NCBI GenBank assembly: GCA_025055075.1 | Contig: JANWYV010000033.1 | Coordinates: 1 to 64,000, forward strand | From: Blastocatellia bacterium | GTDB taxonomy: Bacteria > Acidobacteriota > Blastocatellia > HR10 | DNA: 64,000 bases | Direction: 5' to 3' | Part shown: positions 1 to 64,000 of the stretch, in pieces | How the letters are laid out: the number at the start of each line of letters is the position of its first letter | How positions within the stretch are numbered: position 1 is the stretch's first letter | The notes under the pieces: model-generated | Told to the model about the DNA's origin: nothing | The model's database searches: none | The model's input: only the letters and a program-made list of their open reading frames with translations | Translations under genes and position numbers: made by a program

Positions 1-778
1 CGCGCAGCCCGACCTGCTCGGGCGTTCGGAGTTCCGCTAATCCCAAGCGCGCGATCGTGCGATTCTCTCCCACAAGCGGCGCGACGTCGGCGATCGTGCC
101 GATGGCCGCCAGCGGCAGCAAGTGCACCAACTGCGCGCTCCGGTTGCTTCGCGCAAGGAGCGCCTGCGCGAGTTTCAACGCCACTCCTACGCCCGCCAAG
201 TTCTTCTCAGGATAAGCGCAATCGGGACGTTTCGGATTCAACACGGCTACCGCGCGCGGCAGTTCCGCTTCGGGGAGATGGTGATCGGTCACAATGGTCT
301 CCATGCCAAGAGCCTTCGCCCGCTCGACGACCTCATGGGCGCGAATCCCACAATCCACGCTGATGAGCAAGCGTCCGCCGCGAGCGGCGAGCGCCTCAAT
401 GGCTTCGGCATGCATCCCGTATCCTTCGCGCAATCGTTCGGGGACGTAGGAGAAGACGCGAGCGCCCAGCCAGGTGAGCGCCTTTTGAAGGAGGACCACA
501 CTCGTCACGCCGTCCACATCGTAATCGCCGTAGATGACGATGGGTTCCTCGCGCGCGAGAGCGCGCCAAATGCGCTCGACCGCCTCGTTCATGCCCGCCA
601 TGCAGTAGGGATCGTGTAGATCGTCAAGCCGTGGCCTGAGAAAACGTTCAGCAGCTTCTGGCGTCGTCACCCCGCGCGCGCTCAGAAGTCGAGCGATGGC
701 GCGAGGAAGTCCAAGTTCCCGACTGAGCGTCGCCGCCACACCCTCCTCGTACGCGCGCCATACCCATCGGCAATTCAT
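1..778 (-). CDS. recJ: Single-stranded-DNA-specific exonuclease RecJ (N-terminal part)
   Basis: This is the first ~259 codons of RecJ, the 5'-3' ssDNA exonuclease used in recombination and mismatch repair. The C-terminus lies beyond the left edge of the window. Visible DHH-phosphoesterase motifs are YGDYDVDG at residues 83-90, VDCG at 141-144 and the DHH triad at 165-167, followed by a NPK segment. These are the manganese-binding motifs of the family. The ATG at 778 is preceded by GGGAGG at a good distance, and the residues before the first motif have the usual length for RecJ. The M1-like gene (stop at 873) precedes it in the same direction with a ~95-bp gap, so the two may be co-transcribed. 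Nothing abnormal is visible in the part present. Confidence 0.93.
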   Translation of the reverse strand, partial: MNCRWVWRAYEEGVAATLSRELGLPRAIARLLSARGVTTPEAAERFLRPRLDDLHDPYCMAGMNEAVERIWRALAREEPIVIYGDYDVDGVTSVVLLQKALTWLGARVFSYVPERLREGYGMHAEAIEALAARGGRLLISVDCGIRAHEVVERAKALGMETIVTDHHLPEAELPRAVAVLNPKRPDCAYPEKNLAGVGVALKLAQALLARSNRSAQLVHLLPLAAIGTIADVAPLVGENRTIARLGLAELRTPEQVGLR

Positions 779-872
779 GCGACCGCCTCCCACACTGCTT
801 GATCTCCCCCACCCTCATTCGGGGCCATTGTACCGCATTCCTCACCTGCGGAAGAAGGCGCGTGCTCGGCGT

Positions 873-3095
873 TCATCGGCTGGCGCGCGTGCGAGCCGGC
901 GCATAGGGGTGATTCAAGTAGTGGCGGGCTAGGTCTTGAGCGCCGTTGTAATCGTCCTTGGTCTCCAGCGCCTTTTGGTATTCGGCGACGGCGCGCTCCC
1001 GTTCTCCGAGGGCATCATAGCAGTTCCCGCGGTAGATGTGGCTCCAGACGACGATCCAGGGCGGACGCTTATCTCCATTGAGGGCATCGGTGAACGCGTC
1101 GAGCGCCCGTTGGAAATTCCGCTGCTCGAAGTACAGCAACCCCAGGTTGTAATGCGCCCATGAACTGAGCGCGTCCAGCTCCAAGGCCGCTCGGAATTGT
1201 TGCTCCGCTTCCGGATATTCGCGATTCTTGAGGTGCTCGATCCCTCGCCGGACGACAACGGCGATGCGAACCGCATCCGTGAGGTGGAGGATCTGAAAAT
1301 CCGGATCCACGACGATCTCGCGCGGGAGCGTCTCGGAGGGGATCTCGAAACTCGCCTCCGTTCCTTTCATGGGAATCGTGATCCGCTCGGTGCGATCCCC
1401 CTCGGCGCGCAAGAGCAGATCCACGGGCATGTCGAACAGCTCGAGCGTTTGCTTGACGGTCCCGCGCGCCTTAAAGCGCCCATCGCGCGTGCGCAAGATC
1501 GTGTACTCGACGCGGAATTCCGGCACGCCCGTCGAATCCACCCAGAGGCCGAAGAAGCTGCGCAGGCTGCGTCCGGCGACTCGGCCCGCCAGTTCCTCGA
1601 AATCGGCGATGCTCGCGTTCTTACCGGCATAGGTCTGATAGAAGGTCTTCAGCAGGGCGAAGAACTTCTCATCGCCGAGCACCGCACGGAGCATGCGGAA
1701 CACAAAGGCGCCTTTGTCATACACAATGGCTCGATAGCTCGGCGAGAGATCATACAGCTCGCGCGGAGCGCGCGCGATCGAGGTCGCCGATTCGAAGGCC
1801 AAGGCGCGCTCGAGGACTTCGCGAACCGCTTGCTCGTACTCGGCGCGCGATCCTGCGAATTCGCGAAATAGGAGGGCGCTGTATTGCGCGAGCCCTTGCG
1901 AGATCCAAGCGTCGTCGAAGTTCCTCACAGCGACAGCTTGTCCCCACCATTGAAAGGCGACCTCGCGCGCCAGGCGTCCCACGTCGAGGGTGCGATCGCC
2001 AGTCAGCACGCGCGGCGCCAGGAAGAGCGTCCCCGGGCCGACGTAATACTCCAGGGACTCGTCATCAATCTCGACCACGCGCAGGCGGTCGCCGAAGGCA
2101 TACGGACCGAACCGAGATTGATAGACCTCGAGCATGCGCCCGATGGGATCGGCCAGGGATTCCATGCGTCCTTCGTCGCCGGGCTTCATGAACAGTTCGA
2201 TGGTGAAGCCTCCGGGAGTGCGCACTTCTTTGGTGATGTACTTCGAGAAGGCGAACGAACCTGCCAGCACCGGTTGCGCCGAGACAAGCGTATACGCAAC
2301 CCGAGGCGTTCGCGGCGAAGGCGCTTCCGCCGGTTCAGCCGGACGTCGCGCTCCCCGTGGGGGAGCGGGCGTCGGCCGTTCCACCACCGGTTGCGCTTGA
2401 AGTGGCCGCTCGCTGTAGCCGGCCAGGATCATCCCTTGCGGCACTCGCACCGTGATCTCATAGCTCGCGCGATCAGCCGCATATTCGTGGAAGGGAAGCC
2501 AGCGCGCGGCGTAGAAGAGATAGCCGCCTTCCGGACCAATATATGCCAATCGCCGATCAGGGATCGGTCCTCCTTCCGGCCCGCGGAGCGCCCCCGCGTA
2601 TTCGAAAAGGAGCGTGAGCTGCGTCCCAGCTTCGACCGTCTTTCCCAAGTCAACACGCACGTTGAGTTGATCGAACCGATCTTGGAGGAACGTGAGCGTT
2701 TCGTTCGTCTCGACATTCTGCACGCGCGAGACAATAAGGGAACCGTTCAACTCCAACACGACCGAACGGGTGGCCGCCCCCACGCGCAGCGTGATGAGTG
2801 AGCGAGCCGTGAGCGAGGACTCGGTCGGATTCACATCCGCTTCAACCTTGTAATGCACCACGTCTAGCGCGGGAAGAGGCTGAGGTGAGCCCGTGGGTGC
2901 CACTGGGGAATCTTGGCCAAACGCCAGCCGCACCTCGGCGAAGCCGAGAAAGACGAGGAGCGCGATCCCAAGTTTCCGACGGACGCGCTGCCAGCTATTG
3001 GATTCGGGACGGAGACGTGCGTATGGATGTCCTCCAATCCGGCTTTTCGTCCACATCGCGCCTGATTGTACCATCTCTTCGCTCGCTGAAGCCAT
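873..3095 (-). CDS. M1-peptidase-like exported protein without zinc site, with C-terminal TPR
   Basis: This 740-residue protein has the M1 (gluzincin aminopeptidase) layout: a beta-rich N-terminal domain (about 75-235), a Pro-rich insert (about 238-264), a peptidase-like domain (about 300-520), and tetratricopeptide repeats in the last ~130 residues. The family's HExxH plus distal Glu is destroyed. The aligned positions read REVAF (377-381) before QWWG, and WISQG has Gln400 where the third zinc ligand Glu should be. It is therefore probably catalytically dead and may bind peptides or act as a scaffold. A hydrophobic stretch at ~42-60 ending near AFG-Q suggests a signal peptide. Since that is far from Met1, Met8 (3074) or Met14 (3056) may be the true start. 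It begins 15 bp after the ABC permease stop, so it likely belongs to that transcript. Confidence 0.8.
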   Translation of the reverse strand: MASASEEMVQSGAMWTKSRIGGHPYARLRPESNSWQRVRRKLGIALLVFLGFAEVRLAFGQDSPVAPTGSPQPLPALDVVHYKVEADVNPTESSLTARSLITLRVGAATRSVVLELNGSLIVSRVQNVETNETLTFLQDRFDQLNVRVDLGKTVEAGTQLTLLFEYAGALRGPEGGPIPDRRLAYIGPEGGYLFYAARWLPFHEYAADRASYEITVRVPQGMILAGYSERPLQAQPVVERPTPAPPRGARRPAEPAEAPSPRTPRVAYTLVSAQPVLAGSFAFSKYITKEVRTPGGFTIELFMKPGDEGRMESLADPIGRMLEVYQSRFGPYAFGDRLRVVEIDDESLEYYVGPGTLFLAPRVLTGDRTLDVGRLAREVAFQWWGQAVAVRNFDDAWISQGLAQYSALLFREFAGSRAEYEQAVREVLERALAFESATSIARAPRELYDLSPSYRAIVYDKGAFVFRMLRAVLGDEKFFALLKTFYQTYAGKNASIADFEELAGRVAGRSLRSFFGLWVDSTGVPEFRVEYTILRTRDGRFKARGTVKQTLELFDMPVDLLLRAEGDRTERITIPMKGTEASFEIPSETLPREIVVDPDFQILHLTDAVRIAVVVRRGIEHLKNREYPEAEQQFRAALELDALSSWAHYNLGLLYFEQRNFQRALDAFTDALNGDKRPPWIVVWSHIYRGNCYDALGERERAVAEYQKALETKDDYNGAQDLARHYLNHPYAPARTRASR

Positions 3096-3110
3096 TGTGG
3101 AGAAGATGGC

Positions 3111-3908
3111 TCACTGCATCGTCAGACGGCCGAGTAACCCGCGCTCGCGCGCCAGATCGAACATGCGCACGAGCAGCCAGATGCCGAACGCCAGATAAAG
3201 GACGTTCAAGCCGAGCGCCCACCCGAAGTGGTCCCAGCGAAATGTCCCCGAGCGCAGGACCTCGCGCATGCCCTCGAAGACATACGTGCACGGGATTGCT
3301 CGCGCGATCGCCTGCAGACTCGGCGGGAGGACGCTGACCGGATAGAAGACGGCAGCGAAAGGTTGGATGAGGAAGGGAACAGCCCAGGCGAGCGCTTCCG
3401 CGGCTTGTCCGAACCGCAGAATGATGGCCGTTGTGATGATGCCCAGGGCCAATCCCAAGATCAGCAAGTTCGCCATGAACGGAATGAGGGCGAAGCCCAT
3501 CTCGAAGAGATCGAAGCGATACAACGCCCACGCGAGAGCCGCCAGGGACACGAGCGTCACGCCGACGCGCACCAGCCCAAAGAGGAAGGTCGCCGCGATG
3601 TATTCGCTCAGCCGAACGGGCGCGCAGAAGATGTTGAGCAGATTCCGCACCCACACGTCTTCGAGGAACGAGAGCGTGATCCCTTGCTGCGCGCGATAGA
3701 GCACATCCCAGAGGATCATCGCCCCGATCAGAAACATGACCAAGCGCGGCACCGCTCCTTCCCCCACGCGCTGCAGAAAGAGGGTCACGTAGCCCCACAG
3801 CAACAGCTCCATCGTCGGCCAAAACCACACCTCCACCAATCGGATGACGCTTCGCCGATAGACGAAGACGTATCGGAGCACCAGAATGCCCACGCGCCGC
3901 AAGTTCAT
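3111..3908 (-). CDS. ABC-2 type transporter permease
   Basis: A 265-residue integral membrane protein with about six hydrophobic segments, of the ABC-2 export family (DrrB/NodJ-like). It should form the membrane channel for the ATPase encoded just upstream. The frame is open further upstream, but the ATG at 3908 overlaps the ATPase stop as ATGA, which indicates translational coupling, and the protein then starts MNLRRVGI just before the first membrane segment. A conserved-looking Pro-containing stretch (FYPVSVLPP) precedes the last membrane segments, as in other ABC-2 permeases. The substrate cannot be told from sequence; candidates are polysaccharide, lipid or drug export. Confidence 0.85.
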   Translation of the reverse strand: MNLRRVGILVLRYVFVYRRSVIRLVEVWFWPTMELLLWGYVTLFLQRVGEGAVPRLVMFLIGAMILWDVLYRAQQGITLSFLEDVWVRNLLNIFCAPVRLSEYIAATFLFGLVRVGVTLVSLAALAWALYRFDLFEMGFALIPFMANLLILGLALGIITTAIILRFGQAAEALAWAVPFLIQPFAAVFYPVSVLPPSLQAIARAIPCTYVFEGMREVLRSGTFRWDHFGWALGLNVLYLAFGIWLLVRMFDLARERGLLGRLTMQ

Positions 3909-4669
3909 CGGTCTTCTTGCCCGACGAGGATCTCGCCGCTTCGCGCGATCCGGATGAAGACTTCTTCCAGCGTCCGCGTGCGGAAGTGCCGCAGAATCTC
4001 TCGCGGAGGCCCTTCGGCGATGATGCGTCCGCGGTGGAGGAAGAGGATACGGTCGCACACCTCCTCGATATCCCGCATGTTGTGCGACGTGTAGAGCATG
4101 GCGATCTGTCGTTCGCGCTGGATCTGGCGGAGCAAGCGTCGCACTTTATCGGCGATGTTGGGATCGAGACTGGCCGTCGGTTCGTCCAAAAGCAGGAGCT
4201 CCGGATCGTTGAGCAGTGCCTTGCAGAGGTTCACGCGCGTCATCTCGCCGCTGGAGAGACGTCCCGTGCGCGCATCCCGAAGATGGGCGATCTCCAGAAG
4301 GTCGAGCACCTCAGCGATGCGCTCCTCGGCACGCGGCACAGCGTAGAGTTGGGCGAAGAGCCACAAGTTCTCCCAGACCGTGAGATTCGGCGGCAGGTTC
4401 ACACCGACTGAGGAGAAGTTCATCCGGCGGAGGATTTCGATCCGATGGTGTTCGAGGTCCTGGCCGAAGATCTCGATGCGACCCGAGGTGGGGCGGATGA
4501 GACCGAGGATGAGTTGCAACGTCGTCGTCTTTCCCGCGCCATTGGCTCCCAATAGCCCGACGATCTCTCCACGCGAGATCGCGAAGCTCACGTGATCCAC
4601 TGCGACGATTCCATCGAACTCCTTCGTCAGCTCGTGCACGCGCAAGACGACAGCGTCCGATTGGCGCAT
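3905..4669 (-). CDS. ABC transporter ATP-binding protein (ABC-2 exporter)
   Basis: A 254-residue ABC ATPase. Walker A is GANGAGKT (41-48), the signature is LSSGEMTR, Walker B is LLLLDEPTASLDP, and the H-loop is in YTSHNMRD. It powers the permease encoded by the overlapping downstream gene. The open frame runs far upstream, but those extra residues overlap the divergent gene and its promoter near 4756-4807 and look unlike protein. ATG 4669 (MRQSDAVV) is chosen, and ATG 4696 (MLRWYLW) is an equally possible start nine codons earlier. Neither has a clear ribosome binding site. The pair resembles DrrAB/CcmA-type exporters; the substrate is unknown. Confidence 0.88.
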   Translation of the reverse strand: MRQSDAVVLRVHELTKEFDGIVAVDHVSFAISRGEIVGLLGANGAGKTTTLQLILGLIRPTSGRIEIFGQDLEHHRIEILRRMNFSSVGVNLPPNLTVWENLWLFAQLYAVPRAEERIAEVLDLLEIAHLRDARTGRLSSGEMTRVNLCKALLNDPELLLLDEPTASLDPNIADKVRRLLRQIQRERQIAMLYTSHNMRDIEEVCDRILFLHRGRIIAEGPPREILRHFRTRTLEEVFIRIARSGEILVGQEDR

Positions 4670-4755
4670 AACGCGCCAAAGATACCAGCGGAGCATTTCG
4701 TGGGGCAAGAGAACCGCATTCTGCGTCTTCGACGCGAGGACCTCTGGCGGATCGG

Positions 4756-4784
4756 TTGCTGCCCCGTCGCAAGGGGAGTATAAT
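4756..4784 (+). promoter_or_regulatory. Sigma-70-type promoter for the 4807 gene
   Basis: TTGCTG (4756-4761), a 17-bp spacer and a perfect TATAAT (4779-4784). The transcript would start near 4791, just before a GGAG (4795-4798) and the ATG at 4807. This is one of the closest consensus matches in the window. Confidence 0.6.
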
Positions 4785-4806
4785 CTGGCTCGCCGGAGCG
4801 AAAGCG

Positions 4807-5247
4807 ATGGAGCGCTCGAGTCGCACGAAGGAGCTTCTGGATCGCGTCGAGCGAATGGTGGAAGAGGATCCGCAAGTGCTCGTCCCCGTGCGCAAGCTCT
4901 GGATGCGCCTTCAACAGGAGTGTCCATGGATGGCTCCGCCCACGTTCGCCGAGTTCCTCGCGCTGTTGCGCGAAGACGAACGGTTCGAATATTGGTCGCT
5001 CGGGGAGCGCTCGGAAGAGGAGTTTCCAACCCGAAGGGGACCGTGGTCCGCGCGCGAGGCCGCGGCATACGAATGCGGGCCGCGCGTCAAACTGCGGCGC
5101 ATCCCGGTGACGGAAGCGCTCCTCATTCAAATCCTCCGCCATCACATCCAGGGATTGCTCGAGATCCTGCAGGGATCCGCCAAGGCGTTCACTCCACGGT
5201 CACCGATTTCGCCAGATGGCGGGGCTGATCCACATCGCACCCCTTGA
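4807..5247 (+). CDS. Hypothetical small protein
   Basis: A 146-residue, mostly alpha-helical, charged protein that I do not recognise. The start at 4807 follows GGAG with an 8-nt gap and lies just downstream of a near-consensus promoter, which supports a real gene. An in-frame upstream ATG at 4756 falls inside the promoter and is unlikely. The middle (residues ~20-85) could form a small helical or winged-helix-like domain. A second helical part follows (about 98-125). The 3' end overlaps the end of glmS on the other strand by ~59 bp (tail to tail), so the last ~19 codons may be poorly conserved. It is divergently arranged with the ABC ATPase. No function is proposed. Confidence 0.6.
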   Translation: MERSSRTKELLDRVERMVEEDPQVLVPVRKLWMRLQQECPWMAPPTFAEFLALLREDERFEYWSLGERSEEEFPTRRGPWSAREAAAYECGPRVKLRRIPVTEALLIQILRHHIQGLLEILQGSAKAFTPRSPISPDGGADPHRTP

Positions 5248-7069
5248 GGACGGCCGTGTGATAGGCGAGGAGTTGAAGGGGAACGGTAGCGAGGATGGGG
5301 AGGAGCCAGTAGCTCGTGGTCGGAATCTCCAGCAAATCGTCGGCGACCTGGCGAACTTCCACATCGCCCTCAGTGACGATCCCGAGGACGCGTCCCTCGC
5401 GCGCCTTCGCCTCGATGATATTGGCCAGCGTCTTCTCGTAGAGAAGCTGCGAGAGCGGCGATTCCGGATCGCGCGCGTTGATCACGACGATGGGGAGATG
5501 CGCTTCGATGAGAGCGTTCGGTCCATGTTTCAACTCCCCGGCCGGATACCCTTCGGCGTACAGATAGGCCAATTCTTTCAGCAGCAAGGCTCCTTCCAAG
5601 GCGATCGGATAAAAGAGGCCGCGTCCCAAGAAAAACGCCGCGGGCACGCGGGCGAATGATCGGGCGAGTTCCCGAATCGCATCGTCCTTGGCGAGCACGC
5701 GCTCGAGCTGCTCCGGGATCAGCCATGCCTCGCGGACCAGTCGCTCTCGATACTCGGTCGTGAGCGTTCCACGCTGCTCGGCCAAATAGATGGCCAACAG
5801 ATACAACGCCATCAGCTCGGCGGTGAAGGCTTTCGTCGAAGCGACGCCGATCTCTGGCCCAGCTTGTAGGAAGATCGTGCCGTTGGCCTCGCGCGTGAGC
5901 GTCGCGCCGCGCACGTTGCAGATGGCGAGTACCGGAGCCCCTCGACGTCGTGCCTCCCGAACGGCAGCCAACGTATCGGCCGTCTCCCCAGACTGACTCA
6001 GGGCGACCACCAGCGTCCCCTCCTCGAGGATCGGATCGCGATACCGGAATTCGCTTGAATAGTCCACCTCCGTCGGCACGCGCGCCAGATGTTCGATCAG
6101 GAACTCTCCCGCCAAAGCTGCATGCCAACTCCCTCCACATCCGACGAGCCGAATGGTGCGAATCTGCCGGATCTGTTCCTCCGTCATCTCCAGCTCTTCG
6201 AAGTGGACGCTTCGTCCTTCCGGAGACGTGTGTGCTTTGAGCAATTCGCGGAGCGCTCGGGGCTGTTCGTAAATCTCCTTGAGCATGAAGTTCGGGAACC
6301 CCCCCTTCTCGACGAGGATGGGCTCCCATCCGATGCGCTCCAAGCGAGGCGTCACCGCATTCCCCTCCCAATCGCTGACGCGCACTCCCCGTCGCGTGAG
6401 GACAGCGATCTGCCCATCTTCCAGGAAGAAGACGTCTCGCGTGTAATAGAGGAGGGCCAGCACATCCGAGGCGACGAAGTACTCTTCGTGGCCAAGGCCG
6501 ATCACCACCGGGGGTCCTTGTCGAACAGCGACGATCGTCTCCGGCACATCCGCCGAGATGATGGCCATAGCGAAGACTCCAGTCATCTCGCGCACGGCCG
6601 CGCGAACAGCTTTCTCCAAACTGACTTCGGGATCGAGCGCGCGCGTCGTCGGCTCCTGCAGGTATTTCTCGATCAGGTGGGCGATGACCTCCGTGTCCGT
6701 CTCCGTCCGAAACGTGTGTCCCTCTTCGGCGAGCTGATGCTTCAGAGCGAGGTAATTCTCCACGATGCCATTATGAACGACGGCCAAGCGCCCGGAGCAA
6801 TCACAATGCGGATGCGCGTTCTCCGCCGTCGGTCGTCCGTGAGTGGCCCAGCGCGTGTGTCCGATCCCATAGGTGCCGTCGAGCGGCTGCAGACGGATCA
6901 GTTCTTCTAGCTGTCGCAGCTTACCCGCCGCGCGACGCACCTCCAAACGGCCTTCATCCACGACGGCTAATCCGGCGGAGTCATAGCCGCGATATTCCAA
7001 CCGCCGCAAGCCGTGCAACAAGATGGGGATGATCTGCCGTGGTCCGACGTATCCGATGATCCCCGACAT
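5189..7069 (-). CDS. glmS: Glutamine--fructose-6-phosphate aminotransferase with Ser at the Cys1 position
   Basis: GlmS (626 aa) makes glucosamine-6-P from fructose-6-P and glutamine, the first step to UDP-GlcNAc for peptidoglycan and LPS. It is full length. The N-terminal Ntn glutaminase domain has HTRWATHG, NGIVENY and TDTEVIAHL. The two SIS isomerase domains have SQSGETADT, STKAFTAEL and KELAYLYAEGYPAGELKHGP. The C-terminus matches the family (DVDQPRHLAKSVTVE). The second codon is TCG (Ser). In the family this is Cys, which becomes the N-terminal nucleophile after Met removal. Ser would be expected to weaken or abolish glutamine hydrolysis, leaving ammonia-dependent or Ser-nucleophile activity. 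TCG is two changes from either Cys codon, which argues against a single read error. It starts 3 nt after the glmU stop (operon). Confidence 0.95.
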   Translation of the reverse strand: MSGIIGYVGPRQIIPILLHGLRRLEYRGYDSAGLAVVDEGRLEVRRAAGKLRQLEELIRLQPLDGTYGIGHTRWATHGRPTAENAHPHCDCSGRLAVVHNGIVENYLALKHQLAEEGHTFRTETDTEVIAHLIEKYLQEPTTRALDPEVSLEKAVRAAVREMTGVFAMAIISADVPETIVAVRQGPPVVIGLGHEEYFVASDVLALLYYTRDVFFLEDGQIAVLTRRGVRVSDWEGNAVTPRLERIGWEPILVEKGGFPNFMLKEIYEQPRALRELLKAHTSPEGRSVHFEELEMTEEQIRQIRTIRLVGCGGSWHAALAGEFLIEHLARVPTEVDYSSEFRYRDPILEEGTLVVALSQSGETADTLAAVREARRRGAPVLAICNVRGATLTREANGTIFLQAGPEIGVASTKAFTAELMALYLLAIYLAEQRGTLTTEYRERLVREAWLIPEQLERVLAKDDAIRELARSFARVPAAFFLGRGLFYPIALEGALLLKELAYLYAEGYPAGELKHGPNALIEAHLPIVVINARDPESPLSQLLYEKTLANIIEAKAREGRVLGIVTEGDVEVRQVADDLLEIPTTSYWLLPILATVPLQLLAYHTAVLKGCDVDQPRHLAKSVTVE

Positions 7070-7072
7070 CGT

Positions 7073-8581
7073 TCAATCCGCAGGAAGGGAAGCCGATGGT
7101 TCGGGGGCGCTCTCCTCCTCTACCTTCTTCTTCTCCACGGCTGGGACTCCCACGACCAACGTGCGCTCGGGCACATCGCGAATGACCACTGCCCCCGCTC
7201 CCGTCATCGCCCCGCGCCCCACTCGCACAGGGGCCACGAGCATCGTATCGCTCCCCAACTTCACATCGTCTTCGATGATCGTCGGATGCTTCCGTTTCCC
7301 ATCGTAATTGCAGGTGATCGTGCCCGCCCCAACGTTCACTCGCTCCCCCACGGTCGCATCCCCCAAGTATGCCAAATGCATCGCCTTGCTTCGTCGTCCG
7401 ATGCGCGATTTCTTCACCTCGACGAAATTGCCGATGGCCACCTCATCGGCCAGTTCCACCTCGCCTCGCAAGTGGGCGAACGGCCCAATCCGCACGTCGT
7501 TGCCGATTCGGCTCCCTTGGATCACCGTGAAATTCCGAACGATGACGCGATCTCCGAGCTGCGAATCCACGATCCGTGTCCAAGCATGAACCTCGCAGGC
7601 TTCCCCGAGACGCGTCTCCCCCTCCAGGTGCACGTAGGGATGCAGGACGGTATCCGCTCCAATGACGACATCGGCATCAATCCATGTCGTGTTCGGATCG
7701 CGGATCGTCACCCCCTCGCGCATCCATCGCGCGCAGATCTCTCGTCGCAGCTCGGCTTCGAGTCGCGCCAAGTCCTCTCGCGTGTTGACGCCCAAGAGTT
7801 CCTCCGGATGCTCGCTCTCGATCGCTCGAACGCGATACCCGATGCTCGTGAGCACGCCCACGACGTCCGTCAGATAGTATTCCCCCTTTCGATTCTCCGG
7901 TCTCAATCGCCGCAGCGCTCCAAGGAGGGGTTTCGGATCGAAGCAGTAGAGTCCCGCATTGACCTCCTGAATCGCGCGCTCTTCAGGTCGCGCCTCCGTC
8001 TCCTCGACGATTCGCACGACCTCACCCTGAGCATCTCGCACGATTCGTCCGTATCCGGTCGGATCCTCCAGCCGCAACGTCATGAGCGTCGCCACGGCAC
8101 GTCCCTCAAGGTGCGCCGCGACGAGCCGCGCGATCGTCTCCGATCGCACCCGCGGCATATCGCCGTAAAGGAGCACCAGCGGTTCCCGCCAGACCGGGGC
8201 CTCTTCCCATTTCTCCCATTGTTCAAGCGCCTCGCTCTCAGCGACGGCGGTGGGAGCGTGAGGCGGCCCTTCTTCAGCGCCCAGCGTTTCCAGCGCCATC
8301 AGGGCGGCATGCCCCGTCCCCAACGGCTCATGCTGAAGGGCGAACAAAAGGCGCGGGCTCGGCTCGCCGGCGTTTCGCGCGACTTCTCGCTCTACGATGC
8401 GCCGCACGTCCTCCGCCTGATGCCCAATGACGACGATCAAGCGGGATGGGTGAGCGCCCAGCGCCGCTCGTACCACGTGAGCGATGAGCGGACGCCCAGC
8501 CAGTTCGTGCAAGACCTTCGCCCGCCGAGACCGCATTCGCGTCCCTAATCCCGCCGCAAGGATCACCACATTCGGCCTCAT
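7073..8581 (-). CDS. glmU: Bifunctional GlmU: GlcNAc-1-P uridyltransferase / GlcN-1-P acetyltransferase
   Basis: A 502-residue bifunctional enzyme that makes UDP-GlcNAc. The N-terminal pyrophosphorylase domain opens with LAAGLGTRM and a Lys in RAKVLHELAG. It contains YGDMPRV and GEYYLTDVV. The C-terminal left-handed beta-helix acetyltransferase has the hexapeptide repeats and the active-site region KAMHLAYLGDA followed by NYDGKRKH. A charged tail (about the last 25 residues) is longer than in E. coli GlmU. The ATG at 8581 is preceded by AAGGAG (8593-8588). With glmS 3 nt downstream, this is a two-gene amino-sugar operon. Confidence 0.95.
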   Translation of the reverse strand: MRPNVVILAAGLGTRMRSRRAKVLHELAGRPLIAHVVRAALGAHPSRLIVVIGHQAEDVRRIVEREVARNAGEPSPRLLFALQHEPLGTGHAALMALETLGAEEGPPHAPTAVAESEALEQWEKWEEAPVWREPLVLLYGDMPRVRSETIARLVAAHLEGRAVATLMTLRLEDPTGYGRIVRDAQGEVVRIVEETEARPEERAIQEVNAGLYCFDPKPLLGALRRLRPENRKGEYYLTDVVGVLTSIGYRVRAIESEHPEELLGVNTREDLARLEAELRREICARWMREGVTIRDPNTTWIDADVVIGADTVLHPYVHLEGETRLGEACEVHAWTRIVDSQLGDRVIVRNFTVIQGSRIGNDVRIGPFAHLRGEVELADEVAIGNFVEVKKSRIGRRSKAMHLAYLGDATVGERVNVGAGTITCNYDGKRKHPTIIEDDVKLGSDTMLVAPVRVGRGAMTGAGAVVIRDVPERTLVVGVPAVEKKKVEEESAPEPSASLPAD

Positions 8582-8602
8582 ATGCGCTCTCCTTAGGGGG
8601 CT

Positions 8603-8631
8603 AAGGTATCATACCCCTTTGCTCCGGGCAA
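8603..8631 (-). promoter_or_regulatory. Candidate promoter of glmU-glmS
   Basis: Reading leftwards: TTGCCC (8631-8626), 17 bp, then an extended -10 TGA-TACCTT (hexamer 8608-8603). An alternative -10, TATGAT, lies at 8613-8608. Either puts the transcript start within ~25 nt of the ATG, just ahead of the AAGGAG ribosome binding site. Confidence 0.42.
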
Positions 8632-8671
8632 ACCCGTCTCTCGCCGTCATCCCAGATTCGGGAGCTATGTG

Positions 8672-8775
8672 CCCCTTCGGTTGAGAGCGTTCGGGACGGC
8701 GACATAGCGGGTAGTCGTGGAGAGGTGTCGGCGTGTACCCCTTTGGTTGGGGGCATTCAGGAGTTCCGACTATAG
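8672..8775 (+). repeat. Imperfect direct repeat, two copies 66 bp apart
   Basis: Copy 1 starts at 8672 (CCCCTTCGGTTGAGAGCGTT) and copy 2 at 8738 (CCCCTTTGGTTGGGGGCATT). The resemblance extends for about 38 bp (to a shared ATAG) and then fades. The offset is exactly 66 bp. Between copies the sequence is unrelated. Confidence 0.6.
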
Positions 8776-8974
8776 GTGGCTCGCCGCAAACAGCAGGCGG
8801 GCTCCAATCTCGCCTATCGCCCTCGATGTAGGCGCTGAACACGTAGTGTTCTGGGCGCTGCTTGCCCGGCTCAAGTGAGGCGCTCAACGAGTGCGCGCCA
8901 AGATCAAAAAGGCGTGGATGCGCAGATGAAGCGCTGGAATGGGCGCCCGTTGATCGGCGTGCCTTAGTCGAGCA

Positions 8975-9069
8975 GGGATCCAAGGGACCGCGAACGCGCC
9001 GGATTGTTCACAGTGGGGAGGGGAATGAATCTGGCGTTCAGGGATCTAGGGGACCACGAACGCGCGGTC
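8975..9069 (+). repeat. Second imperfect direct repeat, two copies 66 bp apart
   Basis: Copy 1 at 8975 (GGGATCCAAGGGACCGCGAA) and copy 2 at 9041 (GGGATCTAGGGGACCACGAA), each followed by CGCGC. The offset is again 66 bp although the sequence is unrelated to the 8672 pair. Confidence 0.6.
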
Positions 9070-9072
9070 CCC
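9049..9072 (-). terminator. Hairpin downstream of the aminotransferase gene
   Basis: GGGGACC (9049-9055) and GGTCCCC (9066-9072) form a perfect 7-bp stem with a 10-nt loop, about 100 nt beyond the aminotransferase stop. There is no clear T-tract, so it could be a rho-independent-like terminator or an mRNA-end stabiliser. Confidence 0.35.
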
Positions 9073-9168
9073 TTATCCCTTCTCGCAGAGCGCCTGCCAC
9101 GGCGAGCGGCTGGGGACCCCGCCGGAGTCGAGATCAAACGGAAGGAGCGATGTCCGCCTTGCGCTCGC

Positions 9169-10536
9169 TCACCGCGAACGTGCTGCGGAACGTGCCGAGG
9201 AAGCGGACTTGGCGCTTGCGACGGCATCCTCGAATGCGCTTACGGCGAAGTCCACTTGTTCGGCGTCCACGACCAGCGGGGGGGAGAATCGAATAGCCGT
9301 CTCACCGCAGCCGAGCAGCACGAGCCCGCGTCGGAAGCATTCCTGGACGATGCGATCGCGCAGCTCAGGATCTGGAGCGAGCGTCCGCCGATCTCTCACG
9401 ATCTCGACGCCGATCATCAGGCCGAGGCCGCGCACATCGGCGATGCAATCGGGATGCCGTTCGGCGACCTGTTCGAGTCCCCGTTTCAAGCGCTCCCCCA
9501 TCACGCGTGCGTTCTCTATGAGTCCGTTCTCCAGCAACTCGAACGTCGCGAGCGCTGCCGCGATCGCCACCGGATTGCCACCGAAGGTCGAAGCATGGGC
9601 CCCCACGTGCCATTCCATCAAATCGGCGCGGGCGAGCGTGATCCCAAGGGGTAGCCCCGAAGCGATGGCCTTAGCGATCGCCATGATGTCGGGGACGAAA
9701 TCGAAATGCTCGCACGCCCACATTCGGCCTGTGCGTCCCATCCCCGATTGCACTTCGTCGGCGATGATGAGGATGCCGTATTTCTCCCGCAAGTGGTTCA
9801 GGCCCTCGAAGAAGCTGCGCGGCGGGACGATATACCCTCCTTCTCCTTGAATCGGCTCGACGACGATGGCGGCGACTTCTTCCGGAGGGACGGCCGTCTT
9901 GAAGACGACTTCCTCGATGAAACGAATGCACGCTCGTCCCACATCCTCGCCATCGGTCTTGTAAGGATATCGGAGGGGATTCGGGTACGGCACATGCGTG
10001 ACGTCGAGGAGTTGACGGCCGAATCCTCGCCGCTGTGTCGTCTTGCTGCAGGTCAGCGAGAGCGCGCCGAGCGTGCGGCCATGAAAGCCACCATAAAAGG
10101 CGATGAATTTATCGCGCCGCGTCGCGTAGCGAGCGACCTTCAACGCCCCTTCGATGGCCTCTGCCCCGGAATTCCCGAAATGAACGCGTTTGGGAAAATC
10201 GCCCGGTGTGACCTGCTGCAATTTCTCCGCGAGCTGCACCAGATGCGGGTAGTAGTAATCGGCCGAGGCGATGTGGATGAACTCCGCTGCCTGTCGCGCG
10301 ATCGCCTCGACGATCTTTGGATGCGCATGTCCCGTATTGCAAACAGCGACACCCGCGTTGAAGTCGAGGAAGTAATTCCCGTCCACGTCCTCGACGATCG
10401 CTCCGAACCCTCGTCGCACGACGAGCGGATACGGCCGGGTGTAAGAGGGGGAGACATATCGCGCGTCTTTCTCGACGATCTCCCGAGCCCTCGGTCCTGG
10501 AAGCTCCGTTTTGATCTGTGGCAGTTTGATGTCCAT
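9169..10536 (-). CDS. Class-III PLP aminotransferase (4-aminobutyrate/ornithine aminotransferase-like)
   Basis: A 455-residue cytosolic PLP enzyme of the acetylornithine/4-aminobutyrate aminotransferase family. Motifs present are NSGAEAIEGALKVAR, GGFHGRTLGALSLT (cofactor phosphate contact), EPIQGEGGY, IADEVQSGMGRTG, and the Schiff-base Lys in AIAKAIASGLPLG. Such enzymes transfer an omega-amino group to 2-oxoglutarate, and related archaeal members also act as amino-acid racemases, so the substrate is open. The start at 10536 follows a strong AAGGAGG. The C-terminal ~18 residues (Ala/Ser/Arg-rich) are an unusual tail. The gene stands alone; neither neighbour suggests a pathway. Confidence 0.85.
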   Translation of the reverse strand: MDIKLPQIKTELPGPRAREIVEKDARYVSPSYTRPYPLVVRRGFGAIVEDVDGNYFLDFNAGVAVCNTGHAHPKIVEAIARQAAEFIHIASADYYYPHLVQLAEKLQQVTPGDFPKRVHFGNSGAEAIEGALKVARYATRRDKFIAFYGGFHGRTLGALSLTCSKTTQRRGFGRQLLDVTHVPYPNPLRYPYKTDGEDVGRACIRFIEEVVFKTAVPPEEVAAIVVEPIQGEGGYIVPPRSFFEGLNHLREKYGILIIADEVQSGMGRTGRMWACEHFDFVPDIMAIAKAIASGLPLGITLARADLMEWHVGAHASTFGGNPVAIAAALATFELLENGLIENARVMGERLKRGLEQVAERHPDCIADVRGLGLMIGVEIVRDRRTLAPDPELRDRIVQECFRRGLVLLGCGETAIRFSPPLVVDAEQVDFAVSAFEDAVASAKSASSARSAARSR

Positions 10537-10896
10537 ACGCTCCTCCTTTTTGGGGAAAAGATGGCGCTTCGAGGGGTTAGTCGGAGAGGACGGAGGCCGG
10601 ATCGGCCTCAGCCGGCGAACAGGTTCGTTCGCTGCATAGTCGGCGTGAACTTATGCGCGAACGCTTCCATAGCAGTTTATCATCTTACTCGATCACGCTG
10701 CGCTCTGGCAACGCGCGGGCGTGGCCAGCATCAACATGGGGACTCCGACAGGGCGAATGCGCCACAGACGCACGGCCTTCGGATGAGGCGCCGAGAGCAC
10801 GTCATCTCTTGACATCCCCTCCAATGGAGATGGTATCGTAGCCCCCGACGGGAGGAACGCGCAATCCTCCCTCGAAGACGCACGAGGAGGGGAGCG
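10537..10896. other. Intergenic region between divergent genes
   Basis: These 360 bp separate the leftward aminotransferase from the rightward 10897 operon. Apart from the plus-strand promoter at 10810-10840 and the two ribosome binding sites I see no gene, repeat or RNA. Confidence 0.5.
10810..10840 (+). promoter_or_regulatory. Candidate promoter of the 10897-16418 gene set
   Basis: A perfect TTGACA (10810-10815), a 19-bp spacer and an extended -10 TGG-TATCGT (hexamer 10835-10840). The spacer is longer than ideal. The leader would be ~50 nt, ending in GGAGGGG before the ATG at 10897. Confidence 0.45.
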
Positions 10897-11154
10897 ATGC
10901 CGCTTCAAATACGAGCTTTTGGTTTCGCCGTGGGCCTTGTGTGGGGGATCATCATCTTCGCGATGACGCTCATCGTCGCCATCAGGGGCGCGGGAGGGGA
11001 GCATCTCGGCCGCTTAGGCCTTCTCTATCCGGGATATCGCGTGACGTATCTCGGAAGCGTGATCGGGTTCGTCTGGAGCGTGATCTATGGGTTCATTGCG
11101 GGGGCGCTTCTGGCGTGGGTGTATAATAAGCTGTCGGGAGCGCAACGACGGTGA
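10897..11154 (+). CDS. Small two-helix membrane protein of the 'bacteriophage holin'-annotated family
   Basis: An 85-residue protein with two strong membrane helices (about 8-28 and 51-73), split by a loop containing YPGYRVTYLGS, and a short charged tail (YNKLSGAQRR). The pattern of small, two-helix, LYPGY..YLGS..G and WVYNKLS matches chromosomal proteins that databases label 'bacteriophage holin', although no phage genes are nearby. The real role is unknown. GGAGGGG lies just before the ATG. Its stop overlaps the GTG start of the next gene (GTGA), so the two are translationally coupled. Confidence 0.72.
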   Translation: MPLQIRAFGFAVGLVWGIIIFAMTLIVAIRGAGGEHLGRLGLLYPGYRVTYLGSVIGFVWSVIYGFIAGALLAWVYNKLSGAQRR

Positions 11155-11510
11155 AAGTGCCGCTCTACAAATTGGCGTACGCGCGTTCGGGGGACAAGGG
11201 GGATATGGCGAATATCGGGCTCATCGCCTACAAGCCCGAATACTATCCGCTCCTCGTCGAGCATGTCACGGCTGATCGCGTGAAGGAACATTTTCGCGGG
11301 ATCTGTCACGGCCCAGTGGAGCGGTTTGAGCTGCCGAATCTCCATGCTCTCAATTTCCTGTTGCATGGCGCGCTCGGAGGCGGAGGAACGGTTTCGTTGC
11401 GGCTCGATGCGCAGGGGAAGACGTTGAGCACGGCGCTCCTGCGGATGGAGATCGAAGTGGAAGAGGAACAAGCGCGACGCTTGGGATTGCTGGATGCGGA
11501 GGGAGAGTGA
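11151..11510 (+). CDS. AtuA-related C-terminal-domain small protein
   Basis: A 119-residue protein containing the RSGDKGDMANIGL motif and the overall length of the stand-alone AtuA-like C-terminal domain. That domain is found next to or fused with AtuA-type (DUF1446) proteins, which in Pseudomonas belong to the acyclic terpene utilisation cluster. No AtuA N-terminal partner lies in the window. The GTG start at 11151 overlaps the previous stop (GTGA), and the protein then begins MKVPLYKLAYARSGDKG as in homologues. The following crotonase fits an acyl-CoA pathway, but the substrate is not deducible. Confidence 0.78.
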   Translation: MKVPLYKLAYARSGDKGDMANIGLIAYKPEYYPLLVEHVTADRVKEHFRGICHGPVERFELPNLHALNFLLHGALGGGGTVSLRLDAQGKTLSTALLRMEIEVEEEQARRLGLLDAEGE

Positions 11511-12283
11511 TGTCGGCGCCCGTGTCTTTCGAGCGCATTCTCTATGCGGTGGAGGGGGCCATCGCGCGCATCACGTTGAATCGGCCGGAGAAGCGCAACG
11601 CGCTGGATCCGCGGACATTGGAGGAGCTGCCGCGGGCCTTCGCGTGCGCGGAAGAAGACGCGGCCGTGAAAGTCATCGCGCTCGGAGCAGCGGGGACGGA
11701 TTTCTGCGCGGGGCTCGATGTGACGACCTTGCAGCCGACGGCTGATCCGGCCGTGTTCGAGAAGATGCAGGACGCCGAGCGCTTGGTCCGACTCTTCCTC
11801 TTGATGCGGCGACTGCCGAAGCCGATCGTGGCGTTGGTGCGCGGGCGTGCGCTAGGAGGTGGCTGCGGGTTGGCGACGGCCTGTGACGTCGTCCTGGCGG
11901 CTGAGAGCGCGCAATTCGGATACCCCGAGGTCCGAATCGGGTTCGTCCCGGCCATCGTCAGCGTGCTCTTGCGGCGCTCGGTGGGGGAGAAGAAAGCGGC
12001 GGAGCTGATGCTGAGCGGGCGTCGGATCACGGCGGTCGAAGCGGAACGTCTCGGACTCGTCACGTCCGTCTTCCCCGATGACGCGTTCGAGCAAAAATCC
12101 GAGGAGTTTCTCGCTGAACTGGCCAAGCAGAGCGCGCAAGCGATGCGGCTGACCAAGCAGATCCTGTATCAAATTGATGGCATGGGATTCGAGGCGGCGA
12201 TGCAGGCGGCGGTAGAGGTGAATGTCCTGGCGCGATTGACGGAGGATTTCGCGCGCGGCATAACGGAGTTCTTGCGAAAGTGA
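11510..12283 (+). CDS. Enoyl-CoA hydratase/isomerase family protein
   Basis: A 257-residue crotonase-fold enzyme. The oxyanion-hole segment is GTDFCAGLD (62-70). The second segment is GGGCGLATACD (116-126), followed by FGYPEVRIGFVPA (136-148). Enoyl-CoA hydratases normally use two Glu residues. The second is kept (Glu140 in PEV), but the first (GGGCEL in the mammalian enzyme) is Gly120, so the reaction may differ from simple hydration, for example a methylglutaconyl-CoA hydratase-, isomerase- or lyase-type reaction. The ATG at 11510 overlaps the upstream TGA (TGATG) after GGGAGAG. The frame has a GTG one codon earlier. It is coupled to genes on both sides. Confidence 0.85.
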   Translation: MSAPVSFERILYAVEGAIARITLNRPEKRNALDPRTLEELPRAFACAEEDAAVKVIALGAAGTDFCAGLDVTTLQPTADPAVFEKMQDAERLVRLFLLMRRLPKPIVALVRGRALGGGCGLATACDVVLAAESAQFGYPEVRIGFVPAIVSVLLRRSVGEKKAAELMLSGRRITAVEAERLGLVTSVFPDDAFEQKSEEFLAELAKQSAQAMRLTKQILYQIDGMGFEAAMQAAVEVNVLARLTEDFARGITEFLRK

Positions 12284-13896
12284 GCGCGCGCGAGCGGGAC
12301 GCGTTGCCTTCGATCGGAGCGGCTCCCGCGATGGGTCTCATGAGAAATCGCGAGGCGATCGAACGGCCATTGGCGCTCGTCATCGCGGCGGATCCGATCG
12401 AAGGTGAGCGGCTCTGTGCTCGCCTGCAGCAGCTCGGATTCTCGGCGACATGGGGGGACGTCGAAGCGAGCCGAACGGAAGAGCTGGAGCTTCTGCTCTC
12501 GAACGCGCGCATCGTTCTCGTGGATGGACGCGCGGCTTCTGATCGCGTTCGGTCCTGGATCGAGCGCGTGCGGAGTCAGATGACGCCCGTGCCCATCTTG
12601 CTCCATGGCCTCTCCGAGCGCGAGTGCGCATGGCACTACCTTGAAGCCGATGATGTCCTCCCGATCGAGGATGAGGCCGAATGGGCTTGTCGCGTGCGGG
12701 TCTGGGCGATGGCCAGCGCACGATGGGAACGGCTTTTGGAAGCGAAAGTCGCTGAGCGGACGGATTTGCTCGAACGCGCCCTCTCAGGACAAGGGCTGCT
12801 GCTCGATGAAGTGCGGGCTGCGCGCGCGCGTTGGGAAGCGACCTTCAACGCCATCACCGATGGCTTGATGCTCACAACACCCCGAGGGATCATCGAGCAA
12901 ACGAACGAGGCGTTTGCGCGGCTTTTCGGTGTGGAGCGAGAGCAATGGTTGGGGCGATCCTGCTCCAACGTGTGGGAGCGATTGGGGCGACGTGGCCCGT
13001 GTCCTCATGAACGGGTTTTAGCTACTGGAGCGCCGTGCGAGGAGGAGGTGCATGAAGCGGAGACGGGACGGACATTTCGCGTCCGCATCATGCCGGTGAA
13101 ATCGGCGCGCGGGGAGATCCAGGGGCTCGTGCATAGCTTCCGCGACGTCACAGTCGAGCGGCATCTCCAATGGCAAGCGCGTCACGCGGAACGCATGGTG
13201 TTGGCCGGGCAGATCGTCTCGGGCATCGCTCACGAAGCCGCCACGCCGCTGTCGGTCATCGCGAATCTCGCGGAAGCGCTGCTTTGGGATGTGCCGCCAG
13301 ACAGCTCGATGGCCTCCGATTTGCGAAGCATCGCGGCGCAAGCGCGGCGCATCGCAGAGATGCTGCGTCGGCTGTTGGACTTCGTGCGTCAAGCGCCGCC
13401 GGCGTTTCGCGCGCTCGATGTGAACGCCCTCGTTGAGGAGACGCTCGCGCTGCTGCGCCATAGTTTCCGCGCTGCTCGAATTGAGGTCATCACGCATTTG
13501 GATCCTGATCTGCCGCCCTTGTGGGCCGACGAAGGACAGATTCAACAGGTCTTGCTGAACCTTTTCACGAACGCCATCCACGCCATGCCCGAAGGAGGAC
13601 GCTTGATCGTGCGCACGGAGTTGCTCGCGGGCACGCCCACGCCCATTCATCTCACGGTCGAGGACACGGGCACGGGCATTCCGCCGGAATATCTCCCTCG
13701 CATCTTCGACTTCTTCTTCACCACGCGCGCAGATCGAGGGGGAACGGGATTAGGCTTAGCCATCGCGCGCCAGATCGTGGAAGCGTACGAGGGGACGATC
13801 GAAGTGGAGAGCACGCCGGGAAAGGGAACGCGCTTTCGCCTCCGATTTCCCCTTCGGGCGGAATCCGCGCGCGTCAGCGCGGGCGAATCTGGATGA
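12280..13896 (+). CDS. PAS-domain sensor histidine kinase with N-terminal pseudo-receiver
   Basis: A 538-residue cytoplasmic kinase with no membrane segment. Residues ~30-140 resemble a receiver domain but lack the conserved Lys (ADDVLPIE replaces the usual D-x-L-x-K-P), so it is probably a pseudo-receiver. A coiled linker is followed by a PAS domain (about 185-290) containing CPHERVLATG. The HisKA box is SGIAHEAATPLS, with phospho-acceptor His318. The HATPase_c domain shows NLFTNAIHAM (N box), DTGTGIP (G1), FDFFFTT and GGTGLGLAIARQIV (G2). The GTG start overlaps the crotonase stop (GTGA), which is an odd operon position. The NtrC-type regulator 124 bp downstream is the likely partner. Confidence 0.9.
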   Translation: MSARERDALPSIGAAPAMGLMRNREAIERPLALVIAADPIEGERLCARLQQLGFSATWGDVEASRTEELELLLSNARIVLVDGRAASDRVRSWIERVRSQMTPVPILLHGLSERECAWHYLEADDVLPIEDEAEWACRVRVWAMASARWERLLEAKVAERTDLLERALSGQGLLLDEVRAARARWEATFNAITDGLMLTTPRGIIEQTNEAFARLFGVEREQWLGRSCSNVWERLGRRGPCPHERVLATGAPCEEEVHEAETGRTFRVRIMPVKSARGEIQGLVHSFRDVTVERHLQWQARHAERMVLAGQIVSGIAHEAATPLSVIANLAEALLWDVPPDSSMASDLRSIAAQARRIAEMLRRLLDFVRQAPPAFRALDVNALVEETLALLRHSFRAARIEVITHLDPDLPPLWADEGQIQQVLLNLFTNAIHAMPEGGRLIVRTELLAGTPTPIHLTVEDTGTGIPPEYLPRIFDFFFTTRADRGGTGLGLAIARQIVEAYEGTIEVESTPGKGTRFRLRFPLRAESARVSAGESG

Positions 13897-14020
13897 GGCT
13901 TGTTCCGAGGACGTCCTCACCCGAGGACGGTCGCGGATCGCACAAACGATCCTAGAGGACTGAGAGGGGATCGGCGCTTGCGCTCATGCGCGCGATTCGC
14001 GCACACTTTCCGGAGGGCAT

Positions 14021-15427
14021 ATGGAGCAATTGAGCGCGCTCATCATCGAGGACGATGGACAATTGGCGGACGTGCTCGCCCGCTTCTTGCGCCGGCAAGG
14101 ATTCGACGTCGAGACGGCGGCCGACGCTCGGACGGCCTTGGAGAAGATGTTCGCGCGCGTCTTCGACATCGTCCTGAGCGACATTCGACTCCCGGACCGT
14201 TCCGGCATCGAGGTCCTTCAGGAGATCAAGCGGGCTTTCCCGCAGACGATCGTCCTCATGATGACGGCCTTCAGCTCGATTGATTCGGCCGTGGAGGCGG
14301 TGCGCTTGGGGGCGGATGACTATCTGAGCAAGCCGCTGCAACTGGACGATGTGAAAATGCGGATCGAGCGTGCCTTGGAACGACGGCGCCTGCAAGCGCG
14401 CGTGGCCGATCTCCAACAGCAGCTCACCGAACGCTATCGCTTCGGTAACATCATCGGCAAGAGCAAGCCGATGCAAGAACTGTTCCGCGTCTTGGAGCGC
14501 GTGGCGCGCTCCTCGGCGACCGTGTTGATCGTCGGGCGCACGGGAACGGGGAAAGAACTGGTCGCTCGCGCCATTCACTACAATAGTCCTCGCGCGAATG
14601 GGCCGTTCGTAGACATCAATTGCGGGGCGTTGCCAGCGGAACTGCTGGAGAGCGAACTCTTCGGTCACGTGCGTGGAGCGTTCACGGGAGCGACCGAGTC
14701 GAGGCCCGGATTGTTCGAGGTCGCCCATGGGGGCACGCTCTTCCTCGATGAAGTGGATGCGCTCAAGCCGGACTTGCAAGTGAAGCTCTTGCGCGCGCTG
14801 CAGGAGAAAGTCATCCGCCGCGTGGGAGGGCGAGAGAACATCCCGGTGGATGTGCGGATCATCGCGGCGACGAATCAAGACCTGGAGGAAGCTGTGCGTC
14901 GCGGTGAGTTCCGCGAGGACCTCTACTATCGACTCAACGTCGTCACGCTCTATCTGCCCGAGCTGCGCGAGCGGCGCGAGGACATTCCGCTGTTGGTCGA
15001 ACATTTCCTGGAGCGCTATGCTCGCGAGAATGGGCAGCCGCTGCGGCGATTCTCCACCGAAGCCATGCGGCTGCTGATGAGCTATTCGTGGCCGGGGAAC
15101 GTGCGCGAGCTGCAGAATGCCGTCGAATACGCGCTCACTATGAGCAGCGAGCCCATTCTCACGATTCGCGATCTCCCTCCGCATATCAGCGGAATCGCGC
15201 CACTGGAGCGATCGGCGCCTCCGGAGCGCGAGCCTCGCACGCTCGCGGAAGTCGAGAAACGGCACATCTTGCGCATCCTGGAGGAGACCGGGGGGAATCA
15301 CGCGAAAGCCGCGGAGATCCTCGGCATTGATCGGCGCACCCTCTACCGCAAGCTCCAAAAGTACCAGATCCCGCTGGAATCCGCCCTGCGCGGAGGCCGC
15401 TCCGTCGGAGCCTCACATGAGGAGTGA
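14021..15427 (+). CDS. NtrC-family sigma-54-dependent response regulator
   Basis: A 468-residue regulator in three parts. The receiver (1-120) has the phospho-acceptor Asp54 in LSDIRLP and Lys104 in YLSKP. The AAA+ sigma-54 interaction domain (about 143-380) has Walker A GRTGTGKE (172-179; Arg replaces the usual Glu at the second position), GAFTGA (219-224), GGTLFLDEVDAL and SWPGNVRELQN. The C-terminus is a Fis-type helix-turn-helix (ILRILEETGGNHAKAAEILG). It should activate sigma-54 promoters on signal from the kinase just upstream. CCGGAGGG precedes the ATG. Its end overlaps thiL by 11 bp. Confidence 0.93.
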   Translation: MEQLSALIIEDDGQLADVLARFLRRQGFDVETAADARTALEKMFARVFDIVLSDIRLPDRSGIEVLQEIKRAFPQTIVLMMTAFSSIDSAVEAVRLGADDYLSKPLQLDDVKMRIERALERRRLQARVADLQQQLTERYRFGNIIGKSKPMQELFRVLERVARSSATVLIVGRTGTGKELVARAIHYNSPRANGPFVDINCGALPAELLESELFGHVRGAFTGATESRPGLFEVAHGGTLFLDEVDALKPDLQVKLLRALQEKVIRRVGGRENIPVDVRIIAATNQDLEEAVRRGEFREDLYYRLNVVTLYLPELRERREDIPLLVEHFLERYARENGQPLRRFSTEAMRLLMSYSWPGNVRELQNAVEYALTMSSEPILTIRDLPPHISGIAPLERSAPPEREPRTLAEVEKRHILRILEETGGNHAKAAEILGIDRRTLYRKLQKYQIPLESALRGGRSVGASHEE

Positions 15428-16418
15428 ACTCGAGTGGATCCGCAAGATCCGGGAGATGGCACGCCGCTTCGCTCCCGAAGTCATCCTGGGAATTGGCGAT
15501 GATGCCGCGATCCTCAAGTGCTCTCCGGGAAAATGGTGGTTGGTGACGACAGACGCCCTCGTCGAAGACGTTCACTTTCGTCGCGAATATACGCCCGCGC
15601 GGCTGCTCGGTCACAAGGCGCTCGCCGTGAATCTGAGCGACATCGCGGCGATGGGGGGACGACCTCGGTTCTTCGTGCTCTCGCTCACTGTCCCCGAGGA
15701 CGTCGAGGACGCGTATGTGGAGGAGTTCTTGAGCGGGATCATGGCGGCGGCCGATCGCTATGCCGTGGTCCTCATCGGCGGGAATCTCGCGGCATCGCCT
15801 CGGGGATTCAGCGCTCATGTGACCGTCATCGGCGAGTGCGCGGCGCATCGTGCCGTGCGTCGCGATGGGGCTATGCCTGGAGAGGCGATCTACGTCACAG
15901 GATGGCTCGGTCTATCCGCTCTGGGCTTGCGACTCTTGGCTGCCGGACATCGGTTGAGCGATGCGTTGCCCGAGCATCTGCGACGTCCGATCCTGGCGCA
16001 TCTGGCGCCAGAGCCGCGACTCTCGCTCGGTCAATACCTGGCGGAGGAGGGAGTGGCTCGCGCGATGATTGACCTGAGCGATGGGCTCTCTTCCGACCTT
16101 CGCCGTCTCTGTGAGGAGAGCCGCGTGGGAGCCGTGCTCCATGCGGAAGCGCTTCCAGTGGTCGCGGAAGCGAGCGCGTTTGGCGTTGATCCCTTGACGC
16201 TCGCTCTGCACGGGGGGGAAGATTACGAACTGCTCTTCACCGTGCGGGAGGAGCACATGCCGCGGCTTGAGGAAGTGCGGATGCGATTCCCCGATCTCCC
16301 GCTGACGTGCATCGGACGCACGATCTCGGAGGCCGGTCAGGTGTACCTGGAGCGCGCTGGGCAGCGAGAACTACTCGCCCCGCGCGGGTATGATCATTTC
16401 TCACCTCGGTGCGAGTAG
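15417..16418 (+). CDS. thiL: Thiamine-monophosphate kinase
   Basis: A 333-residue ThiL, which phosphorylates thiamine monophosphate to the active cofactor TPP. It belongs to the PurM/SelD ATP-binding superfamily. Seen: GIGDDAAIL near the N-terminus, TTDALVEDVHFR, a NLSDIAAMGG segment binding the metal-ATP, IDLSDGLSSDL and HGGEDYELLFT. Length and motif order are normal. The ATG at 15417 lies inside the 3' end of the regulator gene; the frame is open 30 codons further up but homologous sequence begins here. Its place after a two-component system is unusual and looks like simple operon packing. Confidence 0.92.
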   Translation: MRSELEWIRKIREMARRFAPEVILGIGDDAAILKCSPGKWWLVTTDALVEDVHFRREYTPARLLGHKALAVNLSDIAAMGGRPRFFVLSLTVPEDVEDAYVEEFLSGIMAAADRYAVVLIGGNLAASPRGFSAHVTVIGECAAHRAVRRDGAMPGEAIYVTGWLGLSALGLRLLAAGHRLSDALPEHLRRPILAHLAPEPRLSLGQYLAEEGVARAMIDLSDGLSSDLRRLCEESRVGAVLHAEALPVVAEASAFGVDPLTLALHGGEDYELLFTVREEHMPRLEEVRMRFPDLPLTCIGRTISEAGQVYLERAGQRELLAPRGYDHFSPRCE

Positions 16419-16483
16419 CCCTTCATCAAAGGACGGACTTCCTCACTCGACAGCGGAGGAGCTGCGAGATGACGAGCGACGCG

Positions 16484-16505
16484 GGGGCGCCCACGCCGGC
16501 GCCCC
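16484..16505. terminator. GC hairpin between convergent thiL and slyD
   Basis: GGGGCGCC (16484-16491) and GGCGCCCC (16498-16505) form a perfect 8-bp stem with a 6-nt loop between the two convergent stops. No T-tract follows on either side, so it could act in both directions, but intrinsic termination is not certain. Confidence 0.5.
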
Positions 16506-16527
16506 GTATGAAGCGGCCACGTAGTCT

Positions 16528-16959
16528 TCAGGCGATTGAGACCAGCTCGATGTCAAAGATGAGCGTTTGTCCCGCGAGCGGATGGTTGGCGTCAAGCGTC
16601 ACCGTATCCTCCGTGAGTTTCGCCACCGTGATGGGGATCACTCGCCCGGATTCCGTGTGCAGCTCCAGGGTCATGCCTTCCACCAACTCGAAATCCACGT
16701 GCAGCTCCGAGCGCGGCACTTCTTTGACGAACTCTTCGACGTAAGCCCCATAGGCTTCCTCGGGAGGGATCTCGACGGTCTTCTTCTCTCCGACCTGCAT
16801 GCCGATGACGGCGCGCTCGAAGCCGGGGATCACCATGCCGGCACCGATGACGAATTCCAGGGGCTCACCGCCCTCCGAGGAATCGAAGACGAACCCGTCG
16901 CGTAAGCGTCCCGTGTAATGGACGCGCACGATACTTCCTTTTTCGGCTCGTTGGCCCAT
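16528..16959 (-). CDS. slyD: SlyD-type FKBP peptidyl-prolyl cis-trans isomerase
   Basis: A 143-residue cytoplasmic prolyl isomerase/chaperone. The FKBP halves are VRVHYTGRLRDGFVFDSS, GAGMVIPGFERAVIGMQVGEKK and the C-terminal NHPLAGQTLIFDIEL. They are separated by the 'insert-in-flap' segment (about 70-120), which is typical of SlyD. The E. coli His/Cys-rich metal-binding tail is absent. The frame continues 45 codons upstream through a palindromic repeat, but the ATG at 16959 is preceded by GGAGAGGAGAAGG and fits the family start. It is divergent from purM. Confidence 0.92.
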   Translation of the reverse strand: MGQRAEKGSIVRVHYTGRLRDGFVFDSSEGGEPLEFVIGAGMVIPGFERAVIGMQVGEKKTVEIPPEEAYGAYVEEFVKEVPRSELHVDFELVEGMTLELHTESGRVIPITVAKLTEDTVTLDANHPLAGQTLIFDIELVSIA

Positions 16960-17008
16960 CCTTCTCCTCTCCTTTGCTCTCGACGCTCTCGAAGCGTCAA
17001 AGAAAAAT

Positions 17009-17039
17009 CGGCTCATAACCCGTCGAGGGTTATGAGCCG
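17009..17039. repeat. Perfect 13-bp-arm palindrome upstream of slyD
   Basis: CGGCTCATAACCC (17009-17021) and GGGTTATGAGCCG (17027-17039) around the 5-nt loop GTCGA. It lies between the divergent slyD and purM genes, so it is not an ordinary gene-end terminator. It could be a dispersed palindromic element or an operator. Confidence 0.7.
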
Positions 17040-17080
17040 AATGCCACTCAAAACCCGCAACGGTTATGACCGGGCGACAG
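17012..17080 (+). repeat. Two imperfect 35-bp tandem units containing the palindrome
   Basis: Unit 1 (17012-17046) starts CTCATAACCCGTCGAGGGTT and unit 2 (17047-) starts CTCAAAACCCGCAACGGTTA; both continue TATGA then CCG. Unit 2 has lost the self-complementarity of unit 1. The purM promoter is ~70 bp downstream. Confidence 0.5.
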
Positions 17081-17149
17081 TATACCACCATCACGACCCT
17101 GGCGCAATTGGGCCGGATCGAGCGCGGATGGCGATCTCAGCACCTTCGC

Positions 17150-17179
17150 TTGGCGAACGTCTCGCTCCTATGCTAAGGT
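17150..17179 (+). promoter_or_regulatory. Candidate purM promoter
   Basis: TTGGCG (17150-17155), 18 bp, extended -10 TGC-TAAGGT (hexamer 17174-17179). The predicted transcript start (about 17186) falls at the ATG at 17188, so purM may be leaderless if that start is right. The element shares GCGAACGTCTC and TGCTAA.GTTTCC with the bioB promoter. Confidence 0.42.
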
Positions 17180-17187
17180 TTCCGTCC

Positions 17188-18225
17188 ATGCGACGCATCA
17201 CGTATCGCGAAGCGGGTGTGGACATCGAAGCCGCGCGCACGGCGAAAGAGGCCATCAAGCAGCTCGCCCGGACGACGTTCACCCCCGAGGTCTTGATGGA
17301 CATCGGGGGATTCGGTGCCCTCTTTCGCGCGGACCTCTCCGCCTATCGCGATCCCGTCCTCGTCTCCAGCGTGGATGGCGTGGGGACGAAGTTGAAGGTG
17401 GCTGCTTTAGCCGGGCGACACGATTCGGTGGGATACGATATCGTGGCCCATTGCGTGAACGACATCCTCGTGCACGGCGCGCGGCCGCTTTTCTTTCTGG
17501 ATTACATCGCCATGGGGAAGCTCGTGCCGGACGTCGTGACGCAGATCGTCGAAGGGATCGTGCGGGGATGTCTCGAATCTGGCTGCGCGCTCGTCGGAGG
17601 GGAGACGGCCGAGATGCCCGGCGTCTATGCGCCCGGCGAATACGATCTGGTCGGATTCATCGTAGGGGTCGTCGAGCGCGAGCGCCTTCTCGATGGTCGG
17701 CGCATCGAACCAGGAGATGTCGTGCTCGGCCTCCCATCGTTGGGTTTACACACGAACGGCTACAGCCTAGCTCGCAAGCTCTTCTTCGAAGTCGCCGGAT
17801 GGACGCTCGACACGTATGTGGAGGAGTTGGGGGGAACCGTCGGCGACGAATTGCTCAAACCGCATCGGAATTATCTCCCCGTGCTCATCAGCCTTGTGGA
17901 GCGCGGGTTGGTGAAAGGACTCGTGCACATCACGGGCGGCGGCTTCTTGGAGAACATTCCGCGCCTTCTCCCCGAAGGCTGCGCGGTAGAGATCCAGGAG
18001 GGGGGATGGCCCATTCTCCCCGTCTTCCGCCTGCTTCAACGCTTGGGGAATATCGAGCCGCAGGAGATGTATCGCACGTTCAACATGGGGATCGGCATGA
18101 TGGCGATCGTCGCTGCGGAGGACGTCCTGACGGTCCTCGACGATCTCCGCCGCAGGGAGGAACCCGGATACGTGATCGGGCGCGTCACCGCGGGCGCGCG
18201 CGACGTCGTGATCAGCGTCCCTTGA
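17188..18225 (+). CDS. purM: Phosphoribosylformylglycinamidine cyclo-ligase
   Basis: PurM (345 aa) closes the imidazole ring (FGAM to AIR) in purine synthesis using ATP. The protein opens ITYREAGVDIEA and contains SSVDGVGTKLKVA, HCVNDILVHGARPLFFLDY, VGGETAEMPG, LGLHTNGYSLAR and HITGGGFLENIPR, all typical. ATG 17188 is chosen because the family start is close to the REAGVDI motif; ATG 17170, six codons earlier, is in frame. purN follows 12 bp later, so the two catalyse nearby steps from one transcript. Confidence 0.95.
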   Translation: MRRITYREAGVDIEAARTAKEAIKQLARTTFTPEVLMDIGGFGALFRADLSAYRDPVLVSSVDGVGTKLKVAALAGRHDSVGYDIVAHCVNDILVHGARPLFFLDYIAMGKLVPDVVTQIVEGIVRGCLESGCALVGGETAEMPGVYAPGEYDLVGFIVGVVERERLLDGRRIEPGDVVLGLPSLGLHTNGYSLARKLFFEVAGWTLDTYVEELGGTVGDELLKPHRNYLPVLISLVERGLVKGLVHITGGGFLENIPRLLPEGCAVEIQEGGWPILPVFRLLQRLGNIEPQEMYRTFNMGIGMMAIVAAEDVLTVLDDLRRREEPGYVIGRVTAGARDVVISVP

Positions 18226-18237
18226 TCGAAAGGGCGT

Positions 18238-18873
18238 ATGGGCGAGAAGAAGAAGATCGGCATTTTGATCTCCGGTCGCGGATCGAACATGCTCGCGCTG
18301 ATCGAGGCGACCGAACGCGGGGAATTGGATGCGGAGGTCGCCATCGTCATCAGCAATGTCGAAGGGGCCCCGGGGCTGGAGAAGGCGCGGGCGCACGGCG
18401 TCGAAACCCTGGTCATCAGTCACAAAGGGATGAGTCGCGAAGAACATGAGCGGCATATCGTGGCCGAGTTGAAGAAGCGTCAGGTCGAACTCGTCTGTCT
18501 GGCGGGGTACATGCGGCTGCTGAGCCCATATTTCCTCAGCGAATTCCCCGGCCGCGTCTTGAACATCCATCCGTCACTGTTGCCGGCTTTCCCAGGTCTG
18601 GAAGCGCAGCGCCAAGCCCTCGAATATGGGGTCAAGTTCTCCGGCTGCACCGTCCACTTCGTGGACGAGCAGATGGATCACGGTCCGATCATCCTGCAAG
18701 CGGTCGTCCCCGTGTACGATGACGATACGGTGGAGACTCTCTCGGCGCGCATCTTGGCCGAGGAGCATCGGCTGTACGTGCAAGCCGTCGCTCTCGTCCT
18801 CAGCGGGAATTATCGCATCGAGGGACGGCGCGTGCTCAGGGGACGCTCGCGCGACGTCGGCGCGTCGCAATGA
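18238..18873 (+). CDS. purN: Phosphoribosylglycinamide formyltransferase (folate-dependent)
   Basis: PurN (211 aa) transfers the formyl group of 10-formyl-THF to GAR. The catalytic Asn, His and Asp are visible in NIHPSLLPAFPG and in HFVDEQMDHGPII. The phosphate-binding N-terminus is ILISGRGSNMLALI, and LAGYMRLLS is also typical. The length is normal apart from a short basic tail. It follows purM by 12 bp. After it, a 132-bp gap carries the bioB promoter. Confidence 0.95.
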   Translation: MGEKKKIGILISGRGSNMLALIEATERGELDAEVAIVISNVEGAPGLEKARAHGVETLVISHKGMSREEHERHIVAELKKRQVELVCLAGYMRLLSPYFLSEFPGRVLNIHPSLLPAFPGLEAQRQALEYGVKFSGCTVHFVDEQMDHGPIILQAVVPVYDDDTVETLSARILAEEHRLYVQAVALVLSGNYRIEGRRVLRGRSRDVGASQ

Positions 18874-18947
18874 GCGACGGCGAGACGGCACGCGCGTCCA
18901 CGCCTGATCCCTCTCCGCGCTTTCGATCCATGCGCTAGTCGAGTATC

Positions 18948-18977
18948 TTGCCTCTTCGCGAACGTCTCTGCTAAAGT
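18948..18977 (+). promoter_or_regulatory. Candidate bioB operon promoter
   Basis: TTGCCT (18948-18953), 18 bp, extended -10 TGC-TAAAGT (18972-18977). Transcription would begin near 18985, 20 nt before the ATG at 19006. I see no BirA-type (TTGTAAAC...GTTTACAA) operator over it. Confidence 0.5.
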
Positions 18978-19005
18978 TTCCCGCCTCGTGGGAGAAGGCG
19001 AGGAC

Positions 19006-19968
19006 ATGAGCGAGGATCGTGTTGAGCTTCGCTATACCTGGACGCTCTCGGAGATCGAAGCGATTTATACGCTGCCGCTGCCTGAGTTGATTTTTCGAGC
19101 GCAGAGCGTGCATCGCCGTTTTCATCGTCCGGACGAGGTGCAAGCGTGCGCGCTCTTGAGCATCAAGACGGGAGGATGTCCGGAAGATTGTGCCTATTGT
19201 CCGCAGTCGGCGCATTATCGCACGGGCGTCGTCCGTACCGACTTGATGTCGGTCGAAGACGTCGTCGCGGCAGCTCAAGTGGCGCGAGAACGAGGGGCAA
19301 CGCGGTTCTGCATGGGAGCGGCCTGGCGCGAAGTGCCATCGGGGCCGCCCTTCGAACGCGTGTTGGAGATGGTGCGACGCGTGCGAGGGCTCGGTCTGGA
19401 AGTGTGTTGTACGTTGGGAATGCTCACTGAGGAACAGGCACACGCGCTCGCAGCGGCCGGACTGACCGCCTATAACCATAACCTCGACACGTCGCCGGAA
19501 TATTACGGCCACATCATTACTACGCGCACGTATCGCGATCGCCTGAGGACGCTCGAACACGTGCGGCGCGCGGGCATTCGAGTGTGCTGCGGTGGAATCA
19601 TTGGCATGGGCGAGAGCCGATGGGATCGGTATCGCTTGCTGGAACAATTGGCGACACAGCGGCCGCACCCAGAGAGCGTTCCCATCAATCTGCTCGTGCG
19701 AGTGGCAGGGACGCCATTGGCGGAAGCGCCTCCGTTGGATGTGTTGGAGTTGGTGCGGATGATTGCGACGGCGCGGATCCTGATGCCGGCCTCGATCGTG
19801 CGGTTGAGTGCGGGTCGGCTTTCGCTCTCGGATGAAGCACAAGCCCTGTGTTTCCTCGCTGGAGCGAATTCGATCTTCATCGGCGAGCGGTTGCTCACGA
19901 CGCCGAATCCCGAACCGGATCGAGACCGCGCCTTGTTGGATCGGTTGGGCATGCGGCTTCGGGAATAG
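19006..19968 (+). CDS. bioB: Biotin synthase
   Basis: BioB (320 aa) is the radical-SAM enzyme that inserts sulfur into dethiobiotin. The 4Fe-4S/SAM motif is [11 protein letters not shown] (CxxxCxxC). The second-cluster region includes [25 protein letters not shown] and the Arg-containing RLSAGR. The N-terminal [15 protein letters not shown] is standard. ATG 19006 is preferred over GTG 18988, which would lie at the transcript start. It is first in the bioB-bioF-bioD-bioA operon covering the last four steps. No bioC/bioH is present in the window. Confidence 0.95.
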
Positions 19969-19991
19969 AGAGGCAACCGCGAGGGGAAGCG

Positions 19992-21131
19992 ATGACACAC
20001 CTTGAGGAACTGCGTCAGCGGGTACTCGCCCGGTTAGCCACATGGGAGGCGATGGGGCTGAAACGATCGCTGCATCCGCCGTCGGGGATTGATCTCTCCT
20101 CGAATGATTACTTGGGGCTAGCGGCGCACCCGCGTTTGGTGCGGCGGATGGTGGAAGCGGTCCAGACCTACGGGTGCGGAGCGACGGCCTCGCGTCTGCT
20201 TCGCGGTCACCGCCAGATCTTCACTGATGTCGAACGGCGATTCGCCGCGTTCAAGGGAGGAGAAGCCGCACTCTACTTCGCGAGCGGCTATGCGGCGAAT
20301 CTCGGTGTCCTCACGACGTTTCTGGAGCCCGATGACGTCGTCTTCTCGGACGAGCGGAACCATGCCAGCCTGATCGACGGCATGCGCTTGACGCGCGCGC
20401 GGCGCGTCATCTTCCCGCATCGGGATGTGGATGCGCTGGCGCACTTGTTGCGTTCGGAGCAAGGCCCCGGGCAGAAATTTCTCGTCACCGAATCCCTCTT
20501 CAGCATGGATGGGGATCGCGCGCCACTTCAGGATTATGCCGCGCTGTGTCGCGAGACGGGCACGGCCTTGATCGTGGACGAGGCGCATGCCGTCGGGATC
20601 TACGGTGAGCGGGGGAGTGGATTGATCGAGGAGATGGGGGTGGACGACGCGGTGTTCCTCTCGATCAATACAGCGGGGAAGGCGCTTGGGGTCTGCGGGG
20701 CATTCGTCGTCGGTCCGGCGTGGGCTATCGAGTATCTGATCCAACGAGCGCGCTCGTTCGTCTTCTCGACGGCTCCTCCACCGGCGCTCGCGGCTGCGCT
20801 GGATGAGGCGCTCAGGCTTATCGCCGAGGAACCCGGACGGCGCATGCGCGTGCGCGCGAATGCCCTTCGATTTCGAGAACAGCTCATGGCGAAAGGGATC
20901 GCCATCCCGCTCGAAGATTCGCCGATCATCCCGGTGATTCTCGGCGAGAGCGCGCGCGCCGTGGCCGTCGCAGCGGCGTTGCAGGAAGAAGGATTTGATG
21001 TCCGTGCGATCCGTCCGCCCACGGTCCCCGCAGGAACGGCACGGTTGCGCATCTCGGTCAATGTGGGTGTGGATGAGGCCATTGCCGAGCGATTCGCCTC
21101 CGCGTTGGCGCGGATCTTGAGATCCGGCTGA
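19992..21131 (+). CDS. bioF: 8-amino-7-oxononanoate synthase
   Basis: BioF (379 aa) joins pimeloyl-ACP/CoA and alanine with loss of CO2. It is an alpha-oxoamine synthase (PLP fold I). Seen: SSNDYLGLAAHP, GCGATASRLLRG, the His in NHASLIDG, DEAHAVGIYGERG, and the Schiff-base Lys in NTAGKALGVCGAF. The length is normal. GAGGGGAAG precedes the ATG at 19992, 23 bp after bioB. The open frame extending upstream overlaps bioB and is not used. Confidence 0.95.
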   Translation: MTHLEELRQRVLARLATWEAMGLKRSLHPPSGIDLSSNDYLGLAAHPRLVRRMVEAVQTYGCGATASRLLRGHRQIFTDVERRFAAFKGGEAALYFASGYAANLGVLTTFLEPDDVVFSDERNHASLIDGMRLTRARRVIFPHRDVDALAHLLRSEQGPGQKFLVTESLFSMDGDRAPLQDYAALCRETGTALIVDEAHAVGIYGERGSGLIEEMGVDDAVFLSINTAGKALGVCGAFVVGPAWAIEYLIQRARSFVFSTAPPPALAAALDEALRLIAEEPGRRMRVRANALRFREQLMAKGIAIPLEDSPIIPVILGESARAVAVAAALQEEGFDVRAIRPPTVPAGTARLRISVNVGVDEAIAERFASALARILRSG

Positions 21132-21153
21132 CTTATGCTGAGGGGGAGATGAG

Positions 21154-21819
21154 ATGAAGCGCGGCGTGTTCGTCACAGGCACGGATACGAACGTGGGAAA
21201 AACCGTGACCGCTGCGGCGCTCTTTCATCGGTATCGTCGCGAAGTGCCGCTCTGTTATTGGAAACCTGTGCAAACCGGGATCGAGCAAGACGACGATACG
21301 GCGACGGTACGCGTATTGGGGGCGTGCGCCGAGCACGAGGTCTTCGATCGCGGGATGCGATTGCCGCGTCCGGTCTCTCCGCATCTGGCCGCGCGCTGGG
21401 CGGGAGTGCGAATCACCGTATCCTCGCTTCGAGAGCTGTGGGATCGCGCTTCCGGCGACGTTCGATGGATCGTGGAAGGTGCAGGAGGAGTTCTCGTTCC
21501 GCTCAATGAGTTGGAGCTGATGGCGGACCTGATCCGTGAGCTCGCGTTACCCGTTCTCATCGCCGCGCGCTCGACCTTAGGGACGATCAATCACACGCTG
21601 CTTACATTGGAAGCCATGCGTCATCGTTCGATTCCCATCGCTGGAGTCATTATGATCGGACCGCCAGATCGGGAGAATCGCCAAGCGATCGAGACGTATG
21701 GGAACGTCATCGTGCTGGGCGAAATGCCGATCTTCGATCCTCTCACGGCGGAAGCGCTCCGCGCGTGGGCGGAAGTGGAGTTGGATCCGAAAGGGCATCT
21801 TCTGGAGTGGTGGGGATGA
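21154..21819 (+). CDS. bioD: Dethiobiotin synthetase
   Basis: BioD (221 aa) closes the ureido ring of biotin by ATP-dependent carboxylation. The P-loop is GTDTNVGKTV at residues 9-18. Next come WKPVQTG with the substrate-binding Lys, EGAGGVLVPLN, and AARSTLGTINHTLLT. GGGGAG precedes the ATG by a few bases, and the stop overlaps the bioA start (ATGA), so these two are coupled. Confidence 0.94.
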   Translation: MKRGVFVTGTDTNVGKTVTAAALFHRYRREVPLCYWKPVQTGIEQDDDTATVRVLGACAEHEVFDRGMRLPRPVSPHLAARWAGVRITVSSLRELWDRASGDVRWIVEGAGGVLVPLNELELMADLIRELALPVLIAARSTLGTINHTLLTLEAMRHRSIPIAGVIMIGPPDRENRQAIETYGNVIVLGEMPIFDPLTAEALRAWAEVELDPKGHLLEWWG

Positions 21820-23156
21820 GTGATCTCGTCAGACGCGATCGCCGACACCTTTGGCATCCGTACACGCAGATGTTGACAGCGCCCCCGCCCCTGCCGATCG
21901 TACGTGGCGAGGGGGTGTATCTGTACACCGAAGACGGGCGGCGCGTGCTCGATGGGATTTCCTCTTGGTGGGTGAACATTCACGGACATAACCATCCGAA
22001 GCTCAATGAAGCGCTGGCCCGACAGGCACAAGTGTTGGAGCACGTCGTCTTCGCTGGGTGCACACATTGGCCAGCCGTCGAGTTAGCTGAGCGATTGGTG
22101 GAGATTCTGCCCACTGGTCTCACGCGCATCTTCTACTCCGACAATGGCTCGACGGCCGTCGAAGTGGCCCTCAAGATGGCCTATCAATATTGGGGAAATC
22201 GCGGCCATCCCGAGCGAGCGGTCTTCGTCGCCCTCCACCACGCCTATCATGGGGACACCATCGGCGCGATGTCCGTGAGCGAGCTCTCGATTTTCACTGA
22301 GCCTTTCGCGCCGTTGCTGTTCCCCGTGCGGCGGGCGCACGCACCGTATTGCTATCGGTGTCCCATAGGGTTGACGCGCCCGAGCTGTCAAATCGCGTGT
22401 TTGAGCGATCTCGAGCGCGTGCTGCGTGAGGAAGAGGGACGCGTCGCAGCCGTCATCATCGAACCGATGCTCCAAGGCGCGGGGGGCATGATCGTTTGGC
22501 CCGTCGAGTTTTTGATCGGCGTGCGACGGCTCTGCGACCAATTCGGCACGTTGCTCATCGCCGACGAGGTCCTGACGGGATTCGGGCGAACCGGACGTAT
22601 GTTCGCATGCGAGCATGCCGGCGTGCGTCCGGACATTCTCTGCTTGTCGAAGGCGATCACCGGGGGGTATCTCCCTCTGGGAGTGACGGCGACGACGGAG
22701 GAAGTCTACGAGGCCTTCCTGAGCGAGGATCGGCGTCGAACGTTCTTCCATGGCCACTCGTATACGGCGAATCCGTTGGCGTGTGCTGTTGCCATCGCGA
22801 GTCTGGATCTGTTTCGCACGGAGGGAGTGCTGGCGCGCGTCGCGGCTCTGGAACGACAGCTTCGCGCACGGTTGGAGCCGCTCAGCGCGCTGCCGCATGT
22901 CGGAGATGTCCGCGTCATCGGCGGCGTGGGGATCGTGGAATTGGTGCGGGAGAAGGAGACGAAGGCCGCCGAGGGATATTTGGACCGCGTGGGCCCAATG
23001 CTCTCCGCCGAATTCTTACGACGCGGGCTGTTGTTGCGTCCTCTGGGCAACGTGCTTTACTTTATGCCGCCATATGTCATCACCGAAGCAGAAGCGGCAT
23101 GGGCTTTGGACCAAATCGCTGAGGTGCTCGCCACCTGGCGCTGGCCCTCGGCGTGA
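21816..23156 (+). CDS. bioA: Adenosylmethionine--8-amino-7-oxononanoate aminotransferase
   Basis: BioA (446 aa), class-III PLP aminotransferase using SAM as amino donor to make 7,8-diaminopelargonate. Seen: LWHPYTQM, GISSWWVNIHGHNHP, SDNGSTAVEVALKMA, HHAYHGDTIGAMSV, IADEVLTGFGRTG, the PLP Lys in LSKAITGGYLPLG, and FFHGHSYTANPLACA. The WWV and SAM-site residues distinguish it from other class-III enzymes. The ATG at 21816 overlaps the bioD stop. It is last in the operon and converges on the class-I aminotransferase gene 14 bp away. Confidence 0.95.
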   Translation: MSDLVRRDRRHLWHPYTQMLTAPPPLPIVRGEGVYLYTEDGRRVLDGISSWWVNIHGHNHPKLNEALARQAQVLEHVVFAGCTHWPAVELAERLVEILPTGLTRIFYSDNGSTAVEVALKMAYQYWGNRGHPERAVFVALHHAYHGDTIGAMSVSELSIFTEPFAPLLFPVRRAHAPYCYRCPIGLTRPSCQIACLSDLERVLREEEGRVAAVIIEPMLQGAGGMIVWPVEFLIGVRRLCDQFGTLLIADEVLTGFGRTGRMFACEHAGVRPDILCLSKAITGGYLPLGVTATTEEVYEAFLSEDRRRTFFHGHSYTANPLACAVAIASLDLFRTEGVLARVAALERQLRARLEPLSALPHVGDVRVIGGVGIVELVREKETKAAEGYLDRVGPMLSAEFLRRGLLLRPLGNVLYFMPPYVITEAEAAWALDQIAEVLATWRWPSA

Positions 23157-23170
23157 TCCCCGCGCGGCGA

Positions 23171-24325
23171 TCACACGATCGTGCGCATCGCTCCCAAGGC
23201 CGCTTCGATCGTCTCCATGGGGACCGAGAACGTGAATCGCAGATGGCCTTCTCCATGCGGGCCGAAGACGACGCCGGGGACGGTCGAGACGCCCGCTCGC
23301 TTGAGCAGCAGATCGAAAGCATCCCAGCTCTTCGGTCCGAGGACGCGCTCCACGTTCGGGAAAGCATAGAACGTCCCCTGCGGGAGATCGCACGTGAAGC
23401 CGAGCGCGCGAAGCCCTTGGACGAGTCGGTCGCGTCGCATGCGATATGCTGCGCGTGTGTGTTCGAGAAAAGCATCGCCTTCGGTGAGCGCCGCAACGGC
23501 AGCCCATTGCATTGGCGTGCTCACAACATTGATCGTGTTGAGGACGAGCTTTCGAATCGCGCTCGTCCACGGTTCGGGAGCGACAACGTATCCGACGCGC
23601 CATCCCGTCATGGCGTAGGATTTCGAGAGGGTGAAGACGCTCAGCGTCCGCTCGAACATCTCCGGGAGCGAGGCGATCGAAATGTGCGGCATCTCGAACG
23701 TGAGGTCTTCGTAGGCTTCGTCGGAGATCACCACGAGATCGCGCTCGCGGACGAAATCGGCGATCGCGCGCATCTCTTCGGCGGTGAGGACCGTGCCCGT
23801 CGGATTCGCTGGCGTATTCACCAGCAGGACGCGACTGTGCGGCGTCGCGTGGCGTTCGAGCGCGCGTCGGAACCCTTCGTGACGAGCTTCCATCCAACTG
23901 ACGAGGCGCAGTCGTCCCCCGGCTAGCGCGACGACATCCCTGATTGGCGTCCAATAGGGAGAGAAGACGAGGACCTCATCGCCTGGATTCACAGTTGCCA
24001 AGAACGCGACGAGCAGGCCGTGAAGCCCACCGCTGGTGACGGTCGCGTGTTCCGGCTCAGCTGGGATTCGATTTCTCCGACGCACTTTCTCGGCGATCGC
24101 CGCGCGTAATTCCGGGATACCGCTTGAGGGCGCATAGCGCGTGCGATGCTCGCGCAAGGCGCGAATGGCGGCCTCTTGGATGAATTCCGGCGTTTCGAAA
24201 AAGGGCTCTCCTCCGTGAAGGGGATGGAGTCGTGCCTCGGGCCCAAGTTCCAGAATGCGATTGCGAATTTGCGCGATCTCAGAGAATCCGATCTGCTCGC
24301 AGCGTTCGGCCACCCGTCGGCTCAT
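23171..24325 (-). CDS. Class-I/II PLP aminotransferase (aspartate aminotransferase-like)
   Basis: A 384-residue fold-I aminotransferase. Key motifs are GGEPFFETPEFI, a YAPSSGIPELR region, VFSPYWTP, NTPANPTGTVLT, SDEAYEDLTF, the Schiff-base Lys in TLSKSYAMTGWRVGY, and the C-terminal carboxylate-binding Arg in HLRFTFS. It resembles the Thermus-type aspartate/aromatic aminotransferase subfamily; the exact substrate is not resolved. AAGGAGG sits 7 nt before the ATG. It converges on bioA and is divergent from the transporter gene at 24496. Confidence 0.88.
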   Translation of the reverse strand: MSRRVAERCEQIGFSEIAQIRNRILELGPEARLHPLHGGEPFFETPEFIQEAAIRALREHRTRYAPSSGIPELRAAIAEKVRRRNRIPAEPEHATVTSGGLHGLLVAFLATVNPGDEVLVFSPYWTPIRDVVALAGGRLRLVSWMEARHEGFRRALERHATPHSRVLLVNTPANPTGTVLTAEEMRAIADFVRERDLVVISDEAYEDLTFEMPHISIASLPEMFERTLSVFTLSKSYAMTGWRVGYVVAPEPWTSAIRKLVLNTINVVSTPMQWAAVAALTEGDAFLEHTRAAYRMRRDRLVQGLRALGFTCDLPQGTFYAFPNVERVLGPKSWDAFDLLLKRAGVSTVPGVVFGPHGEGHLRFTFSVPMETIEAALGAMRTIV

Positions 24326-24443
24326 TCATTCGCCTCCTTTCGTTCTCGCAGAGTCGGGGAGGATTATATCCGTTCGGGGGGGTGATGGGCTACAGTGACG
24401 CTCATTGGGAGAGCGCCTGTGGGGCGCCGGGTGAAGCCCTCGC

Positions 24444-24473
24444 TTGATGCGCCGGGTGATCGTCTTCTAGAAT
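24444..24473 (+). promoter_or_regulatory. Candidate promoter of the ACR3-type transporter
   Basis: TTGATG (24444-24449), 18 bp, TAGAAT (24468-24473, 5 of 6 to consensus). It is 22 bp upstream of the GTG start. Confidence 0.55.
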
Positions 24474-24495
24474 CGAGGGTCGCGAGGGCGAGGCT

Positions 24496-25452
24496 GTGAG
24501 ACGATCTCCGCTCTGGGAAGACTTGAAAGAGCCGGCGGCGCTATTGGGCGCCGCCGGCTTGGGCGCGCTCGCTTCCCTGAGATGGCCGGATGTGACGCCG
24601 ATGGCCGAGCGCGCGATCACGCCATTGCTCGTGATCGTCCTCTTCACCATCTTCGCGCGCGTCCCGCTGGGGCGGCTTCGCGCAGCGGCGCGCGATCGGC
24701 GATACGTGCTCACGGTCATCGGACTGAATTTCGGGAGCGCGCCGGTGCTCGCCTTCTTGCTGGGGAGTCTCTTTCTGCCGGATGTGCCGGAGTTGCGCGT
24801 CGGACTCTTCTTGGCCCTACTGACGCCGTGCACGGATTGGTATTTGATCTTCACGCATTTGGTCGGCGGAGATGTGGCGCGCAATCTCGCCGTATTGCCG
24901 TGGAATCTGATTTTGCAGGTCGCGCTCCTGCCCGTCTATCTCTGGCTCTTCACGTCGGCGTGGCTGCCGGTGGAGATGGGAGAGATCGGGCGAGCATTGC
25001 TCGCTTATGCCGTCATTCCGCTTGTGGCCGCGCAGCTCTTTCGAAAGCGGTGGGGGGAGCTGCCCGCCATCACGCGCCTCGGGTTTTGGGCGCTCGCCCT
25101 TGTTGTCCTGGCGATGTTCGCCAGCCATGGGCGGATCGTCCTCGCTCATCCCACGCTCTTTCTGCGGCTCGCCCCTCCGATGCTGCTCTTCTACATACTC
25201 TCGCTGACGCTCTCGCAGGTCATAGCGCGTAGTCTTCGCTTTCCGCGGGAATGCGCGTTGGCGTTGGCCTGCACGGTGATGGCGCGGAATTCACCACTCG
25301 TCTTGCCGCTTGCCGTGGTCCTCTTCCCCGAGCATCCGATCGTCGCGCTCAGCCAGTTGATCGAACCGATCGTGGAGATTCCCACGCTCATCCTCTTCTC
25401 GGCGGTCGCGAGGCGATGGGCCGTCGAGGAGGTGAGCATCCCTCGCGCTTGA
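24496..25452 (+). CDS. ACR3/BASS-superfamily membrane transporter (arsenic-resistance-protein-like)
   Basis: A 318-residue membrane protein with about ten hydrophobic segments. The stretch LTPCTDWYLIFTHLVGGD (about 112-129) is characteristic of the ACR3-related 'arsenic resistance protein' group within the bile-acid/arsenite superfamily, with a Cys in the fourth helix region as in ACR3. A second conserved region is ACTVMARNSPLVLPLA. The start is GTG after a weak GAGGGCGAGG. No ArsR repressor, ArsC or ArsM is nearby, so arsenite export is a family-based guess, and export of another anion is possible. Confidence 0.75.
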   Translation: MRRSPLWEDLKEPAALLGAAGLGALASLRWPDVTPMAERAITPLLVIVLFTIFARVPLGRLRAAARDRRYVLTVIGLNFGSAPVLAFLLGSLFLPDVPELRVGLFLALLTPCTDWYLIFTHLVGGDVARNLAVLPWNLILQVALLPVYLWLFTSAWLPVEMGEIGRALLAYAVIPLVAAQLFRKRWGELPAITRLGFWALALVVLAMFASHGRIVLAHPTLFLRLAPPMLLFYILSLTLSQVIARSLRFPRECALALACTVMARNSPLVLPLAVVLFPEHPIVALSQLIEPIVEIPTLILFSAVARRWAVEEVSIPRA

Positions 25453-25478
25453 CGCGCGCTCCGGTGGATTGGTAGTTT
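25449..25478 (+). promoter_or_regulatory. Candidate promoter of the MsbA-like exporter
   Basis: TTGACG (25449-25454), 18 bp, extended -10 TGG-TAGTTT (25473-25478), 20 bp before the ATG. It matches the 38329 promoter at 22 of 32 positions. The -35 overlaps the stop region of the previous gene. Confidence 0.45.
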
Positions 25479-25497
25479 CACGGGTTCGAGCGCGCAT

Positions 25498-27354
25498 ATG
25501 GACGTCTTTCCGGAGGAGGAGATTCTCGGTCGAGCGTATGACGCCCGATTGATGCGACGGCTCCTCGGCTATCTCCGGCCGCATCGGCGGATATTACTAG
25601 TGGCCGTCCTCCTCACCATCTCCACATCGCTTGTTCAACTTGCTGGGCCTGCCCTCACGGTCATCGCCGTGGACCTCTTCATTCATCCTCGCCCCACGGT
25701 GAGTCCTGTGGCCGCGCTCGCCGAGCGCTTGTGGCAAGCTCTGGGATGGTCGCTCTCTCCGCTCGAAGGTCTGCATCTGGTCGGAGGGCTCTTTCTCGCC
25801 GCGCTCTTCGTGCAATTCGCCCTCACCTACGGCCAGACGATGCTCGTGCAAACGCTCGGACAGCGGCTCATGTTCGATCTCCGGCAGCAAATCTTCGATC
25901 ATCTGCAGCGGGTGGACGTGCGATTTTACGATCGCAATCCGGTGGGCCGATTGATGACGCGTTTGACGACGGACGTGGATGCGCTGAACGAGCTGTTCAC
26001 GGCCGGCGTGGTCGCTTTCGTCCAGGACATCTTCCTACTGCTGGGAATCGTCGGCCTCATGTTCTACTTGAACTGGCGCTTGGCGCTGGCCGCCTTCTTG
26101 GTCCTTCCGCTGCTCGTCCTCGTGACGATGTGGTTCCGAACGAACGCGCGTCGAGCATATCGCGAAGTGCGCACGCGCATCGCCCGCATCAATGCATTCT
26201 TGCAAGAACACATCACCGGCATGGCGACCGTCCAGCTCTTCAATGAAGAGCGGCGGAGCTTCGAGCGCTTCGATCGCCTCAATGCCGATCATCGTCGCGC
26301 TCATCTGGAGACGATCTTTTACTACGCCGTCTTCTTCCCAGCCGTGGAGCTGGTGGGCGCCATCGGAATCGCCCTCATCATCTGGTACGGCGGGCATCAG
26401 GTCTTGGCCGGCTCGGTGACGCTCGGCGCGTTGATCGGGTTCGTGCAACTCTCGCAGCGGTTCTTCCAGCCGATCTCCGATCTGAGCGAGAAGTACAACA
26501 TCTTGCAATCGGCGATGGCGGCCGCCGAGCGCATCTTCGCCTTGCTCGATACGCCTGTGGGGATTGTCTCGCGAGGAGGATATCGGCCGCGGCATGTGCG
26601 GGGGCACCTCGCATTTCGTCACGTGTGGTTTGCGTATGAAGGGGAGGAGTGGGTCCTGCGCGACGTCTCCTTCGAGGTGCGCCCTGGGGAGACGGTCGCC
26701 CTCGTCGGGCCGACGGGAGCGGGCAAGACGACGATCGCGCACTTGCTGCTTCGCTTCTATGACGTGCAGCGAGGAGCGATCTTACTCGATGGCGTGGACA
26801 TCCGCGAGTGGGACCTGCAGGCCTTGCGGCGCGCTTTCGCCTTGGTGCCGCAAGATGTCTTCCTCTTCTCGGGCGACATCGTGACGAACATTCGCTTGGG
26901 CGAGACGACTTTCTCGGAAGAGCGGGTGCGCGAAGCGGCGCGTCGCGTTCACGCGCAGGAACTCATCGAGCGCTTGCCGAGGGGGTATGACACGGAGGTG
27001 GGCGAACGAGGCGCGCGCTTGTCCACGGGGCAGAAGCAATTGATCGCCTTCGCGCGAGCGCTCTGCTTCGATTCACCGATCCTCATCTTGGATGAAGCGA
27101 CAGCCAGCGTGGATCCGCGCACGGAGGGGCTCATCCACGAGGCCCTGGAGACGCTGCTGGTCGGGCGCACGAGTCTGATCATCGCGCATCGGCTCTCGAC
27201 GATTCAGCGAGCCGATCAGATCATCGTATTGCACAAAGGGCGCGTCCGAGAGATCGGCACGCACGCGGAGCTATTGCGGCGAGATGGCCTCTATGCGCGA
27301 CTCTATCGCTTGCAATATCGCCAGATGGTGGGGCGAGCTGTCGAGGGGGGATGA
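25498..27354 (+). CDS. MsbA-like ABC exporter (fused membrane and ATPase domains)
   Basis: A 618-residue ABC half-transporter. The membrane domain (about 20-330) has six helices and the intracellular VDVRFYDRNPVGRLMTRLTTDVD coupling segment. The ATPase domain has Walker A GPTGAGKTT, Q-loop LVPQDVFLFSGD, signature LSTGQKQLIAF, Walker B LILDEATASVD and H-loop IAHRLST. It would work as a homodimer exporting lipid, drug or peptide. It starts close after a promoter. The HlyD-family gene begins 54 bp downstream, so all six genes to 32805 could form one efflux operon. Confidence 0.9.
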   Translation: MDVFPEEEILGRAYDARLMRRLLGYLRPHRRILLVAVLLTISTSLVQLAGPALTVIAVDLFIHPRPTVSPVAALAERLWQALGWSLSPLEGLHLVGGLFLAALFVQFALTYGQTMLVQTLGQRLMFDLRQQIFDHLQRVDVRFYDRNPVGRLMTRLTTDVDALNELFTAGVVAFVQDIFLLLGIVGLMFYLNWRLALAAFLVLPLLVLVTMWFRTNARRAYREVRTRIARINAFLQEHITGMATVQLFNEERRSFERFDRLNADHRRAHLETIFYYAVFFPAVELVGAIGIALIIWYGGHQVLAGSVTLGALIGFVQLSQRFFQPISDLSEKYNILQSAMAAAERIFALLDTPVGIVSRGGYRPRHVRGHLAFRHVWFAYEGEEWVLRDVSFEVRPGETVALVGPTGAGKTTIAHLLLRFYDVQRGAILLDGVDIREWDLQALRRAFALVPQDVFLFSGDIVTNIRLGETTFSEERVREAARRVHAQELIERLPRGYDTEVGERGARLSTGQKQLIAFARALCFDSPILILDEATASVDPRTEGLIHEALETLLVGRTSLIIAHRLSTIQRADQIIVLHKGRVREIGTHAELLRRDGLYARLYRLQYRQMVGRAVEGG

Positions 27355-27408
27355 GAGGGCGCTCGTCGCCGATCGCGCGAAGGAAGATCTCGTGGACGCA
27401 TTACCGAT

Positions 27409-28590
27409 ATGAGACGACGATGGCTCATCGTGCTCCTGGTGGGACTCGGGGGAGGGGGAATCCTTGGCGGATTCTTGATCTGGCGGGGGCGCGGGCTGGA
27501 AGATCGGATCCTCGTCTTCGGAAACGTGGAGGCGACGGAGGTGGAGATCGCCTTCAAGGTCTCGGGGCGGATCGTGGAGCTTCCCGTGCGCGAGGGAGAA
27601 ATGGTAAGGCGGGGAGCGGTGCTTGCGCGGCTCGATCGCGAGACTCTGGAACGGCAGCGGGATCGCGCGGTGGCTGCTCTCCGTATCGCCGAATCGCAAG
27701 TGGCGCAACTACGCACGGCGATCGCTCATCTGCGTGAGACCGTCGAGGCACAGATCGTCGAGCGGCAGGCCGCCCTCGAACAAGCCGAAGCGCAACTTCG
27801 GGAGTTGCTCGCGGGATCCCGCACGCAGGAGATCGAGCAAGCGCGCGCGGCCGTACAAGCGGCTCGCGCCGAATGGGAGCGCGCGCAGCGAGATTGGGAG
27901 CGCGCGCGGACGCTTTATGAACGCGATGAGATCTCGACGGCGCACTATGACCAGGCGCGGACGCGCTATGAACAGGCGAGCGCTCAACTCCAGCAGGCCG
28001 AGCAACGATTGGCCCTTTTGCTGGAAGGACCGCGGCGAGAGCAGATCGAGGCGGCGCGCGCGCAAGTCGCGCGAGCGCGCGCGGCCATGCGTCAGGCCGA
28101 AGCGCAGCGTCTGGAGGTGCGCCGCCGCGAGCAGGAATTGGCGATGCGCGAGGCCGAGCGCGAACGCGCGCGCGCTGAGCTGGCACTGATTGAGACGCAG
28201 TTGCGAGAGGCGGTCGTCACGGCACCCTTCGACGGTATCGTGTTGACGAAGGTAGCGGAAGTGGGGGAAGTCGTCGCCGCGGGCGCGACGATCCTCACCC
28301 TCGGGGATCTACGACGCCCGTGGGTGCGGGCCTACATCGGCGAGCGCGACCTCGGACGGGTGAAGCTCGGCGCGCGCGTTCGGGTGACGACCGATTCTTT
28401 CCCCGATCGGATTTATTGGGGGCGCGTCTCGTTCATCGCTTCAGAGGCCGAGTTCACGCCTAAGCCGATTCAGACGCCGGAAGAGCGCGTCCGCTACGTC
28501 TACCGGATCAAGATCGAGGTCGAGAACCCGAATTTGGAACTCAAGGTGAATATGCCGGTCACGGCCGAGATCCTCTTAGAGCGTCCGTAA
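27409..28590 (+). CDS. HlyD-family periplasmic adaptor (YbhG-like)
   Basis: A 393-residue membrane-fusion protein: one N-terminal anchor (about 5-25), a lipoyl/barrel-sandwich half (FKVSGRIVELPVREGEMVRRG), a long alpha-helical hairpin (about 80-265, rich in Glu/Arg/Ala heptads), the second lipoyl half (TAPFDGIVLTKVAEVGEVV) and a beta-barrel domain. It would link the inner-membrane ABC-2 pump encoded downstream to an outer-membrane channel. The order HlyD-ATPase-ATPase-permease-permease is that of the YbhGFSR family. No TolC gene is present in the window. Confidence 0.88.
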   Translation: MRRRWLIVLLVGLGGGGILGGFLIWRGRGLEDRILVFGNVEATEVEIAFKVSGRIVELPVREGEMVRRGAVLARLDRETLERQRDRAVAALRIAESQVAQLRTAIAHLRETVEAQIVERQAALEQAEAQLRELLAGSRTQEIEQARAAVQAARAEWERAQRDWERARTLYERDEISTAHYDQARTRYEQASAQLQQAEQRLALLLEGPRREQIEAARAQVARARAAMRQAEAQRLEVRRREQELAMREAERERARAELALIETQLREAVVTAPFDGIVLTKVAEVGEVVAAGATILTLGDLRRPWVRAYIGERDLGRVKLGARVRVTTDSFPDRIYWGRVSFIASEAEFTPKPIQTPEERVRYVYRIKIEVENPNLELKVNMPVTAEILLERP

Positions 28591-28612
28591 GCGGAGACGC
28601 GGCCGGAGCACG

Positions 28613-29569
28613 ATGGAACGCATCTCCACGGACATCGTCGTTCGCGCACGCGGGGTGACGCGGCGCTTTGGGGAGTTAGTGGCTGTGGAGCGTCTCGATC
28701 TGGAAGTGCGGCGGGGGGAGATCTTCGGCCTCGTGGGACCCGATGGGGCGGGGAAGACGACGGTGCTCCGCATGCTCTGCGGGGTGTTAGAGCCGGAGGC
28801 GGGGGAGATCGAGGTGGTCGGATACGATGTGCGCCGACAGCGCGAGCTGATTCGGGAGCACGTCGGCTATGTGGCTCAGCGTCCCGGGATCTACGACGAT
28901 CTCTCGGTCGAGGAGAACGTGCGCTTCTATGCCGATCTCTATGGTCTCCCGGCCCGAGTGCGCGAAGCGCGCATGGGGGATCTCTTGCGCGTGACGCGTT
29001 TGGAGCCGTTTCGCCAATACCGAGCCCATCAGCTCTCCGGCGGCATGCGACAGAAGCTCGCACTGGCTTGTGCGCTCATACATCGTCCGCAGATCCTCTT
29101 TCTGGACGAGCCGACGACCGGCATTGATCCGATCTCTCGGCGAGACGTCTGGGCGCTCCTGGCTGAGTTGCGAAGGGAAGGAGTGACGATCGTCTTCACG
29201 ACGGCTTATCTCGAGGAAGCGGAGCGGGCGACGCGCCTCGGCTTCCTGTATCGCGGGCGGGTGCTCAGGTGCGCTCCAGCCGAAGCGCTGCGCAGCGAAT
29301 TCTCTGAACGGGGGTGCGAGATCCTGACGCCCGATCACGCGAAGGCGCGACGCGTGCTTCAACACTGCGAGGGCCTCGTGAGCGTCGAACTCTTCGGCGC
29401 CGCTCTTCGTGTCTTCTTCGATCCCACGTGTGCTTCGCCGGAGACTGTCAAGCGCGCGCTGGAAGCCCACGGGATCGCTGAGGTGACGGTGCGACGATTC
29501 GTCCCTTCTTTGGAAGACGTCTTCATCGCTCTGATCCGCCAGCACGAGCCACTCAGGAGGGACGCATGA
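28613..29569 (+). CDS. ABC-2 exporter ATPase 1 (YbhF N-half-like)
   Basis: A 318-residue ABC ATPase with Walker A GPDGAGKTT (Asp in place of the usual Asn), signature LSGGMRQKLALA, Walker B ILFLDEPTTGIDP and switch TTAYLEEAERA, where the usual His is Ala-Tyr (FTTAYL), so the H-loop His is missing. The C-terminal ~80 residues are the DrrA-type regulatory extension. In E. coli the two ATPase modules are fused in YbhF; here they are separate genes joined by an ATGA overlap. The loss of the H-loop His suggests this half may be the weaker ATPase site. Confidence 0.88.
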   Translation: MERISTDIVVRARGVTRRFGELVAVERLDLEVRRGEIFGLVGPDGAGKTTVLRMLCGVLEPEAGEIEVVGYDVRRQRELIREHVGYVAQRPGIYDDLSVEENVRFYADLYGLPARVREARMGDLLRVTRLEPFRQYRAHQLSGGMRQKLALACALIHRPQILFLDEPTTGIDPISRRDVWALLAELRREGVTIVFTTAYLEEAERATRLGFLYRGRVLRCAPAEALRSEFSERGCEILTPDHAKARRVLQHCEGLVSVELFGAALRVFFDPTCASPETVKRALEAHGIAEVTVRRFVPSLEDVFIALIRQHEPLRRDA

Positions 29570-30522
29570 GCGGATCGAGGGGAGAGGATTGGGCCATCGA
29601 GGTCGAGGGATTGGTTAAGCGATTCGGCGCGTTCGTCGCCGTGGATCACATCAGCTTTCGCGTGCGGCGGGGAGAGATCTTCGGGCTCCTCGGGCCGAAC
29701 GGTGCGGGCAAATCCACGACGATTCGCATCCTCTGCGGATTGCTCCTGCCGACGGAGGGACGGGTGCGCGTAGATGGCCTCGATGTCCCGACGCATGCCG
29801 AACACGTCAAGCGGCGCATCGGTTACATGTCGCAGCGGTTCTCCCTCTACGGGGATTTGACCGTCGAGGAAAACGTGGAGTTCTTCAGTGGCCTCTATGG
29901 CGTCGCGCGCGAACGCCGGCGCGAGCGCCTGGAGGAGGTCCTGAAGATGGCGGGGCTCACCGCGCGACGGCGCGCGCTCGTGCGCGTGCTCCCTGGGGGC
30001 TTGAGGCAACGATTGGCGCTCGCCTGCGCGCTCGTGCATGAGCCGCCGATCCTCTTCTTGGATGAACCGACCGCGGGCGTCGATCCGATCGCGCGCCGTC
30101 AATTCTGGGAGATGATCGCGCGCCTCTCGGAGGCCGGTCGTACGATCCTGGTGACGACGCATTATATGGACGAGGCGGAACGGTGCCATCGGTTGGCCCT
30201 CATGCACCGAGGGCGGATCGTCGCGCTCGATGCCCCAGCCGCTCTCGCCCGAGCGCTCTCCTCGGTGGTGTTCCTGCGCGTCGAATCCTCGGATGTGTTG
30301 GAGAGCGCGAAGGCGCTCGAGCGGGAGGCGACGGTCGAACAGATCGCTTTCTCTGGCCCCGGTCTTCATCTTCGCGTTCGCGATCCACATCGGGCGAGCG
30401 AACGGATTCGACAACTCTTGCACGCCCGAGGGATCGCGCTCTCTCGACTGGAAGTCGTCCCGCCTTCGATGGAGGACGTCTTCGTAGCCCTGATCGAAGA
30501 GAAGGAGCGGAGCGAACGGTGA
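29566..30522 (+). CDS. ABC-2 exporter ATPase 2 (YbhF C-half-like)
   Basis: A 318-residue ABC ATPase: Walker A GPNGAGKST, signature LPGGLRQRLALA (Pro for Ser at the second position), Walker B ILFLDEPTAGVDP and intact H-loop TTHYMDEAERC. It ends with a DrrA-type extension (SRLEVVPPSMEDVF). It likely pairs with the upstream ATPase as a heterodimer. Its ATG overlaps the preceding stop and its own stop overlaps the GTG of the permease gene, so the three are translationally coupled. Confidence 0.89.
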   Translation: MSGSRGEDWAIEVEGLVKRFGAFVAVDHISFRVRRGEIFGLLGPNGAGKSTTIRILCGLLLPTEGRVRVDGLDVPTHAEHVKRRIGYMSQRFSLYGDLTVEENVEFFSGLYGVARERRRERLEEVLKMAGLTARRRALVRVLPGGLRQRLALACALVHEPPILFLDEPTAGVDPIARRQFWEMIARLSEAGRTILVTTHYMDEAERCHRLALMHRGRIVALDAPAALARALSSVVFLRVESSDVLESAKALEREATVEQIAFSGPGLHLRVRDPHRASERIRQLLHARGIALSRLEVVPPSMEDVFVALIEEKERSER

Positions 30523-31652
30523 CGTGGCGACGGACATGGGCGGTCGCTCGGAAAGAGTTCCTCCACATTCGACGCGATCCGAGGAGTCTCCTGCTCGCGC
30601 TCGCCGTGCCCGTCGTCTTATTGCTTCTGTTCGGATATGCGTTGCGCCTGGACGTTGATCGCATCCCCATGCTCGTGCGAGATGCCGACGGCAGCCCACA
30701 GAGTCGGGAGTTGATCGCCCGCTTCGCCGGCTCGCGCTTCTTCGAGGTGATCGGCATGGTCGAAGATGAAGCGAGCATCGCGCGCGAGATGGATCGCAAC
30801 CGTTGCTTGATGGCGCTCGTGATCCCTTCCGAATATTCGCGCCGGTGGCTTCGCGGGGAGCGGGCGTCCATTCAACTGCTCCTGGATGGGAGCGATTCGA
30901 ATACAGCTTCGATCGCTCTTGGCTACGCGGAGACCGTGCTGCGGACGTATGCCGGGGAATGGCAAGTGTCCGTCTTGCGGCGTTCGACGGGACAGCCGAT
31001 GAAGCCCCCGCTCGATCCGCGCGTGCGCGTCTGGTATAACAGCGAGCTTCGGTCGCGCAATTACATCGTCCCCGGGTTGATCGCCATCATCCTGATGATC
31101 ATCGCCGCGTTACTCACTTCGCTCACCATCGCGCGCGAATGGGAGGTGGGGACGATGGAGCAACTGCTCTCGACGCCGGTGCGAGCTTCTGAGATCGTTC
31201 TCGGGAAGATGCTCGCGTTCTTCACCATCGGAGTGCTCGATCTGCTCATCGCGCTCGTGGTGGGGGTCTTCTTCTTTCGCGTGCCACTGCGTGGCAATCC
31301 GCTTGAGGTTCTCCTGATGGGGGGGCTCTTCCTCTTTGGCGCGCTTGGGTGGGGGGTGTTCATCTCCGCGCTCGTGCGCTCGCAAGTCTTGGCGTATCAA
31401 TTGGGCGTGATCACGTCATTCCTGCCAACTTTCCTGCTCTCGGGCTTCATCTTCGCCATCGAGAACATGCCGCCGATCGTGCAGGGGCTGACTTATCTCA
31501 TCCCCGCGCGATATTTCATCGTGATCTTGCGTGGTCTCTTTCTGAAGGGGATCAGCCTGGAGATGCTCGTGGGGGAGGTGGCGTTTCTGATCGGATACGC
31601 GGGAGCGGTCTTCGCCCTCGCCACACGGCGCGTGCGACGAGGATTGGCGTGA
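30519..31652 (+). CDS. ABC-2 exporter permease 1 (YbhS-like)
   Basis: A 377-residue permease with one N-terminal membrane helix (LLLALAVPVVLLLLFGYAL), a large periplasmic domain (about 45-185), then five helices, the standard ABC2_membrane_3 pattern. Shared motifs are VWYNSELRSRNYIVPGLIA and GTMEQLLSTPV (coupling region). The start is the GTG at 30519, overlapping the ATPase stop (GTGA). The longer open frame lies over the ATPase gene and is ignored. It likely forms a heterodimer with the next permease. Confidence 0.9.
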   Translation: MTWRRTWAVARKEFLHIRRDPRSLLLALAVPVVLLLLFGYALRLDVDRIPMLVRDADGSPQSRELIARFAGSRFFEVIGMVEDEASIAREMDRNRCLMALVIPSEYSRRWLRGERASIQLLLDGSDSNTASIALGYAETVLRTYAGEWQVSVLRRSTGQPMKPPLDPRVRVWYNSELRSRNYIVPGLIAIILMIIAALLTSLTIAREWEVGTMEQLLSTPVRASEIVLGKMLAFFTIGVLDLLIALVVGVFFFRVPLRGNPLEVLLMGGLFLFGALGWGVFISALVRSQVLAYQLGVITSFLPTFLLSGFIFAIENMPPIVQGLTYLIPARYFIVILRGLFLKGISLEMLVGEVAFLIGYAGAVFALATRRVRRGLA

Positions 31653-31653
31653 G

Positions 31654-32805
31654 ATGTGGGATCGCCTTTGGGAGATGATTCGGAAAGAGTGGCGGCAGGC
31701 GTTGCGCGAGCCGCGGATGCGCGTCCTGCTGTTTCTGCCGCCAGTAATTCAGCTCATGATCTTCGGCTATGCCGTCAATCTGGATGTGGAGCGCGCGCCG
31801 ATCGCGTGGATGGATGGGGATCGGACGCCGGCCAGTCGCGCTTTGCGGGCGGCCTTTGAGGGATCGCCCCATTTTCGCATAGTCGCCACCCCAACGCGCG
31901 AGGATGAGGGACGTGAGCTTCTGGATCGCGGGCGCATCCTCATGCTCGTGCGCGTGCAGCCGGGCTTCGCCGAGCAGGTGAGGCGAGGGGAGACGGCCGC
32001 CGTGCAAATCCTCATTGAGGGGACAAACTCGAACACGGCCTCCATCCTCACCACCTACGCGACCCGCGTCGTCCTTCGCTACGCCGACGAGGTGATGGCC
32101 GAGCGCGAACACCGCGCGCTGAGAGCGCTCGCCTTCGACCGCGATGCCCCGATCGTTGTCCCCAAGCTGGATGTGCGAACGCGCGTGTGGTTCAATCCCG
32201 ATCTCCGCAGCCGGAATTATTTCGTCCCCGGCGTTCTGGTCAACATCATCGCCATTGTCACATTGATCCTCACGGCGATGGCCATCGTGCGCGAGCGCGA
32301 GCTGGGGACGATGGAGCAACTTCTCGTGACGCCGATTCGTCCGGTGGAATTCGTCCTCGGGAAGACCGTACCGTTCGCCATCGTCGGCCTCGTTGATGTC
32401 GTCTTGGTGACGAGCGCGGCGTTGCTCATCTTCCGCGTTCCGTTTCGAGGGAGCGTGCTCGTTCTCATGCTGGGAGCGATCCTCTTCGTCTTGACGACAC
32501 TCGGGGTGGGCGTCCTCCTCTCGACGATCTCTCGAACGCAACAGCAAGCGATGCTCGCCTCGTTTTTCTTCTTCATGCCGGCCTTCACGCTGAGTGGATT
32601 CGCCTTTCCGATTCGCAACATGCCCGTGCTCGTGCAATATCTCACCTATGCCAACCCCGTGCGGTATTTCTTAGAGATCGTGCGTGGGGTGTTCTTGAAG
32701 GGGACGGGAATCGCCGTCCTGTGGCCGCAGATGGTGGCACTGCTAGCGTTCGGGGTGACCGTTTTCGGCGTGAGCATCTGGCGATTCCGACGACGGCTGG
32801 AATAG
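31654..32805 (+). CDS. ABC-2 exporter permease 2 (YbhR-like)
   Basis: A 383-residue permease that is a paralogue of the one just upstream. It has the same N-terminal helix, periplasmic domain with GTNSNTASI, VWFNPDLRSRNYFVPG and GTMEQLLVTPI, and five C-terminal helices ending MPVLVQYLTYANPVRYFLEI. The ATG follows the preceding stop by one base. It is the last gene of the efflux set and converges with the gamma-glutamyltransferase gene 46 bp away. Confidence 0.9.
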   Translation: MWDRLWEMIRKEWRQALREPRMRVLLFLPPVIQLMIFGYAVNLDVERAPIAWMDGDRTPASRALRAAFEGSPHFRIVATPTREDEGRELLDRGRILMLVRVQPGFAEQVRRGETAAVQILIEGTNSNTASILTTYATRVVLRYADEVMAEREHRALRALAFDRDAPIVVPKLDVRTRVWFNPDLRSRNYFVPGVLVNIIAIVTLILTAMAIVRERELGTMEQLLVTPIRPVEFVLGKTVPFAIVGLVDVVLVTSAALLIFRVPFRGSVLVLMLGAILFVLTTLGVGVLLSTISRTQQQAMLASFFFFMPAFTLSGFAFPIRNMPVLVQYLTYANPVRYFLEIVRGVFLKGTGIAVLWPQMVALLAFGVTVFGVSIWRFRRRLE

Positions 32806-32851
32806 TCTCCTCCGATTCGAGAGGCGTGGGGGCCGAGCGCCGCTCGTAGCG

Positions 32852-34558
32852 TCACAGCAGTGGTTCCGGAATGGCCGCGCCGTCTTTTCGCGGATCGGAA
32901 GCCCCGAAGTTCACCCCGGTCGCGAAATCCCGCGCGACGGCTTGTCCACCACCCATTTGTGAGGAGTAAGCCCCACGCACTTGAAGCTGATGGCCGAGCG
33001 CCCGCAGCTCTTCGCGCACCCCTTCGGGAACGCGCGCTTCGATCTGCACGTCGCAGCCGCCGAAAGTCCGTTTGGTGAAGCGCGCGGCCTCGAGCGCTTC
33101 TTGGATGTTCATCCCGTGATCCACAATGTTAGAGACGAACTGCGCATGCGCTTGCGCTTGATTCCAGCCACCCATGATGCCGAAGGCGATGCGCACGCTC
33201 CCGCGCTCCATGAAGGCCGGGATGATCGTGTGCAACGGACGTTTCCTCGGCGCCAGCGCGTTCGGGTGCGCCGGATCGAAGCTGAAGAGCGCCCCGCGAT
33301 TCTGAAGCGCGAAGCCCGTTCCTTCGGCGACGAGCCCGGATCCGAAGCTCTCGTAGTTGCTTTGGATGAGGGAGACCATGTTCCCCTCGCGGTCCACGAC
33401 GCTCAGATACACGGTCTCATCCCCCGCATCCACGGGCGTCCCCGGTTCGACCTCGCATTGCGCTTTCGCGAGATCAATGCGACGGGCGCGCTCGCGCGCA
33501 TACGCCTTCGAGAGAAGCCCGGAGACAGGAATGCGCGCGAAGCGCGGATCGGCGACATAGCGGATCAAGTCCGCGTAGGCGAGTTTCTTCGCCTCGATCA
33601 TAACATGGAGCGCCCGCGTCGAATTGTGTCCGAACTCTCCCAGAGGGAATTGCTCCATGATGTTCAGCATGATCAAAGCGGCGATGCCTTGCCCATTGGG
33701 AGGAAGCTCGTAGACGGTCCATCCGCGATAGGTCGTCGAGATCGGTTCAACCCATTCGCTGGAGAACTCCGCGAGATCAGCAGCCGTCATCATCCCTCCG
33801 TGTCGTCGGAGGGTATTCAGCAATCGCCTCGCGATCTCACCTTTGTAGAAGGCTTCGGGGCCGTGCGTGGCGATTTGCCGATAGCTCCACGCCAGATCGG
33901 GATTGCGAAAGACTTCGCCGACGCGCGGCGCGCGACCTTCGGGCAAATATGTTCGCGCGGCTGACTCGTCCTGGCGCAGCAGCCGTTCGTTGGCCGCCCA
34001 TAGCGCGGCGACCAGCTCCGTGATGGGAACGCCTTCCTCGGCATAGCGAATCGCCGCTGCGAAGAGATCAGCCCATTTCAAGCGCCCGAAGCGGGCGTGC
34101 AGCTTCGCCCATCCATCTACAGTCCCCGGCACCGTCACCGTGTGGACGCCGCGCTGCGGCATCGTCGTATGCCCCTGGCGTTTGAGGAATTCGATCGTCA
34201 ATCCCGATGGCGCCCATCCGCTGGCGTTCAATCCGTAGAGCCGACCCGTCCGCGCGTCATAAACGAGCGCGAACAGATCGCCCCCGATCCCATTGCTCAT
34301 CGGCGCGACCAGCCCCATCATGGCGTTAGCCGCGATCGCCGCGTCCACGGCGTGTCCCCCGCGCGCCAAGATCATCGCGCCCACCTGCGACGCCAACGGA
34401 TGCTCGCTCGCGACGATGCCATGGCGCGAGATCACCATCGAGCGGGCTTGCCACCGGTCTTGGGCGGCGGTTCCCGATTCGATCGTCTTCCAAGCGAAGA
34501 GGGGGATTACCATCAGAACGCCCAGCGAGCATGCGCTCATCGCCATCATGCTCTTCAT
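32852..34558 (-). CDS. ggt: Gamma-glutamyltransferase family protein, exported
   Basis: A 568-residue Ntn-hydrolase that would self-cleave before Thr382 (DETVYLSVVD) to give the small subunit, which follows with GNMVSLIQSNY. It removes or transfers gamma-glutamyl groups from glutathione and related peptides. Other features are MVISRHGIVASEHPLAS, GGHAVDAAIAANA, GIGGDLFALVY and the C-terminal GIMGGWNQAQAH. An N-terminal hydrophobic segment (residues ~5-22) suggests export to the periplasm. ATG 34558 follows AAGGAGGAAGG; the frame is open 46 codons upstream but without a ribosome binding site. It groups with the YwrD-like rather than the classical TTHYS type. Confidence 0.85.
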   Translation of the reverse strand: MKSMMAMSACSLGVLMVIPLFAWKTIESGTAAQDRWQARSMVISRHGIVASEHPLASQVGAMILARGGHAVDAAIAANAMMGLVAPMSNGIGGDLFALVYDARTGRLYGLNASGWAPSGLTIEFLKRQGHTTMPQRGVHTVTVPGTVDGWAKLHARFGRLKWADLFAAAIRYAEEGVPITELVAALWAANERLLRQDESAARTYLPEGRAPRVGEVFRNPDLAWSYRQIATHGPEAFYKGEIARRLLNTLRRHGGMMTAADLAEFSSEWVEPISTTYRGWTVYELPPNGQGIAALIMLNIMEQFPLGEFGHNSTRALHVMIEAKKLAYADLIRYVADPRFARIPVSGLLSKAYARERARRIDLAKAQCEVEPGTPVDAGDETVYLSVVDREGNMVSLIQSNYESFGSGLVAEGTGFALQNRGALFSFDPAHPNALAPRKRPLHTIIPAFMERGSVRIAFGIMGGWNQAQAHAQFVSNIVDHGMNIQEALEAARFTKRTFGGCDVQIEARVPEGVREELRALGHQLQVRGAYSSQMGGGQAVARDFATGVNFGASDPRKDGAAIPEPLL

Positions 34559-34693
34559 CGGCCCTTCCTCCTTCGTCGCCGCAAATTGTATGCATGAGGC
34601 ATGCCCGAGGGCAACCGCTATCCGCGCGCAGAGTCTCAGTGGGAGCGTGGAGACTTTCGGCGAATCGCGTCGAGAGGGAGGGAGCTGGTGTCT

Positions 34694-34710
34694 CATCCCC
34701 GCGAGGGATG
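34694..34710 (-). terminator. Small hairpin after the PspA-AAA operon
   Basis: CATCCC (34694-34699) and GGGATG (34705-34710) with a 5-nt loop CGCGA, about 65 bp beyond the AAA gene stop. It has no T-tract. It resembles the 17009 palindrome in layout (CTCAT..CCC, loop ending CGA, GGG..ATG). Confidence 0.28.
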
Positions 34711-34772
34711 TCTCCGGCTCATTTGGAAGCCACTTGGGCGCAAGAAGCGTCCCAGTTCACAGGACTCGCCGC

Positions 34773-36488
34773 TCACTCGCCGAGGAGCATCTTCAACTCT
34801 TCCACGCGGCGACTGATCTCCGCTGGGGAGAGGTGTCGGTATTTCGGTGGGATCATCTCGCGCGAGGTCGCTTCCAAGATGGCCACGAGCGTTTGATATT
34901 CCAACGCCAGCTCATCGCGCGCAGGGATGAATTCGCGGGCGACGCGTTCGAGATCTTCGGGGAGGACGACATCCCGCTGCGCTTGTCGGGCCAGACGGCG
35001 CGCGCGAATGAGCATGGATTCGATGTCGGCGCCAGAGAGCTCCTGCGGATGCCGAGTGATAGGCGACCAATCTTCGATGGCGTGTCGAATCTTGTTCTTC
35101 CGCAGCATGGCCTGCACGATCTCCCATCGCTCCTCTTCACTCTGCGGATAAAAGAGGGAGATGTGCTCCTCGCAACGGCCCTGTCGCTTCAGGTCAATGG
35201 GGAGGAGATCGGGACGACAGGTCATGAGGATCCAGAGGATGCGCCCGCGATTCCGCGTATCCCCCATCGCGCTCGCGATTCGAGAGAAGACACGAGCGCT
35301 CACGCCACTATCCCCCTCAGTGCGTCGCGTCCCCAGCGCAGCATCGGCTTCATCAACGAGCACGACGATGGGCGCTAGCGCCTGCAGCAAACTGAGGATC
35401 TTCTCCAGGTTCGCCTCGGTCGAACCCACCCACTTCTCCCGGAAGTTCTTGAACTCGACGACATTCAATCCGCAGTCTTTCGCGAAGCATTCCGCCAGGA
35501 ACGTCTTCCCCGTCCCCACGGGACCCGAGATGAGAATGCCCATGGGCGCTTCCTCCCATCGCCCTTGGCGGATCGTCTCGGCGATGCTGCGGAGGAACTC
35601 CTTGGCGCTCTTCATCCCGCCCACGCTCTCCAATCCGTGTTCGGGCGTCACGAATTCGATGAGTCCAAAGCATTCGCTCTCGATGATCGCCTTCTTCTTC
35701 AATCGCACCGCTTCGAAGGTCAATCCGTCCGGATCCAATTGCGCGCTTCGCAAGAGCGCGTTCAGATGGACGCGGTTCAATCCCGAGGTGAGCTGCGCCA
35801 GTTGGCGCTCATCCATCTCCATCTTCACTTGGGGATGACGCGTTCGGAAGTGGCGGATGAAGTCGAGGCGTTCGGCTTCATCCGGATAGGGGATCTCGAT
35901 CGTCACCAGGCGCGAATTCTGTCGGACGCGCGCGTTGACATCGGCGAGGCTCTCAGCGATGAGGATGACGATGTTGTCCGAATGCAAGAGGCGCGCGCTG
36001 GTGATCCAGCGCTGCAACGTCACGAGGGCATGGCGATCCTCGCCGCTCAAGTGTCCGATCTCTCCGGCTGGAGCGAGCGTCTCCAAGAAGGTGAGGATGA
36101 CGGCGACCTGATCGCCGTGGAAGAGATAGCGCTCGATGAGCGGGAGAGCGCGACTCGGCTCTCGAGGGAGCGCTCGCAGGGCCTCGCGGCCGAGCAACGG
36201 ATCGGCCACGCGCGCGTGAGCGAGGAATTGGCGCTCCACCTCCGGGGAGCTGAAGGTGATCCCCGCGCTCCGATTGTAGAAAACGACGTTCTTGTTCCCG
36301 AGCAGCTTCCGTTGCAGGAACGTGAGCAGATCTACATATTGACCGTTGGCGGGAATGAGGTCGTAGATGTTGTGATGGAGGAGGAAATGACTCGCTTCGC
36401 CAGCGTAATACTTTCGCACCAATTCGCCCGCCCAACGAGGCAGGCGCACGATCTCTTCGAGCGAGAGAAAAGGTTTTGGTCGCGACAT
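34773..36488 (-). CDS. AAA ATPase with degenerate N-terminal AAA module (Vps4/Cdc48-like D2)
   Basis: A 571-residue protein. Residues ~100-250 look like an AAA module without a P-loop (a Walker-B-like NIVILIAES and a tail IPYPDEAERLDFI). Residues ~285-500 are a full classical AAA module: Walker A GPVGTGKT (322-329), pore-loop-like KWVGSTEAN (352-360), Walker B VVLVDEADAA, and RQGRCEEH at the arginine-finger position (RPGRFD in relatives). The C-terminus is helical with repeated Arg. It is the last gene of the pspA operon, 4 bp after the coiled-coil membrane protein. A remodelling role on PspA polymers, as Vps4 has on ESCRT-III, is an inference from this context. Confidence 0.85.
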   Translation of the reverse strand: MSRPKPFLSLEEIVRLPRWAGELVRKYYAGEASHFLLHHNIYDLIPANGQYVDLLTFLQRKLLGNKNVVFYNRSAGITFSSPEVERQFLAHARVADPLLGREALRALPREPSRALPLIERYLFHGDQVAVILTFLETLAPAGEIGHLSGEDRHALVTLQRWITSARLLHSDNIVILIAESLADVNARVRQNSRLVTIEIPYPDEAERLDFIRHFRTRHPQVKMEMDERQLAQLTSGLNRVHLNALLRSAQLDPDGLTFEAVRLKKKAIIESECFGLIEFVTPEHGLESVGGMKSAKEFLRSIAETIRQGRWEEAPMGILISGPVGTGKTFLAECFAKDCGLNVVEFKNFREKWVGSTEANLEKILSLLQALAPIVVLVDEADAALGTRRTEGDSGVSARVFSRIASAMGDTRNRGRILWILMTCRPDLLPIDLKRQGRCEEHISLFYPQSEEERWEIVQAMLRKNKIRHAIEDWSPITRHPQELSGADIESMLIRARRLARQAQRDVVLPEDLERVAREFIPARDELALEYQTLVAILEATSREMIPPKYRHLSPAEISRRVEELKMLLGE

Positions 36489-36492
36489 GACG

Positions 36493-37311
36493 CTATTGGC
36501 GCTCAGGCGTCAGCGGCGGCGCTTGCTGGCGCTCCAGGGCCTCCAAGGCGCTCATGATCGGCGCCGTCTCTTCCAGGACCGAGCGCGTCATCTCGATGCT
36601 CGAGAGCACGGATTCGAAATCGAGCGCCGCGATGCTCTCGACCGAAGACATCGTCATGACTTTGTCGTTGACCAGCCCGAAGAAATTCTCGATCGTTTGA
36701 AGTTGCGCTTCGAGGAGCTTCGTCGCTCGTTCAATGCTCTCATATTCAGCGAGGCGCGCCCGCAGGATGTTCAGGTTGTTCTCGATCACCTTCCGGGTCT
36801 TCTCATCGGCCGAGGCCAACTGACGCTCCGCCTGGGCGATTTGGTTCATGATGGCCTGACGATTGAACGCCCGGAGGTGCGTCTTGCAGCGCCGATAGAG
36901 ATCGAGGAAATCCACGAAGCGTTCCCACATCGCATCGAGCGTGCGAATATCGGCGGGCACGTCCTTGGAACGGGTGAAACGCATGTAGTTGGCGTAGATC
37001 TGCTTCTTCAGCCAGCGGAGATACTCCACGGCTTCTCGCTCGCGCGGATCGAACGATTTGATCAACTCTTCGCGAGCCCGCTGGCGTTCCGCGGCCGCGC
37101 GTTGCCGCTGCCGGCGTTCCACCAAGCGTTGATAGGCCGTCGTCGCCGGCACCGTCAGCAAATAAAGGACCTCGGCGGCAGCGCCGCCGAGCAGGATGAG
37201 CTTCTCCAAAGGAGGCGGAGCATAAACGGCCGCGGCGAGCACGCCGACGATCGCCCAGAGATTCACCGGCTCTTTGAGCGCCTCCCAGACGTAAGCGATT
37301 CTTCTCGGCAT
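36493..37311 (-). CDS. Membrane-anchored coiled-coil protein of the PspA operon
   Basis: A 272-residue protein with two closely spaced N-terminal hydrophobic segments (about 17-32 and 37-55, likely a hairpin) and a long charged helical remainder (about 60-255) rich in Glu, Arg and Gln, probably coiled coil. I do not recognise a named family. ATG 37311 (MPRRIAYV) is chosen; a TTG nine codons earlier is in frame. Between pspA and the AAA gene it is well placed to be the membrane anchor or adaptor for both. The C-terminal Pro/Gln tail (QQAPPLTPERQ) could be a docking peptide for the AAA protein, which is speculative. Confidence 0.8.
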   Translation of the reverse strand: MPRRIAYVWEALKEPVNLWAIVGVLAAAVYAPPPLEKLILLGGAAAEVLYLLTVPATTAYQRLVERRQRQRAAAERQRAREELIKSFDPREREAVEYLRWLKKQIYANYMRFTRSKDVPADIRTLDAMWERFVDFLDLYRRCKTHLRAFNRQAIMNQIAQAERQLASADEKTRKVIENNLNILRARLAEYESIERATKLLEAQLQTIENFFGLVNDKVMTMSSVESIAALDFESVLSSIEMTRSVLEETAPIMSALEALERQQAPPLTPERQ

Positions 37312-37435
37312 CGTGAGATCCCCACTCCTGATCGTCAACGCCAGGCGCAGCAGGACGTTCGGCCGTCCCTTGCGACGTCGAGGGATCGCCGGAGCTGAAG
37401 GAAAGCTGCGCGCGTGGCGATTCGTTGGATTCGGC

Positions 37436-38212
37436 TCATCCTTCCGTGGTCTTCAGCGGCTCGGAGCGCGTCGCTTCCTCTTCGGCCGGTCCGAGCGTCT
37501 TCTCTGGGAGCGCAGCCGCTTCCGGAGCTGGGGCTTCGGGCAGTAATCCCATCTGTCGCTTATAGGCGATCAGCATATCCTGAACCTGCATCGAGAGGGC
37601 TTCCTTCTCGATCTCGGCGATCTGACTCTCGACTCCCGTCGCGGCCAGCTCCATCTTCGCTTCGGCCGCGGCAACGCGCCGCGCGACTTTCTCCCGCATC
37701 TCTTCGAACGTCCCGGCTTCATCGCCGAGTTGGAAGCTGGCCATCGTCTGCGCCAATTGCTCCTGAATACGGGCGCGGCGATGCTCGGCGATCAGTTGCA
37801 TCGCTTCTTGCTGTCGCTTCTTGAGTTGCAAGATGTAGTTGTCGCGGAAGCGAATCGCCTGTTCCGAAGCGCGGCGGGCGGCCTCCAATTGCTGGCGCGA
37901 CCGCTCCAGGGCGACCTGTTTCTCCTGCAGCGCACTGATGAAGGCTGTTGCCAGATCATCTCGCCCTTGCTTGATGGCAGCGCGAATCTTGGCGTCGAAT
38001 TCCGTGATCTCTCGCTCCAGAGTCATGACCTCTTTTTCCAAGAGCTTCTGCGTGGCCATGACTTGAGCGACGTTCTCATTCATCTGAGGGAGCTTGTCGC
38101 GCATGTCGCGGATAACCTGCTGCAGGATCAGCTCCGGATCCTCCGCTCGTTCGATGAGCCCTCCGAAGATGGCTCGTAAGAGCCGCTTGAGTCGTTGCCA
38201 CATCGTCGCCAT
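37436..38212 (-). CDS. pspA: PspA/IM30 (Vipp1) family membrane-stress protein
   Basis: A 258-residue PspA/Vipp1 family protein, the bacterial counterparts of ESCRT-III that polymerise on damaged inner membranes. The start MATMWQRLKRLLRAIFGGLIE is amphipathic (helix 0), then AEDPELILQQVIRDM (family signature), followed by long helices alpha1-alpha4 up to ~residue 220. The last ~35 residues are an extra Pro/Glu-rich tail that may serve as a handle for partners. AAGGAGG precedes the ATG. Two further genes in the same direction (membrane coiled-coil, AAA ATPase) complete the operon; there is no PspF or PspBC. Confidence 0.9.
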   Translation of the reverse strand: MATMWQRLKRLLRAIFGGLIERAEDPELILQQVIRDMRDKLPQMNENVAQVMATQKLLEKEVMTLEREITEFDAKIRAAIKQGRDDLATAFISALQEKQVALERSRQQLEAARRASEQAIRFRDNYILQLKKRQQEAMQLIAEHRRARIQEQLAQTMASFQLGDEAGTFEEMREKVARRVAAAEAKMELAATGVESQIAEIEKEALSMQVQDMLIAYKRQMGLLPEAPAPEAAALPEKTLGPAEEEATRSEPLKTTEG

Positions 38213-38328
38213 AGCCTCCTTAAGGCTTCGCGGGCTCCTATACGGAGACCCTTCGATCCGTCATACGATGGATTCGCCAGCATAGTTTATCACAAAGTGG
38301 ATGGCGGGAGTATCTGGAAGAGGGAACG

Positions 38329-38358
38329 TTGACGGACGCTCCGGACCAGTGGTACGCT
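38329..38358 (+). promoter_or_regulatory. Candidate promoter of the class A beta-lactamase-like gene
   Basis: TTGACG (38329-38334), 18 bp, extended -10 TGG-TACGCT (38353-38358), 40 bp before the ATG. It is closely similar to the promoter at 25449. Confidence 0.45.
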
Positions 38359-38398
38359 CCTTTCACCGAGCGGGTCTCCGAAGCGATGGAGGATTCAG

Positions 38399-39370
38399 AT
38401 GCGACCGAACAGTGCCTCAGCACGCCATGTTGGAGCCGGGATCGGCTCGCGAGCCGGACGGCGGGCGATCGCCATCGCTTTGCTCGTGGTCTGGCTTTCT
38501 CCTTCGGCCTCCTTTCGCCAAGCCGACGTGAGGACACGCCTTGAGGCGATGATCGCCGCCAGCGGCGCGGAAGCCGTCGCCGTGGCCTACTACGATTTCG
38601 CGACCGGGGAGGAGATTCTCCTTCGAGCGGACGACCCGTTCCATGCGGCGAGTACGATGAAAGTACCGGTGATGATGGAGGTCTTCCGACAAGCGCAGGA
38701 GGGGCGGCTCTCTCTCGACGATCACCTCATCGTCAAGAACGAATTCCGGAGTCTCGCCGATGGAAGCGCGTTCTCCCTCGCCGTGGAGAATGACGCTGAT
38801 CCCGCGCTCTATGAGAGGATCGGACGCGCAGTGCCGATCCGCGAATTGGTGCGCGCCATGATCGTGCGCAGCAGCAATCTGGCGACGAATCTCCTCATCG
38901 AGCGCGTCACGGCCGCGCGCGTGCAGGAATTGATGGAGGCGATCGGTGCGTCGGGGATGCGCGTCCTCCGCGGCGTGGAGGATCGCCGGGCGTTCGAGCG
39001 GGGGCTCAACAACACGACGACGGCGCGCGCGTTGCTCGTCATCTTTCGGCGTCTCGCCGAAGGGCGCGTCGTCTCGCCCGAGAGCTGCGCGGAGATGGTG
39101 CGCATCCTGCTCGATCAAGAGTTCAACGATGGCATCCCGGCCGGTTTGCCGGCGAGCGCGCGCGTGGCGCATAAGACGGGAGCAATTCATCGAATCGCGC
39201 ACGATGCCGGGATCATCTATCCGTCCGAGGGACCACCTTATGTGCTCATCGTCCTCACGCGCGGGATAGCCGAGGAGCAAAGCGCCAACCGACTCATCGC
39301 AGAGATCTCGCGCCTCATGTACGAGCATACCCTGAAGCAGCGAGCGGAACGCATTCCGCAGCGGCAATGA
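38399..39370 (+). CDS. Class A beta-lactamase-like serine hydrolase, exported
   Basis: A 323-residue exported protein with all four class A elements: Ser85-x-x-Lys88 (STMK), Ser158-x-Asn160 (SSN, in place of SDN), the omega-loop ExxLN as Glu200-Arg-Gly-Leu-Asn204 followed by NTTTA, and Lys259-Thr-Gly261 (HKTG). A basic start and a hydrophobic run (residues ~22-38) give a signal peptide. GGAGG is 6 nt before the ATG. It could hydrolyse beta-lactams or act as a D,D-peptidase or esterase relative. The SSN replacement and divergence leave the activity open. It is divergent from the pspA operon. Confidence 0.82.
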   Translation: MRPNSASARHVGAGIGSRAGRRAIAIALLVVWLSPSASFRQADVRTRLEAMIAASGAEAVAVAYYDFATGEEILLRADDPFHAASTMKVPVMMEVFRQAQEGRLSLDDHLIVKNEFRSLADGSAFSLAVENDADPALYERIGRAVPIRELVRAMIVRSSNLATNLLIERVTAARVQELMEAIGASGMRVLRGVEDRRAFERGLNNTTTARALLVIFRRLAEGRVVSPESCAEMVRILLDQEFNDGIPAGLPASARVAHKTGAIHRIAHDAGIIYPSEGPPYVLIVLTRGIAEEQSANRLIAEISRLMYEHTLKQRAERIPQRQ

Positions 39371-39550
39371 GTCATCCCTTCGCGTCAGGACCTCCGCGTC
39401 GGCTTTCATTGAGAGCGGTTCGAAAAAAGTCCCCTCCCGCACCCCATGACCTTTCGTTTCACGGAAACGCTGCGGGTCGTCCATCCTTCCCTCCCGGCGG
39501 AATTCCCAAAATTTTCCCTTAATTTTGTTCAATTCATCTTCAGATCGTTC

Positions 39551-39579
39551 AAGACAACATCGGCGGCGAGCGCTAAATA
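39551..39579 (+). promoter_or_regulatory. Weak candidate promoter of the Oar-like receptor
   Basis: AAGACA (39551-39556), 17 bp, TAAATA (39574-39579), in a conspicuously AT-rich 100-bp stretch. The ATG follows at 39621 after AAGGAGGG. Confidence 0.3.
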
Positions 39580-39620
39580 AGGCGGGCGGGAGACCAATAA
39601 CCAACTAAGGAGGGACGACC

Positions 39621-42600
39621 ATGGGTGACTGGAAAAGTATCCACCGCCTCTTCCACTCCTTCTTTCCGGTTGTCCCCTCTTCGACCAATGGAGGGGTGTC
39701 GGGTCGGAAAATCGTCGTTTTCGCCGTGTTCGTCGCGCTGATGCTGAGCGGGCCTTCGGGCCTCGCGCAGTTGCGCATTGTCGGTTCCGTCTCCGGGGTC
39801 ATCGAGGATCCAATGGGGGCTGTCGTCCCGAATGCGAAAGTGGTGTTGAAGGACGTGAAGACCGGGATCACGAAAGAGACGACCTCTAGCGAACGAGGGA
39901 CGTTCTTCTTCCCGGACCTGGCCAGCGGGGTGTACGAGATCACGGTGACGGCGCCGGGGTTCCAGACGGCGGTCGTTCCCAACATCATCGTCTCGACGAG
40001 CCAGACGACGGACGTGCGCATTCGCCTGGAAATCGGTCAAATGACCGAGACCGTCGAGGTCGTAGGCGGGTCATCGCCCGTTTTGGAGACGACCTCGCAA
40101 TTGGTGGTGAGCACGATCCCAAAGGAGACGATCACGCGGTTGCCGTTGGCCAATCGCAGCAATGTGCTCGCGCTGGCGCGGCTCGCTCCAGGAGCTGCTC
40201 CGGCCACGGGCGGTAGCACACGGTATAACAATCTAGCGGGTGGAGCGCTCAACGTCACCGTGGACGGGATCAACAATGCCTCCATCGGATATAAGAGTGG
40301 TGGGACGGTTTTCTACATGACTGTTCCTGTCCGACTTGGGGCCGTGGAGGAGGTCTCCATTGAGACCGGGGGATTAGGTGCGGATTCCGGAGCACAAAGC
40401 GGTACGAACATTAAGTTCACGACGCGACGCGGCGGAAGCGAGTACCACGGTAGCCTCTTCTACGAGCCGCAGAGCGAGAAGTTCAATGCTAATACCTGGG
40501 CTCGAAATGCCCAGGGCTTGCCGCGGGTTCGATTTCGCCGTCACGACTACGGAGGGAACTTTGGCGGCCCCTTGATTCCTTTCGGTCCGTTCAAGAAGAA
40601 GATGTTCATCTTCGTGAACTTCGAGCGACGGTTGCAACCCATGCGGGTCGCGAGCACGGTCACTGTGCCAACGCCGGAGGCGCAGCGCGGGATTTATGCC
40701 TACATCGTCAGCGGCACGACGGACCAAGTGCGAACCGTGAACGTCTTAGAGCTGGCGGCGGCCAGGGGCCTGCCCACGCGTTTGGATCGCGTGACCCAGG
40801 CCATCTTAGCCCTCCACAACGAAGTCCCCAAGTACGCGACGCGGATCCCCGATGATGATCTCAATCGAGACACCTATGCGTGGGATGAGGAGAACAACCT
40901 CTATCAGTATTTCCCCACTGTGCGATTCGACTACCACATCACACCGGGGCAACAATTCACGTTCACCTGGAACTACTACCACAGTTGGCAACCGGGGCAA
41001 CGGCGTCTTCCTGTGCCGGGCGTGAATCGCGTCAATCCCTTCCGCTTGGGCTACTTCATCTGGTCCATGGCATTGCAGTCTACCTTCTCTTCACGGACGT
41101 TCAATGAATTTCGCTATGGCGTGCAGCATAGCGGCGATACCAATACACGCGCCGAGTATGGTCTCTACTATCAGTTCGACGGGAAGCCACTGCGGATCGG
41201 CACGACACTGCCCTTTAATGTGACGGTTCCGTTCATTGATCAACAGAACGTGACGGGACGGCACTACATCACGACGATTTACGACACGCTGACGCTCCAT
41301 CGGGGCGAGCACACGATCACACTCGGCGGCAGTCTCCGGAGGAGCGTGTGGAACGACACGGCCGAAGTCTTCCCACTGCCCACGTACACGACGGGGACGC
41401 CTTCCGGCGATCCATTGCAAGCGGCCACGGCATTCACGACCGCGACGATTCCAGGGATCAATCCCACACAGCTCGGAGAGCCCTTGGCTCTATACAACCT
41501 CTTGGTGGGGCGAGTGGCCGCCGCGAACTTCACCCGCGTCGTGAATCCGGATACCTTCCGGTACGACGGGTTCATCAACTACACGTGGACGAATTCTCTC
41601 ATGGGGGGCGTCTACGCGCAGGATCGCTGGCGGGTCACACGAGATCTCACGCTGAACTACGGGTTGCGGTGGGAGATCCAGGGCCCGATGAAGGACGGTA
41701 AGGGGATCACGGCCGTCCCGGATATGGCGAGCGTCCTGAGTGGAGGTGCGCCACTGCTCTATGTGGGGCGCATCCCGTACAAGACCGACTGGCGCAATCT
41801 CGCCCCGAACTTCGGCTTCGCGTGGAATCCCTCTCGAACATCGGGCCTCTGGGGCAGGCTCTTGGGCGATGCGAAGACCGTCATCCGCGCGTCCTATGGG
41901 ATCGTCTACTATGACGAAGGGACGCAGTTCTTCGCCGCCAACCTGGGCCCCAACGTGGGGAAATTCATCAACGCGATCACCCTCATTCCAGGGCAACCGG
42001 GGCAGACGAACCTGCCAGCCTTCTATACGCTCTCGGACATCGTGGCGAATCCCTTGACCGTGTCCTCATTCGCGTTCACCACGACCGAGTACAAAAAGGT
42101 CGTCAATCAGGCGGATCAGACGTTCGCGCGAACGATCAATGGCTTCGATCCCACGCTCCGCGCTCCGTACACGATCAACTGGAACTTCGGCATCCAACGC
42201 GAGCTGTGGAAGGATTCGGTGCTGGAAATCCGATATGTGGGGAACACGTCGAAGCTCTCTTGGCGCACCAGCAACTTGAACGAGGTGGATATCTTCAGGA
42301 ACGGATTTCTGGAGGAGTTCAGGAACGCGCAGCGGAATCTCGCCATCAATCAGGCAGCGGGCGTCAATAGCTTCCAATATCGAGGGCTCCCGGGTCAGGT
42401 GCCGTTGCCCATCTTCGATGCGGCTTTCGGGGCTCGCGGGGGAGTTCCGCCCATTGCTCCTGGTTCGGGGTATCAAAATCCGACCTTCATCACCCAGTTG
42501 CAAACCGGAGCGGCCGGCGCGCTGGCGACGACGCTGGCCACGAATCCGAACTACGTATGCCGGATGTTCGGGAGCGCCTTCAGCCCGTGCTTGCGAATTG

Positions 42601-43502
42601 ATCCCCGCTATAACGCACCCGGTCCTTACCCGATCAATTTCTTCTTGCCCAATCCGTACGTCGCGGGACGTCTGGGCTATGTGGACGATACGGGGTGGCA
42701 CAGCTACAACGGGTTGCAAATCCAGCTCCGGCAGCATCTACGACGTGGGTTGACGTGGACGACGAACTACACCTGGAGTAAGAGCCTCACCAATCTCGCC
42801 GTGGATAATCAGAATCAGAGCCTCGACTTCCTGACCTTGCGCAACGTTCGCTTGAACAAGCGAGTCTCGCCCTTCGACATTCGCCATGTCATTCAGTCCT
42901 TCGGAACGTACGACTTGCCGATCGGGCGCGGACGTTGGCTGTCCATCAATAATCGCGTTCTCAATGCCGTGATCGGGGGATGGACGCTCGGCTCGATCTT
43001 CGTGTTCCAGACGGGGGCGCCAATCCAACTAACCGGCGGGTTCCAAACGGTCAACAACACGAACAACCCGGCTGCCAGTGGCGTATGGTTGGCTCCGGGA
43101 GTCACGCTGAAGCAGATCGAGAAGATGTTCAAAGCGCCGCTCCAGCGCTTGACGGGTCGGGCGGGGATGACCGATCTGCAGCGCCTCGCCGTGGATCCAA
43201 GGTTGGTCGGTCCAGATGGGCGAGCGAATCCACAGTTCCTGATCCCGAATTCCACGCCAGGCGAGTTCGGACAACTGATCTTCCTACGCGATCGGAATAC
43301 GTTCCAATGGGACGTCTCGCTCACGAAGGAATTTCAGCTCGCGGAGAAGACGCGCCTGGAGCTGTTCGCCAGCTTCAATAACGTCCTGAATCATCCGCGG
43401 TGGGGATTCCCTAATGCCAACGTCTTCAGCACGACGTTCGGCGTCGTGGGCGCACCGACCGGCAATCGCACGATCAATCTGCGCGCGACGCTCAACTTCT
43501 AG
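39621..43502 (+). CDS. Oar-like TonB-dependent receptor with carboxypeptidase-regulatory-like domain
   Basis: A 1293-residue outer-membrane protein. It has an N-terminal extension and signal peptide (about 30-50, ending GLAQ), then a carboxypeptidase-regulatory-like beta-sandwich (about 55-140: GSVSGVIEDPMGAVVPNAKV, GFQTAVVPNIIVS), then a plug-like region with LPLANRSNVLALARL and VTVDGINNASIG, and a ~22-strand barrel to the C-terminal aromatic (LRATLNF). Large families of such receptors are characteristic of Acidobacteriota and are thought to import oligosaccharides or peptides; the ligand is unknown. AAGGAGGG lies 6 nt before the ATG. It is monocistronic, followed by a strong terminator. Confidence 0.9.
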   Translation: MGDWKSIHRLFHSFFPVVPSSTNGGVSGRKIVVFAVFVALMLSGPSGLAQLRIVGSVSGVIEDPMGAVVPNAKVVLKDVKTGITKETTSSERGTFFFPDLASGVYEITVTAPGFQTAVVPNIIVSTSQTTDVRIRLEIGQMTETVEVVGGSSPVLETTSQLVVSTIPKETITRLPLANRSNVLALARLAPGAAPATGGSTRYNNLAGGALNVTVDGINNASIGYKSGGTVFYMTVPVRLGAVEEVSIETGGLGADSGAQSGTNIKFTTRRGGSEYHGSLFYEPQSEKFNANTWARNAQGLPRVRFRRHDYGGNFGGPLIPFGPFKKKMFIFVNFERRLQPMRVASTVTVPTPEAQRGIYAYIVSGTTDQVRTVNVLELAAARGLPTRLDRVTQAILALHNEVPKYATRIPDDDLNRDTYAWDEENNLYQYFPTVRFDYHITPGQQFTFTWNYYHSWQPGQRRLPVPGVNRVNPFRLGYFIWSMALQSTFSSRTFNEFRYGVQHSGDTNTRAEYGLYYQFDGKPLRIGTTLPFNVTVPFIDQQNVTGRHYITTIYDTLTLHRGEHTITLGGSLRRSVWNDTAEVFPLPTYTTGTPSGDPLQAATAFTTATIPGINPTQLGEPLALYNLLVGRVAAANFTRVVNPDTFRYDGFINYTWTNSLMGGVYAQDRWRVTRDLTLNYGLRWEIQGPMKDGKGITAVPDMASVLSGGAPLLYVGRIPYKTDWRNLAPNFGFAWNPSRTSGLWGRLLGDAKTVIRASYGIVYYDEGTQFFAANLGPNVGKFINAITLIPGQPGQTNLPAFYTLSDIVANPLTVSSFAFTTTEYKKVVNQADQTFARTINGFDPTLRAPYTINWNFGIQRELWKDSVLEIRYVGNTSKLSWRTSNLNEVDIFRNGFLEEFRNAQRNLAINQAAGVNSFQYRGLPGQVPLPIFDAAFGARGGVPPIAPGSGYQNPTFITQLQTGAAGALATTLATNPNYVCRMFGSAFSPCLRIDPRYNAPGPYPINFFLPNPYVAGRLGYVDDTGWHSYNGLQIQLRQHLRRGLTWTTNYTWSKSLTNLAVDNQNQSLDFLTLRNVRLNKRVSPFDIRHVIQSFGTYDLPIGRGRWLSINNRVLNAVIGGWTLGSIFVFQTGAPIQLTGGFQTVNNTNNPAASGVWLAPGVTLKQIEKMFKAPLQRLTGRAGMTDLQRLAVDPRLVGPDGRANPQFLIPNSTPGEFGQLIFLRDRNTFQWDVSLTKEFQLAEKTRLELFASFNNVLNHPRWGFPNANVFSTTFGVVGAPTGNRTINLRATLNF

Positions 43503-43529
43503 CTCGTGGATCGGGAGAAGGGGTCTCGC

Positions 43530-43568
43530 GGCCCGGTTCGATAGGCGGTCGAACCGGGCCTTCTCGAT
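43530..43568 (+). terminator. Intrinsic terminator after the Oar-like receptor gene
   Basis: GGCCCGGTTCGA (43530-43541) and TCGAACCGGGCC (43549-43560) form a perfect 12-bp stem with a 7-nt loop, followed by a short T-rich run (TTCTCGATTT). It lies 27 bp after the stop and ahead of the convergent purD gene, which could use it too. Confidence 0.8.
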
Positions 43569-43620
43569 TTCGGCGCTTTCTATGTGTTCGGAGGCGCGCT
43601 CTGCTCATTCTGCGAGGGGC

Positions 43621-44901
43621 TCATGCCGGCGTCCATTCCGCGCCGATGTCGCGTCGGTAGTGCATCCGTTCGAAGGTGATGAGCGAAGCGGCCGCGTAAG
43701 CGCGTGAGCGTGCCTCCGCGAGGGTGCGACCGCCTGCGACGACGTTGAGGACGCGACCGCCAGCCGTGAGGAATGATCCGTCGGGCATGCGCGTCGTCCC
43801 CGCGTGGAAGATCACGACCTCCGGAAGGCGTCGTGCCTCTTCCAGTCCTCGGATGGGATAGCCGGTTTGATAGGTCCCCGGGTATCCGCCGGAGGCCAGG
43901 ACGACACAGACCGTCGAATCCTCGCGCCATCGGAGGGGAACACGAGAGAGTTCGCCGGCGGCGAGCGCTTCGCCGATCTCCAGCAGATCGTTCTCCAATC
44001 GCGGCAGGATCGCTTGCGCTTCGGGATCGCCCAAGCGGACGTTGTATTCGAGCACGCGCGGGCCCTCGGGCGTCAGCATGAGGCCGATGTAGAGCACTCC
44101 CCGATAGGGGAAACCTTCGCGCGCGGCCGCGCGAATCGTCGGCCAGGCGATTTCCCGAAGGATGCGCTCGCGCATCGCTTCATCGAGAAGATGCGGTGTG
44201 GAGATCGCCCCCATGCCACCTGTGTTCGACCCCTGATCGCCGTCCTGCGCGCGCTTGTAATCCTGTGCCGGAGGCAACGGCACGATGAACTCTCCATCGG
44301 TGAAGAGCAGGAAGCTGCATTCGCGTCCGGTCAGGCATTCTTCCAGAACGATGCGCTCGCCCGCGGCTCCGAGCGCCTTCTCGACCATGAGCCGCTCGAT
44401 CGTGGCCTCGGCTTCCTCAGGCGTATGCGCGAGGCTCACGCCCTTCCCCGCTGCCAGTCCATCGGCTTTGATCACGACGGGGAAATCAAATCGCCGAGCA
44501 GCGATCGCGCGACGAGCTTCGGCGACCGAATCGCACACGGTGAAACGCGCGGTCGGGATGCCATGTCGCGCCATGAATTCCTTGGCGAACGCCTTGCTCC
44601 CCTCCAATCTGGCCGCGCGCGCATCCGGACCGATGATCTTGAGCCCACGCCGCGAGAATTCATCCACGACGCCGTTCACAAGCGGCAGCTCCGGTCCGAC
44701 GAATGTCAGAGCGACGCCCTCAGCCTCGGCGACGTCCGCCAACTCACGCGGATTCCCAACATCAGCGCGCACGCAGCGAGCGATTTCGGCGAGGCCTCCA
44801 TTCCCCGGCGCCGCGACGATCTCCCCGATGCTCGTGTTTCGAGCCAAGGCCCATGCGATCGCATGCTCGCGTCCTCCCGAACCGATGACGAACACCTTCA
44901 T
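43621..44901 (-). CDS. purD: Phosphoribosylamine--glycine ligase
   Basis: PurD (426 aa), an ATP-grasp enzyme making GAR from phosphoribosylamine and glycine, second step of purine synthesis. Seen: VFVIGSGGREHAIAWAL at the start, PGNGG, FVGPELPLVNGVVD, ARLEGSKAFAKEFM, VIKADGLAAGKGV, LEECLTGRECSFLLFTDG, SNTGGMGAIS and LEYNVRLGDPEAQAIL. It is complete and normal in length. AGGAG precedes the ATG. It is separated from the other pur genes in the window by 25 kb and is transcribed alone. Confidence 0.95.
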   Translation of the reverse strand: MKVFVIGSGGREHAIAWALARNTSIGEIVAAPGNGGLAEIARCVRADVGNPRELADVAEAEGVALTFVGPELPLVNGVVDEFSRRGLKIIGPDARAARLEGSKAFAKEFMARHGIPTARFTVCDSVAEARRAIAARRFDFPVVIKADGLAAGKGVSLAHTPEEAEATIERLMVEKALGAAGERIVLEECLTGRECSFLLFTDGEFIVPLPPAQDYKRAQDGDQGSNTGGMGAISTPHLLDEAMRERILREIAWPTIRAAAREGFPYRGVLYIGLMLTPEGPRVLEYNVRLGDPEAQAILPRLENDLLEIGEALAAGELSRVPLRWREDSTVCVVLASGGYPGTYQTGYPIRGLEEARRLPEVVIFHAGTTRMPDGSFLTAGGRVLNVVAGGRTLAEARSRAYAAASLITFERMHYRRDIGAEWTPA

Positions 44902-44995
44902 AAGGTTTGCACTCCTCTTCAGGCAACCTCGCGTGCATTCGAAGCACCCGATAGTGGCATGGGCCGAGTTCGGAAGTCAAGCGTGCTCTCATTGC

Positions 44996-45024
44996 TTGTC
45001 GCGCCCAGACGGGGGTGATAGCAT
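44996..45024 (+). promoter_or_regulatory. Candidate promoter of the VWA protein gene
   Basis: TTGTCG (44996-45001), 17 bp, extended -10 TGA-TAGCAT (45019-45024). The start at 45044 is 20 nt downstream. Confidence 0.38.
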
Positions 45025-45043
45025 TATGGCGACGGAGGAGCCC

Positions 45044-46285
45044 ATGATGAACCGACGACGAAGGATCGGGACGCCGTCCGGCGACATCCGACGATCGCGC
45101 GGGATGCCTTCTTTCGCACTCTCGCTGATCGTCCTCATCGGGTTCACCTTGGTGAGCGTCTTGTCCGTGCCCTCTCGGAGCATGGCGACCGTGGACGAGC
45201 AAGCCGGTCGGCGCCCTCCACGGCGCGAGCGACCGCAGGCGCCCTCAGTGGAGAAGCCCGCTGAGGATGCACAAAAGCCCACGAGCTCGACACCGCAATC
45301 CGGTGAAGAGCAGAAACCTTCCCCTCAGCCGCAGAAAGAGGCACAGGCTGAGGGCGAACCGATTCGCCTCAAAGCCGATCTGGTCTCCGTGCCGGTCGTG
45401 GTCTTCGACAAGAAAACCGGGCGCGTATACACCGGGTTGAAGAGGGGGAATTTTACCGTCTTGGAGGACGGCGTGAAACAGGAGATCGTCACGTTCAGTG
45501 GCGAGGAGTCCCCGATCACGCTCGTGATGCTGCTCGAGTACAGTCGGCAGATCGAGTGGTTCCGCGAGGAAGTGATCAATCCCGCTGGGCTCTTCGTGAC
45601 ACGCTTCGTCAAGCCGGGCGACTACATCGCCATCGTCGCCTTCGATATTCGGCCTGCGGTCTTGACGGATTTCACCGACAGTCCGGCGCGCTTGCGCGAG
45701 GCCATCTATCTGCTCATTCGGAACTATCCGGCCTTCAGCGAGAGCAATCTCTTCGATGCTTTGAACTTCGTCCTGCGCGGGGGAGAGTTGGACGGTGCCG
45801 AGTACACGGGCTTGCAGGAGATCGAAGGACGCACCGCCGTCCTGCTCGTCGCTATTGGGATCGACACCTTCAGCAAGATCAATTACGACGAGGCGCGCAG
45901 GATCGTGGAGAACGCGGGCGTCCCCATCTATGCCATCGGCATCGGCGAGTTGGCGTATATTCTGCTCGAACATCGGCTGCCGCCGGAATCGCGCCTCACC
46001 TTTTTGCAAGCCCAGAATACGTTGAAGACATTCGCCGAGGTCACGGGCGGCCGCTTCTATAGCGTCCGATTTCAAGGCGCCTTGCCTTCCGTGCTCGAAT
46101 CCATCTCCGTCATGTTGCGCACGCAATACACGCTCGGATATACGCCGACGAATCCTCGCCGCGAGGGGAAACGACGCCGGATTCAAGTCTTGGTGGATGT
46201 GGACGGCGACGGCAAGCCCGATAACGATCGCTTGGAGGTCCAACACCGGCGCAGCTACATCGAGCCGAGGGAGGGGAAGAAATAG
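45044..46285 (+). CDS. Exported VWA-domain protein, Acidobacteria type
   Basis: A 413-residue secreted protein. It has a signal anchor (about 22-45), a Pro/Gln/Glu-rich linker (about 50-105), a short beta-domain (LVSVPVVVFDKKTGRVYTGLKRGNF, then TVLEDGVKQEI) and a von Willebrand factor A domain (about 160-370). The VWA MIDAS motif DxSxS is not intact: the aligned segment reads LLEYSRQIEW, with Glu for the first Asp. The tail QYTLGYTPTNP is typical of the acidobacterial VWA family. ATG 45044 follows GGAGG; an ATG at 45026 is also in frame. Function in the envelope is unknown. It is monocistronic. Confidence 0.82.
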   Translation: MMNRRRRIGTPSGDIRRSRGMPSFALSLIVLIGFTLVSVLSVPSRSMATVDEQAGRRPPRRERPQAPSVEKPAEDAQKPTSSTPQSGEEQKPSPQPQKEAQAEGEPIRLKADLVSVPVVVFDKKTGRVYTGLKRGNFTVLEDGVKQEIVTFSGEESPITLVMLLEYSRQIEWFREEVINPAGLFVTRFVKPGDYIAIVAFDIRPAVLTDFTDSPARLREAIYLLIRNYPAFSESNLFDALNFVLRGGELDGAEYTGLQEIEGRTAVLLVAIGIDTFSKINYDEARRIVENAGVPIYAIGIGELAYILLEHRLPPESRLTFLQAQNTLKTFAEVTGGRFYSVRFQGALPSVLESISVMLRTQYTLGYTPTNPRREGKRRRIQVLVDVDGDGKPDNDRLEVQHRRSYIEPREGKK

Positions 46286-46543
46286 CCTCCCTCGGAGGCC
46301 ATCGTTCCCCGAAGCGCGCGATCTCCCGCGATGTGGGAAACGCGCTGAGAGCCTTTATCCGCCAGTGATGGGCCGCATCGCTTCGAGGGGGGTCGCCACG
46401 AGCAACCGCGCGAAAGAGGGCTCTCCCATTACTCACGTCACCTTCGGTTCCTTCTTCGAACCTTCGCACGGGCTCGGATCCGGCGAGATCAAAATGAACG
46501 TATGCCCTTCGTGTCCTTCTCGGGGTCTCACCTTGATCTCGCC

Positions 46544-48610
46544 TCAAAACGCGATCTTCAGGCTGCCGGTCAGCGTGTGAGCGCGATAGTCCTCCAGGGC
46601 GAATCCCTTCTGATTGTATCCGTACCAACGCCAGCCGACGCTCCAGGTGAACCGCTTCGGGAACGTGTAGGCGATCATCCCCCGCGGCTGATGGAAGTTG
46701 AGGGGGAGCGTCCCTTGCGCATTCACGATGGAATACCCGAGGGCCAGCCGAAGATTGCGAAGCGGGGAGACCATGAGGTCGCCGTCCACGAAATTATCGT
46801 TCGCCACATATTGCGAGGATTCGATCGTTCGCAAGCGCGGATGCAAGACGAGGATCGCCGACGTGATATCCGCGCGCGTGTAGGTGAGTGAGAGGGCGAA
46901 GCGTTCATTGGGCGTCCACAGGGTCGTGAGCGTCAAGCCGCGATTTCGGTGCACGTTATCCACGAGCGGATTGGGATTGCGCGCGTCGGTCACCAGAAGC
47001 TGGAGGCTGAACGTGAGCGAGGAGAGGGGGCGGTATTGAGCACGGGTGCGAAGCCGCGTGAGGCGACGTGGAGCCACACGGGTGAAGACGTTGTCGCTCG
47101 AGCCGCGTTCGATTTGGGTGAAGAGGCGAAAAGCGGGACTCACGCGGAGGCTGAGCCCACCGAGGACGGCATGCGCGTTCAACTCCGATTCCTCGCGCTC
47201 GTCCGCTTCCGGTCGGTGAAACGAAACCCGCCGATGGGCGAAGCGATGGCCGGCGCGAAGGACGATGCGCGGAGTGAGTTCCACAGCGCCTTCGACGTAA
47301 TTGGAGAACGAATCCACAGATGTGCGCGCGCCGAACCATTCCGCGACCGAGCGCGTGAGAGGCGAAGGAAGGGCGCCGCGCAGGTTCGAGCCGAGCTGTT
47401 GCTCCGTGCGCGTGCGCACATCTCCGGCGATCGTGAAATGCTGAAATCGCGCGGTGTTGGTGAAGGTGAGGCGCCGATGCGGACGATAATTCACGCTGGC
47501 GTCGGCGAGAGCATTAGGACGCGAAGCGTGCGCGAGGCTCGTCGAAGTCTGCGCCGTGACGTATCGAAGGACGGAGAGGTCGAAGAGATTGCCGGTCGCC
47601 CGCTCCTGACGCGTGAAGTCCACGCTGGCGTCGCTGTAAGCGAAGCGTCCGCTCAGCAGCAGCGTGCGATGCAGATGCCCATGCAGCCCTAAGCGCGTCG
47701 TCGGCACGAAGCCGCGAATCCCGCTGTCGCGCGCGAACGTCTGCAGGAAGATCTGTTGGGGGTTGGTCGAAGTCGGATTGGCCGGATTCCGACTATTCCC
47801 CAAATTGATCGTCCCTTCGGGCTGAGTCGTGTGAATATCGTCTTTGAACGCGCGAAAGCCTTGCTCCACCGTGAAGTGCAGGCGCCCGAGACGGAAATCC
47901 ACTCCCACGCGATAATCGTCCGTCGTCGTGCGCGGTGGATCCAGAAGCACGAATTCATCCAAGTCGGTGGGGAAAGTGGTGAACGCAGAGCCGAATTGCG
48001 CGTTACGCTCGTATTCGAGACGGATGCGGAAATCGGCATCGGGGAAGAGCGTCAGGCGATATTCCGATCGGCGGCGAGCGGTGTTCATGCTGTGCTGGCC
48101 GAGTTGCTCTCCACGTCCCAGAAGAGGATTGGCGAACGTCGGCAGGAAGTTGTAGTACACGATTCGGCTGTAGCCGAAGTCAAAACGGTAGAGGCCGCGT
48201 TTCTCCACGCGCAGGCTCGCGACGTTATACGGATCGCCGCCCCAGCTCGTCATCGTGTAGGTGAGCAGATCGAAGAGCGATCCCGTGTTCTCCGGATATC
48301 GGGAGGTGAAGGAGAGACCGAGCAAGCGCGCTCCTTCACCCAGGTTGATCTGGCTGCGATAGAGATCGCGATTTCCTCCGAGGAAGAGTTGGCGCCATCC
48401 GAATTCCAATTCGCTCTGCGCGATCATTCGTCCCAGGCGGAGGCCTTCTTGCGCCGGTTGGGCAGCGCTCTCCTGGGCACGCGATTCTCCAGCCGTCAGC
48501 CCGAAGAGGCTGATGAGCAGAGCGAGAACGGCCCATCTCCTCGCGCGAGGTGTGAATCGGGATGCCGAAAGCGCAATGCCGGAATCGGCCTCGCCATTGG
48601 GAACGCGCAT
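46544..48610 (-). CDS. MtrB/PioB-type outer-membrane beta-barrel of a porin-cytochrome conduit
   Basis: A 688-residue protein with a signal peptide (MRVPNGEADS... then RRWAVLALLISLFGLTAGESRA-QE, about 23-46) and repeated amphipathic beta strands with alternating aromatic residues to a terminal Phe. That makes it a large barrel of the MtrB/PioB class. Such barrels hold a decaheme cytochrome inside, and the DmsE-family decaheme gene ends 11 bp upstream, which supports the call. ATG 48610 follows AGGAGGGGGAG; the open frame runs 77 codons further but overlaps the decaheme gene. The CxxC near the N-terminus of proteobacterial MtrB is absent. It is the last gene of the operon. Confidence 0.78.
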   Translation of the reverse strand: MRVPNGEADSGIALSASRFTPRARRWAVLALLISLFGLTAGESRAQESAAQPAQEGLRLGRMIAQSELEFGWRQLFLGGNRDLYRSQINLGEGARLLGLSFTSRYPENTGSLFDLLTYTMTSWGGDPYNVASLRVEKRGLYRFDFGYSRIVYYNFLPTFANPLLGRGEQLGQHSMNTARRRSEYRLTLFPDADFRIRLEYERNAQFGSAFTTFPTDLDEFVLLDPPRTTTDDYRVGVDFRLGRLHFTVEQGFRAFKDDIHTTQPEGTINLGNSRNPANPTSTNPQQIFLQTFARDSGIRGFVPTTRLGLHGHLHRTLLLSGRFAYSDASVDFTRQERATGNLFDLSVLRYVTAQTSTSLAHASRPNALADASVNYRPHRRLTFTNTARFQHFTIAGDVRTRTEQQLGSNLRGALPSPLTRSVAEWFGARTSVDSFSNYVEGAVELTPRIVLRAGHRFAHRRVSFHRPEADEREESELNAHAVLGGLSLRVSPAFRLFTQIERGSSDNVFTRVAPRRLTRLRTRAQYRPLSSLTFSLQLLVTDARNPNPLVDNVHRNRGLTLTTLWTPNERFALSLTYTRADITSAILVLHPRLRTIESSQYVANDNFVDGDLMVSPLRNLRLALGYSIVNAQGTLPLNFHQPRGMIAYTFPKRFTWSVGWRWYGYNQKGFALEDYRAHTLTGSLKIAF

Positions 48611-48621
48611 ATCTCCCCCTC

Positions 48622-49653
48622 CTATTGGAAGAAGAAGCGATTGACGTTGGAGCCGTGAACCTTCACGTGACACGTCGTGCAATTCTGAAAGCGCGGTTGC
48701 CGAATGTCGTGAAAGGCGGTCGGTTCTGATCCCAAAATCCCCGGCGTGAGCGTATGGCATTCCAGGCAGAGCTGGTCTACGCGCGGGCGCGTGAGGAGTC
48801 GCGGATTGTTCGAGCCATGCGGGACGTGGCAGCTCATGCACCCCTCGAGCTTCACCGGCACGTGCTCGAAGACGAACGGCCCTTGTTTATCCGTGTGGCA
48901 TTTCAGGCAGATCGTGTCCGTCCCGCCCAAGACGTCGCGCACCTGCGCCACGTTGAACCCGCCGTGGGGATTGTGACAGGTCGTGCAGCTCATCCCCCCT
49001 TCGTGGACGCGATGACGGAAAGGTTTGGTGAAGTCCTGGCGGACCTCGCCGTGACATTCGTAGCACAGCTCGGGCAAGCGCTTTGTCAGGAGGTCCTCCA
49101 GGAGAGCTGGCGAATGCGCGGAGTGGCAATCGGTGCACGCGACCTGGCTCAAGCCATGCTCGGATTGACGGAAATTATGCCGCTCTTCTTGCCGCTCATG
49201 GCAGGTGATGCAGCGCGCGTTCTGTTCGGAGACGGAGCGCCCGCGGAACGAGAAGATCTTCGTCGCATCGCCCCCGCTTTCGATATGCTCTCGACCTGGC
49301 CCGTGACACGCTTCGCACCCTTTCTCCGCCTCCTTATATTTCGGACTGGTGATGGTCAGAAAGTGTGCCGTTCGCGTGAAATGCGTATAGAGGTCTTCGT
49401 GGCACATCTTGCAGGCTTCGGACCCAGCATAGGGGCTCTCCGGTTGTTGCGAGGAGAGGAATGACGTCCACCGCGCACCAACGTCAGTCCGCTCAGGAGG
49501 CGCTGTTCCCGGTTTCGATCGAACCGTTCGTTCGGTGCCGAGGACGAAGCCAAGTGTCAGTCCAAGGAGCACGGCGGCGAGAACGCTGGGGCGCAGGAGG
49601 ACGCGTCCGAGGTCCCGCCTCATGCGCGAAAGGGAGTGGGCGCGCGTCGTCAT
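48622..49653 (-). CDS. DmsE-family decaheme c-type cytochrome
   Basis: A 343-residue periplasmic cytochrome with ten CxxCH heme-binding motifs, in order CKMCH, CEACH, CITCH, CTDCH, CYECH, CTTCH, CLKCH, CMSCH, CLECH and CTTCH. The spacing matches MtrA/DmsE/PioA decahemes, which thread through the MtrB barrel. A hydrophobic N-terminal segment (about 22-42) is a signal peptide or anchor. ATG 49653 is used, with GAGGTG before it, three bases after the upstream gene's stop. Predicted role: carrying electrons from periplasm to the outer-membrane surface. Confidence 0.9.
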   Translation of the reverse strand: MTTRAHSLSRMRRDLGRVLLRPSVLAAVLLGLTLGFVLGTERTVRSKPGTAPPERTDVGARWTSFLSSQQPESPYAGSEACKMCHEDLYTHFTRTAHFLTITSPKYKEAEKGCEACHGPGREHIESGGDATKIFSFRGRSVSEQNARCITCHERQEERHNFRQSEHGLSQVACTDCHSAHSPALLEDLLTKRLPELCYECHGEVRQDFTKPFRHRVHEGGMSCTTCHNPHGGFNVAQVRDVLGGTDTICLKCHTDKQGPFVFEHVPVKLEGCMSCHVPHGSNNPRLLTRPRVDQLCLECHTLTPGILGSEPTAFHDIRQPRFQNCTTCHVKVHGSNVNRFFFQ

Positions 49654-49656
49654 CAC

Positions 49657-51144
49657 TCACCTCACACCGTTGACGTTCTCCCGAATGTTGAGCTGCTGCA
49701 AGATCGGCGGATTCGGCTCTTCGATGGCCAGAAGTGTATGGCAGAGGTCGCAGCTTTGGCTGATGGTCCGCCCGTCTTTGCTCACGTGTTGCTCGTCATG
49801 GCAGCGGAAGCAGCCAGGGAACCGCGTGTGTCCGATGTGATCCGGATATGTCCCCCAGGTCACCTTCATCGAGGGGAAGACATTCCGGCGGTAGATGGCA
49901 TGCAGCTCGCGGATCGCGGCCTCGATCACCTCGCGGCGGGAGCGGAAGACGTCGGGATACTTCTCCTGGTAGAATGCGCGGACGCGCCGAGCGATCTCTT
50001 CGGCCGCATCCCCCGACGTGTTGGCCGCTGCGCGCAGGACTTCGACGCCGAGTTTCTTGATGTAGGGGAGCGTGCGATCAATGCGGCCGGCGGCCAAGGC
50101 TTCGTCCATCGCTTGATCCGGGAGCTTGAAAATGTGCGTCGGGCGATTGTGGCAGTCAATGCAATCCATGACGCGACGTTCGGCACGAGCCAGTTGCTCA
50201 GGCGTCAATTGCGCGTCCTGGGCGACGAATTCCGTGACGCGTCCGTCGGCCTCGCGCACTTGAATCCAGGGGATGATCTGTCGCTGCTTGTCGGCGGCGA
50301 TGTAGATCGTCTGTCGGTTCGGCGCGATGTGCCAGCTATGGATGCCGCCGTAGCCGGACGTGCCGCCGCCGATATGCATGAGGAGGACGGTCTTGAGTGG
50401 CGTGTTCGCTTCATCTTCGGCGAAGCGCGTGATGATCTTAACCCGATCTCCGGTGAATTTCTCCGGCCAGTGGCATTGCTCGCACGTGTCGCGCGACGGA
50501 CGGAGGTTTTCGACCGGCGTCGGAATCGGGCGCGAGTACGTGTTGAGCGCCGTCGCGAAGACCTGTCCTACGCCCGAGAGCTTCGAGCGCACGAACCACG
50601 GGGCGCCGGGACCGATGTGGCACTCGACGCATTTCACGCGGGAGTGCGGCGAGCCGAGATAGGCCGTATATTCCGGTTCCATGACGGTGTGGCACACGGT
50701 GCCGCAGAATTCGACCGAATCCATGTAGGTCACGCCCTTGTACGTCGTCAGGGAGATGATGAACAGATTGACGACCGTGAGGATGCTCACGATCCCGGCC
50801 GTGCGTCGTACCGAGGCGCGGTTGAAATCAATGCACGGATAGGGATCGTGCGAAGTTGGATTCGTCGAAGCACCGCGCTTGAGCATCCGCTTTCGCTCCC
50901 AATACAGACCAACGGGGATCAGAAGGAGCCCGAAGACGAACACTCCCGGCAGAACGAGGAACGCCATGATCCCGATGTACGGCGTGTCATAGAAGCCGAG
51001 CAGGCCGAGGATCATGAACGCGAGGATGAGCAGGGCGCTAATGGTCGTGAGGGTTCCTCCCAAAGCCGTGATCCAGTTTCGGCCCACCAAGCGCATCAGG
51101 TCCCAGAACCATAGTTTCAAACGTTTGATCATCCCACCGATCAT
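49657..51144 (-). CDS. NapC/NirT-type membrane multiheme cytochrome (ImcH-like)
   Basis: A 495-residue inner-membrane cytochrome with three hydrophobic segments before the hemes (about 25-45, 55-80, 115-135). It then has one CxxxCH (CGTVCH) and five CxxCH motifs (CVECH, CEQCH, CIDCH, CFRCH, CDLCH), six in all. The first heme segment, EFCGTVCHTVMEPEYTAY, is the NapC/NirT-type quinol site, where the distal Met is axial ligand. The layout resembles Geobacter ImcH, a quinol oxidase for high-potential acceptors, which has seven hemes. It overlaps the upstream gene by 4 bp (ATGA). Confidence 0.85.
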   Translation of the reverse strand: MIGGMIKRLKLWFWDLMRLVGRNWITALGGTLTTISALLILAFMILGLLGFYDTPYIGIMAFLVLPGVFVFGLLLIPVGLYWERKRMLKRGASTNPTSHDPYPCIDFNRASVRRTAGIVSILTVVNLFIISLTTYKGVTYMDSVEFCGTVCHTVMEPEYTAYLGSPHSRVKCVECHIGPGAPWFVRSKLSGVGQVFATALNTYSRPIPTPVENLRPSRDTCEQCHWPEKFTGDRVKIITRFAEDEANTPLKTVLLMHIGGGTSGYGGIHSWHIAPNRQTIYIAADKQRQIIPWIQVREADGRVTEFVAQDAQLTPEQLARAERRVMDCIDCHNRPTHIFKLPDQAMDEALAAGRIDRTLPYIKKLGVEVLRAAANTSGDAAEEIARRVRAFYQEKYPDVFRSRREVIEAAIRELHAIYRRNVFPSMKVTWGTYPDHIGHTRFPGCFRCHDEQHVSKDGRTISQSCDLCHTLLAIEEPNPPILQQLNIRENVNGVR

Positions 51145-53252
51145 CTTGCTTCCTCTCCCGAAGCGGGGGGATCCCTATGCGGATTCCCCGTGACCTCTGC
51201 CGAAGCCTCCACCAAGTCTTCCGAAGGAGCGAGGGGGTGGGCAGAGACTGCCGCGCCTTCCGGAGCCACATCACGGGGAGCAGCCTCGACGTTTTCCGCC
51301 GGGCTGGCCGTCGCAAGGCGCGCGTAATCCAGCGGATGCTCATGCTGATACCATCGAGCCGAGACGCGCCCGTCGAGCCATGCCCAGTTCATGGGATAGA
51401 CATCCGGATCGAAGATGACGTGATAGAGGTGCCAGATGAAGATGGCAAGCGTCGCCAGCACGGCCTCGTAGAAGTGGATCGCGAGGGCGACGTCCACGAC
51501 CCATCCCGGAAGCCATCGCGTCGTCTGCGCCTTGAACCACACCATCAATCCCGTCACGCCCATGATGATCGTTCCCCAGACGAGCGCCCAGTACTCGAAC
51601 TTCTCGATGTAGCTGCACCGATCGAACAGCGGACGGTTGGGGCTTAGACCGAAATAGTAGCGCATGTTTTGAATGAGATCGGCGAGGTCCTTCCGCCCCG
51701 GGCGCATGTCGCGCCAAACCTGTCGGCCTTCGGGTGTCGCTATAATGTAGACGAGGTGGTAGGCTCCAACGCCGAGCAACACCACACCGGCCACTCGATG
51801 GGCGATTCGACGGAAGGCTTCGCTGGAACCGAGCAGCCACGCTAACCAAGAATCCGGATACTTCAACGCGAAGCCCGTGAGCACGAGCGTGAAGAAGCTC
51901 GTCAGAAGGAGCAGGTGTTGCCATCGTTGTCGCGACGTCAGGCGAATGATCGAACGGTCCTCGAGCGCGCGCCGCGCTAGGGCTTTCTTTCGCCACATCG
52001 CCCCATTGTGCAACACCATCAAACCGATGGTGATGGCGATGAGCCACAGGTAGAGACGTCGCACCCATTGTTTGGCAATGCTCCCGATGTCTTCGGAGAC
52101 GGGGACTTCCGCATGAATCTTCACGCGCGCGAAATTCTCGCTGGCCCCCGGATGACATTGCCCGCAGGTGCGCACGAGATTGGCTTTGTGCACCATGGAG
52201 CGCGGATCGGAGGAGGGAAGGATGTTATGGACGCCATGGCAACTGGCGCAGTTGGCGACGACCGTGGAGCCGAGTCGCGAGGCGCGTCCGTGATAGCTGT
52301 CCAGATAGGTGCTCACTCGTCCACCCGGCACACCGAATTCCTGCGTCAGGCGAACGCCTTCGTGGCATTGTCCGCACGTCGTGCGCGCGAGTGCTTGTTG
52401 CGCGACCGGGGAGGTCGGATCAATATGCGGCTTGATCAGGTGAATGCCGTGGCAATCCGTACATACGGGCGATTGCCAATTCCCTCGGCGAATGGCCTGG
52501 CCATGGATGCTCTCCATGAACTCGTCGCGGATGCTCGCATGGCATTGGCCGCAGGTCCCTGGCACATTGAATTTGAAGATAGGCGACTTCGGATCTGCTC
52601 CCGAACGCACGTCGTGGCTGTGGTGGCAATCGGTGCACACCGCCGCGCGCGTGGATCCGGCCGCGACCGCTCGCCCGTGAACGCTCTGCTGATAGGCGAA
52701 GAACGGCTGCGTGGTGATCCCCGCAGGCTCCACGACGAACTGCACGCCGTGACAAGCCCCGCAGGTTTGAGGGATATTCGTACGATGCGTCTTCGATCGT
52801 TGGTCGCGCGAAGGTAAAATCGTGTGCGCATTGCCGTGACAGTCGGTGCAGCTCGCCCCTCGCGCGCGTCCATCTCGCGTGGCCTTGGCGTGCAGGCTCT
52901 CCGCATAGGCGGCTTCGGCGTCCGGGTGGCAAGTGGCGCAGGAGACTTTCTGCGGCGGCGGCTCATGCGGATAGTCCCGAACATCCGTATGACAATCCAC
53001 GCATTCGAAAGCGCCATGGACCGACGCCTTGAACGCGCGCTCGCTGACGTGAACGCTCACGGTCTGGCCGTTCACCGACTTGCTCAGATTCGGATCATTG
53101 TGACAGGCCAAGCATTCGGCCGAGCTCGGCCGCGGAGCCGGTGCGCGGCGGGACGTTTGCGCGTACGTCGGCCAGCTGAGGGCCAAGAGAACAAGCAAGA
53201 GAACGAGAATGAACGAACCGCGCGCGCATTCGCGCCAACGAGGTTTCCTCAT
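51141..53252 (-). CDS. Multiheme c / cytochrome b fusion (CbcL-like quinol oxidase)
   Basis: A 703-residue inner-membrane protein: signal peptide (about 10-32), a periplasmic part with eleven CxxCH motifs (about 45-380: CLACH, CVDCH, CATCH, CTDCH, CGACH, CTDCH, CGQCH, CTDCH, CGQCH, CASCH, CGQCH), and a C-terminal b-type cytochrome with five or so membrane helices carrying His pairs (HNGAMW, WQHLL, AHRVAG, YHLVYI, IWHLYHVIF). That order is shared with Geobacter CbcL, a quinol oxidase for low-potential acceptors, which has nine c hemes. ATG 53252 is chosen just before the signal peptide; GTG 53282 and ATG 53273 are alternatives. It is first of four genes in the conduit operon. Confidence 0.87.
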   Translation of the reverse strand: MRKPRWRECARGSFILVLLLVLLALSWPTYAQTSRRAPAPRPSSAECLACHNDPNLSKSVNGQTVSVHVSERAFKASVHGAFECVDCHTDVRDYPHEPPPQKVSCATCHPDAEAAYAESLHAKATRDGRARGASCTDCHGNAHTILPSRDQRSKTHRTNIPQTCGACHGVQFVVEPAGITTQPFFAYQQSVHGRAVAAGSTRAAVCTDCHHSHDVRSGADPKSPIFKFNVPGTCGQCHASIRDEFMESIHGQAIRRGNWQSPVCTDCHGIHLIKPHIDPTSPVAQQALARTTCGQCHEGVRLTQEFGVPGGRVSTYLDSYHGRASRLGSTVVANCASCHGVHNILPSSDPRSMVHKANLVRTCGQCHPGASENFARVKIHAEVPVSEDIGSIAKQWVRRLYLWLIAITIGLMVLHNGAMWRKKALARRALEDRSIIRLTSRQRWQHLLLLTSFFTLVLTGFALKYPDSWLAWLLGSSEAFRRIAHRVAGVVLLGVGAYHLVYIIATPEGRQVWRDMRPGRKDLADLIQNMRYYFGLSPNRPLFDRCSYIEKFEYWALVWGTIIMGVTGLMVWFKAQTTRWLPGWVVDVALAIHFYEAVLATLAIFIWHLYHVIFDPDVYPMNWAWLDGRVSARWYQHEHPLDYARLATASPAENVEAAPRDVAPEGAAVSAHPLAPSEDLVEASAEVTGNPHRDPPASGEEAR

Positions 53253-53780
53253 CTGCCCCGTTCTTCTCGTCATCGAGCTCACATCGCGTATGCAAGCCGC
53301 GTGCCGTCCTCGATTATCTCGCCGAAATCCGACCTATTCCTCGCAAGATGATCGAGTTGACCAACACAAGTATAACCGATGCCGAGTGGGGGATTACACC
53401 CGAAGCGGGCCTTCTCACTCAGGGTATGGAAAAGAAGCGCCGGTTCGGGAGCTTGGGGACTCCCGAGACGAGAATGCTGCAGCGTGAATCGAGCGCTCCC
53501 TTCGAAGCTCGTTCTCGCGACAATGGCAGGGAATTTCACCCGATGAAGGGGCTGATTCCCCGATATTGGAGATCGGCAGTGGACTTCGAGAGCTTCGCCC
53601 GTGCAGCCAGGCACCCGCTCTCTCAAGGCTCTTTGGTCTTCGAGAGGACGTCCATCGCCCGCCTGGGATGTCGTTTGCCAAACCCTATATTGCGGGCGAG
53701 ATCGCACAGGTCCCGCTCAGTTGTGCGGTGTGCGTGCGAGGATTTTAGGATGGGCGCAGGCCTCCTGTGAGGAAGCGCCG

Positions 53781-53798
53781 CTGTGACTTTGGTCACAG
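53781..53798. promoter_or_regulatory. CRP/FNR-superfamily binding site (perfect palindrome)
   Basis: CTGTGAC-TTTG-GTCACAG is a perfect 18-bp inverted repeat. The core TGTGA-N6-TCACA is identical to the E. coli CRP consensus. It stands ~530 bp upstream of the leftward CbcL-like operon and ~90 bp upstream of a possible rightward small frame. No Crp/Fnr gene is in the window. Confidence 0.55.
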
Positions 53799-53888
53799 TC
53801 TTCGCCGCCGAGGGCGAGGTAGATGTCGCCGCGACGGCGATGGACCAATCGCAAATCGGTTCGAGTAGTGAGCGCGAGGAAAGACGCC

Positions 53889-54080
53889 ATGCGTGAAAGG
53901 AATGAGCGCCTCAAGCGAACCCCGGAGGGATTTTTCTTCGCCTTCGTTCTCTTCGCCATTGCCCGTGTGGGCATCGGTCTGGGCGTGCGGCGGTGGCTGC
54001 CGCCACTTGCGTCCGAACATGGAGCCGGTTATCCACCACTTTCTGCCGTCGAGCGAAGGGTACTTAGCTCGCGCCCGTGA
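53889..54080 (+). CDS. Possible small membrane protein
   Basis: A 63-codon frame with a basic N-terminus (MRERNERLKRTPEG), one strongly hydrophobic helix (FFFAFVLFAIARVGIGLGV, residues 15-33) and a polar tail. No good ribosome binding site is visible and I do not recognise a family. The helix and the CRP-type palindrome 90 bp upstream are the only support. It could be a chance frame. Confidence 0.3.
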   Translation: MRERNERLKRTPEGFFFAFVLFAIARVGIGLGVRRWLPPLASEHGAGYPPLSAVERRVLSSRP

Positions 54081-54364
54081 CAACGCCGTGAATCCTCGGC
54101 ATGATGCGCTCCATCGCCTTTTCCTTCAGCCCGCCGAAGAGTTTCTCTCGACGCGGTGTGCGATATGCCGAAGCGGGTTCATGAGTTGACCGGAAGGGCG
54201 GCGATGGGGCAGGGGATTCAATCGTGGGATCCTCTTTCTGCTCATAGTCCCCTTCGGGATCGTGGGAGGGATCGCTGCGCTCATCTAGAGAGCGCAGCGT
54301 CGCAGGCGTCGCGAGGGGCTTCCGCATGTCGAGCGAACGCGTGCGGAAACCCCTCAGCAGCGGC

Positions 54365-54733
54365 TCACTTCTTCGCCAGCGAGCGGATGAAGGCGACCAG
54401 GTCCCAAATCTCCTTCTCCTTCAGCTTGTCCTTATACCCGGGCATGAGCTTGGACTTCCCCAGCGCGGCTCCGCCTTCCGCCGTGATCTTATAGAGGTCC
54501 TGATCGCTGTATTTGGCCATTGCTGTCGGATTCGTCCAGTCCGTGAGCTTCACCGTCCTGACCGCCTTCATAGCGGGACCATCACCTTTTCCCTGCTCGC
54601 CATGGCAGCGTTGGCAGTGTTTGATGTGCAGCTCTTTCCCGACCTTAGGATCTCCCTTCCCTTGCGCCCACAAGGGAAGGGCAACCCCCGTTGCTACGAG
54701 CAATGCCAGCATCCCGTGCGTGATTCGCTTCAT
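54365..54733 (-). CDS. Small monoheme cytochrome c, periplasmic
   Basis: A 122-residue protein: signal peptide (MKRITHGMLALLVATGVALPLWAQ, cleaved near 24), then a class-I cytochrome c with CQRCH followed by GEQGKGDGPAMK, a downstream Met ligand candidate in KLMPGYKDKL and the C-terminal helix EIWDLVAFIRSL. It is a soluble electron shuttle. ATG 54733 follows AGGAGGAG; the frame extends upstream without support. It follows the OmcA/MtrC-family gene by 131 bp in the same direction and could connect periplasmic carriers to either conduit. Confidence 0.9.
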   Translation of the reverse strand: MKRITHGMLALLVATGVALPLWAQGKGDPKVGKELHIKHCQRCHGEQGKGDGPAMKAVRTVKLTDWTNPTAMAKYSDQDLYKITAEGGAALGKSKLMPGYKDKLKEKEIWDLVAFIRSLAKK

Positions 54734-54864
54734 CAATCCTCTCCTCCTTATCCTGATTCTCGCCCCCGTGACATTATAGCACCGTCTCACTCCCCGGCCA
54801 TGGAGGAAGAACCACGACCTCCCGGGCACCCCGACGAAAGGACCCTTTCGTCCATTTGCGTGCG

Positions 54865-56877
54865 CTAGCGAATCTCGCCGACGAGAAGCGCATGGACTTT
54901 CGAGACGGCGAAGGTCCTCCCTTCGCCGTGGCACACGTTGCATGTCTCGACTGATCCCGTCGTGTTGATGAACGCGTGCGCTTCGGCCGAGAGACTATCG
55001 TGGCAGGAGACACACGCGGTCGAGGTCGGCGGCGTCGGGTTCTGGAAACCGCGCGGCGTGACCGTCGCGCGCGTGGCGCGCACTGGCAACAGATACGTTC
55101 CCGGCGTGTGGCAGAGCTGGCAATTCTTCAAGCTCGCCGGGAAGCGCACTTCGTTGTAGGGGACGGGCTGCCGCGCGAAATTGTAAACCGTGTACTCGCG
55201 CTCCAACTGCACGCCTCGATGGATCTTGTGGATGAGGAGCTTGAAATCAATGCTCTCGGGCGGCATTCGATCGGCGGGCCGCCGCACCTCATCGGTGCTG
55301 GTCGGATTGTGACAGATGACGCAGTGCTCGATGTTGTTGTTGCGATTGTCCCCGTGCGTACGAAGCGAATCGTGGCACTTCAGACAACTGCGCAGATCCA
55401 CGATCTGCCGCCGTGCGATCGGCCGCGCGTCAGTGACGGCGAAGTACCTGACGACGTTATCTCCGGCATCGCGCACCGTGTTCGCGGGATCCCCCGGAGC
55501 CGCCGGACCCGGATTGAGCGTGATGTTCCGGTACCCCTCGATGCCCACGACGTAAGTCCCTCGCGCATCGGCCGGAAGAGGGGTGCGGAACGTATAGCGG
55601 TAATTCCCTTCGGGATCCGGTCCGATGGCGCCGCGCGCATCCTCGCTCACCCACCATGCATAGTCGGTCGTGGGCCCGCCGAGCACGAGCGCCAGACGCG
55701 TCATCGCGCTCGGAGCGATGGGGCGACCCGAGCGGTCCCGAATCTTGAAGAGCACGGTCGGCGCGCGCCCCGGTGCCGTGTCCGTCACGCCCGTGATCTC
55801 GAAAACGACGCCCGGGAGCTGCCGAGACTTAAAGGGGATCGCGTGCGCGCCTGCTACCGAGAGATCGAACTCCTCGCCCGATGTGGGGAGGTGGCAGCGG
55901 CCGCAGCGCGTGTCGTCGCGTTGGATGATGCCGGCATGGTTCTCTCCCGTGGCGAAGTTCACGTTGTCGTGGCAAGACCCACAGGTCGCTCGCGAGAGTT
56001 GCGTGAGATAACTATCGGCTTGCGTCGCTCCGGCGGCATGGCATGTCGTGCAATTGCGAATGTCTTGAGGGAATCCGACCGTGGAGAAATCATAGACTCG
56101 TCCCATGAAGCCGATGATCCGGTAGGGCCTTCCTGCGCGCACGCTCGGCAGATCGCGCCCGCGGTGGATCTTGTGGATCATGACCTCGAAATCTGTCGTG
56201 TTCCCCGTGTCCGGGTCTACTGTCTGCGGTTGATGGCAGAGGACGCACGTTTTAACGGTCACGTAGCGTCCCCCGTGCGCTTGCAGTTGATCGTGGCACT
56301 GATTACAAGCTGCTGTGGTCACCACATCCCGGACCGTCGAGACTCGGCCGCCGGCCGGAATGAAATCGAAGGTCGCGTTGGCCACGAATCGCTTCCCCAA
56401 GGTCGCCGTGAGATCGCGCACGGCCGAGATCCCCACCGTGTGCGTGACCGTCGGATCATAGGTCGCTGGCAGGACTGTCCCCGACGTGTAGACGACGGTC
56501 CCATCCGGGGAATCCGAGAACGTCCCGCCGGTGTCCACCCACGCCTGCGACACGGTTCCAAGCACGGCCCCCGTCTGCGAGCGCGTCGTGTAAGCCGTAT
56601 ATTGCCGATCTCCTCGGTTGATGCGAGCGAGGATCACGTTGATCTCCACTCGGCCTTCGGTTCGCACGCCGGTCCGATCCAGAGGCTGGCCGCGATCATC
56701 GGTCAACCGGAAGGTCACGACCACTCGTCGTTCCGGAGAGACCGTGGCGCTCAGGATCTGAATCTGCACTCCGGTGCTCACAGCAACTTGAGCGTCCGTC
56801 GGCCGATCGTTTCCGATCAAGATGGCGAAGAGCAGTAACGCGCCGAACATGAATGCCCCGACGAGTCTCTTCTTCAT
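54865..56877 (-). CDS. OmcA/MtrC-family decaheme c-type cytochrome
   Basis: A 670-residue multiheme protein with ten CxxCH motifs in two pentaheme clusters: CNQCH, CVLCH, CTTCH, CGSCH, CGRCH, then CLKCH, CVICH, CQLCH, CVSCH and CNVCH. Beta-sandwich stretches lie before each cluster (about 30-190 and 365-470), the OmcA/MtrC domain plan. Shared signatures include VMIHKIHRGRDLP and LLIHKIHRGVQLE. These cytochromes act at the cell surface as terminal reductases for metals or other extracellular acceptors. The N-terminus (MKKRLVGAFMFGALLLFAILIG...DAQ) is a signal peptide with no lipobox Cys, so unlike Shewanella MtrC/OmcA it should not be a lipoprotein. Confidence 0.9.
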   Translation of the reverse strand: MKKRLVGAFMFGALLLFAILIGNDRPTDAQVAVSTGVQIQILSATVSPERRVVVTFRLTDDRGQPLDRTGVRTEGRVEINVILARINRGDRQYTAYTTRSQTGAVLGTVSQAWVDTGGTFSDSPDGTVVYTSGTVLPATYDPTVTHTVGISAVRDLTATLGKRFVANATFDFIPAGGRVSTVRDVVTTAACNQCHDQLQAHGGRYVTVKTCVLCHQPQTVDPDTGNTTDFEVMIHKIHRGRDLPSVRAGRPYRIIGFMGRVYDFSTVGFPQDIRNCTTCHAAGATQADSYLTQLSRATCGSCHDNVNFATGENHAGIIQRDDTRCGRCHLPTSGEEFDLSVAGAHAIPFKSRQLPGVVFEITGVTDTAPGRAPTVLFKIRDRSGRPIAPSAMTRLALVLGGPTTDYAWWVSEDARGAIGPDPEGNYRYTFRTPLPADARGTYVVGIEGYRNITLNPGPAAPGDPANTVRDAGDNVVRYFAVTDARPIARRQIVDLRSCLKCHDSLRTHGDNRNNNIEHCVICHNPTSTDEVRRPADRMPPESIDFKLLIHKIHRGVQLEREYTVYNFARQPVPYNEVRFPASLKNCQLCHTPGTYLLPVRATRATVTPRGFQNPTPPTSTACVSCHDSLSAEAHAFINTTGSVETCNVCHGEGRTFAVSKVHALLVGEIR

Positions 56878-56936
56878 TGTGGCCCTCCTCGGCTGAGAGT
56901 TTCTGGCCTCGTCGCGGTGTCGCGAAGCACCGTCGG

Positions 56937-57338
56937 TTAATAGGAGACCTCCTCTTCCTTCTCCGACTCTTCAGGAGGTGTCTCTTTGAGGCGTTGGATC
57001 GTCGCTCGAAGCCAGCGTTTCACCGCCTCCTGCAGCCGCTCTTCATCCCCCGTTCGTTCGAGCGAAGCGACCGTCTCCCCCGCCTCATTCAATGGGATGA
57101 AGTGGCAGGGGAGATGCTCTTGGCGGTGCTCCTCCGGGACGAAATCCAAGAGGACGCATCCCTCGTGGCATTCCGGAGGATGGTCGGGGACGAACCAGTG
57201 GTTGATGCAAACGACCGAATGCTGGAACATCGGTCGCGGCTTCCATGGTTCGCGTACCGAGCGCCCATATCCCCCACCTTCGAGGATATCCAGCTCGGCT
57301 TCGAGTAAGCGAATCAAGTCTTCTCGTCGGCCTTTCAT
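56937..57338 (-). CDS. Unknown Cys/His-rich small protein
   Basis: A 133-residue soluble protein of unknown family. Residues 40-80 contain Cys44, His47, Cys57-His58, Cys61, His71, His75 and Cys78-His79 (…VVCINHW, PECHEGC, LPCHFIPLN), which suggest a metal-binding or redox site but not a CxxCH heme motif. The flanks are helical and the C-terminal tail is Glu-rich. There is no signal peptide, so it is cytoplasmic. It lies 12 bp downstream of the receiver gene and 59 bp upstream of the OmcA/MtrC-family gene, so a regulatory or assembly role for the cytochromes is possible. Confidence 0.72.
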   Translation of the reverse strand: MKGRREDLIRLLEAELDILEGGGYGRSVREPWKPRPMFQHSVVCINHWFVPDHPPECHEGCVLLDFVPEEHRQEHLPCHFIPLNEAGETVASLERTGDEERLQEAVKRWLRATIQRLKETPPEESEKEEEVSY

Positions 57339-57350
57339 CGTCGCCTCCCT

Positions 57351-57722
57351 TTAGGACGCTGTGAGGCGAGTCGCGTTGAGGACTCGCTCGACTTCACGAA
57401 GGAAGGTCGTCACATCCGTCTCCTTCACAATATAGCGCGTGGCCAACCAGCAGGTGTAATCGTCTTGAAAGGACGTGTACGCCGTTAGCAAAATCACGGG
57501 CACGCGCGGATGCCGATGCACGATCTCTTGAAGCAGTTCGAGTCCGTTCTCCTTGCCGAGCTTAATGTCGAGGACGACGAGATCCACAGGCTCTTGTTCC
57601 AAACATCGCATGGCCTCGTTCCCAGACGATGCTTCCCGCACTTGATGCCCGTTTTCGTTCAACACCGTCGCATAAAGTAGCCGGACGTTCGGCTCATCGT
57701 CAATGAGCAGGATACGCGCCAT
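57351..57722 (-). CDS. Receiver-domain-only response regulator
   Basis: A 123-residue stand-alone receiver (CheY-like): acidic pair in LLIDDEP, phospho-acceptor Asp in VVLDIKLG, Thr in LLTAYT and the conserved Lys in YIVKETD. There is no output domain. ATG 57722 follows AAGGAGG; the open frame upstream overlaps nothing else but has no signal. It lies between the oxidoreductase genes and the cytochrome group in the same direction. No cognate kinase is adjacent. Confidence 0.9.
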   Translation of the reverse strand: MARILLIDDEPNVRLLYATVLNENGHQVREASSGNEAMRCLEQEPVDLVVLDIKLGKENGLELLQEIVHRHPRVPVILLTAYTSFQDDYTCWLATRYIVKETDVTTFLREVERVLNATRLTAS

Positions 57723-57784
57723 AGGTCCCTCCTTTCTGAGGGCGCGTGGTAGCTCCGACTTCGCCGTGAGGGCCGCGCTCCCGC

Positions 57785-59236
57785 TCATCGCGCGCTCACA
57801 TACTCCAGGCCTGCTCGCAGGCTCTTCACATTCAGCTCCACAAGCGGGTGGCTCTCGACCATCTGCTCCAACGCGGCGATCACGACCTCGATCGGGAGCA
57901 CCCTCGTGAGCCCTAGGTAGGCGCCGAGCGCCACCATGTTCGCAGCCTTCACGCTGCCAAGGTGATCGGCGATTTGCGTCGCCGGCACCGGGAGGGTCTC
58001 CACGTCAGCTCGTCGCGGCCGCACGGGGATGAGCGAGGAATCATAGAGGATCAAGCCGCTCGGGATGACCTCCGGCTCGAAACGTTCAAGCGAGGGCCGG
58101 TTCATGGCGATGAGCACGCTTGGCCGCGAGACCAAAGGCGAGGCGATCGGCTCCGTTGAAATCGTGACGTGGCAATGGGCCGTCCCCCCGCGCATCTCCG
58201 GGCCATAGGAGGGAAGCCAGGAGACGTGATACCCTTGCCGCATGCCCGCTTCGGCGAGCAAGCGCCCCAGGAAGAGCACGCCTTGCCCGCCGAAGCCGGC
58301 GACTTTGACGCGCGGATTCCGATATCGTGCCGGAATCTCGACCTCGTGCATCGAAGGCGCTGCTTCCACTCCCTTCAAGCCGAGTCTCGCGAGAATATCT
58401 TCCGGGGACGCCGCCGCAAGTGCGGGCATGGGAGCGCGTGCGGCTGAGGTGCCAATGGGCGGTCGTGTGGCCGAGACGTCTTTGAAGACCCCCAAGGGGA
58501 AGTACCGGAGCATCTCCTTCTGGATCCATTCGCAGGCTTGAGCAGGCGTCATCCCCCATCCCGTCGGACAGGGCGAGAGGATCTCAACGAGCGAGAAGCC
58601 ACGCCCTTCGAGCTGCACCTGAATCGCCTTGCGGATCGCCTTGCGCGCGCGCATGCGCGATTTATTATCGAAAAGGGCGACGCGCTCGATATAGGTCGGT
58701 CCCTCCAAACTGGCCAACAGTTCGCTCACCCGCAAGGGAAAACCTTCGCGTTCAGGCGCGCGCCCCATCGGTGTCGTCGTCGTGACCTGTCCGGGGAGCG
58801 TCGTCGGCGCCATTTGTCCCCCGGTCATGCCGTAAATGGCGTTGTTGATGAAGAAGGCCGTGATGTTCTCCCCACGATTCGCCGCATGGAGGATCTCGTT
58901 CCCGCCAATGGCCGCCAGATCCCCATCGCCTTGATAGCTGATGACGATGCTCTCTGGCCGCGCGCGCTTAATGGCCGTCGCAACGGCGGGAGCCCGTCCG
59001 TGCGCGGCCTGAACATTGCCCACATCGAAGTAGTAATAGGCGAAAACGGAACATCCGACGGGGCTGACCAGGATCGTGCGATCCTGAATCCCGAAATCAT
59101 CAATCGCTTCAGCGATATACTTGTGCACGTTCCCGTGACCGCATCCCGGACAATAGTGGGTCGTTCGCGGATCGCCGGGCTTGCGCTCAAACACCCCATA
59201 GATACTCTTCGGCTTCCCGTAGGCTCGTACGTACAT
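57785..59236 (-). CDS. 2-oxoacid:ferredoxin oxidoreductase, fused beta-gamma subunits
   Basis: A 483-residue fusion. Residues ~1-245 are the TPP-binding beta subunit ([25 protein letters not shown], the TPP-metal motif [12 protein letters not shown] with [12 protein letters not shown]). After a linker (about 255-295), residues ~305-480 are the gamma subunit ([36 protein letters not shown]). It oxidises 2-oxoacyl groups with CoA and reduces ferredoxin. The substrate (2-oxoglutarate or branched chain) is not decided. The gene starts inside the alpha gene, overlapping it by 50 bp, with GAGGAAG before the ATG; a GTG at 59194 is a shorter alternative. Confidence 0.88.
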
Positions 59237-60287
59237 CGTCTTCCTCGCTCACTTTGCGAATTTGCTCCAACAGCTCCTCAGCCGTTGGAACGATCCCTCC
59301 GAATCGCGTGTAGAGCTTCACAGGCCGTTCGCCATTAACGGCGAGGCGCACATCTTCCACGAGCTGTCCGTGGCTCAGCTCGACGACCAAAAAGCAGCGC
59401 GCCCAATCGGCCATGACCGAGATCTCTCGCGCGGGGAAAGGCCAGAGCGTGATGGGGCGGAAGAGCCCGACCTTGAGGCCCTCTGCGCGCGCTTGTTCCA
59501 CGGCCGCCTTGAGGACGCGCGAGATGATGCCGTAGCCGATCGTGATGATCTCCGCATCCTCGACGCGGTGCTTCTCATACATCACGACGTGACGCGCTAC
59601 GTGCGCGTATTTCTCTTCGAGCCGTCGAACGTGCGCCTCCAACTCTTCGGGACTCAAGTGGATGGACGTGATCAGATTCTGGCGCGTCTCGGCCGTCCCC
59701 TGGACGGCCCAAGGTTTCTCAATCGGCAGGGCGAGCGTCCGCGGCAGCTCGACGGGTTCCATCATCTGGCCGATGAAGCCATCGGTGAGGATGATGACGG
59801 GATTCCGATAGCGATCGGCCAGCTCAAAGGCCAGCATGGTCAGATCGCACATCTCCTGAACCGAATTCGGCGCGAGCACGATCGTGCGGTAGTTGCCATG
59901 CCCTCCCCCTTTGACGATCTGATGATAATCGCTCTGCTCGGGCGCGATGTTCCCAAGTCCTGGCCCCCCCCGCATGATGTCCACGATGACAGCAGGCAAT
60001 TCCGCTCCGGCCAAATACGAGATGCCCTCTTGCATGAGGCTCAATCCAGGCCCCGAGGAGGCCGTCATCGTGCGCTCTCCTGCCGCTGCTGCTCCGTAGA
60101 CCATGTTGATCGCGGCGATTTCACTCTCGGCTTGGAGGAACGTCCCTCCGACCAGGGGGAGATATCGGGCGGCCGCTTCGGCGATCTCGCTCGCCGGCGT
60201 GATCGGATAGCCGTAGAAGGATCGGCATCCGGCGAGGATCGCCCCAATGACCGCCGCTTCATTCCCTTTCATGAGGATACGTGCCAT
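59187..60287 (-). CDS. 2-oxoacid:ferredoxin oxidoreductase alpha subunit
   Basis: A 366-residue alpha subunit (KorA/VorA type): [30 protein letters not shown] at the start, [55 protein letters not shown] and the transketolase-C-like end with [11 protein letters not shown]. It binds the substrate side of the oxidoreductase with the beta subunit. ATG 60287 follows GAGGGAAGCA, 11 bp after the ferredoxin gene. Operon order is delta-alpha-(beta-gamma). Confidence 0.9.
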
Positions 60288-60298
60288 TGCTTCCCTCC

Positions 60299-60550
60299 TC
60301 ATGCCCGAGCTGTCGCCGCTTCCCGAAGATACACGGTGATTGCGGCAGGCTCCGGACAAGCATAGTAACATACGCCGCATCCGGTGCATCCACGTCCCAC
60401 ATAGCGCGCCGGGTGATACCCGTAGCTGTTCAAATATTCCGCCATCACGAGGACCTGCACCGGACAGGCGATCACACAGAGGCCGCATCCTTTGCAGAGG
60501 TCCTCGACAATTTCCACTCGCCCGCGATCCTCAAGGCTCTCGACGCTCAT
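60299..60550 (-). CDS. 2x4Fe-4S ferredoxin (delta subunit of the oxidoreductase)
   Basis: An 83-residue dicluster ferredoxin with [12 protein letters not shown] and [12 protein letters not shown], each CxxCxxCxxxCP. It is the electron outlet of the 2-oxoacid oxidoreductase encoded just downstream. ATG 60550 is preceded by GGAGGGAGGAG; the open frame to 60688 has no such signal. It is probably the first gene of the transcript. A TATAGC at 60586-60581 is a weak possible -10. Confidence 0.9.
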
Positions 60551-60833
60551 CTCCTCCCTCCATTCTTCTCTCAAGCAAGTGCTATACCGCCCGTCTCCGT
60601 CTTCGTCTTGGAGATGGGGGCTCCGGAAGTCTGGTAATTCGTTGATGCCGCGCTCCTTCATCGGAGGCGGCCGGGGCCATCCCTCCATCTCGGAGCCGCG
60701 ATGCGCAAAATCACCACCATGTGGGAGAATTCCCGCTCCCGGCGATGGCGTGGAAAGAGCATGCCGATCAAACCATGAACGTCCGGTCGCTTTTCATTCT
60801 CCTGTCGAGGATCCTAGAGAACGCCCAGCTCAC

Positions 60834-61730
60834 TCATCCGGTGGCGGGAGGATGTGGAGCGTGGGTTCCGGCATTGAAAGCCGTGATCGGAAGACCCTGG
60901 GCTTCACGGCTCCATGACGTGAGCAATCCTCGCCGCAGGAACTCCGCCTTCGCGCGCTGCGTGATGTCCGTTTGGAGCGCCGGTTCGTGGCGATGGTCAT
61001 AGACGTAGGCTTTCACGCGAAGGATCAGATACGGACCATTGGCGAAAGCGTCTCGGAGTCGAACCACGACGGGTTTCGTCAGCAACGTGTAGGGGGAACT
61101 GTAGGCGGCTTCGTAGCCGATCTCCATCGCTTGGATGGGGTCGGTATCTATGGGGAGATAGAGATCGGTCACCACCTGGCATGAGGGCACACCTGAGTTC
61201 GCGTTCCATACCATGTTGTTCAAGATTTCGCTGTTGGGGATGGTCACGCGAGTGTCATCGGGCGTCGTCAATTTCGTGCTCCGGAGTCCAATGTGATCGA
61301 TCTCCCCATAGGCGTCGCCGATCCGCACCCGATCTCCCACCTGATACGGGCGATCCACGAGGATGACGAGCCCACCGAAGACGTTCTTAATCAGATCCTG
61401 TGCGCCGAGCCCCAGAGCGATGCCCACCGAAGCGAGCACGGCGAACAGCGTATCCCGTGATGGGGCGAAGATCATCAGGAGGATCACACCACTTCCTAGC
61501 CAGAGCGCGAATCGAATCAAAGGAGCCAGCAGCAAGAAGAAGAAGCGCGCGCGGGGAGCCTTGCGGGCGAGAGCGTTCAGCGCGCTGGTGCTCGTGCGAA
61601 TCAGGACGTATGCCGCGATGATGACCAAGAGGGCGTGAAGGAAGCTCGTGAGGGAGATCCTGGTCAAGACCTCGAGAGGAGTCCCCGGTGGGGTTTGAAA
61701 TCCGAGCGACATGAGGAGCGGATGCCACAT
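60834..61730 (-). CDS. MscS-family mechanosensitive channel
   Basis: A 298-residue small-conductance channel. Hydrophobic helices lie at about 30-50 and 75-95, and the pore helix TM3 has the Gly/Ala pattern [18 protein letters not shown] (about 113-132). The beta-domain is [24 protein letters not shown]. The vestibule C-terminal domain follows to residue ~285. It releases solutes on osmotic downshift. ATG 61730 follows AAGGGAGG, 13 bp after the ATPase stop, so the two are co-transcribed; the upstream extension of the frame is inside the ATPase gene. Confidence 0.9.
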
Positions 61731-61743
61731 GGTCAGCCTCCCT

Positions 61744-64000
61744 TCATAAGAGATTGCGGCGGTAAAGCGCCTCTCGGACCACGCGCGAAGCTTCCGGGCG
61801 CACGCGGAATCCCGGTCGGCCCGGATCCGGTTCGATGATCTCTCGAGCCAATAGCTCATCGAGCTGCGCGCGGCTGGCGGGGACGCTTTTCTGGAACACA
61901 AGGGCATGTTCTTCGGGCGTGAGACTGCCATGTTGGAGGATGGCCACCAGCGTGAACAGGTCGTCCAGATCCAAATCGTCGATCACTGAAGAGAGATCAG
62001 GAGTCATAATGGGCTTCAGATAGAGCACTCCCGCTTCGATCGCCTCGATGTGCCCCAGCCATAGCTCTAAGGCCGTTCGATAAACGCCAGCGGACTCGCG
62101 AGTCAGGGCCTCGAAGAAAAATCTCTCGGGGTCTATCGGACCTCGAACGAAGGCCTTGAACCGATCCGCGAAGGTGTGCGGTCGAGGAGGCGGGGGGAAT
62201 TGCAAGCGTAAGCCCGAGAGGTTATGGCGCCGTAGAATTGCCTGGCGGAGATCCTCTTGGCTGGCCGTGCGGATATTGAGACGATGGGAGAAGCTGGCCC
62301 CCAAATTGACGGCGGCGTCGAGGAACCGGAAGGCCATTTCATTGAGCGTGAGGATCCACAATGTGGATGAACATGTGGCGGCGATCACACGTTGTAAACC
62401 TCGGATCGCGCCATAATATCCGACCTGTCGTAAGAACGTGCGTTCCAGCTCTTCCACGATCACCGCGCGCCGCGGCGCCGCCAGAGATTCTTCTAGCCGC
62501 GAGACCTCGTCAGCGCCGACCAATCGGGCGAGGAACTCACGCATCTGTGACTCCGCCACGAGTCGGTCGCGAAATTCCCCTCGAACGATCTCCAGACCCG
62601 CGAGCGATCGCCTGATGGCGCCATTGATCAAGCTCGTTTTCCCACTTCCGCGCTCGCCGACGACGAGGATGGCCACGGGCCGGCCCGCTTCCCAGAGCGC
62701 TCGTGCTTCGGCGATGGCCGCCAGTTCTCGTTCGCGTCCGACGAGGAATTTCGGATCCTGCACCGGCTCGAGTCGAAAGAGGTGGCGGTAGAGTGCGGGG
62801 AGGTCCCTGGCCTCCAGATCCAAGGTGAATTCCTCGGGCAAGAAAGGCCGGGTGACGACCTCGATTCGCCCCTTCGAAGGAGCGAGCTTCCATCCGATGG
62901 CGATCAAGAACAGCATGATGAGTTGCTCGAGCGCGTTCATCAAGCGACGGAGCGATCGCTCGAGAGCGGCAAAGCCGCTGCGGCCGATGAGGACGATAGC
63001 TCGACGGAGTCCTTGCTGCGCGAGATAGGCCAAAACGCCGAGCCGATGATGGGTCAGAAGCGTCCGAGCTTCGAGGAACACCGCAGCCAGCGTTCGCATT
63101 AGTCGAACGCTCGCTGCGGCATGCTCATCCGATCGCTGACGGCGCCGGTACTCAAGCAACGATAACGCGTTCTGAAGCGCATCCCGGACGACCGGCGCAT
63201 CCTCGGCAAGCGCGGAGTCGGCCACTTCTAATCCGAAGCGCACCACCTCTTGCGCTCGCTCGAGTTGCTGGATGAGGTCGCGGTGCTTCGCCTCCACATC
63301 CCGGAGGACGATCCCGATCTCACGCCACCCTCGCCGTTGGAGAGCTTGATGGAAGATGTCGCGCGGGCGAAGTCGCTTCACTCGGGGACGCCGACGCGGC
63401 GAAGGAGAGAAGGAGGCCCAGATCTCATACGAGGAGGGGAGCGTCCTCAGCTCCGCGCTCAGTTCGGCGTCAAGCTCGGACAAGCGATGAGCTGCCGGGA
63501 TGACGTCCGTCCGCGGAGATGGGAAGTCGCCTCCCACTCTTCGCCCGATCCGTTGGTTGAGCCAACCGATCGCCTCGTCGAGTTCCGCCCTCAGGCCAGC
63601 ATGCTCGGCGACCAGGCTCTCCAGCACCTTTTGAAGGAGCTTCAGGAGCCGATCTTCCGCGCGTTCCAAGTTGCGCTCCAATCGGATCTCCATCTCCGCC
63701 GCCCTTATCTGAGCAGCCCAGTATGTTCGATGAGCGACCCCCGGGTCGTCCGTATCCGCCGATCTTCGCCGCCGATGCCAGATCGCCTCGCGGACAAGCC
63801 GTTTCGTGAGCCGGAGCGATAGCGTCTCGTCCCACGCTCGCCATGTTGAGAGGACCGTTCGTCCCCGACCGATCCGCTCCTGATGAGCGTTCCGTGTCCG
63901 TTGGAGCCGCATTTTCACCTCGTGGCTCGTCGGGGGATGGCCCGCGGCCGCTCCATCAATGGCTGCGCGCATCGTCTCCCACGGTTCTCTCAAAGCGCGC
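61744..64000 (-). CDS. Large P-loop ATPase upstream of MscS (possibly cut at the window edge)
   Basis: At least 750 residues; the earliest in-window starts are TTG 63993 and ATG 63972, and the frame is open to the edge, so the true start may lie outside. Residues ~60-360 are charged and helical. One hydrophobic segment lies at ~355-370 ([16 protein letters not shown]). An AAA-type domain follows: VGRERE (418-423), Walker A GERGSGKT (446-453), Walker-B-like VIVEELE and sensor TLNEM. The C-terminus looks like a winged helix (about 660-745). This is the Orc1/Cdc6-like AAA_16 layout in a membrane-tethered protein. It is followed by MscS after 13 bp. Function unknown; gating or monitoring of the channel is an inference. 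Confidence 0.75.

Follow-up and report, generated by a model that had tools for sequence, protein, structure and literature searches.

A PspA operon of Blastocatellia encodes a Cdc48-like tandem AAA ATPase whose occurrence covaries with a PspA tail motif

PspA of a Blastocatellia bacterium is encoded on the minus strand in one operon with a predicted membrane-anchored protein, here called MID, and a tandem AAA ATPase (AAA), and in two bacterial groups the C-terminal tail of such PspAs carries a motif that covaries with the AAA gene. This covariation, read from sequence, suggests a bacterial version of the ESCRT coat-and-motor machine. We lean slightly towards regarding the genes as a dedicated PspA-remodelling system that would work in the manner of ESCRT-III and Vps4, with a different motor recruited via the PspA tail.

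PspA is related to the ESCRT-III proteins, which reshape eukaryotic membranes. Whether any ATPase takes the role of Vps4 for bacterial PspA and Vipp1 is an open question in Liu et al. 2021 (PMC8281802) and in a 2024 study of PspA rods (PMC11746142). Ravi et al. 2024 (mSystems, PMC11237479) described operons in which PspA occurs with a double-AAA protein inactive in its N-terminal copy, a longer operon with an ABC ATPase, a permease and an OmpA/PBPB protein, and a TM-bearing helical protein, and these authors already propose ATP-dependent membrane remodelling.

Results

The three-gene locus

In the window, i.e. the whole stretch of 64,000 nucleotides analysed here (contig JANWYV010000033.1), all three open reading frames of the PspA/membrane-protein/AAA operon proposed in the earlier note are found on the minus strand, where PspA is followed by MID and then by the tandem AAA ATPase, with gaps of 124 nt between PspA and MID and of 4 nt between MID and AAA. 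A promoter and terminator scan gave no signal clearly exceeding shuffles. A class A beta-lactamase-like gene (PF13354, E 1e-57; window 38399-39370, plus strand) lies divergent from pspA at a distance of ~200 bp, a gamma-glutamyltranspeptidase gene (32852-34696, minus strand) is located directly downstream of AAA, and an ABC-2 type exporter operon with ATPase and permease genes (29566-32805, plus strand) lies near the locus on the opposite strand.

The PspA protein (37436..38203, minus strand) belongs to the ESCRT-III superfamily. It is a member of PspA_IM30, matching PF04012 with an E-value of 3e-28 and 99.3 bits at a curated cut-off of 33.9, it matches solved Vipp1/PspA structures, and it is the one PF04012 member in the genome of the window. 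We prefer the start at ATG 38203 (MWQRLKRL, 255 aa) over ATG 38212 (258 aa), as it agrees better with the relatives and with an AAGGAGG site. The extra acidic/Pro tail noticed earlier is present and is kept in AAA-bearing relatives. It contains EKTLGP (37487..37504, minus strand; residues 237-242, numbering from ATG 38212), which on the grounds of conservation and of covariation with the AAA is a candidate AAA-recruitment signal; 16 residues come after it.

MID (36493..37311, minus strand, 272 aa) is a helical protein of a conserved family, and its start is ATG 37311, conserved among relatives, rather than TTG 37338. Hydropathy gives two hydrophobic stretches at residues ~15-32 and ~37-56, and in the structure model a short helix comes first, before the two hydrophobic helices and a body that is likewise helical. 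The two predicted hydrophobic helices near the N-terminus bear out the proposal that the middle protein is membrane-anchored. MID has no Pfam Snf7/PspA match and matches no known family, its hhalign comparison with PspA returns a probability of 1%, and a fold search against the PDB gives no match at E<=0.001; a kinship with ESCRT-III or PspA is unsupported by any of the three. Because the MID model is shallow (8 sequences, pTM 0.64), this null is a failure to detect, and MID may be a very divergent member. Fold matches to axonemal, BAR and PI3K coiled coils (E>0.05) were taken as chance.

The Pro/Gln tail of MID (PPLTPERQ at its C-terminus, 36496..36519, minus strand) is likewise present and kept in AAA-bearing relatives. 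As for its proposed role as a docking peptide, MID tails differ between Blastocatellia with and without the AAA, but none of the tail features they share extends to the families with the longer operon, and a MID recruitment motif comparable to that of PspA therefore remains only a lead. In the AAA-less family f4 the protein ends in NYELLP.

The tandem AAA ATPase

The third gene encodes a 571-aa tandem AAA ATPase (34773..36488, minus strand), whose Cdc48/p97-like architecture is apparent from both sequence and structure matches. The catalytic module D2 (residues ~280-520, 34929..35651) matches PF00004 with an E-value of 2e-25 across residues 318-444. Its Walker A GPVGTGKT (residues 322-329, 35502..35525), pore loop KWVG (residues 352-355, 35424..35435), Walker B DEAD (residues 379-382, 35343..35354) and arginine-finger loop RQGR (residues 435-438, 35175..35186; RxGR in general form), all on the minus strand, are present in 17 of 17 aligned relatives. 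The pore loop was thus read correctly in the earlier note; extended to KWVGSTE it is invariant in 17 relatives and has the tryptophan of pore loop 1 of Vps4 (KWMGES).

Within the first 275 residues no Pfam family matches, and in all 17 aligned relatives the first module is without a Walker A, which argues against an ATP-competent D1. The predicted structure (pLDDT 86, pTM 0.79) aligns over its full length with D1-D2 of p97, Cdc48 and Rix7, and a Foldseek comparison with p97 D1-D2 (E 1e-22, TM 0.63, ~600 columns) aligns both modules. Because the fold aligns with D1 and the Walker A is missing, the first half (D1, residues ~16-275, 35664..36443, minus strand) is a real but dead AAA module, as the degenerate first module had been described.

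The description of the ATPase as Vps4-like has to be given up. There is no match to an MIT domain at E<=1, the N-terminal half being the degenerate AAA module, and none to a Vps4_C region; by structure the protein has two modules and not a single cassette, and its RxGR finger is of the Cdc48 type. CDC48 scores 95.8 bits compared to 45.1 for CdvC, and the best 60 PDB sequence matches comprise p97, Cdc48, AFG2, NVL and Rix7 together with one FtsH and no Vps4. We therefore reject a kinship with Vps4: the protein is a Cdc48/p97-type tandem ATPase with a dead D1.

Distribution of the gene set

In a survey of 297 Acidobacteriota genomes, where genes within 12 kb were counted as linked, MID is found in 61 genomes, AAA in 46 and PspA in 91. 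PspA accompanies MID in 60 of 61 genomes and AAA in 43 of 46, compared to its overall occurrence of 91 in 297. All three genes are present in 40 genomes and are linked in 30, from 19 families. With the 19 Acidobacteriota families and a second phylum the trio is conserved well beyond close relatives, the point on which the earlier note had staked its reading, and the idea of an operon dedicated to a PspA-plus-AAA system is supported. The compact PspA-MID-AAA operon is the typical form in Blastocatellia. In several other Acidobacteriota families PspA, an OmpA-fused solute-binding protein (NMT1-OmpA), a permease, an ABC ATPase, MID and AAA are encoded in one operon; many linked trios share their operon with an ABC transporter, and the longer form with ABC ATPase, permease and PBPB-OmpA protein is found in the relatives L074, L082 and L244. 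These NMT1-OmpA, permease and ABC genes are absent from the window's own locus. Five genomes of family f5 retain PspA, MID and AAA though the genes are scattered.

The second phylum, that of genome G310 and probably Myxococcota, has the AAA in ~30 of 113 genomes by D1 profile and PspA in 88. Here PspA adjoins AAA without MID in G415, G367, G347 and G377, while the long operon including MID occurs in G346 and G398. In family f4, by comparison, PspA adjoins MID in 18 genomes (97-100% complete) in which no AAA was found, a search with a D1-only profile included. Because these 18 genomes keep the pair without it, the AAA is dispensable for whatever PspA and MID do together. The gene set is modular: PspA+MID+AAA, PspA+AAA and PspA+MID all occur. 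Within Acidobacteriota, we infer, this lineage of PspA has MID as its constant partner in the membrane. The ABC transporter in the operons of relatives, family f4 without AAA and the PspA-AAA loci without MID make it doubtful that the machine is self-contained, as the earlier note had it.

A PspA tail motif covaries with the AAA

PspAs associated with an AAA carry a tail motif of the form [KR][TSED..][LIM]-G-P or KT[LIM]-COOH. The tails of AAA-bearing Blastocatellia read E[KR][TS]LG[PAS]... and those of the AAA-less family f4 differ; long-operon tails include QKTM, EKTLGPKE, KELGPEEK and KQMGP..., AAA-bearing 'Deltaproteobacteria' mostly have KKT[IML]-COOH, and in fresh AAA-bearing genomes from outside Blastocatellia 11 of 11 PspAs end in this way. 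In family f8 the motif region is kept only in part. Because the motif is internal in some families and terminal in others, docking fits better than a strict free-end degron.

A strict pattern, K[TSED][LIM]G[PGA] or K[TN][LIM]-COOH, was fixed before the second phylum was sampled. In that phylum it is found in 14 of 20 AAA-associated PspAs, whereas 0 of 46 PspAs encoded by genomes without the AAA have it, and over all sets in 50 of 66 compared to 0 of 92. A wide pattern fitted post hoc, [KR][TSNQDE][LIM](G[PGAS] or end), covers 65 of 66 AAA-associated PspAs and five of the 92 from AAA-less genomes, namely four GKQIGAG tails among the 18 f4 PspAs and one KQREIGG. When the tails are shuffled, the wide pattern in a K-only form is matched at 0.9%, and the motif matches three times inside PspA bodies in 41,890 residues. 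Fisher's test with the K-only form gives p ~3e-29, a value that ignores relatedness. Other PspA copies in AAA-bearing genomes are without the motif in 12 of 13 cases. The docking role proposed for the PspA tail is thus backed, at the sequence level, by covariation of a candidate motif with the AAA.

A second PspA copy with the motif (EQKSLGPKGD), unlinked to the AAA, is encoded in the AAA-bearing genome of L139 (G254:C14). The f4 PspAs (L095-L112) often have in common KQI[GAE] and, after it, acidic residues (VIVNEA), which may address a different partner.

To correct for relatedness we used a PspA core tree that excludes the tails; it is a quick, midpoint-rooted tree with several long branches. 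The AAA-associated PspAs are all confined to one half of it, and AAA-less PspAs nest within this half three times, namely as family f4 within Blastocatellia, as G202, and as a second-phylum clade of 12-13. Each of these three independent AAA losses coincides with a motif that is absent or altered. The tree yields only four phylogenetically independent contrasts, and on average motif and AAA go together in 3.8 of them (sign test p 0.125). With so few pairs the corrected test is without power and not significant; the direction of the association is consistent.

Discussion

The earlier reading of the locus is right in outline and needs correction in several points, above all in the kind of motor. 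As in the ESCRT-III/Vps4 systems of eukaryotes and archaea (CdvB/CdvC), a protein of the ESCRT-III superfamily is paired with a classic AAA with a tryptophan pore loop, KWVG here and KWMG there, and a C-terminal tail motif resembling the MIM motifs is the candidate recruiter. In contrast to these systems the ATPase has no MIT domain, two AAA modules and a Cdc48-type arginine-finger loop, and the tail motif is a different one. With Cdc48, p97 and AFG2, its best sequence and structure matches, it shares the D1-D2 architecture, but it differs from them by a D1 without Walker A, by a model without a separate N-domain and by an identity of only ~20%. PspA is also paired with an AAA+ protein in the PspA-PspF system of E. 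coli, where PspF is an NtrC-type transcription activator inhibited by PspA and not a disassembly motor.

These features can be combined in a working model. PspA would polymerise on the inner membrane with MID as its membrane-anchored partner, and the AAA would assemble as a two-tiered, presumably hexameric ring, in which the inactive D1 tier may serve as a docking or scaffold ring that replaces the MIT domain of Vps4. The flexible PspA tail with K-T-L/I/M(-G-P) would recruit the AAA by direct binding, for which the dead D1 ring may be the docking site. PspA subunits could then be pulled on and threaded by the active D2 tier and the tryptophan of its pore loop, so that they are extracted and unfolded and the polymer is turned over, as by Vps4 with ESCRT-III. 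That a Cdc48-like tandem AAA recruited by this motif disassembles a membrane PspA polymer, and is in this sense the functional counterpart of ESCRT-III/Vps4, has in our estimate an even chance of being true. If so, bacteria would have arrived at the same combination of polymer, tail motif and AAA by way of another branch of the AAA proteins.

The frequent presence of an ABC transporter in the operon would also allow a different role, in which AAA and PspA help to assemble a membrane transporter or to control its quality, the AAA acting on transporter subunits or on MID by an Msp1-like extraction, and PspA being a membrane-stress partner and not the client. The longer NMT1-OmpA/permease/ABC ATPase operon of other Acidobacteriota and the second phylum, the membrane anchor of MID and the altered MID tail in the AAA-less family would all fit. 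However, Blastocatellia and others have no transporter genes beside the trio, PspA-AAA pairs without MID occur in G415, G367, G347 and G377, of which G415 and G367 also have no transporter genes next to the pair, and the covarying motif is on PspA itself; we consider a transporter role unlikely.

Similarly improbable in our view is that the motif addresses another partner, such as a protease or an SPFH protein, and that both motif and AAA disappeared through shared gene loss or lineage effects. The independent contrasts are few and some of the AAA-less f4 PspAs still have KQI-type tails, as such a partner would allow, yet the motif tracks the AAA even when the genes are unlinked, as in f5 and the Delta genomes, and it is missing from most of the further PspA copies that these cells encode. 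The joint retention of the genes where they are unlinked, together with the covarying tail, speaks against an ordinary conserved neighbourhood of genes co-regulated in envelope stress without physical interaction; although operon conservation by itself cannot prove contact, we give this explanation very little credence.

The association of PspA with an AAA is not new, since it is reported in PMC11237479, and the earlier judgement that the set is little studied holds for experiments only. The window operon matches the system of Ravi et al. in its AAA with an inactive first module next to a PspA gene, and relatives match its longer operon. The 'Snf7 homologue with a TM segment' described there is probably MID, for which we detect no Snf7/ESCRT-III homology. 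In the main text of PMC11237479 we found neither the motif of the PspA tail nor its link to the AAA, nor the PspA+MID and PspA+AAA dyads, and the open-licence papers covered by our search likewise gave no account of the motif, the covariation or the AAA-less and MID-less dyads. The covarying PspA tail is the strongest new element, as it turns an association into a recruitment hypothesis testable with two purified proteins, one point mutant and a peptide. Should a bacterial PspA indeed have a Cdc48-like motor of its own, along with a tail signal that covaries with it, this would be a second coat-and-motor machine.

The surroundings of the AAA gene vary further outside Acidobacteriota. In 'Deltaproteobacteria' it often lies away from PspA, beside FHA and HEAT-repeat genes. 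In L008, L034 and L037 it is found near tandem FHA-domain genes, HEAT-repeat genes and a gene for an uncharacterised protein of 390-560 aa, with PspA elsewhere, sometimes ~15-25 kb away on the same contig. The product of the gene upstream of AAA in the Delta loci was considered as an extra client and rejected, its C-terminus being without the motif. In the second phylum a TerB-like gene, PspA and AAA are consecutive in G367 (L237:1259-4418), as are PspA, a gene for an unknown 932-aa protein and AAA in G408 (L240:2014-7847). As in the 'Deltaproteobacteria' set, the AAA also occurs in two MAGs (L015, L030) titled Klebsiella pneumoniae and Bifidobacterium breve, titles that are probably wrong.

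Follow-up and report, generated by a model that had tools for sequence, protein, structure and literature searches.

In model bacteria, the entry enzymes and the outer-membrane conduit of extracellular electron transfer are mainly encoded as separate parts, as in Geobacter, where CbcL and ImcH are themselves encoded apart. In Shewanella, quinol entry to MtrCAB is through CymA, and the OmcA/MtrC proteins are lipoprotein-anchored. In the available part of PMC6295460, ImcH is marked by three transmembrane (TM) segments, a CX3CH motif, and 5–9 CX2CH motifs, and the N-terminal half of CbcL/MtrH/MtoC proteins by 3–23 CX2CH motifs; the survey described there did not detect mtrAB next to imcH. The mtr cluster of Rhodoferax ferrireducens features two cymA genes and mtrH with mtrABC (same part of PMC6295460). 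The acidobacterial mtrCAB clusters of group 5 encode MtrC, MtrA, and MtrB, with no inner-membrane quinone oxidoreductase nearby according to the available part of PMC8805035. In Desulfuromonas acetexigens, the CbcL and ImcH homologs have consecutive accessions (PMC12133095, available part).

The locus described here lies in a 64,000-nucleotide stretch of DNA (hereafter, the window) from a Blastocatellia bacterium (contig JANWYV010000033.1). By the published family marks (PMC6295460, available part), CbcL and ImcH are both shared with Geobacter sulfurreducens; unlike in that organism, cbcL and imcH abut here in one run with an mtrAB-type pair. A decaheme wire, a sheath barrel, and an OmcA/MtrC-family decaheme are common to this locus, Shewanella MtrCAB, and the MtrCAB groups in the available part of PMC8805035. 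However, the predicted quinol entry is by CbcL and ImcH rather than CymA, and, in contrast to group 5 as described there, two quinone oxidoreductases are adjacent. The mtr cluster of R. ferrireducens likewise combines two kinds of quinol oxidase (PMC6295460, available part), and the principle thus has a precedent, although the pair there is CymA and MtrH instead of ImcH and CbcL. The features of the locus were as follows.

46544..48610, minus strand: MtrB-like outer-membrane sheath barrel, 688 aa, by structure model and fold comparison
48622..49656, minus strand: dmsE/mtrA-like decaheme c-type cytochrome, 344 aa, 10 CXXCH, TIGR03508
49657..51144, minus strand: imcH-like, 495 aa, three N-terminal TM segments, one CX3CH, five CXXCH
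51141..53282, minus strand: cbcL-like, 713 aa, hydrophobic N-terminus, 11 CXXCH, then a cytochrome b561/FdnI-type domain
53283..54364, no strand: interval of 1082 bp between monoheme c and cbcL, no assigned gene
54365..54733, minus strand: small monoheme c-type cytochrome, Cytochrom_C, ATG start with AAGGAGG upstream
54865..56877, minus strand: OmcA/MtrC-family decaheme c-type cytochrome, TIGR03507, predicted surface terminal

The cbcL-imcH-dmsE-mtrB genes form a tightly packed quartet on the minus strand (46544–53282). The spacings are -4 (cbcL/imcH), 0 (imcH/dmsE), and +11 nt (dmsE/barrel); because the genes overlap or abut, they are likely co-transcribed. The barrel gene was started at the ATG at 48610, which is preceded by AGGAGGGGG and is better than the GTG of the open reading frame (ORF) at 48841. 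The 1082-bp interval that parts the monoheme c and omcA genes from cbcL probably separates two transcription units; its place is taken in three relatives (G001, G002, and G003) by a 590-aa ORF on the opposite strand. A promoter scan returned 5 sites (2.7 expected), including a minus-strand promoter-like match (53771–53742) in the interval that separates monoheme c from cbcL, and a terminator scan returned 5 (7.4 expected), one within the barrel gene and none between the four genes; these scans are not informative. No Rfam match reached the gathering threshold in the window. Four stop-to-stop frames of the window contain at least two CXXCH motifs (10, 5, 11, and 10). Single-base shuffling of the window, repeated 200 times, never gave a stop-to-stop frame with more than one, and thus the density of heme motifs is not due to chance. 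Genes for a 2-oxoacid:ferredoxin oxidoreductase neighbour the locus.

The families assigned to the four genes in a preliminary description (CbcL-like, ImcH-like, DmsE, and MtrB-type) were borne out by domain and family scores, heme counts, and the barrel fold. By its sequence, the first protein is assigned to the CbcL/MtrH/MtoC type. It matched Ni_hydr_CYTB at 48.6 bits (cut-off 30.1), and its 11 CX2CH motifs are within the published range. A profile search of solved structures matched FdnI (E 1.6e-16); His456, His495, His603, and His618 align with FdnI histidines (His18/57/155/169, which we take to be the b-heme ligands), and these four positions are invariant in 17 of 17 CbcL-like sequences. 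The protein thereby has the b-type membrane domain, including the conserved heme histidines, that characterizes the family. Crude hydropathy resolved five regions besides the N-terminus, and the family has six TM helices. Compared by description, CbcL has 11 c-hemes here and nine in G. sulfurreducens, and ImcH has five CX2CH motifs here and six there.

The second protein is likely of the ImcH type, for which a role as a quinol oxidase is predicted. It matched Cytochrom_NNT at 37.8 bits (cut-off 24.1). Hydropathy peaks at residues 32–50, 57–75, and 112–133 correspond to three N-terminal TM helices, an atypical CX3CH is located at residue 147 beside the membrane domain, and the five CX2CH motifs are inside the 5–9 range for ImcH. 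It is 50% identical to the protein of a Geothrix fermentans DSM 14018 locus (L085), presumably the published ImcH. An AF2 model of ImcH (11 sequences) was poor (pLDDT 53.5) and was set aside; its fold search gave no match at E 0.001.

The DmsE protein, with ten hemes, scored 255.3 bits on TIGR03508 (cut-off 192.2). Its best solved relative was 6r2q_A (E 1e-38), which is labelled “Cystathionine beta-synthase” in the match listing; the entry 6r2q is titled “Structure of the Mtr complex”, and we take its chain A to be MtrA and its chain B to be MtrB. The AF2 model of the barrel (pLDDT 85.3, pTM 0.75) matched 6r2q_B in Foldseek (E 1.6e-14, TM 0.65/0.69) and in VIA-align (Z 24.6, 561 residues, 3.3 Å; the next-best barrel listed had 17.0). 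Judged by the fold of the model, the barrel is thus an MtrB-type decaheme sheath, a point on which the preliminary description had staked its proposal. The sequence of the barrel scored 18.5 bits on PF11854, under the cut-off of 23, and had no match to TIGR03509 at E 0.1; its profile matched no solved structure up to E 10, and only fold comparison succeeded. Against the GSU2203/GSU2204 families, DmsE scored 211.5 bits on NF041028, below the curated cut-off of 325. NF041027 (curated cut-off 350) was matched by 12 of 21 barrel sequences at E ≤0.1 (best 2.7e-9), with the barrel of the window at 12.8 bits (E 0.036).

The OmcA/MtrC protein, with 10 CXXCH motifs, scored 488.1 bits on TIGR03507 (cut-off 209.3), matched MtrF (3pmq, E 1.9e-32), and is the likely surface cytochrome. 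Unlike its Shewanella counterparts, it has no cysteine and no lipobox in the N-terminal signal region; its surface anchoring is therefore unproven. Its gene does not adjoin the mtrA-like gene as in Shewanella MtrCAB, being placed 1.6 kb upstream of cbcL. A conduit complete to the surface, as first proposed, would require this cytochrome (54865–56877), whose gene is beyond both the four-gene run and the interval originally delimited (46544–53252). The monoheme cytochrome (Cytochrom_C, 49.7 bits, scored on the longer ORF 54365–54943) is a possible periplasmic shuttle.

The observed gene content, family scores, heme counts with heme-b motifs, MtrB fold of the barrel model, match of DmsE in the Mtr complex, and recurrent co-location make it probable that the locus is a complete quinone-to-surface electron conduit with two parallel quinol oxidases and a net flow that is most likely outward. 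Quinol would be oxidised in parallel at the inner membrane by the CbcL-type b/c fusion and the ImcH-type NapC-like cytochrome, and electrons from both would pass, perhaps via the monoheme cytochrome, to the DmsE/MtrA-type decaheme. This wire would sit inside the MtrB-type barrel and deliver to the OmcA/MtrC-type decaheme outside, so that minerals or other acceptors beyond the cell could be respired anaerobically. Energy yields or redox-potential ranges may differ between the two entry enzymes. We infer that the parts assemble in this way, as well as which way electrons flow, which acceptor and quinone are used, and how the two oxidases share the work. Extracellular electron transfer, as was originally suggested, is the likeliest role on this evidence.

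Fed from outside the cell by Fe(II), Mn(II), or a partner acting like a cathode, the same parts could carry electrons through OmcA-MtrB-DmsE to a CbcL/MtoC-type enzyme reducing quinone, and on to heme-copper oxidases. Two such oxidases are encoded in the genome, which would allow inward flow, and CbcL/MtrH/MtoC homologs are known from bacteria that oxidise Fe(II) and from loci next to mtoAB (PMC6295460, available part). We nevertheless regard an inward conduit as unlikely, as ImcH homologs have been implicated so far only in quinol oxidation (same part of that source), and the neighbouring 2-oxoacid:ferredoxin oxidoreductase genes would suit an electron-disposing heterotroph.

The cbcL-imcH-dmsE-mtrB order is complete in the organism's own genome, in two of the same genus (G001 and G003), and in one of the same family (G005); in G002, the run leaves the contig end. 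A same-order genome (G006) has monoheme c and omcA genes between cbcL and imcH in the same direction, a Vicinamibacterales genome repeats the gene order with a split cbcL, and G008 features cbcL-cytc-omcA-dmsE-mtrB without imcH in the cluster. In L114 (Bryobacterales palsa_243), a four-heme gene comes after mtrB, as in group 5, and imcH and cbcL then follow within 5 kb; unlike in group 5, there are two OmcA/MtrC genes (PMC8805035, available part). No full-length CbcL was found in G004 (73% complete) or G007 (78%). The organism's own genome gave a single clear copy each of CbcL, ImcH, and DmsE, and tblastn of CbcL and ImcH had no match in plasmids.

For the phylum, positions of ImcH, CbcL, and DmsE-type proteins were compared in an even draw of 149 Acidobacteriota genomes. 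The tally used every ImcH match and the listed CbcL and DmsE matches of ImcH-bearing genomes, minus weak or partial ones. ImcH was present in 66 of the 149. Among the matches listed, and measured start to start, CbcL was within 10 kb of ImcH in 26 of these 66 genomes, a DmsE-type protein in 22, and both in 12; no listed CbcL was that close in 40, and no listed DmsE in 44. Sub-cut-off DmsE matches underlie four of the 22 (G072, G086, G133, and G147) and three of the 12, and their exclusion leaves 18 and 9; inclusion of an uncounted DmsE-model match in G166 (C22:220792, 92 bits, cut-off 192) gives 23 and 13. By arithmetic, if two single-copy genes were placed at random in a genome of 4 Mb, they would be co-located in roughly 0.5% of cases. 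CbcL was also present in the fetched stretch of 38 of 80 named ImcH loci. These were the best 80 of 586 confirmed relatives, found with a profile of 11 Acidobacteriota sequences; many end at contig edges, and the proportions are biased because the loci were chosen as best matches to that profile. Thus, of the hybrid arrangement first noted, the adjoining of both oxidases to an mtrAB-type pair holds, but CbcL and ImcH are also paired at other loci.

Trees were calculated after L043 and L044 had been removed as duplicates of L025 and L024. For CbcL, each locus could contribute up to two sequences to the tree, with at least 500 aa and at least 8 hemes; split CbcL proteins are absent owing to this filter. 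CbcL clusters with other Acidobacteriota and ImcH of the window's order with Hydrogenedentota, which suggests that the operon is a mosaic. The clade of this ImcH differs from that predicted by its CbcL (AU p 0.006, with L061, L111, and L122 left free), a value that is optimistic because the clade was named only after the tree had been viewed. A further locus whose ImcH groups with that of the window's order (L045, J050) had no CbcL, DmsE, or MtrB in its 14 kb. From the trees, ImcH appears to have been exchanged relative to CbcL, which counts against an obligate co-evolved pair, although hidden paralogy rather than replacement may be the cause.

These data bear on whether CbcL and ImcH are a single inner-membrane complex, or two arms of one loop, instead of alternative oxidases. 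Their frequent pairing in the named loci and surveyed genomes and the 4-nt overlap of their genes in the window would be in keeping with this, as would the correlation of their tree distances (r 0.70 for 36 loci excluding the window's order; the pairs are non-independent). However, the correlation is 0.58 over 42 loci when the window's order is included (a set without L060 and without the three loci that lack ImcH, L038, L039, and L041). The unexpected clade of ImcH, the cluster of G008, and the 40 ImcH-bearing genomes without a listed CbcL within 10 kb likewise speak against it, and we deem a joint complex improbable.

Another possibility is that minerals or electrodes are not respired and that a NapC/NrfH-type protein feeds a reductase for a soluble acceptor (nitrite, TMAO, or, as in dms clusters, extracellular DMSO). 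The NapC/NirT domain and the name of the DmsE family point this way, as does the profile search with ImcH, in which NrfH was the one solved relative, but this reading is very improbable: the ImcH-like protein is well short of the NCBIfam equivalogs NrfH (48.6 bits, cut-off 134.2) and TorC (28.9 bits, cut-off 455), a comparison that bears on the preliminary description's caveat about nitrite-type families, the window has no further multiheme frame, no molybdoenzyme family was among its 28 scanned proteins, and the predicted terminal is an OmcA/MtrC decaheme.

The parallel conduit with net outward flow is retained as the preferred reading. A broader proposal can be offered tentatively, as possible rather than probable: that this is a widespread modular acidobacterial cassette for extracellular respiration, combining both Geobacter-type quinol oxidases with Shewanella-type MtrCAB; that in the window's order the operon became a mosaic when its ImcH gave way to one of a lineage also found in Hydrogenedentota; and that the oxidases act as one potential-dependent entry unit instead of as two pathways encoded apart. 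The adjacency of imcH and mtrAB, now seen in Acidobacteriota, updates the statement in the available part of PMC6295460, and the quinone oxidoreductases nearby do so for that on group 5 acidobacterial mtrCAB in the available part of PMC8805035. The cluster is a compact system for testing how CbcL and ImcH share their work. With ImcH, CbcL, and a DmsE-type protein within 10 kb in 12 of 149 genomes, among the matches listed, many uncultured Acidobacteriota are predicted to respire extracellularly.

The four genes run side by side, as the preliminary description had it; they are on the minus strand in a draft genome (3.02 Mb, completeness 98.8%), with spacings of -4, 0 and +11 nt from cbcL through imcH and dmsE to mtrB. 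Two cytochrome genes precede them. In transcription order, the features are:

56877-54865, minus strand, OmcA/MtrC-family decaheme cytochrome
54733-54365, minus strand, monoheme cytochrome c
1082-bp interval without an assigned gene, between the monoheme cytochrome c and cbcL-like genes
53282-51141, minus strand, cbcL-like gene
51144-49657, minus strand, imcH-like gene
49656-48622, minus strand, dmsE
48610-46544, minus strand, mtrB-like barrel gene

The conduit had been called complete to the cell surface; the OmcA/MtrC decaheme that this entails is present, but it lies outside the interval originally proposed. Across the window, stop-to-stop frames with at least two CXXCH motifs were confined to the four multiheme genes, and no frame held more than one in 200 base shuffles. 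Directly upstream of the OmcA/MtrC gene, 56937-57788 encodes a response regulator plus a 133-aa ORF lacking a Pfam match, both possible regulators. At 39621-43502 lies the gene for a 1293-aa protein that combines a carboxypeptidase-regulatory-like domain with an outer-membrane barrel domain.

DmsE (255.3 vs. 192.2) and the OmcA/MtrC protein (488.1 vs. 209.3) scored over their curated cut-offs. The CbcL-like protein has 11 CXXCH motifs; its membrane half matches FdnI (E 1.6e-16), and four histidines aligned to the heme-b ligand histidines of FdnI were invariant in 17 of 17 relatives. The NapC/NirT protein exceeded the PF03264 cut-off (37.8 vs. 24.1) and scored far under those for NrfH and TorC. 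Its three TM segments, one CX3CH and five CX2CH motifs match the marks given for ImcH in PMC6295460, and the designation “ImcH-like” was upheld.

The barrel scored 18.5 against the MtrB/PioB cut-off of 23 and, judged by curated models, is outside that membership. Its AF2 model (built from 21 sequences; pLDDT 85.3, pTM 0.75) nonetheless matched 6r2q_B of the Mtr complex in Foldseek (E 1.6e-14, TM 0.65/0.69), with TonB-type receptors listed next (query TM 0.35-0.42). In VIA-align, 561 residues were superposed on 6r2q_B at 3.3 A (Z 24.6; next match 17.0). The model thus fits 6r2q_B far better than other barrels, and a role like that of MtrB, i.e. the proposed decaheme sheath, is predicted.

CbcL was searched for in 58 genomes, 30 of which had some match, and 20 stretches were fetched and compared. 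The complete four-gene order was present in the window's own genome, in G001 and G003 (same genus) and in G005 (same family); in G002 it leaves the contig within dmsE. In G006 (same order) the genes all point one way, as cbcL, monoheme c, omcA, imcH, dmsE and mtrB; G008 matches this apart from lacking imcH, and in G009 the contig end cuts omcA. Full-length CbcL was not found in G004 (73% complete) or G007 (78%). Elsewhere in the class, cbcL adjoins imcH in G029, G036 and G017, with no mtrAB within the stretches read; in G031 and G027 the adjacent pair has dmsE-mtrB nearby, as in G010 over about 14 kb. In the compared stretches, G025 carries dmsE-mtrB and cbcL without a clear imcH; G013 and G047 lack imcH and pair dmsE-mtrB with a distant CbcL (31-32% identity); G026 has a barrel fragment and a distant CbcL, and G037 and G044 have only a distant CbcL.

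Among ImcH loci fetched by profile search (best 80 of 586), CbcL was present in 38, DmsE in 14, OmcA in 7, DmsE with MtrB in 12, and CbcL, DmsE and MtrB in 8. L098 (Vicinamibacterales) has the window's gene order with cbcL split into c-type and b-type genes; the match of its barrel has E 5e-15. ImcH (threshold E 1e-20) was found in 66 of 149 evenly drawn Acidobacteriota genomes. Counting starts within 10 kb of it, 26 of the 66 also have CbcL, 22 have a DmsE-type decaheme (18 over the curated DmsE cut-off) and 12 have both (9 over the cut-off). The cbcL-imcH-mtrAB-type arrangement recurs in the phylum. One drawn genome, G147 (L124), has omcA-dmsE-mtrB-cbcL(c)-cbcL(b)-imcH in a single direction. 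A split CbcL (11-heme c-type gene plus separate b-type gene) is near imcH in L098, L075 and L110, in L091 (c-type half detected), and in G083 (L125), G107 (L123) and G147; the fusion state of CbcL is thus variable within Acidobacteriota. A second, 19-heme CbcL-type clade is near imcH in L046, L060, L061, L062, L073, L081, L083, L084, L112 and L119, mostly alongside an 11- or 13-heme CbcL; the hosts are Acidobacteriota, one Hydrogenedentota record and one Zixibacteria record. A Bryobacterales MAG (L114:416-13418) lines up omcA, omcA, dmsE, mtrB, a four-heme gene, imcH and cbcL in a single direction, so that quinone oxidoreductases adjoin an mtrCAB cluster.

In a careful CbcL tree (59 rows), the window's order fell in a clade (100/99) with other Blastocatellia and Acidobacteriaceae/Korobacteraceae-type sequences. 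In a quick ImcH tree (90 rows), the ImcH of this order joined L048 and four Hydrogenedentota-titled loci in a 99% clade and stood separate from that of the other Blastocatellia in the CbcL clade; grouping it with the latter was rejected (p-AU 0.006, for a group named after the tree was seen). These placements suggest that the operon is a mosaic; ancient paralogues lost differentially are the alternative. Both trees put the cbcL-imcH pair of an Arcobacter sp.-titled record (L102) together with a Bryobacteraceae pair (L107), a result of either transfer or a mis-binned contig.

Searches of open-access PMC turned up no account of cbcL-imcH together with mtrAB in Acidobacteriota. According to PMC6295460, mtrAB/mtoAB were not found next to imcH, and according to PMC8805035, group 5 Acidobacteriia had no inner-membrane quinone oxidoreductase encoded close to mtrCAB. 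There are partial precedents: two cymA and mtrH within one mtr cluster of Rhodoferax ferrireducens (PMC6295460), consecutive ImcH and CbcL accessions, hence presumed adjacency, in Desulfuromonas acetexigens (PMC12133095), the ImcH and CbcL homologs DSOUD_0207 and DSOUD_0214 in D. soudanensis (PMC4914508), and a Holophaga genome with porin-cytochrome complexes (PMC7399161).

The observation of a conduit with two types of quinol oxidase was confirmed, and its interpretation was largely right. Quinol would be oxidized by both CbcL and ImcH; electrons would cross the periplasm, possibly via the monoheme cytochrome, to DmsE seated inside the barrel and then pass to the OmcA/MtrC protein. Inward flow is possible, given that CbcL-type enzymes are found among Fe(II) oxidizers and that this genome has two heme-copper oxidases. 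Outward flow is favored because, according to PMC6295460, quinol oxidation is the only role in which ImcH homologs have been implicated, and because two genes for a 2-oxoacid:ferredoxin oxidoreductase lie upstream on the same strand (57785-60488). Further Cytochrome_C7 matches occur on contigs C1, C21, C24 and C39 of the same genome. Searches of that genome gave CbcL, ImcH and DmsE no clear second copy, and PF22113 matches were confined to the OmcA/MtrC gene, so the locus appears, by gene content, to be the organism's sole conduit of the Mtr kind.
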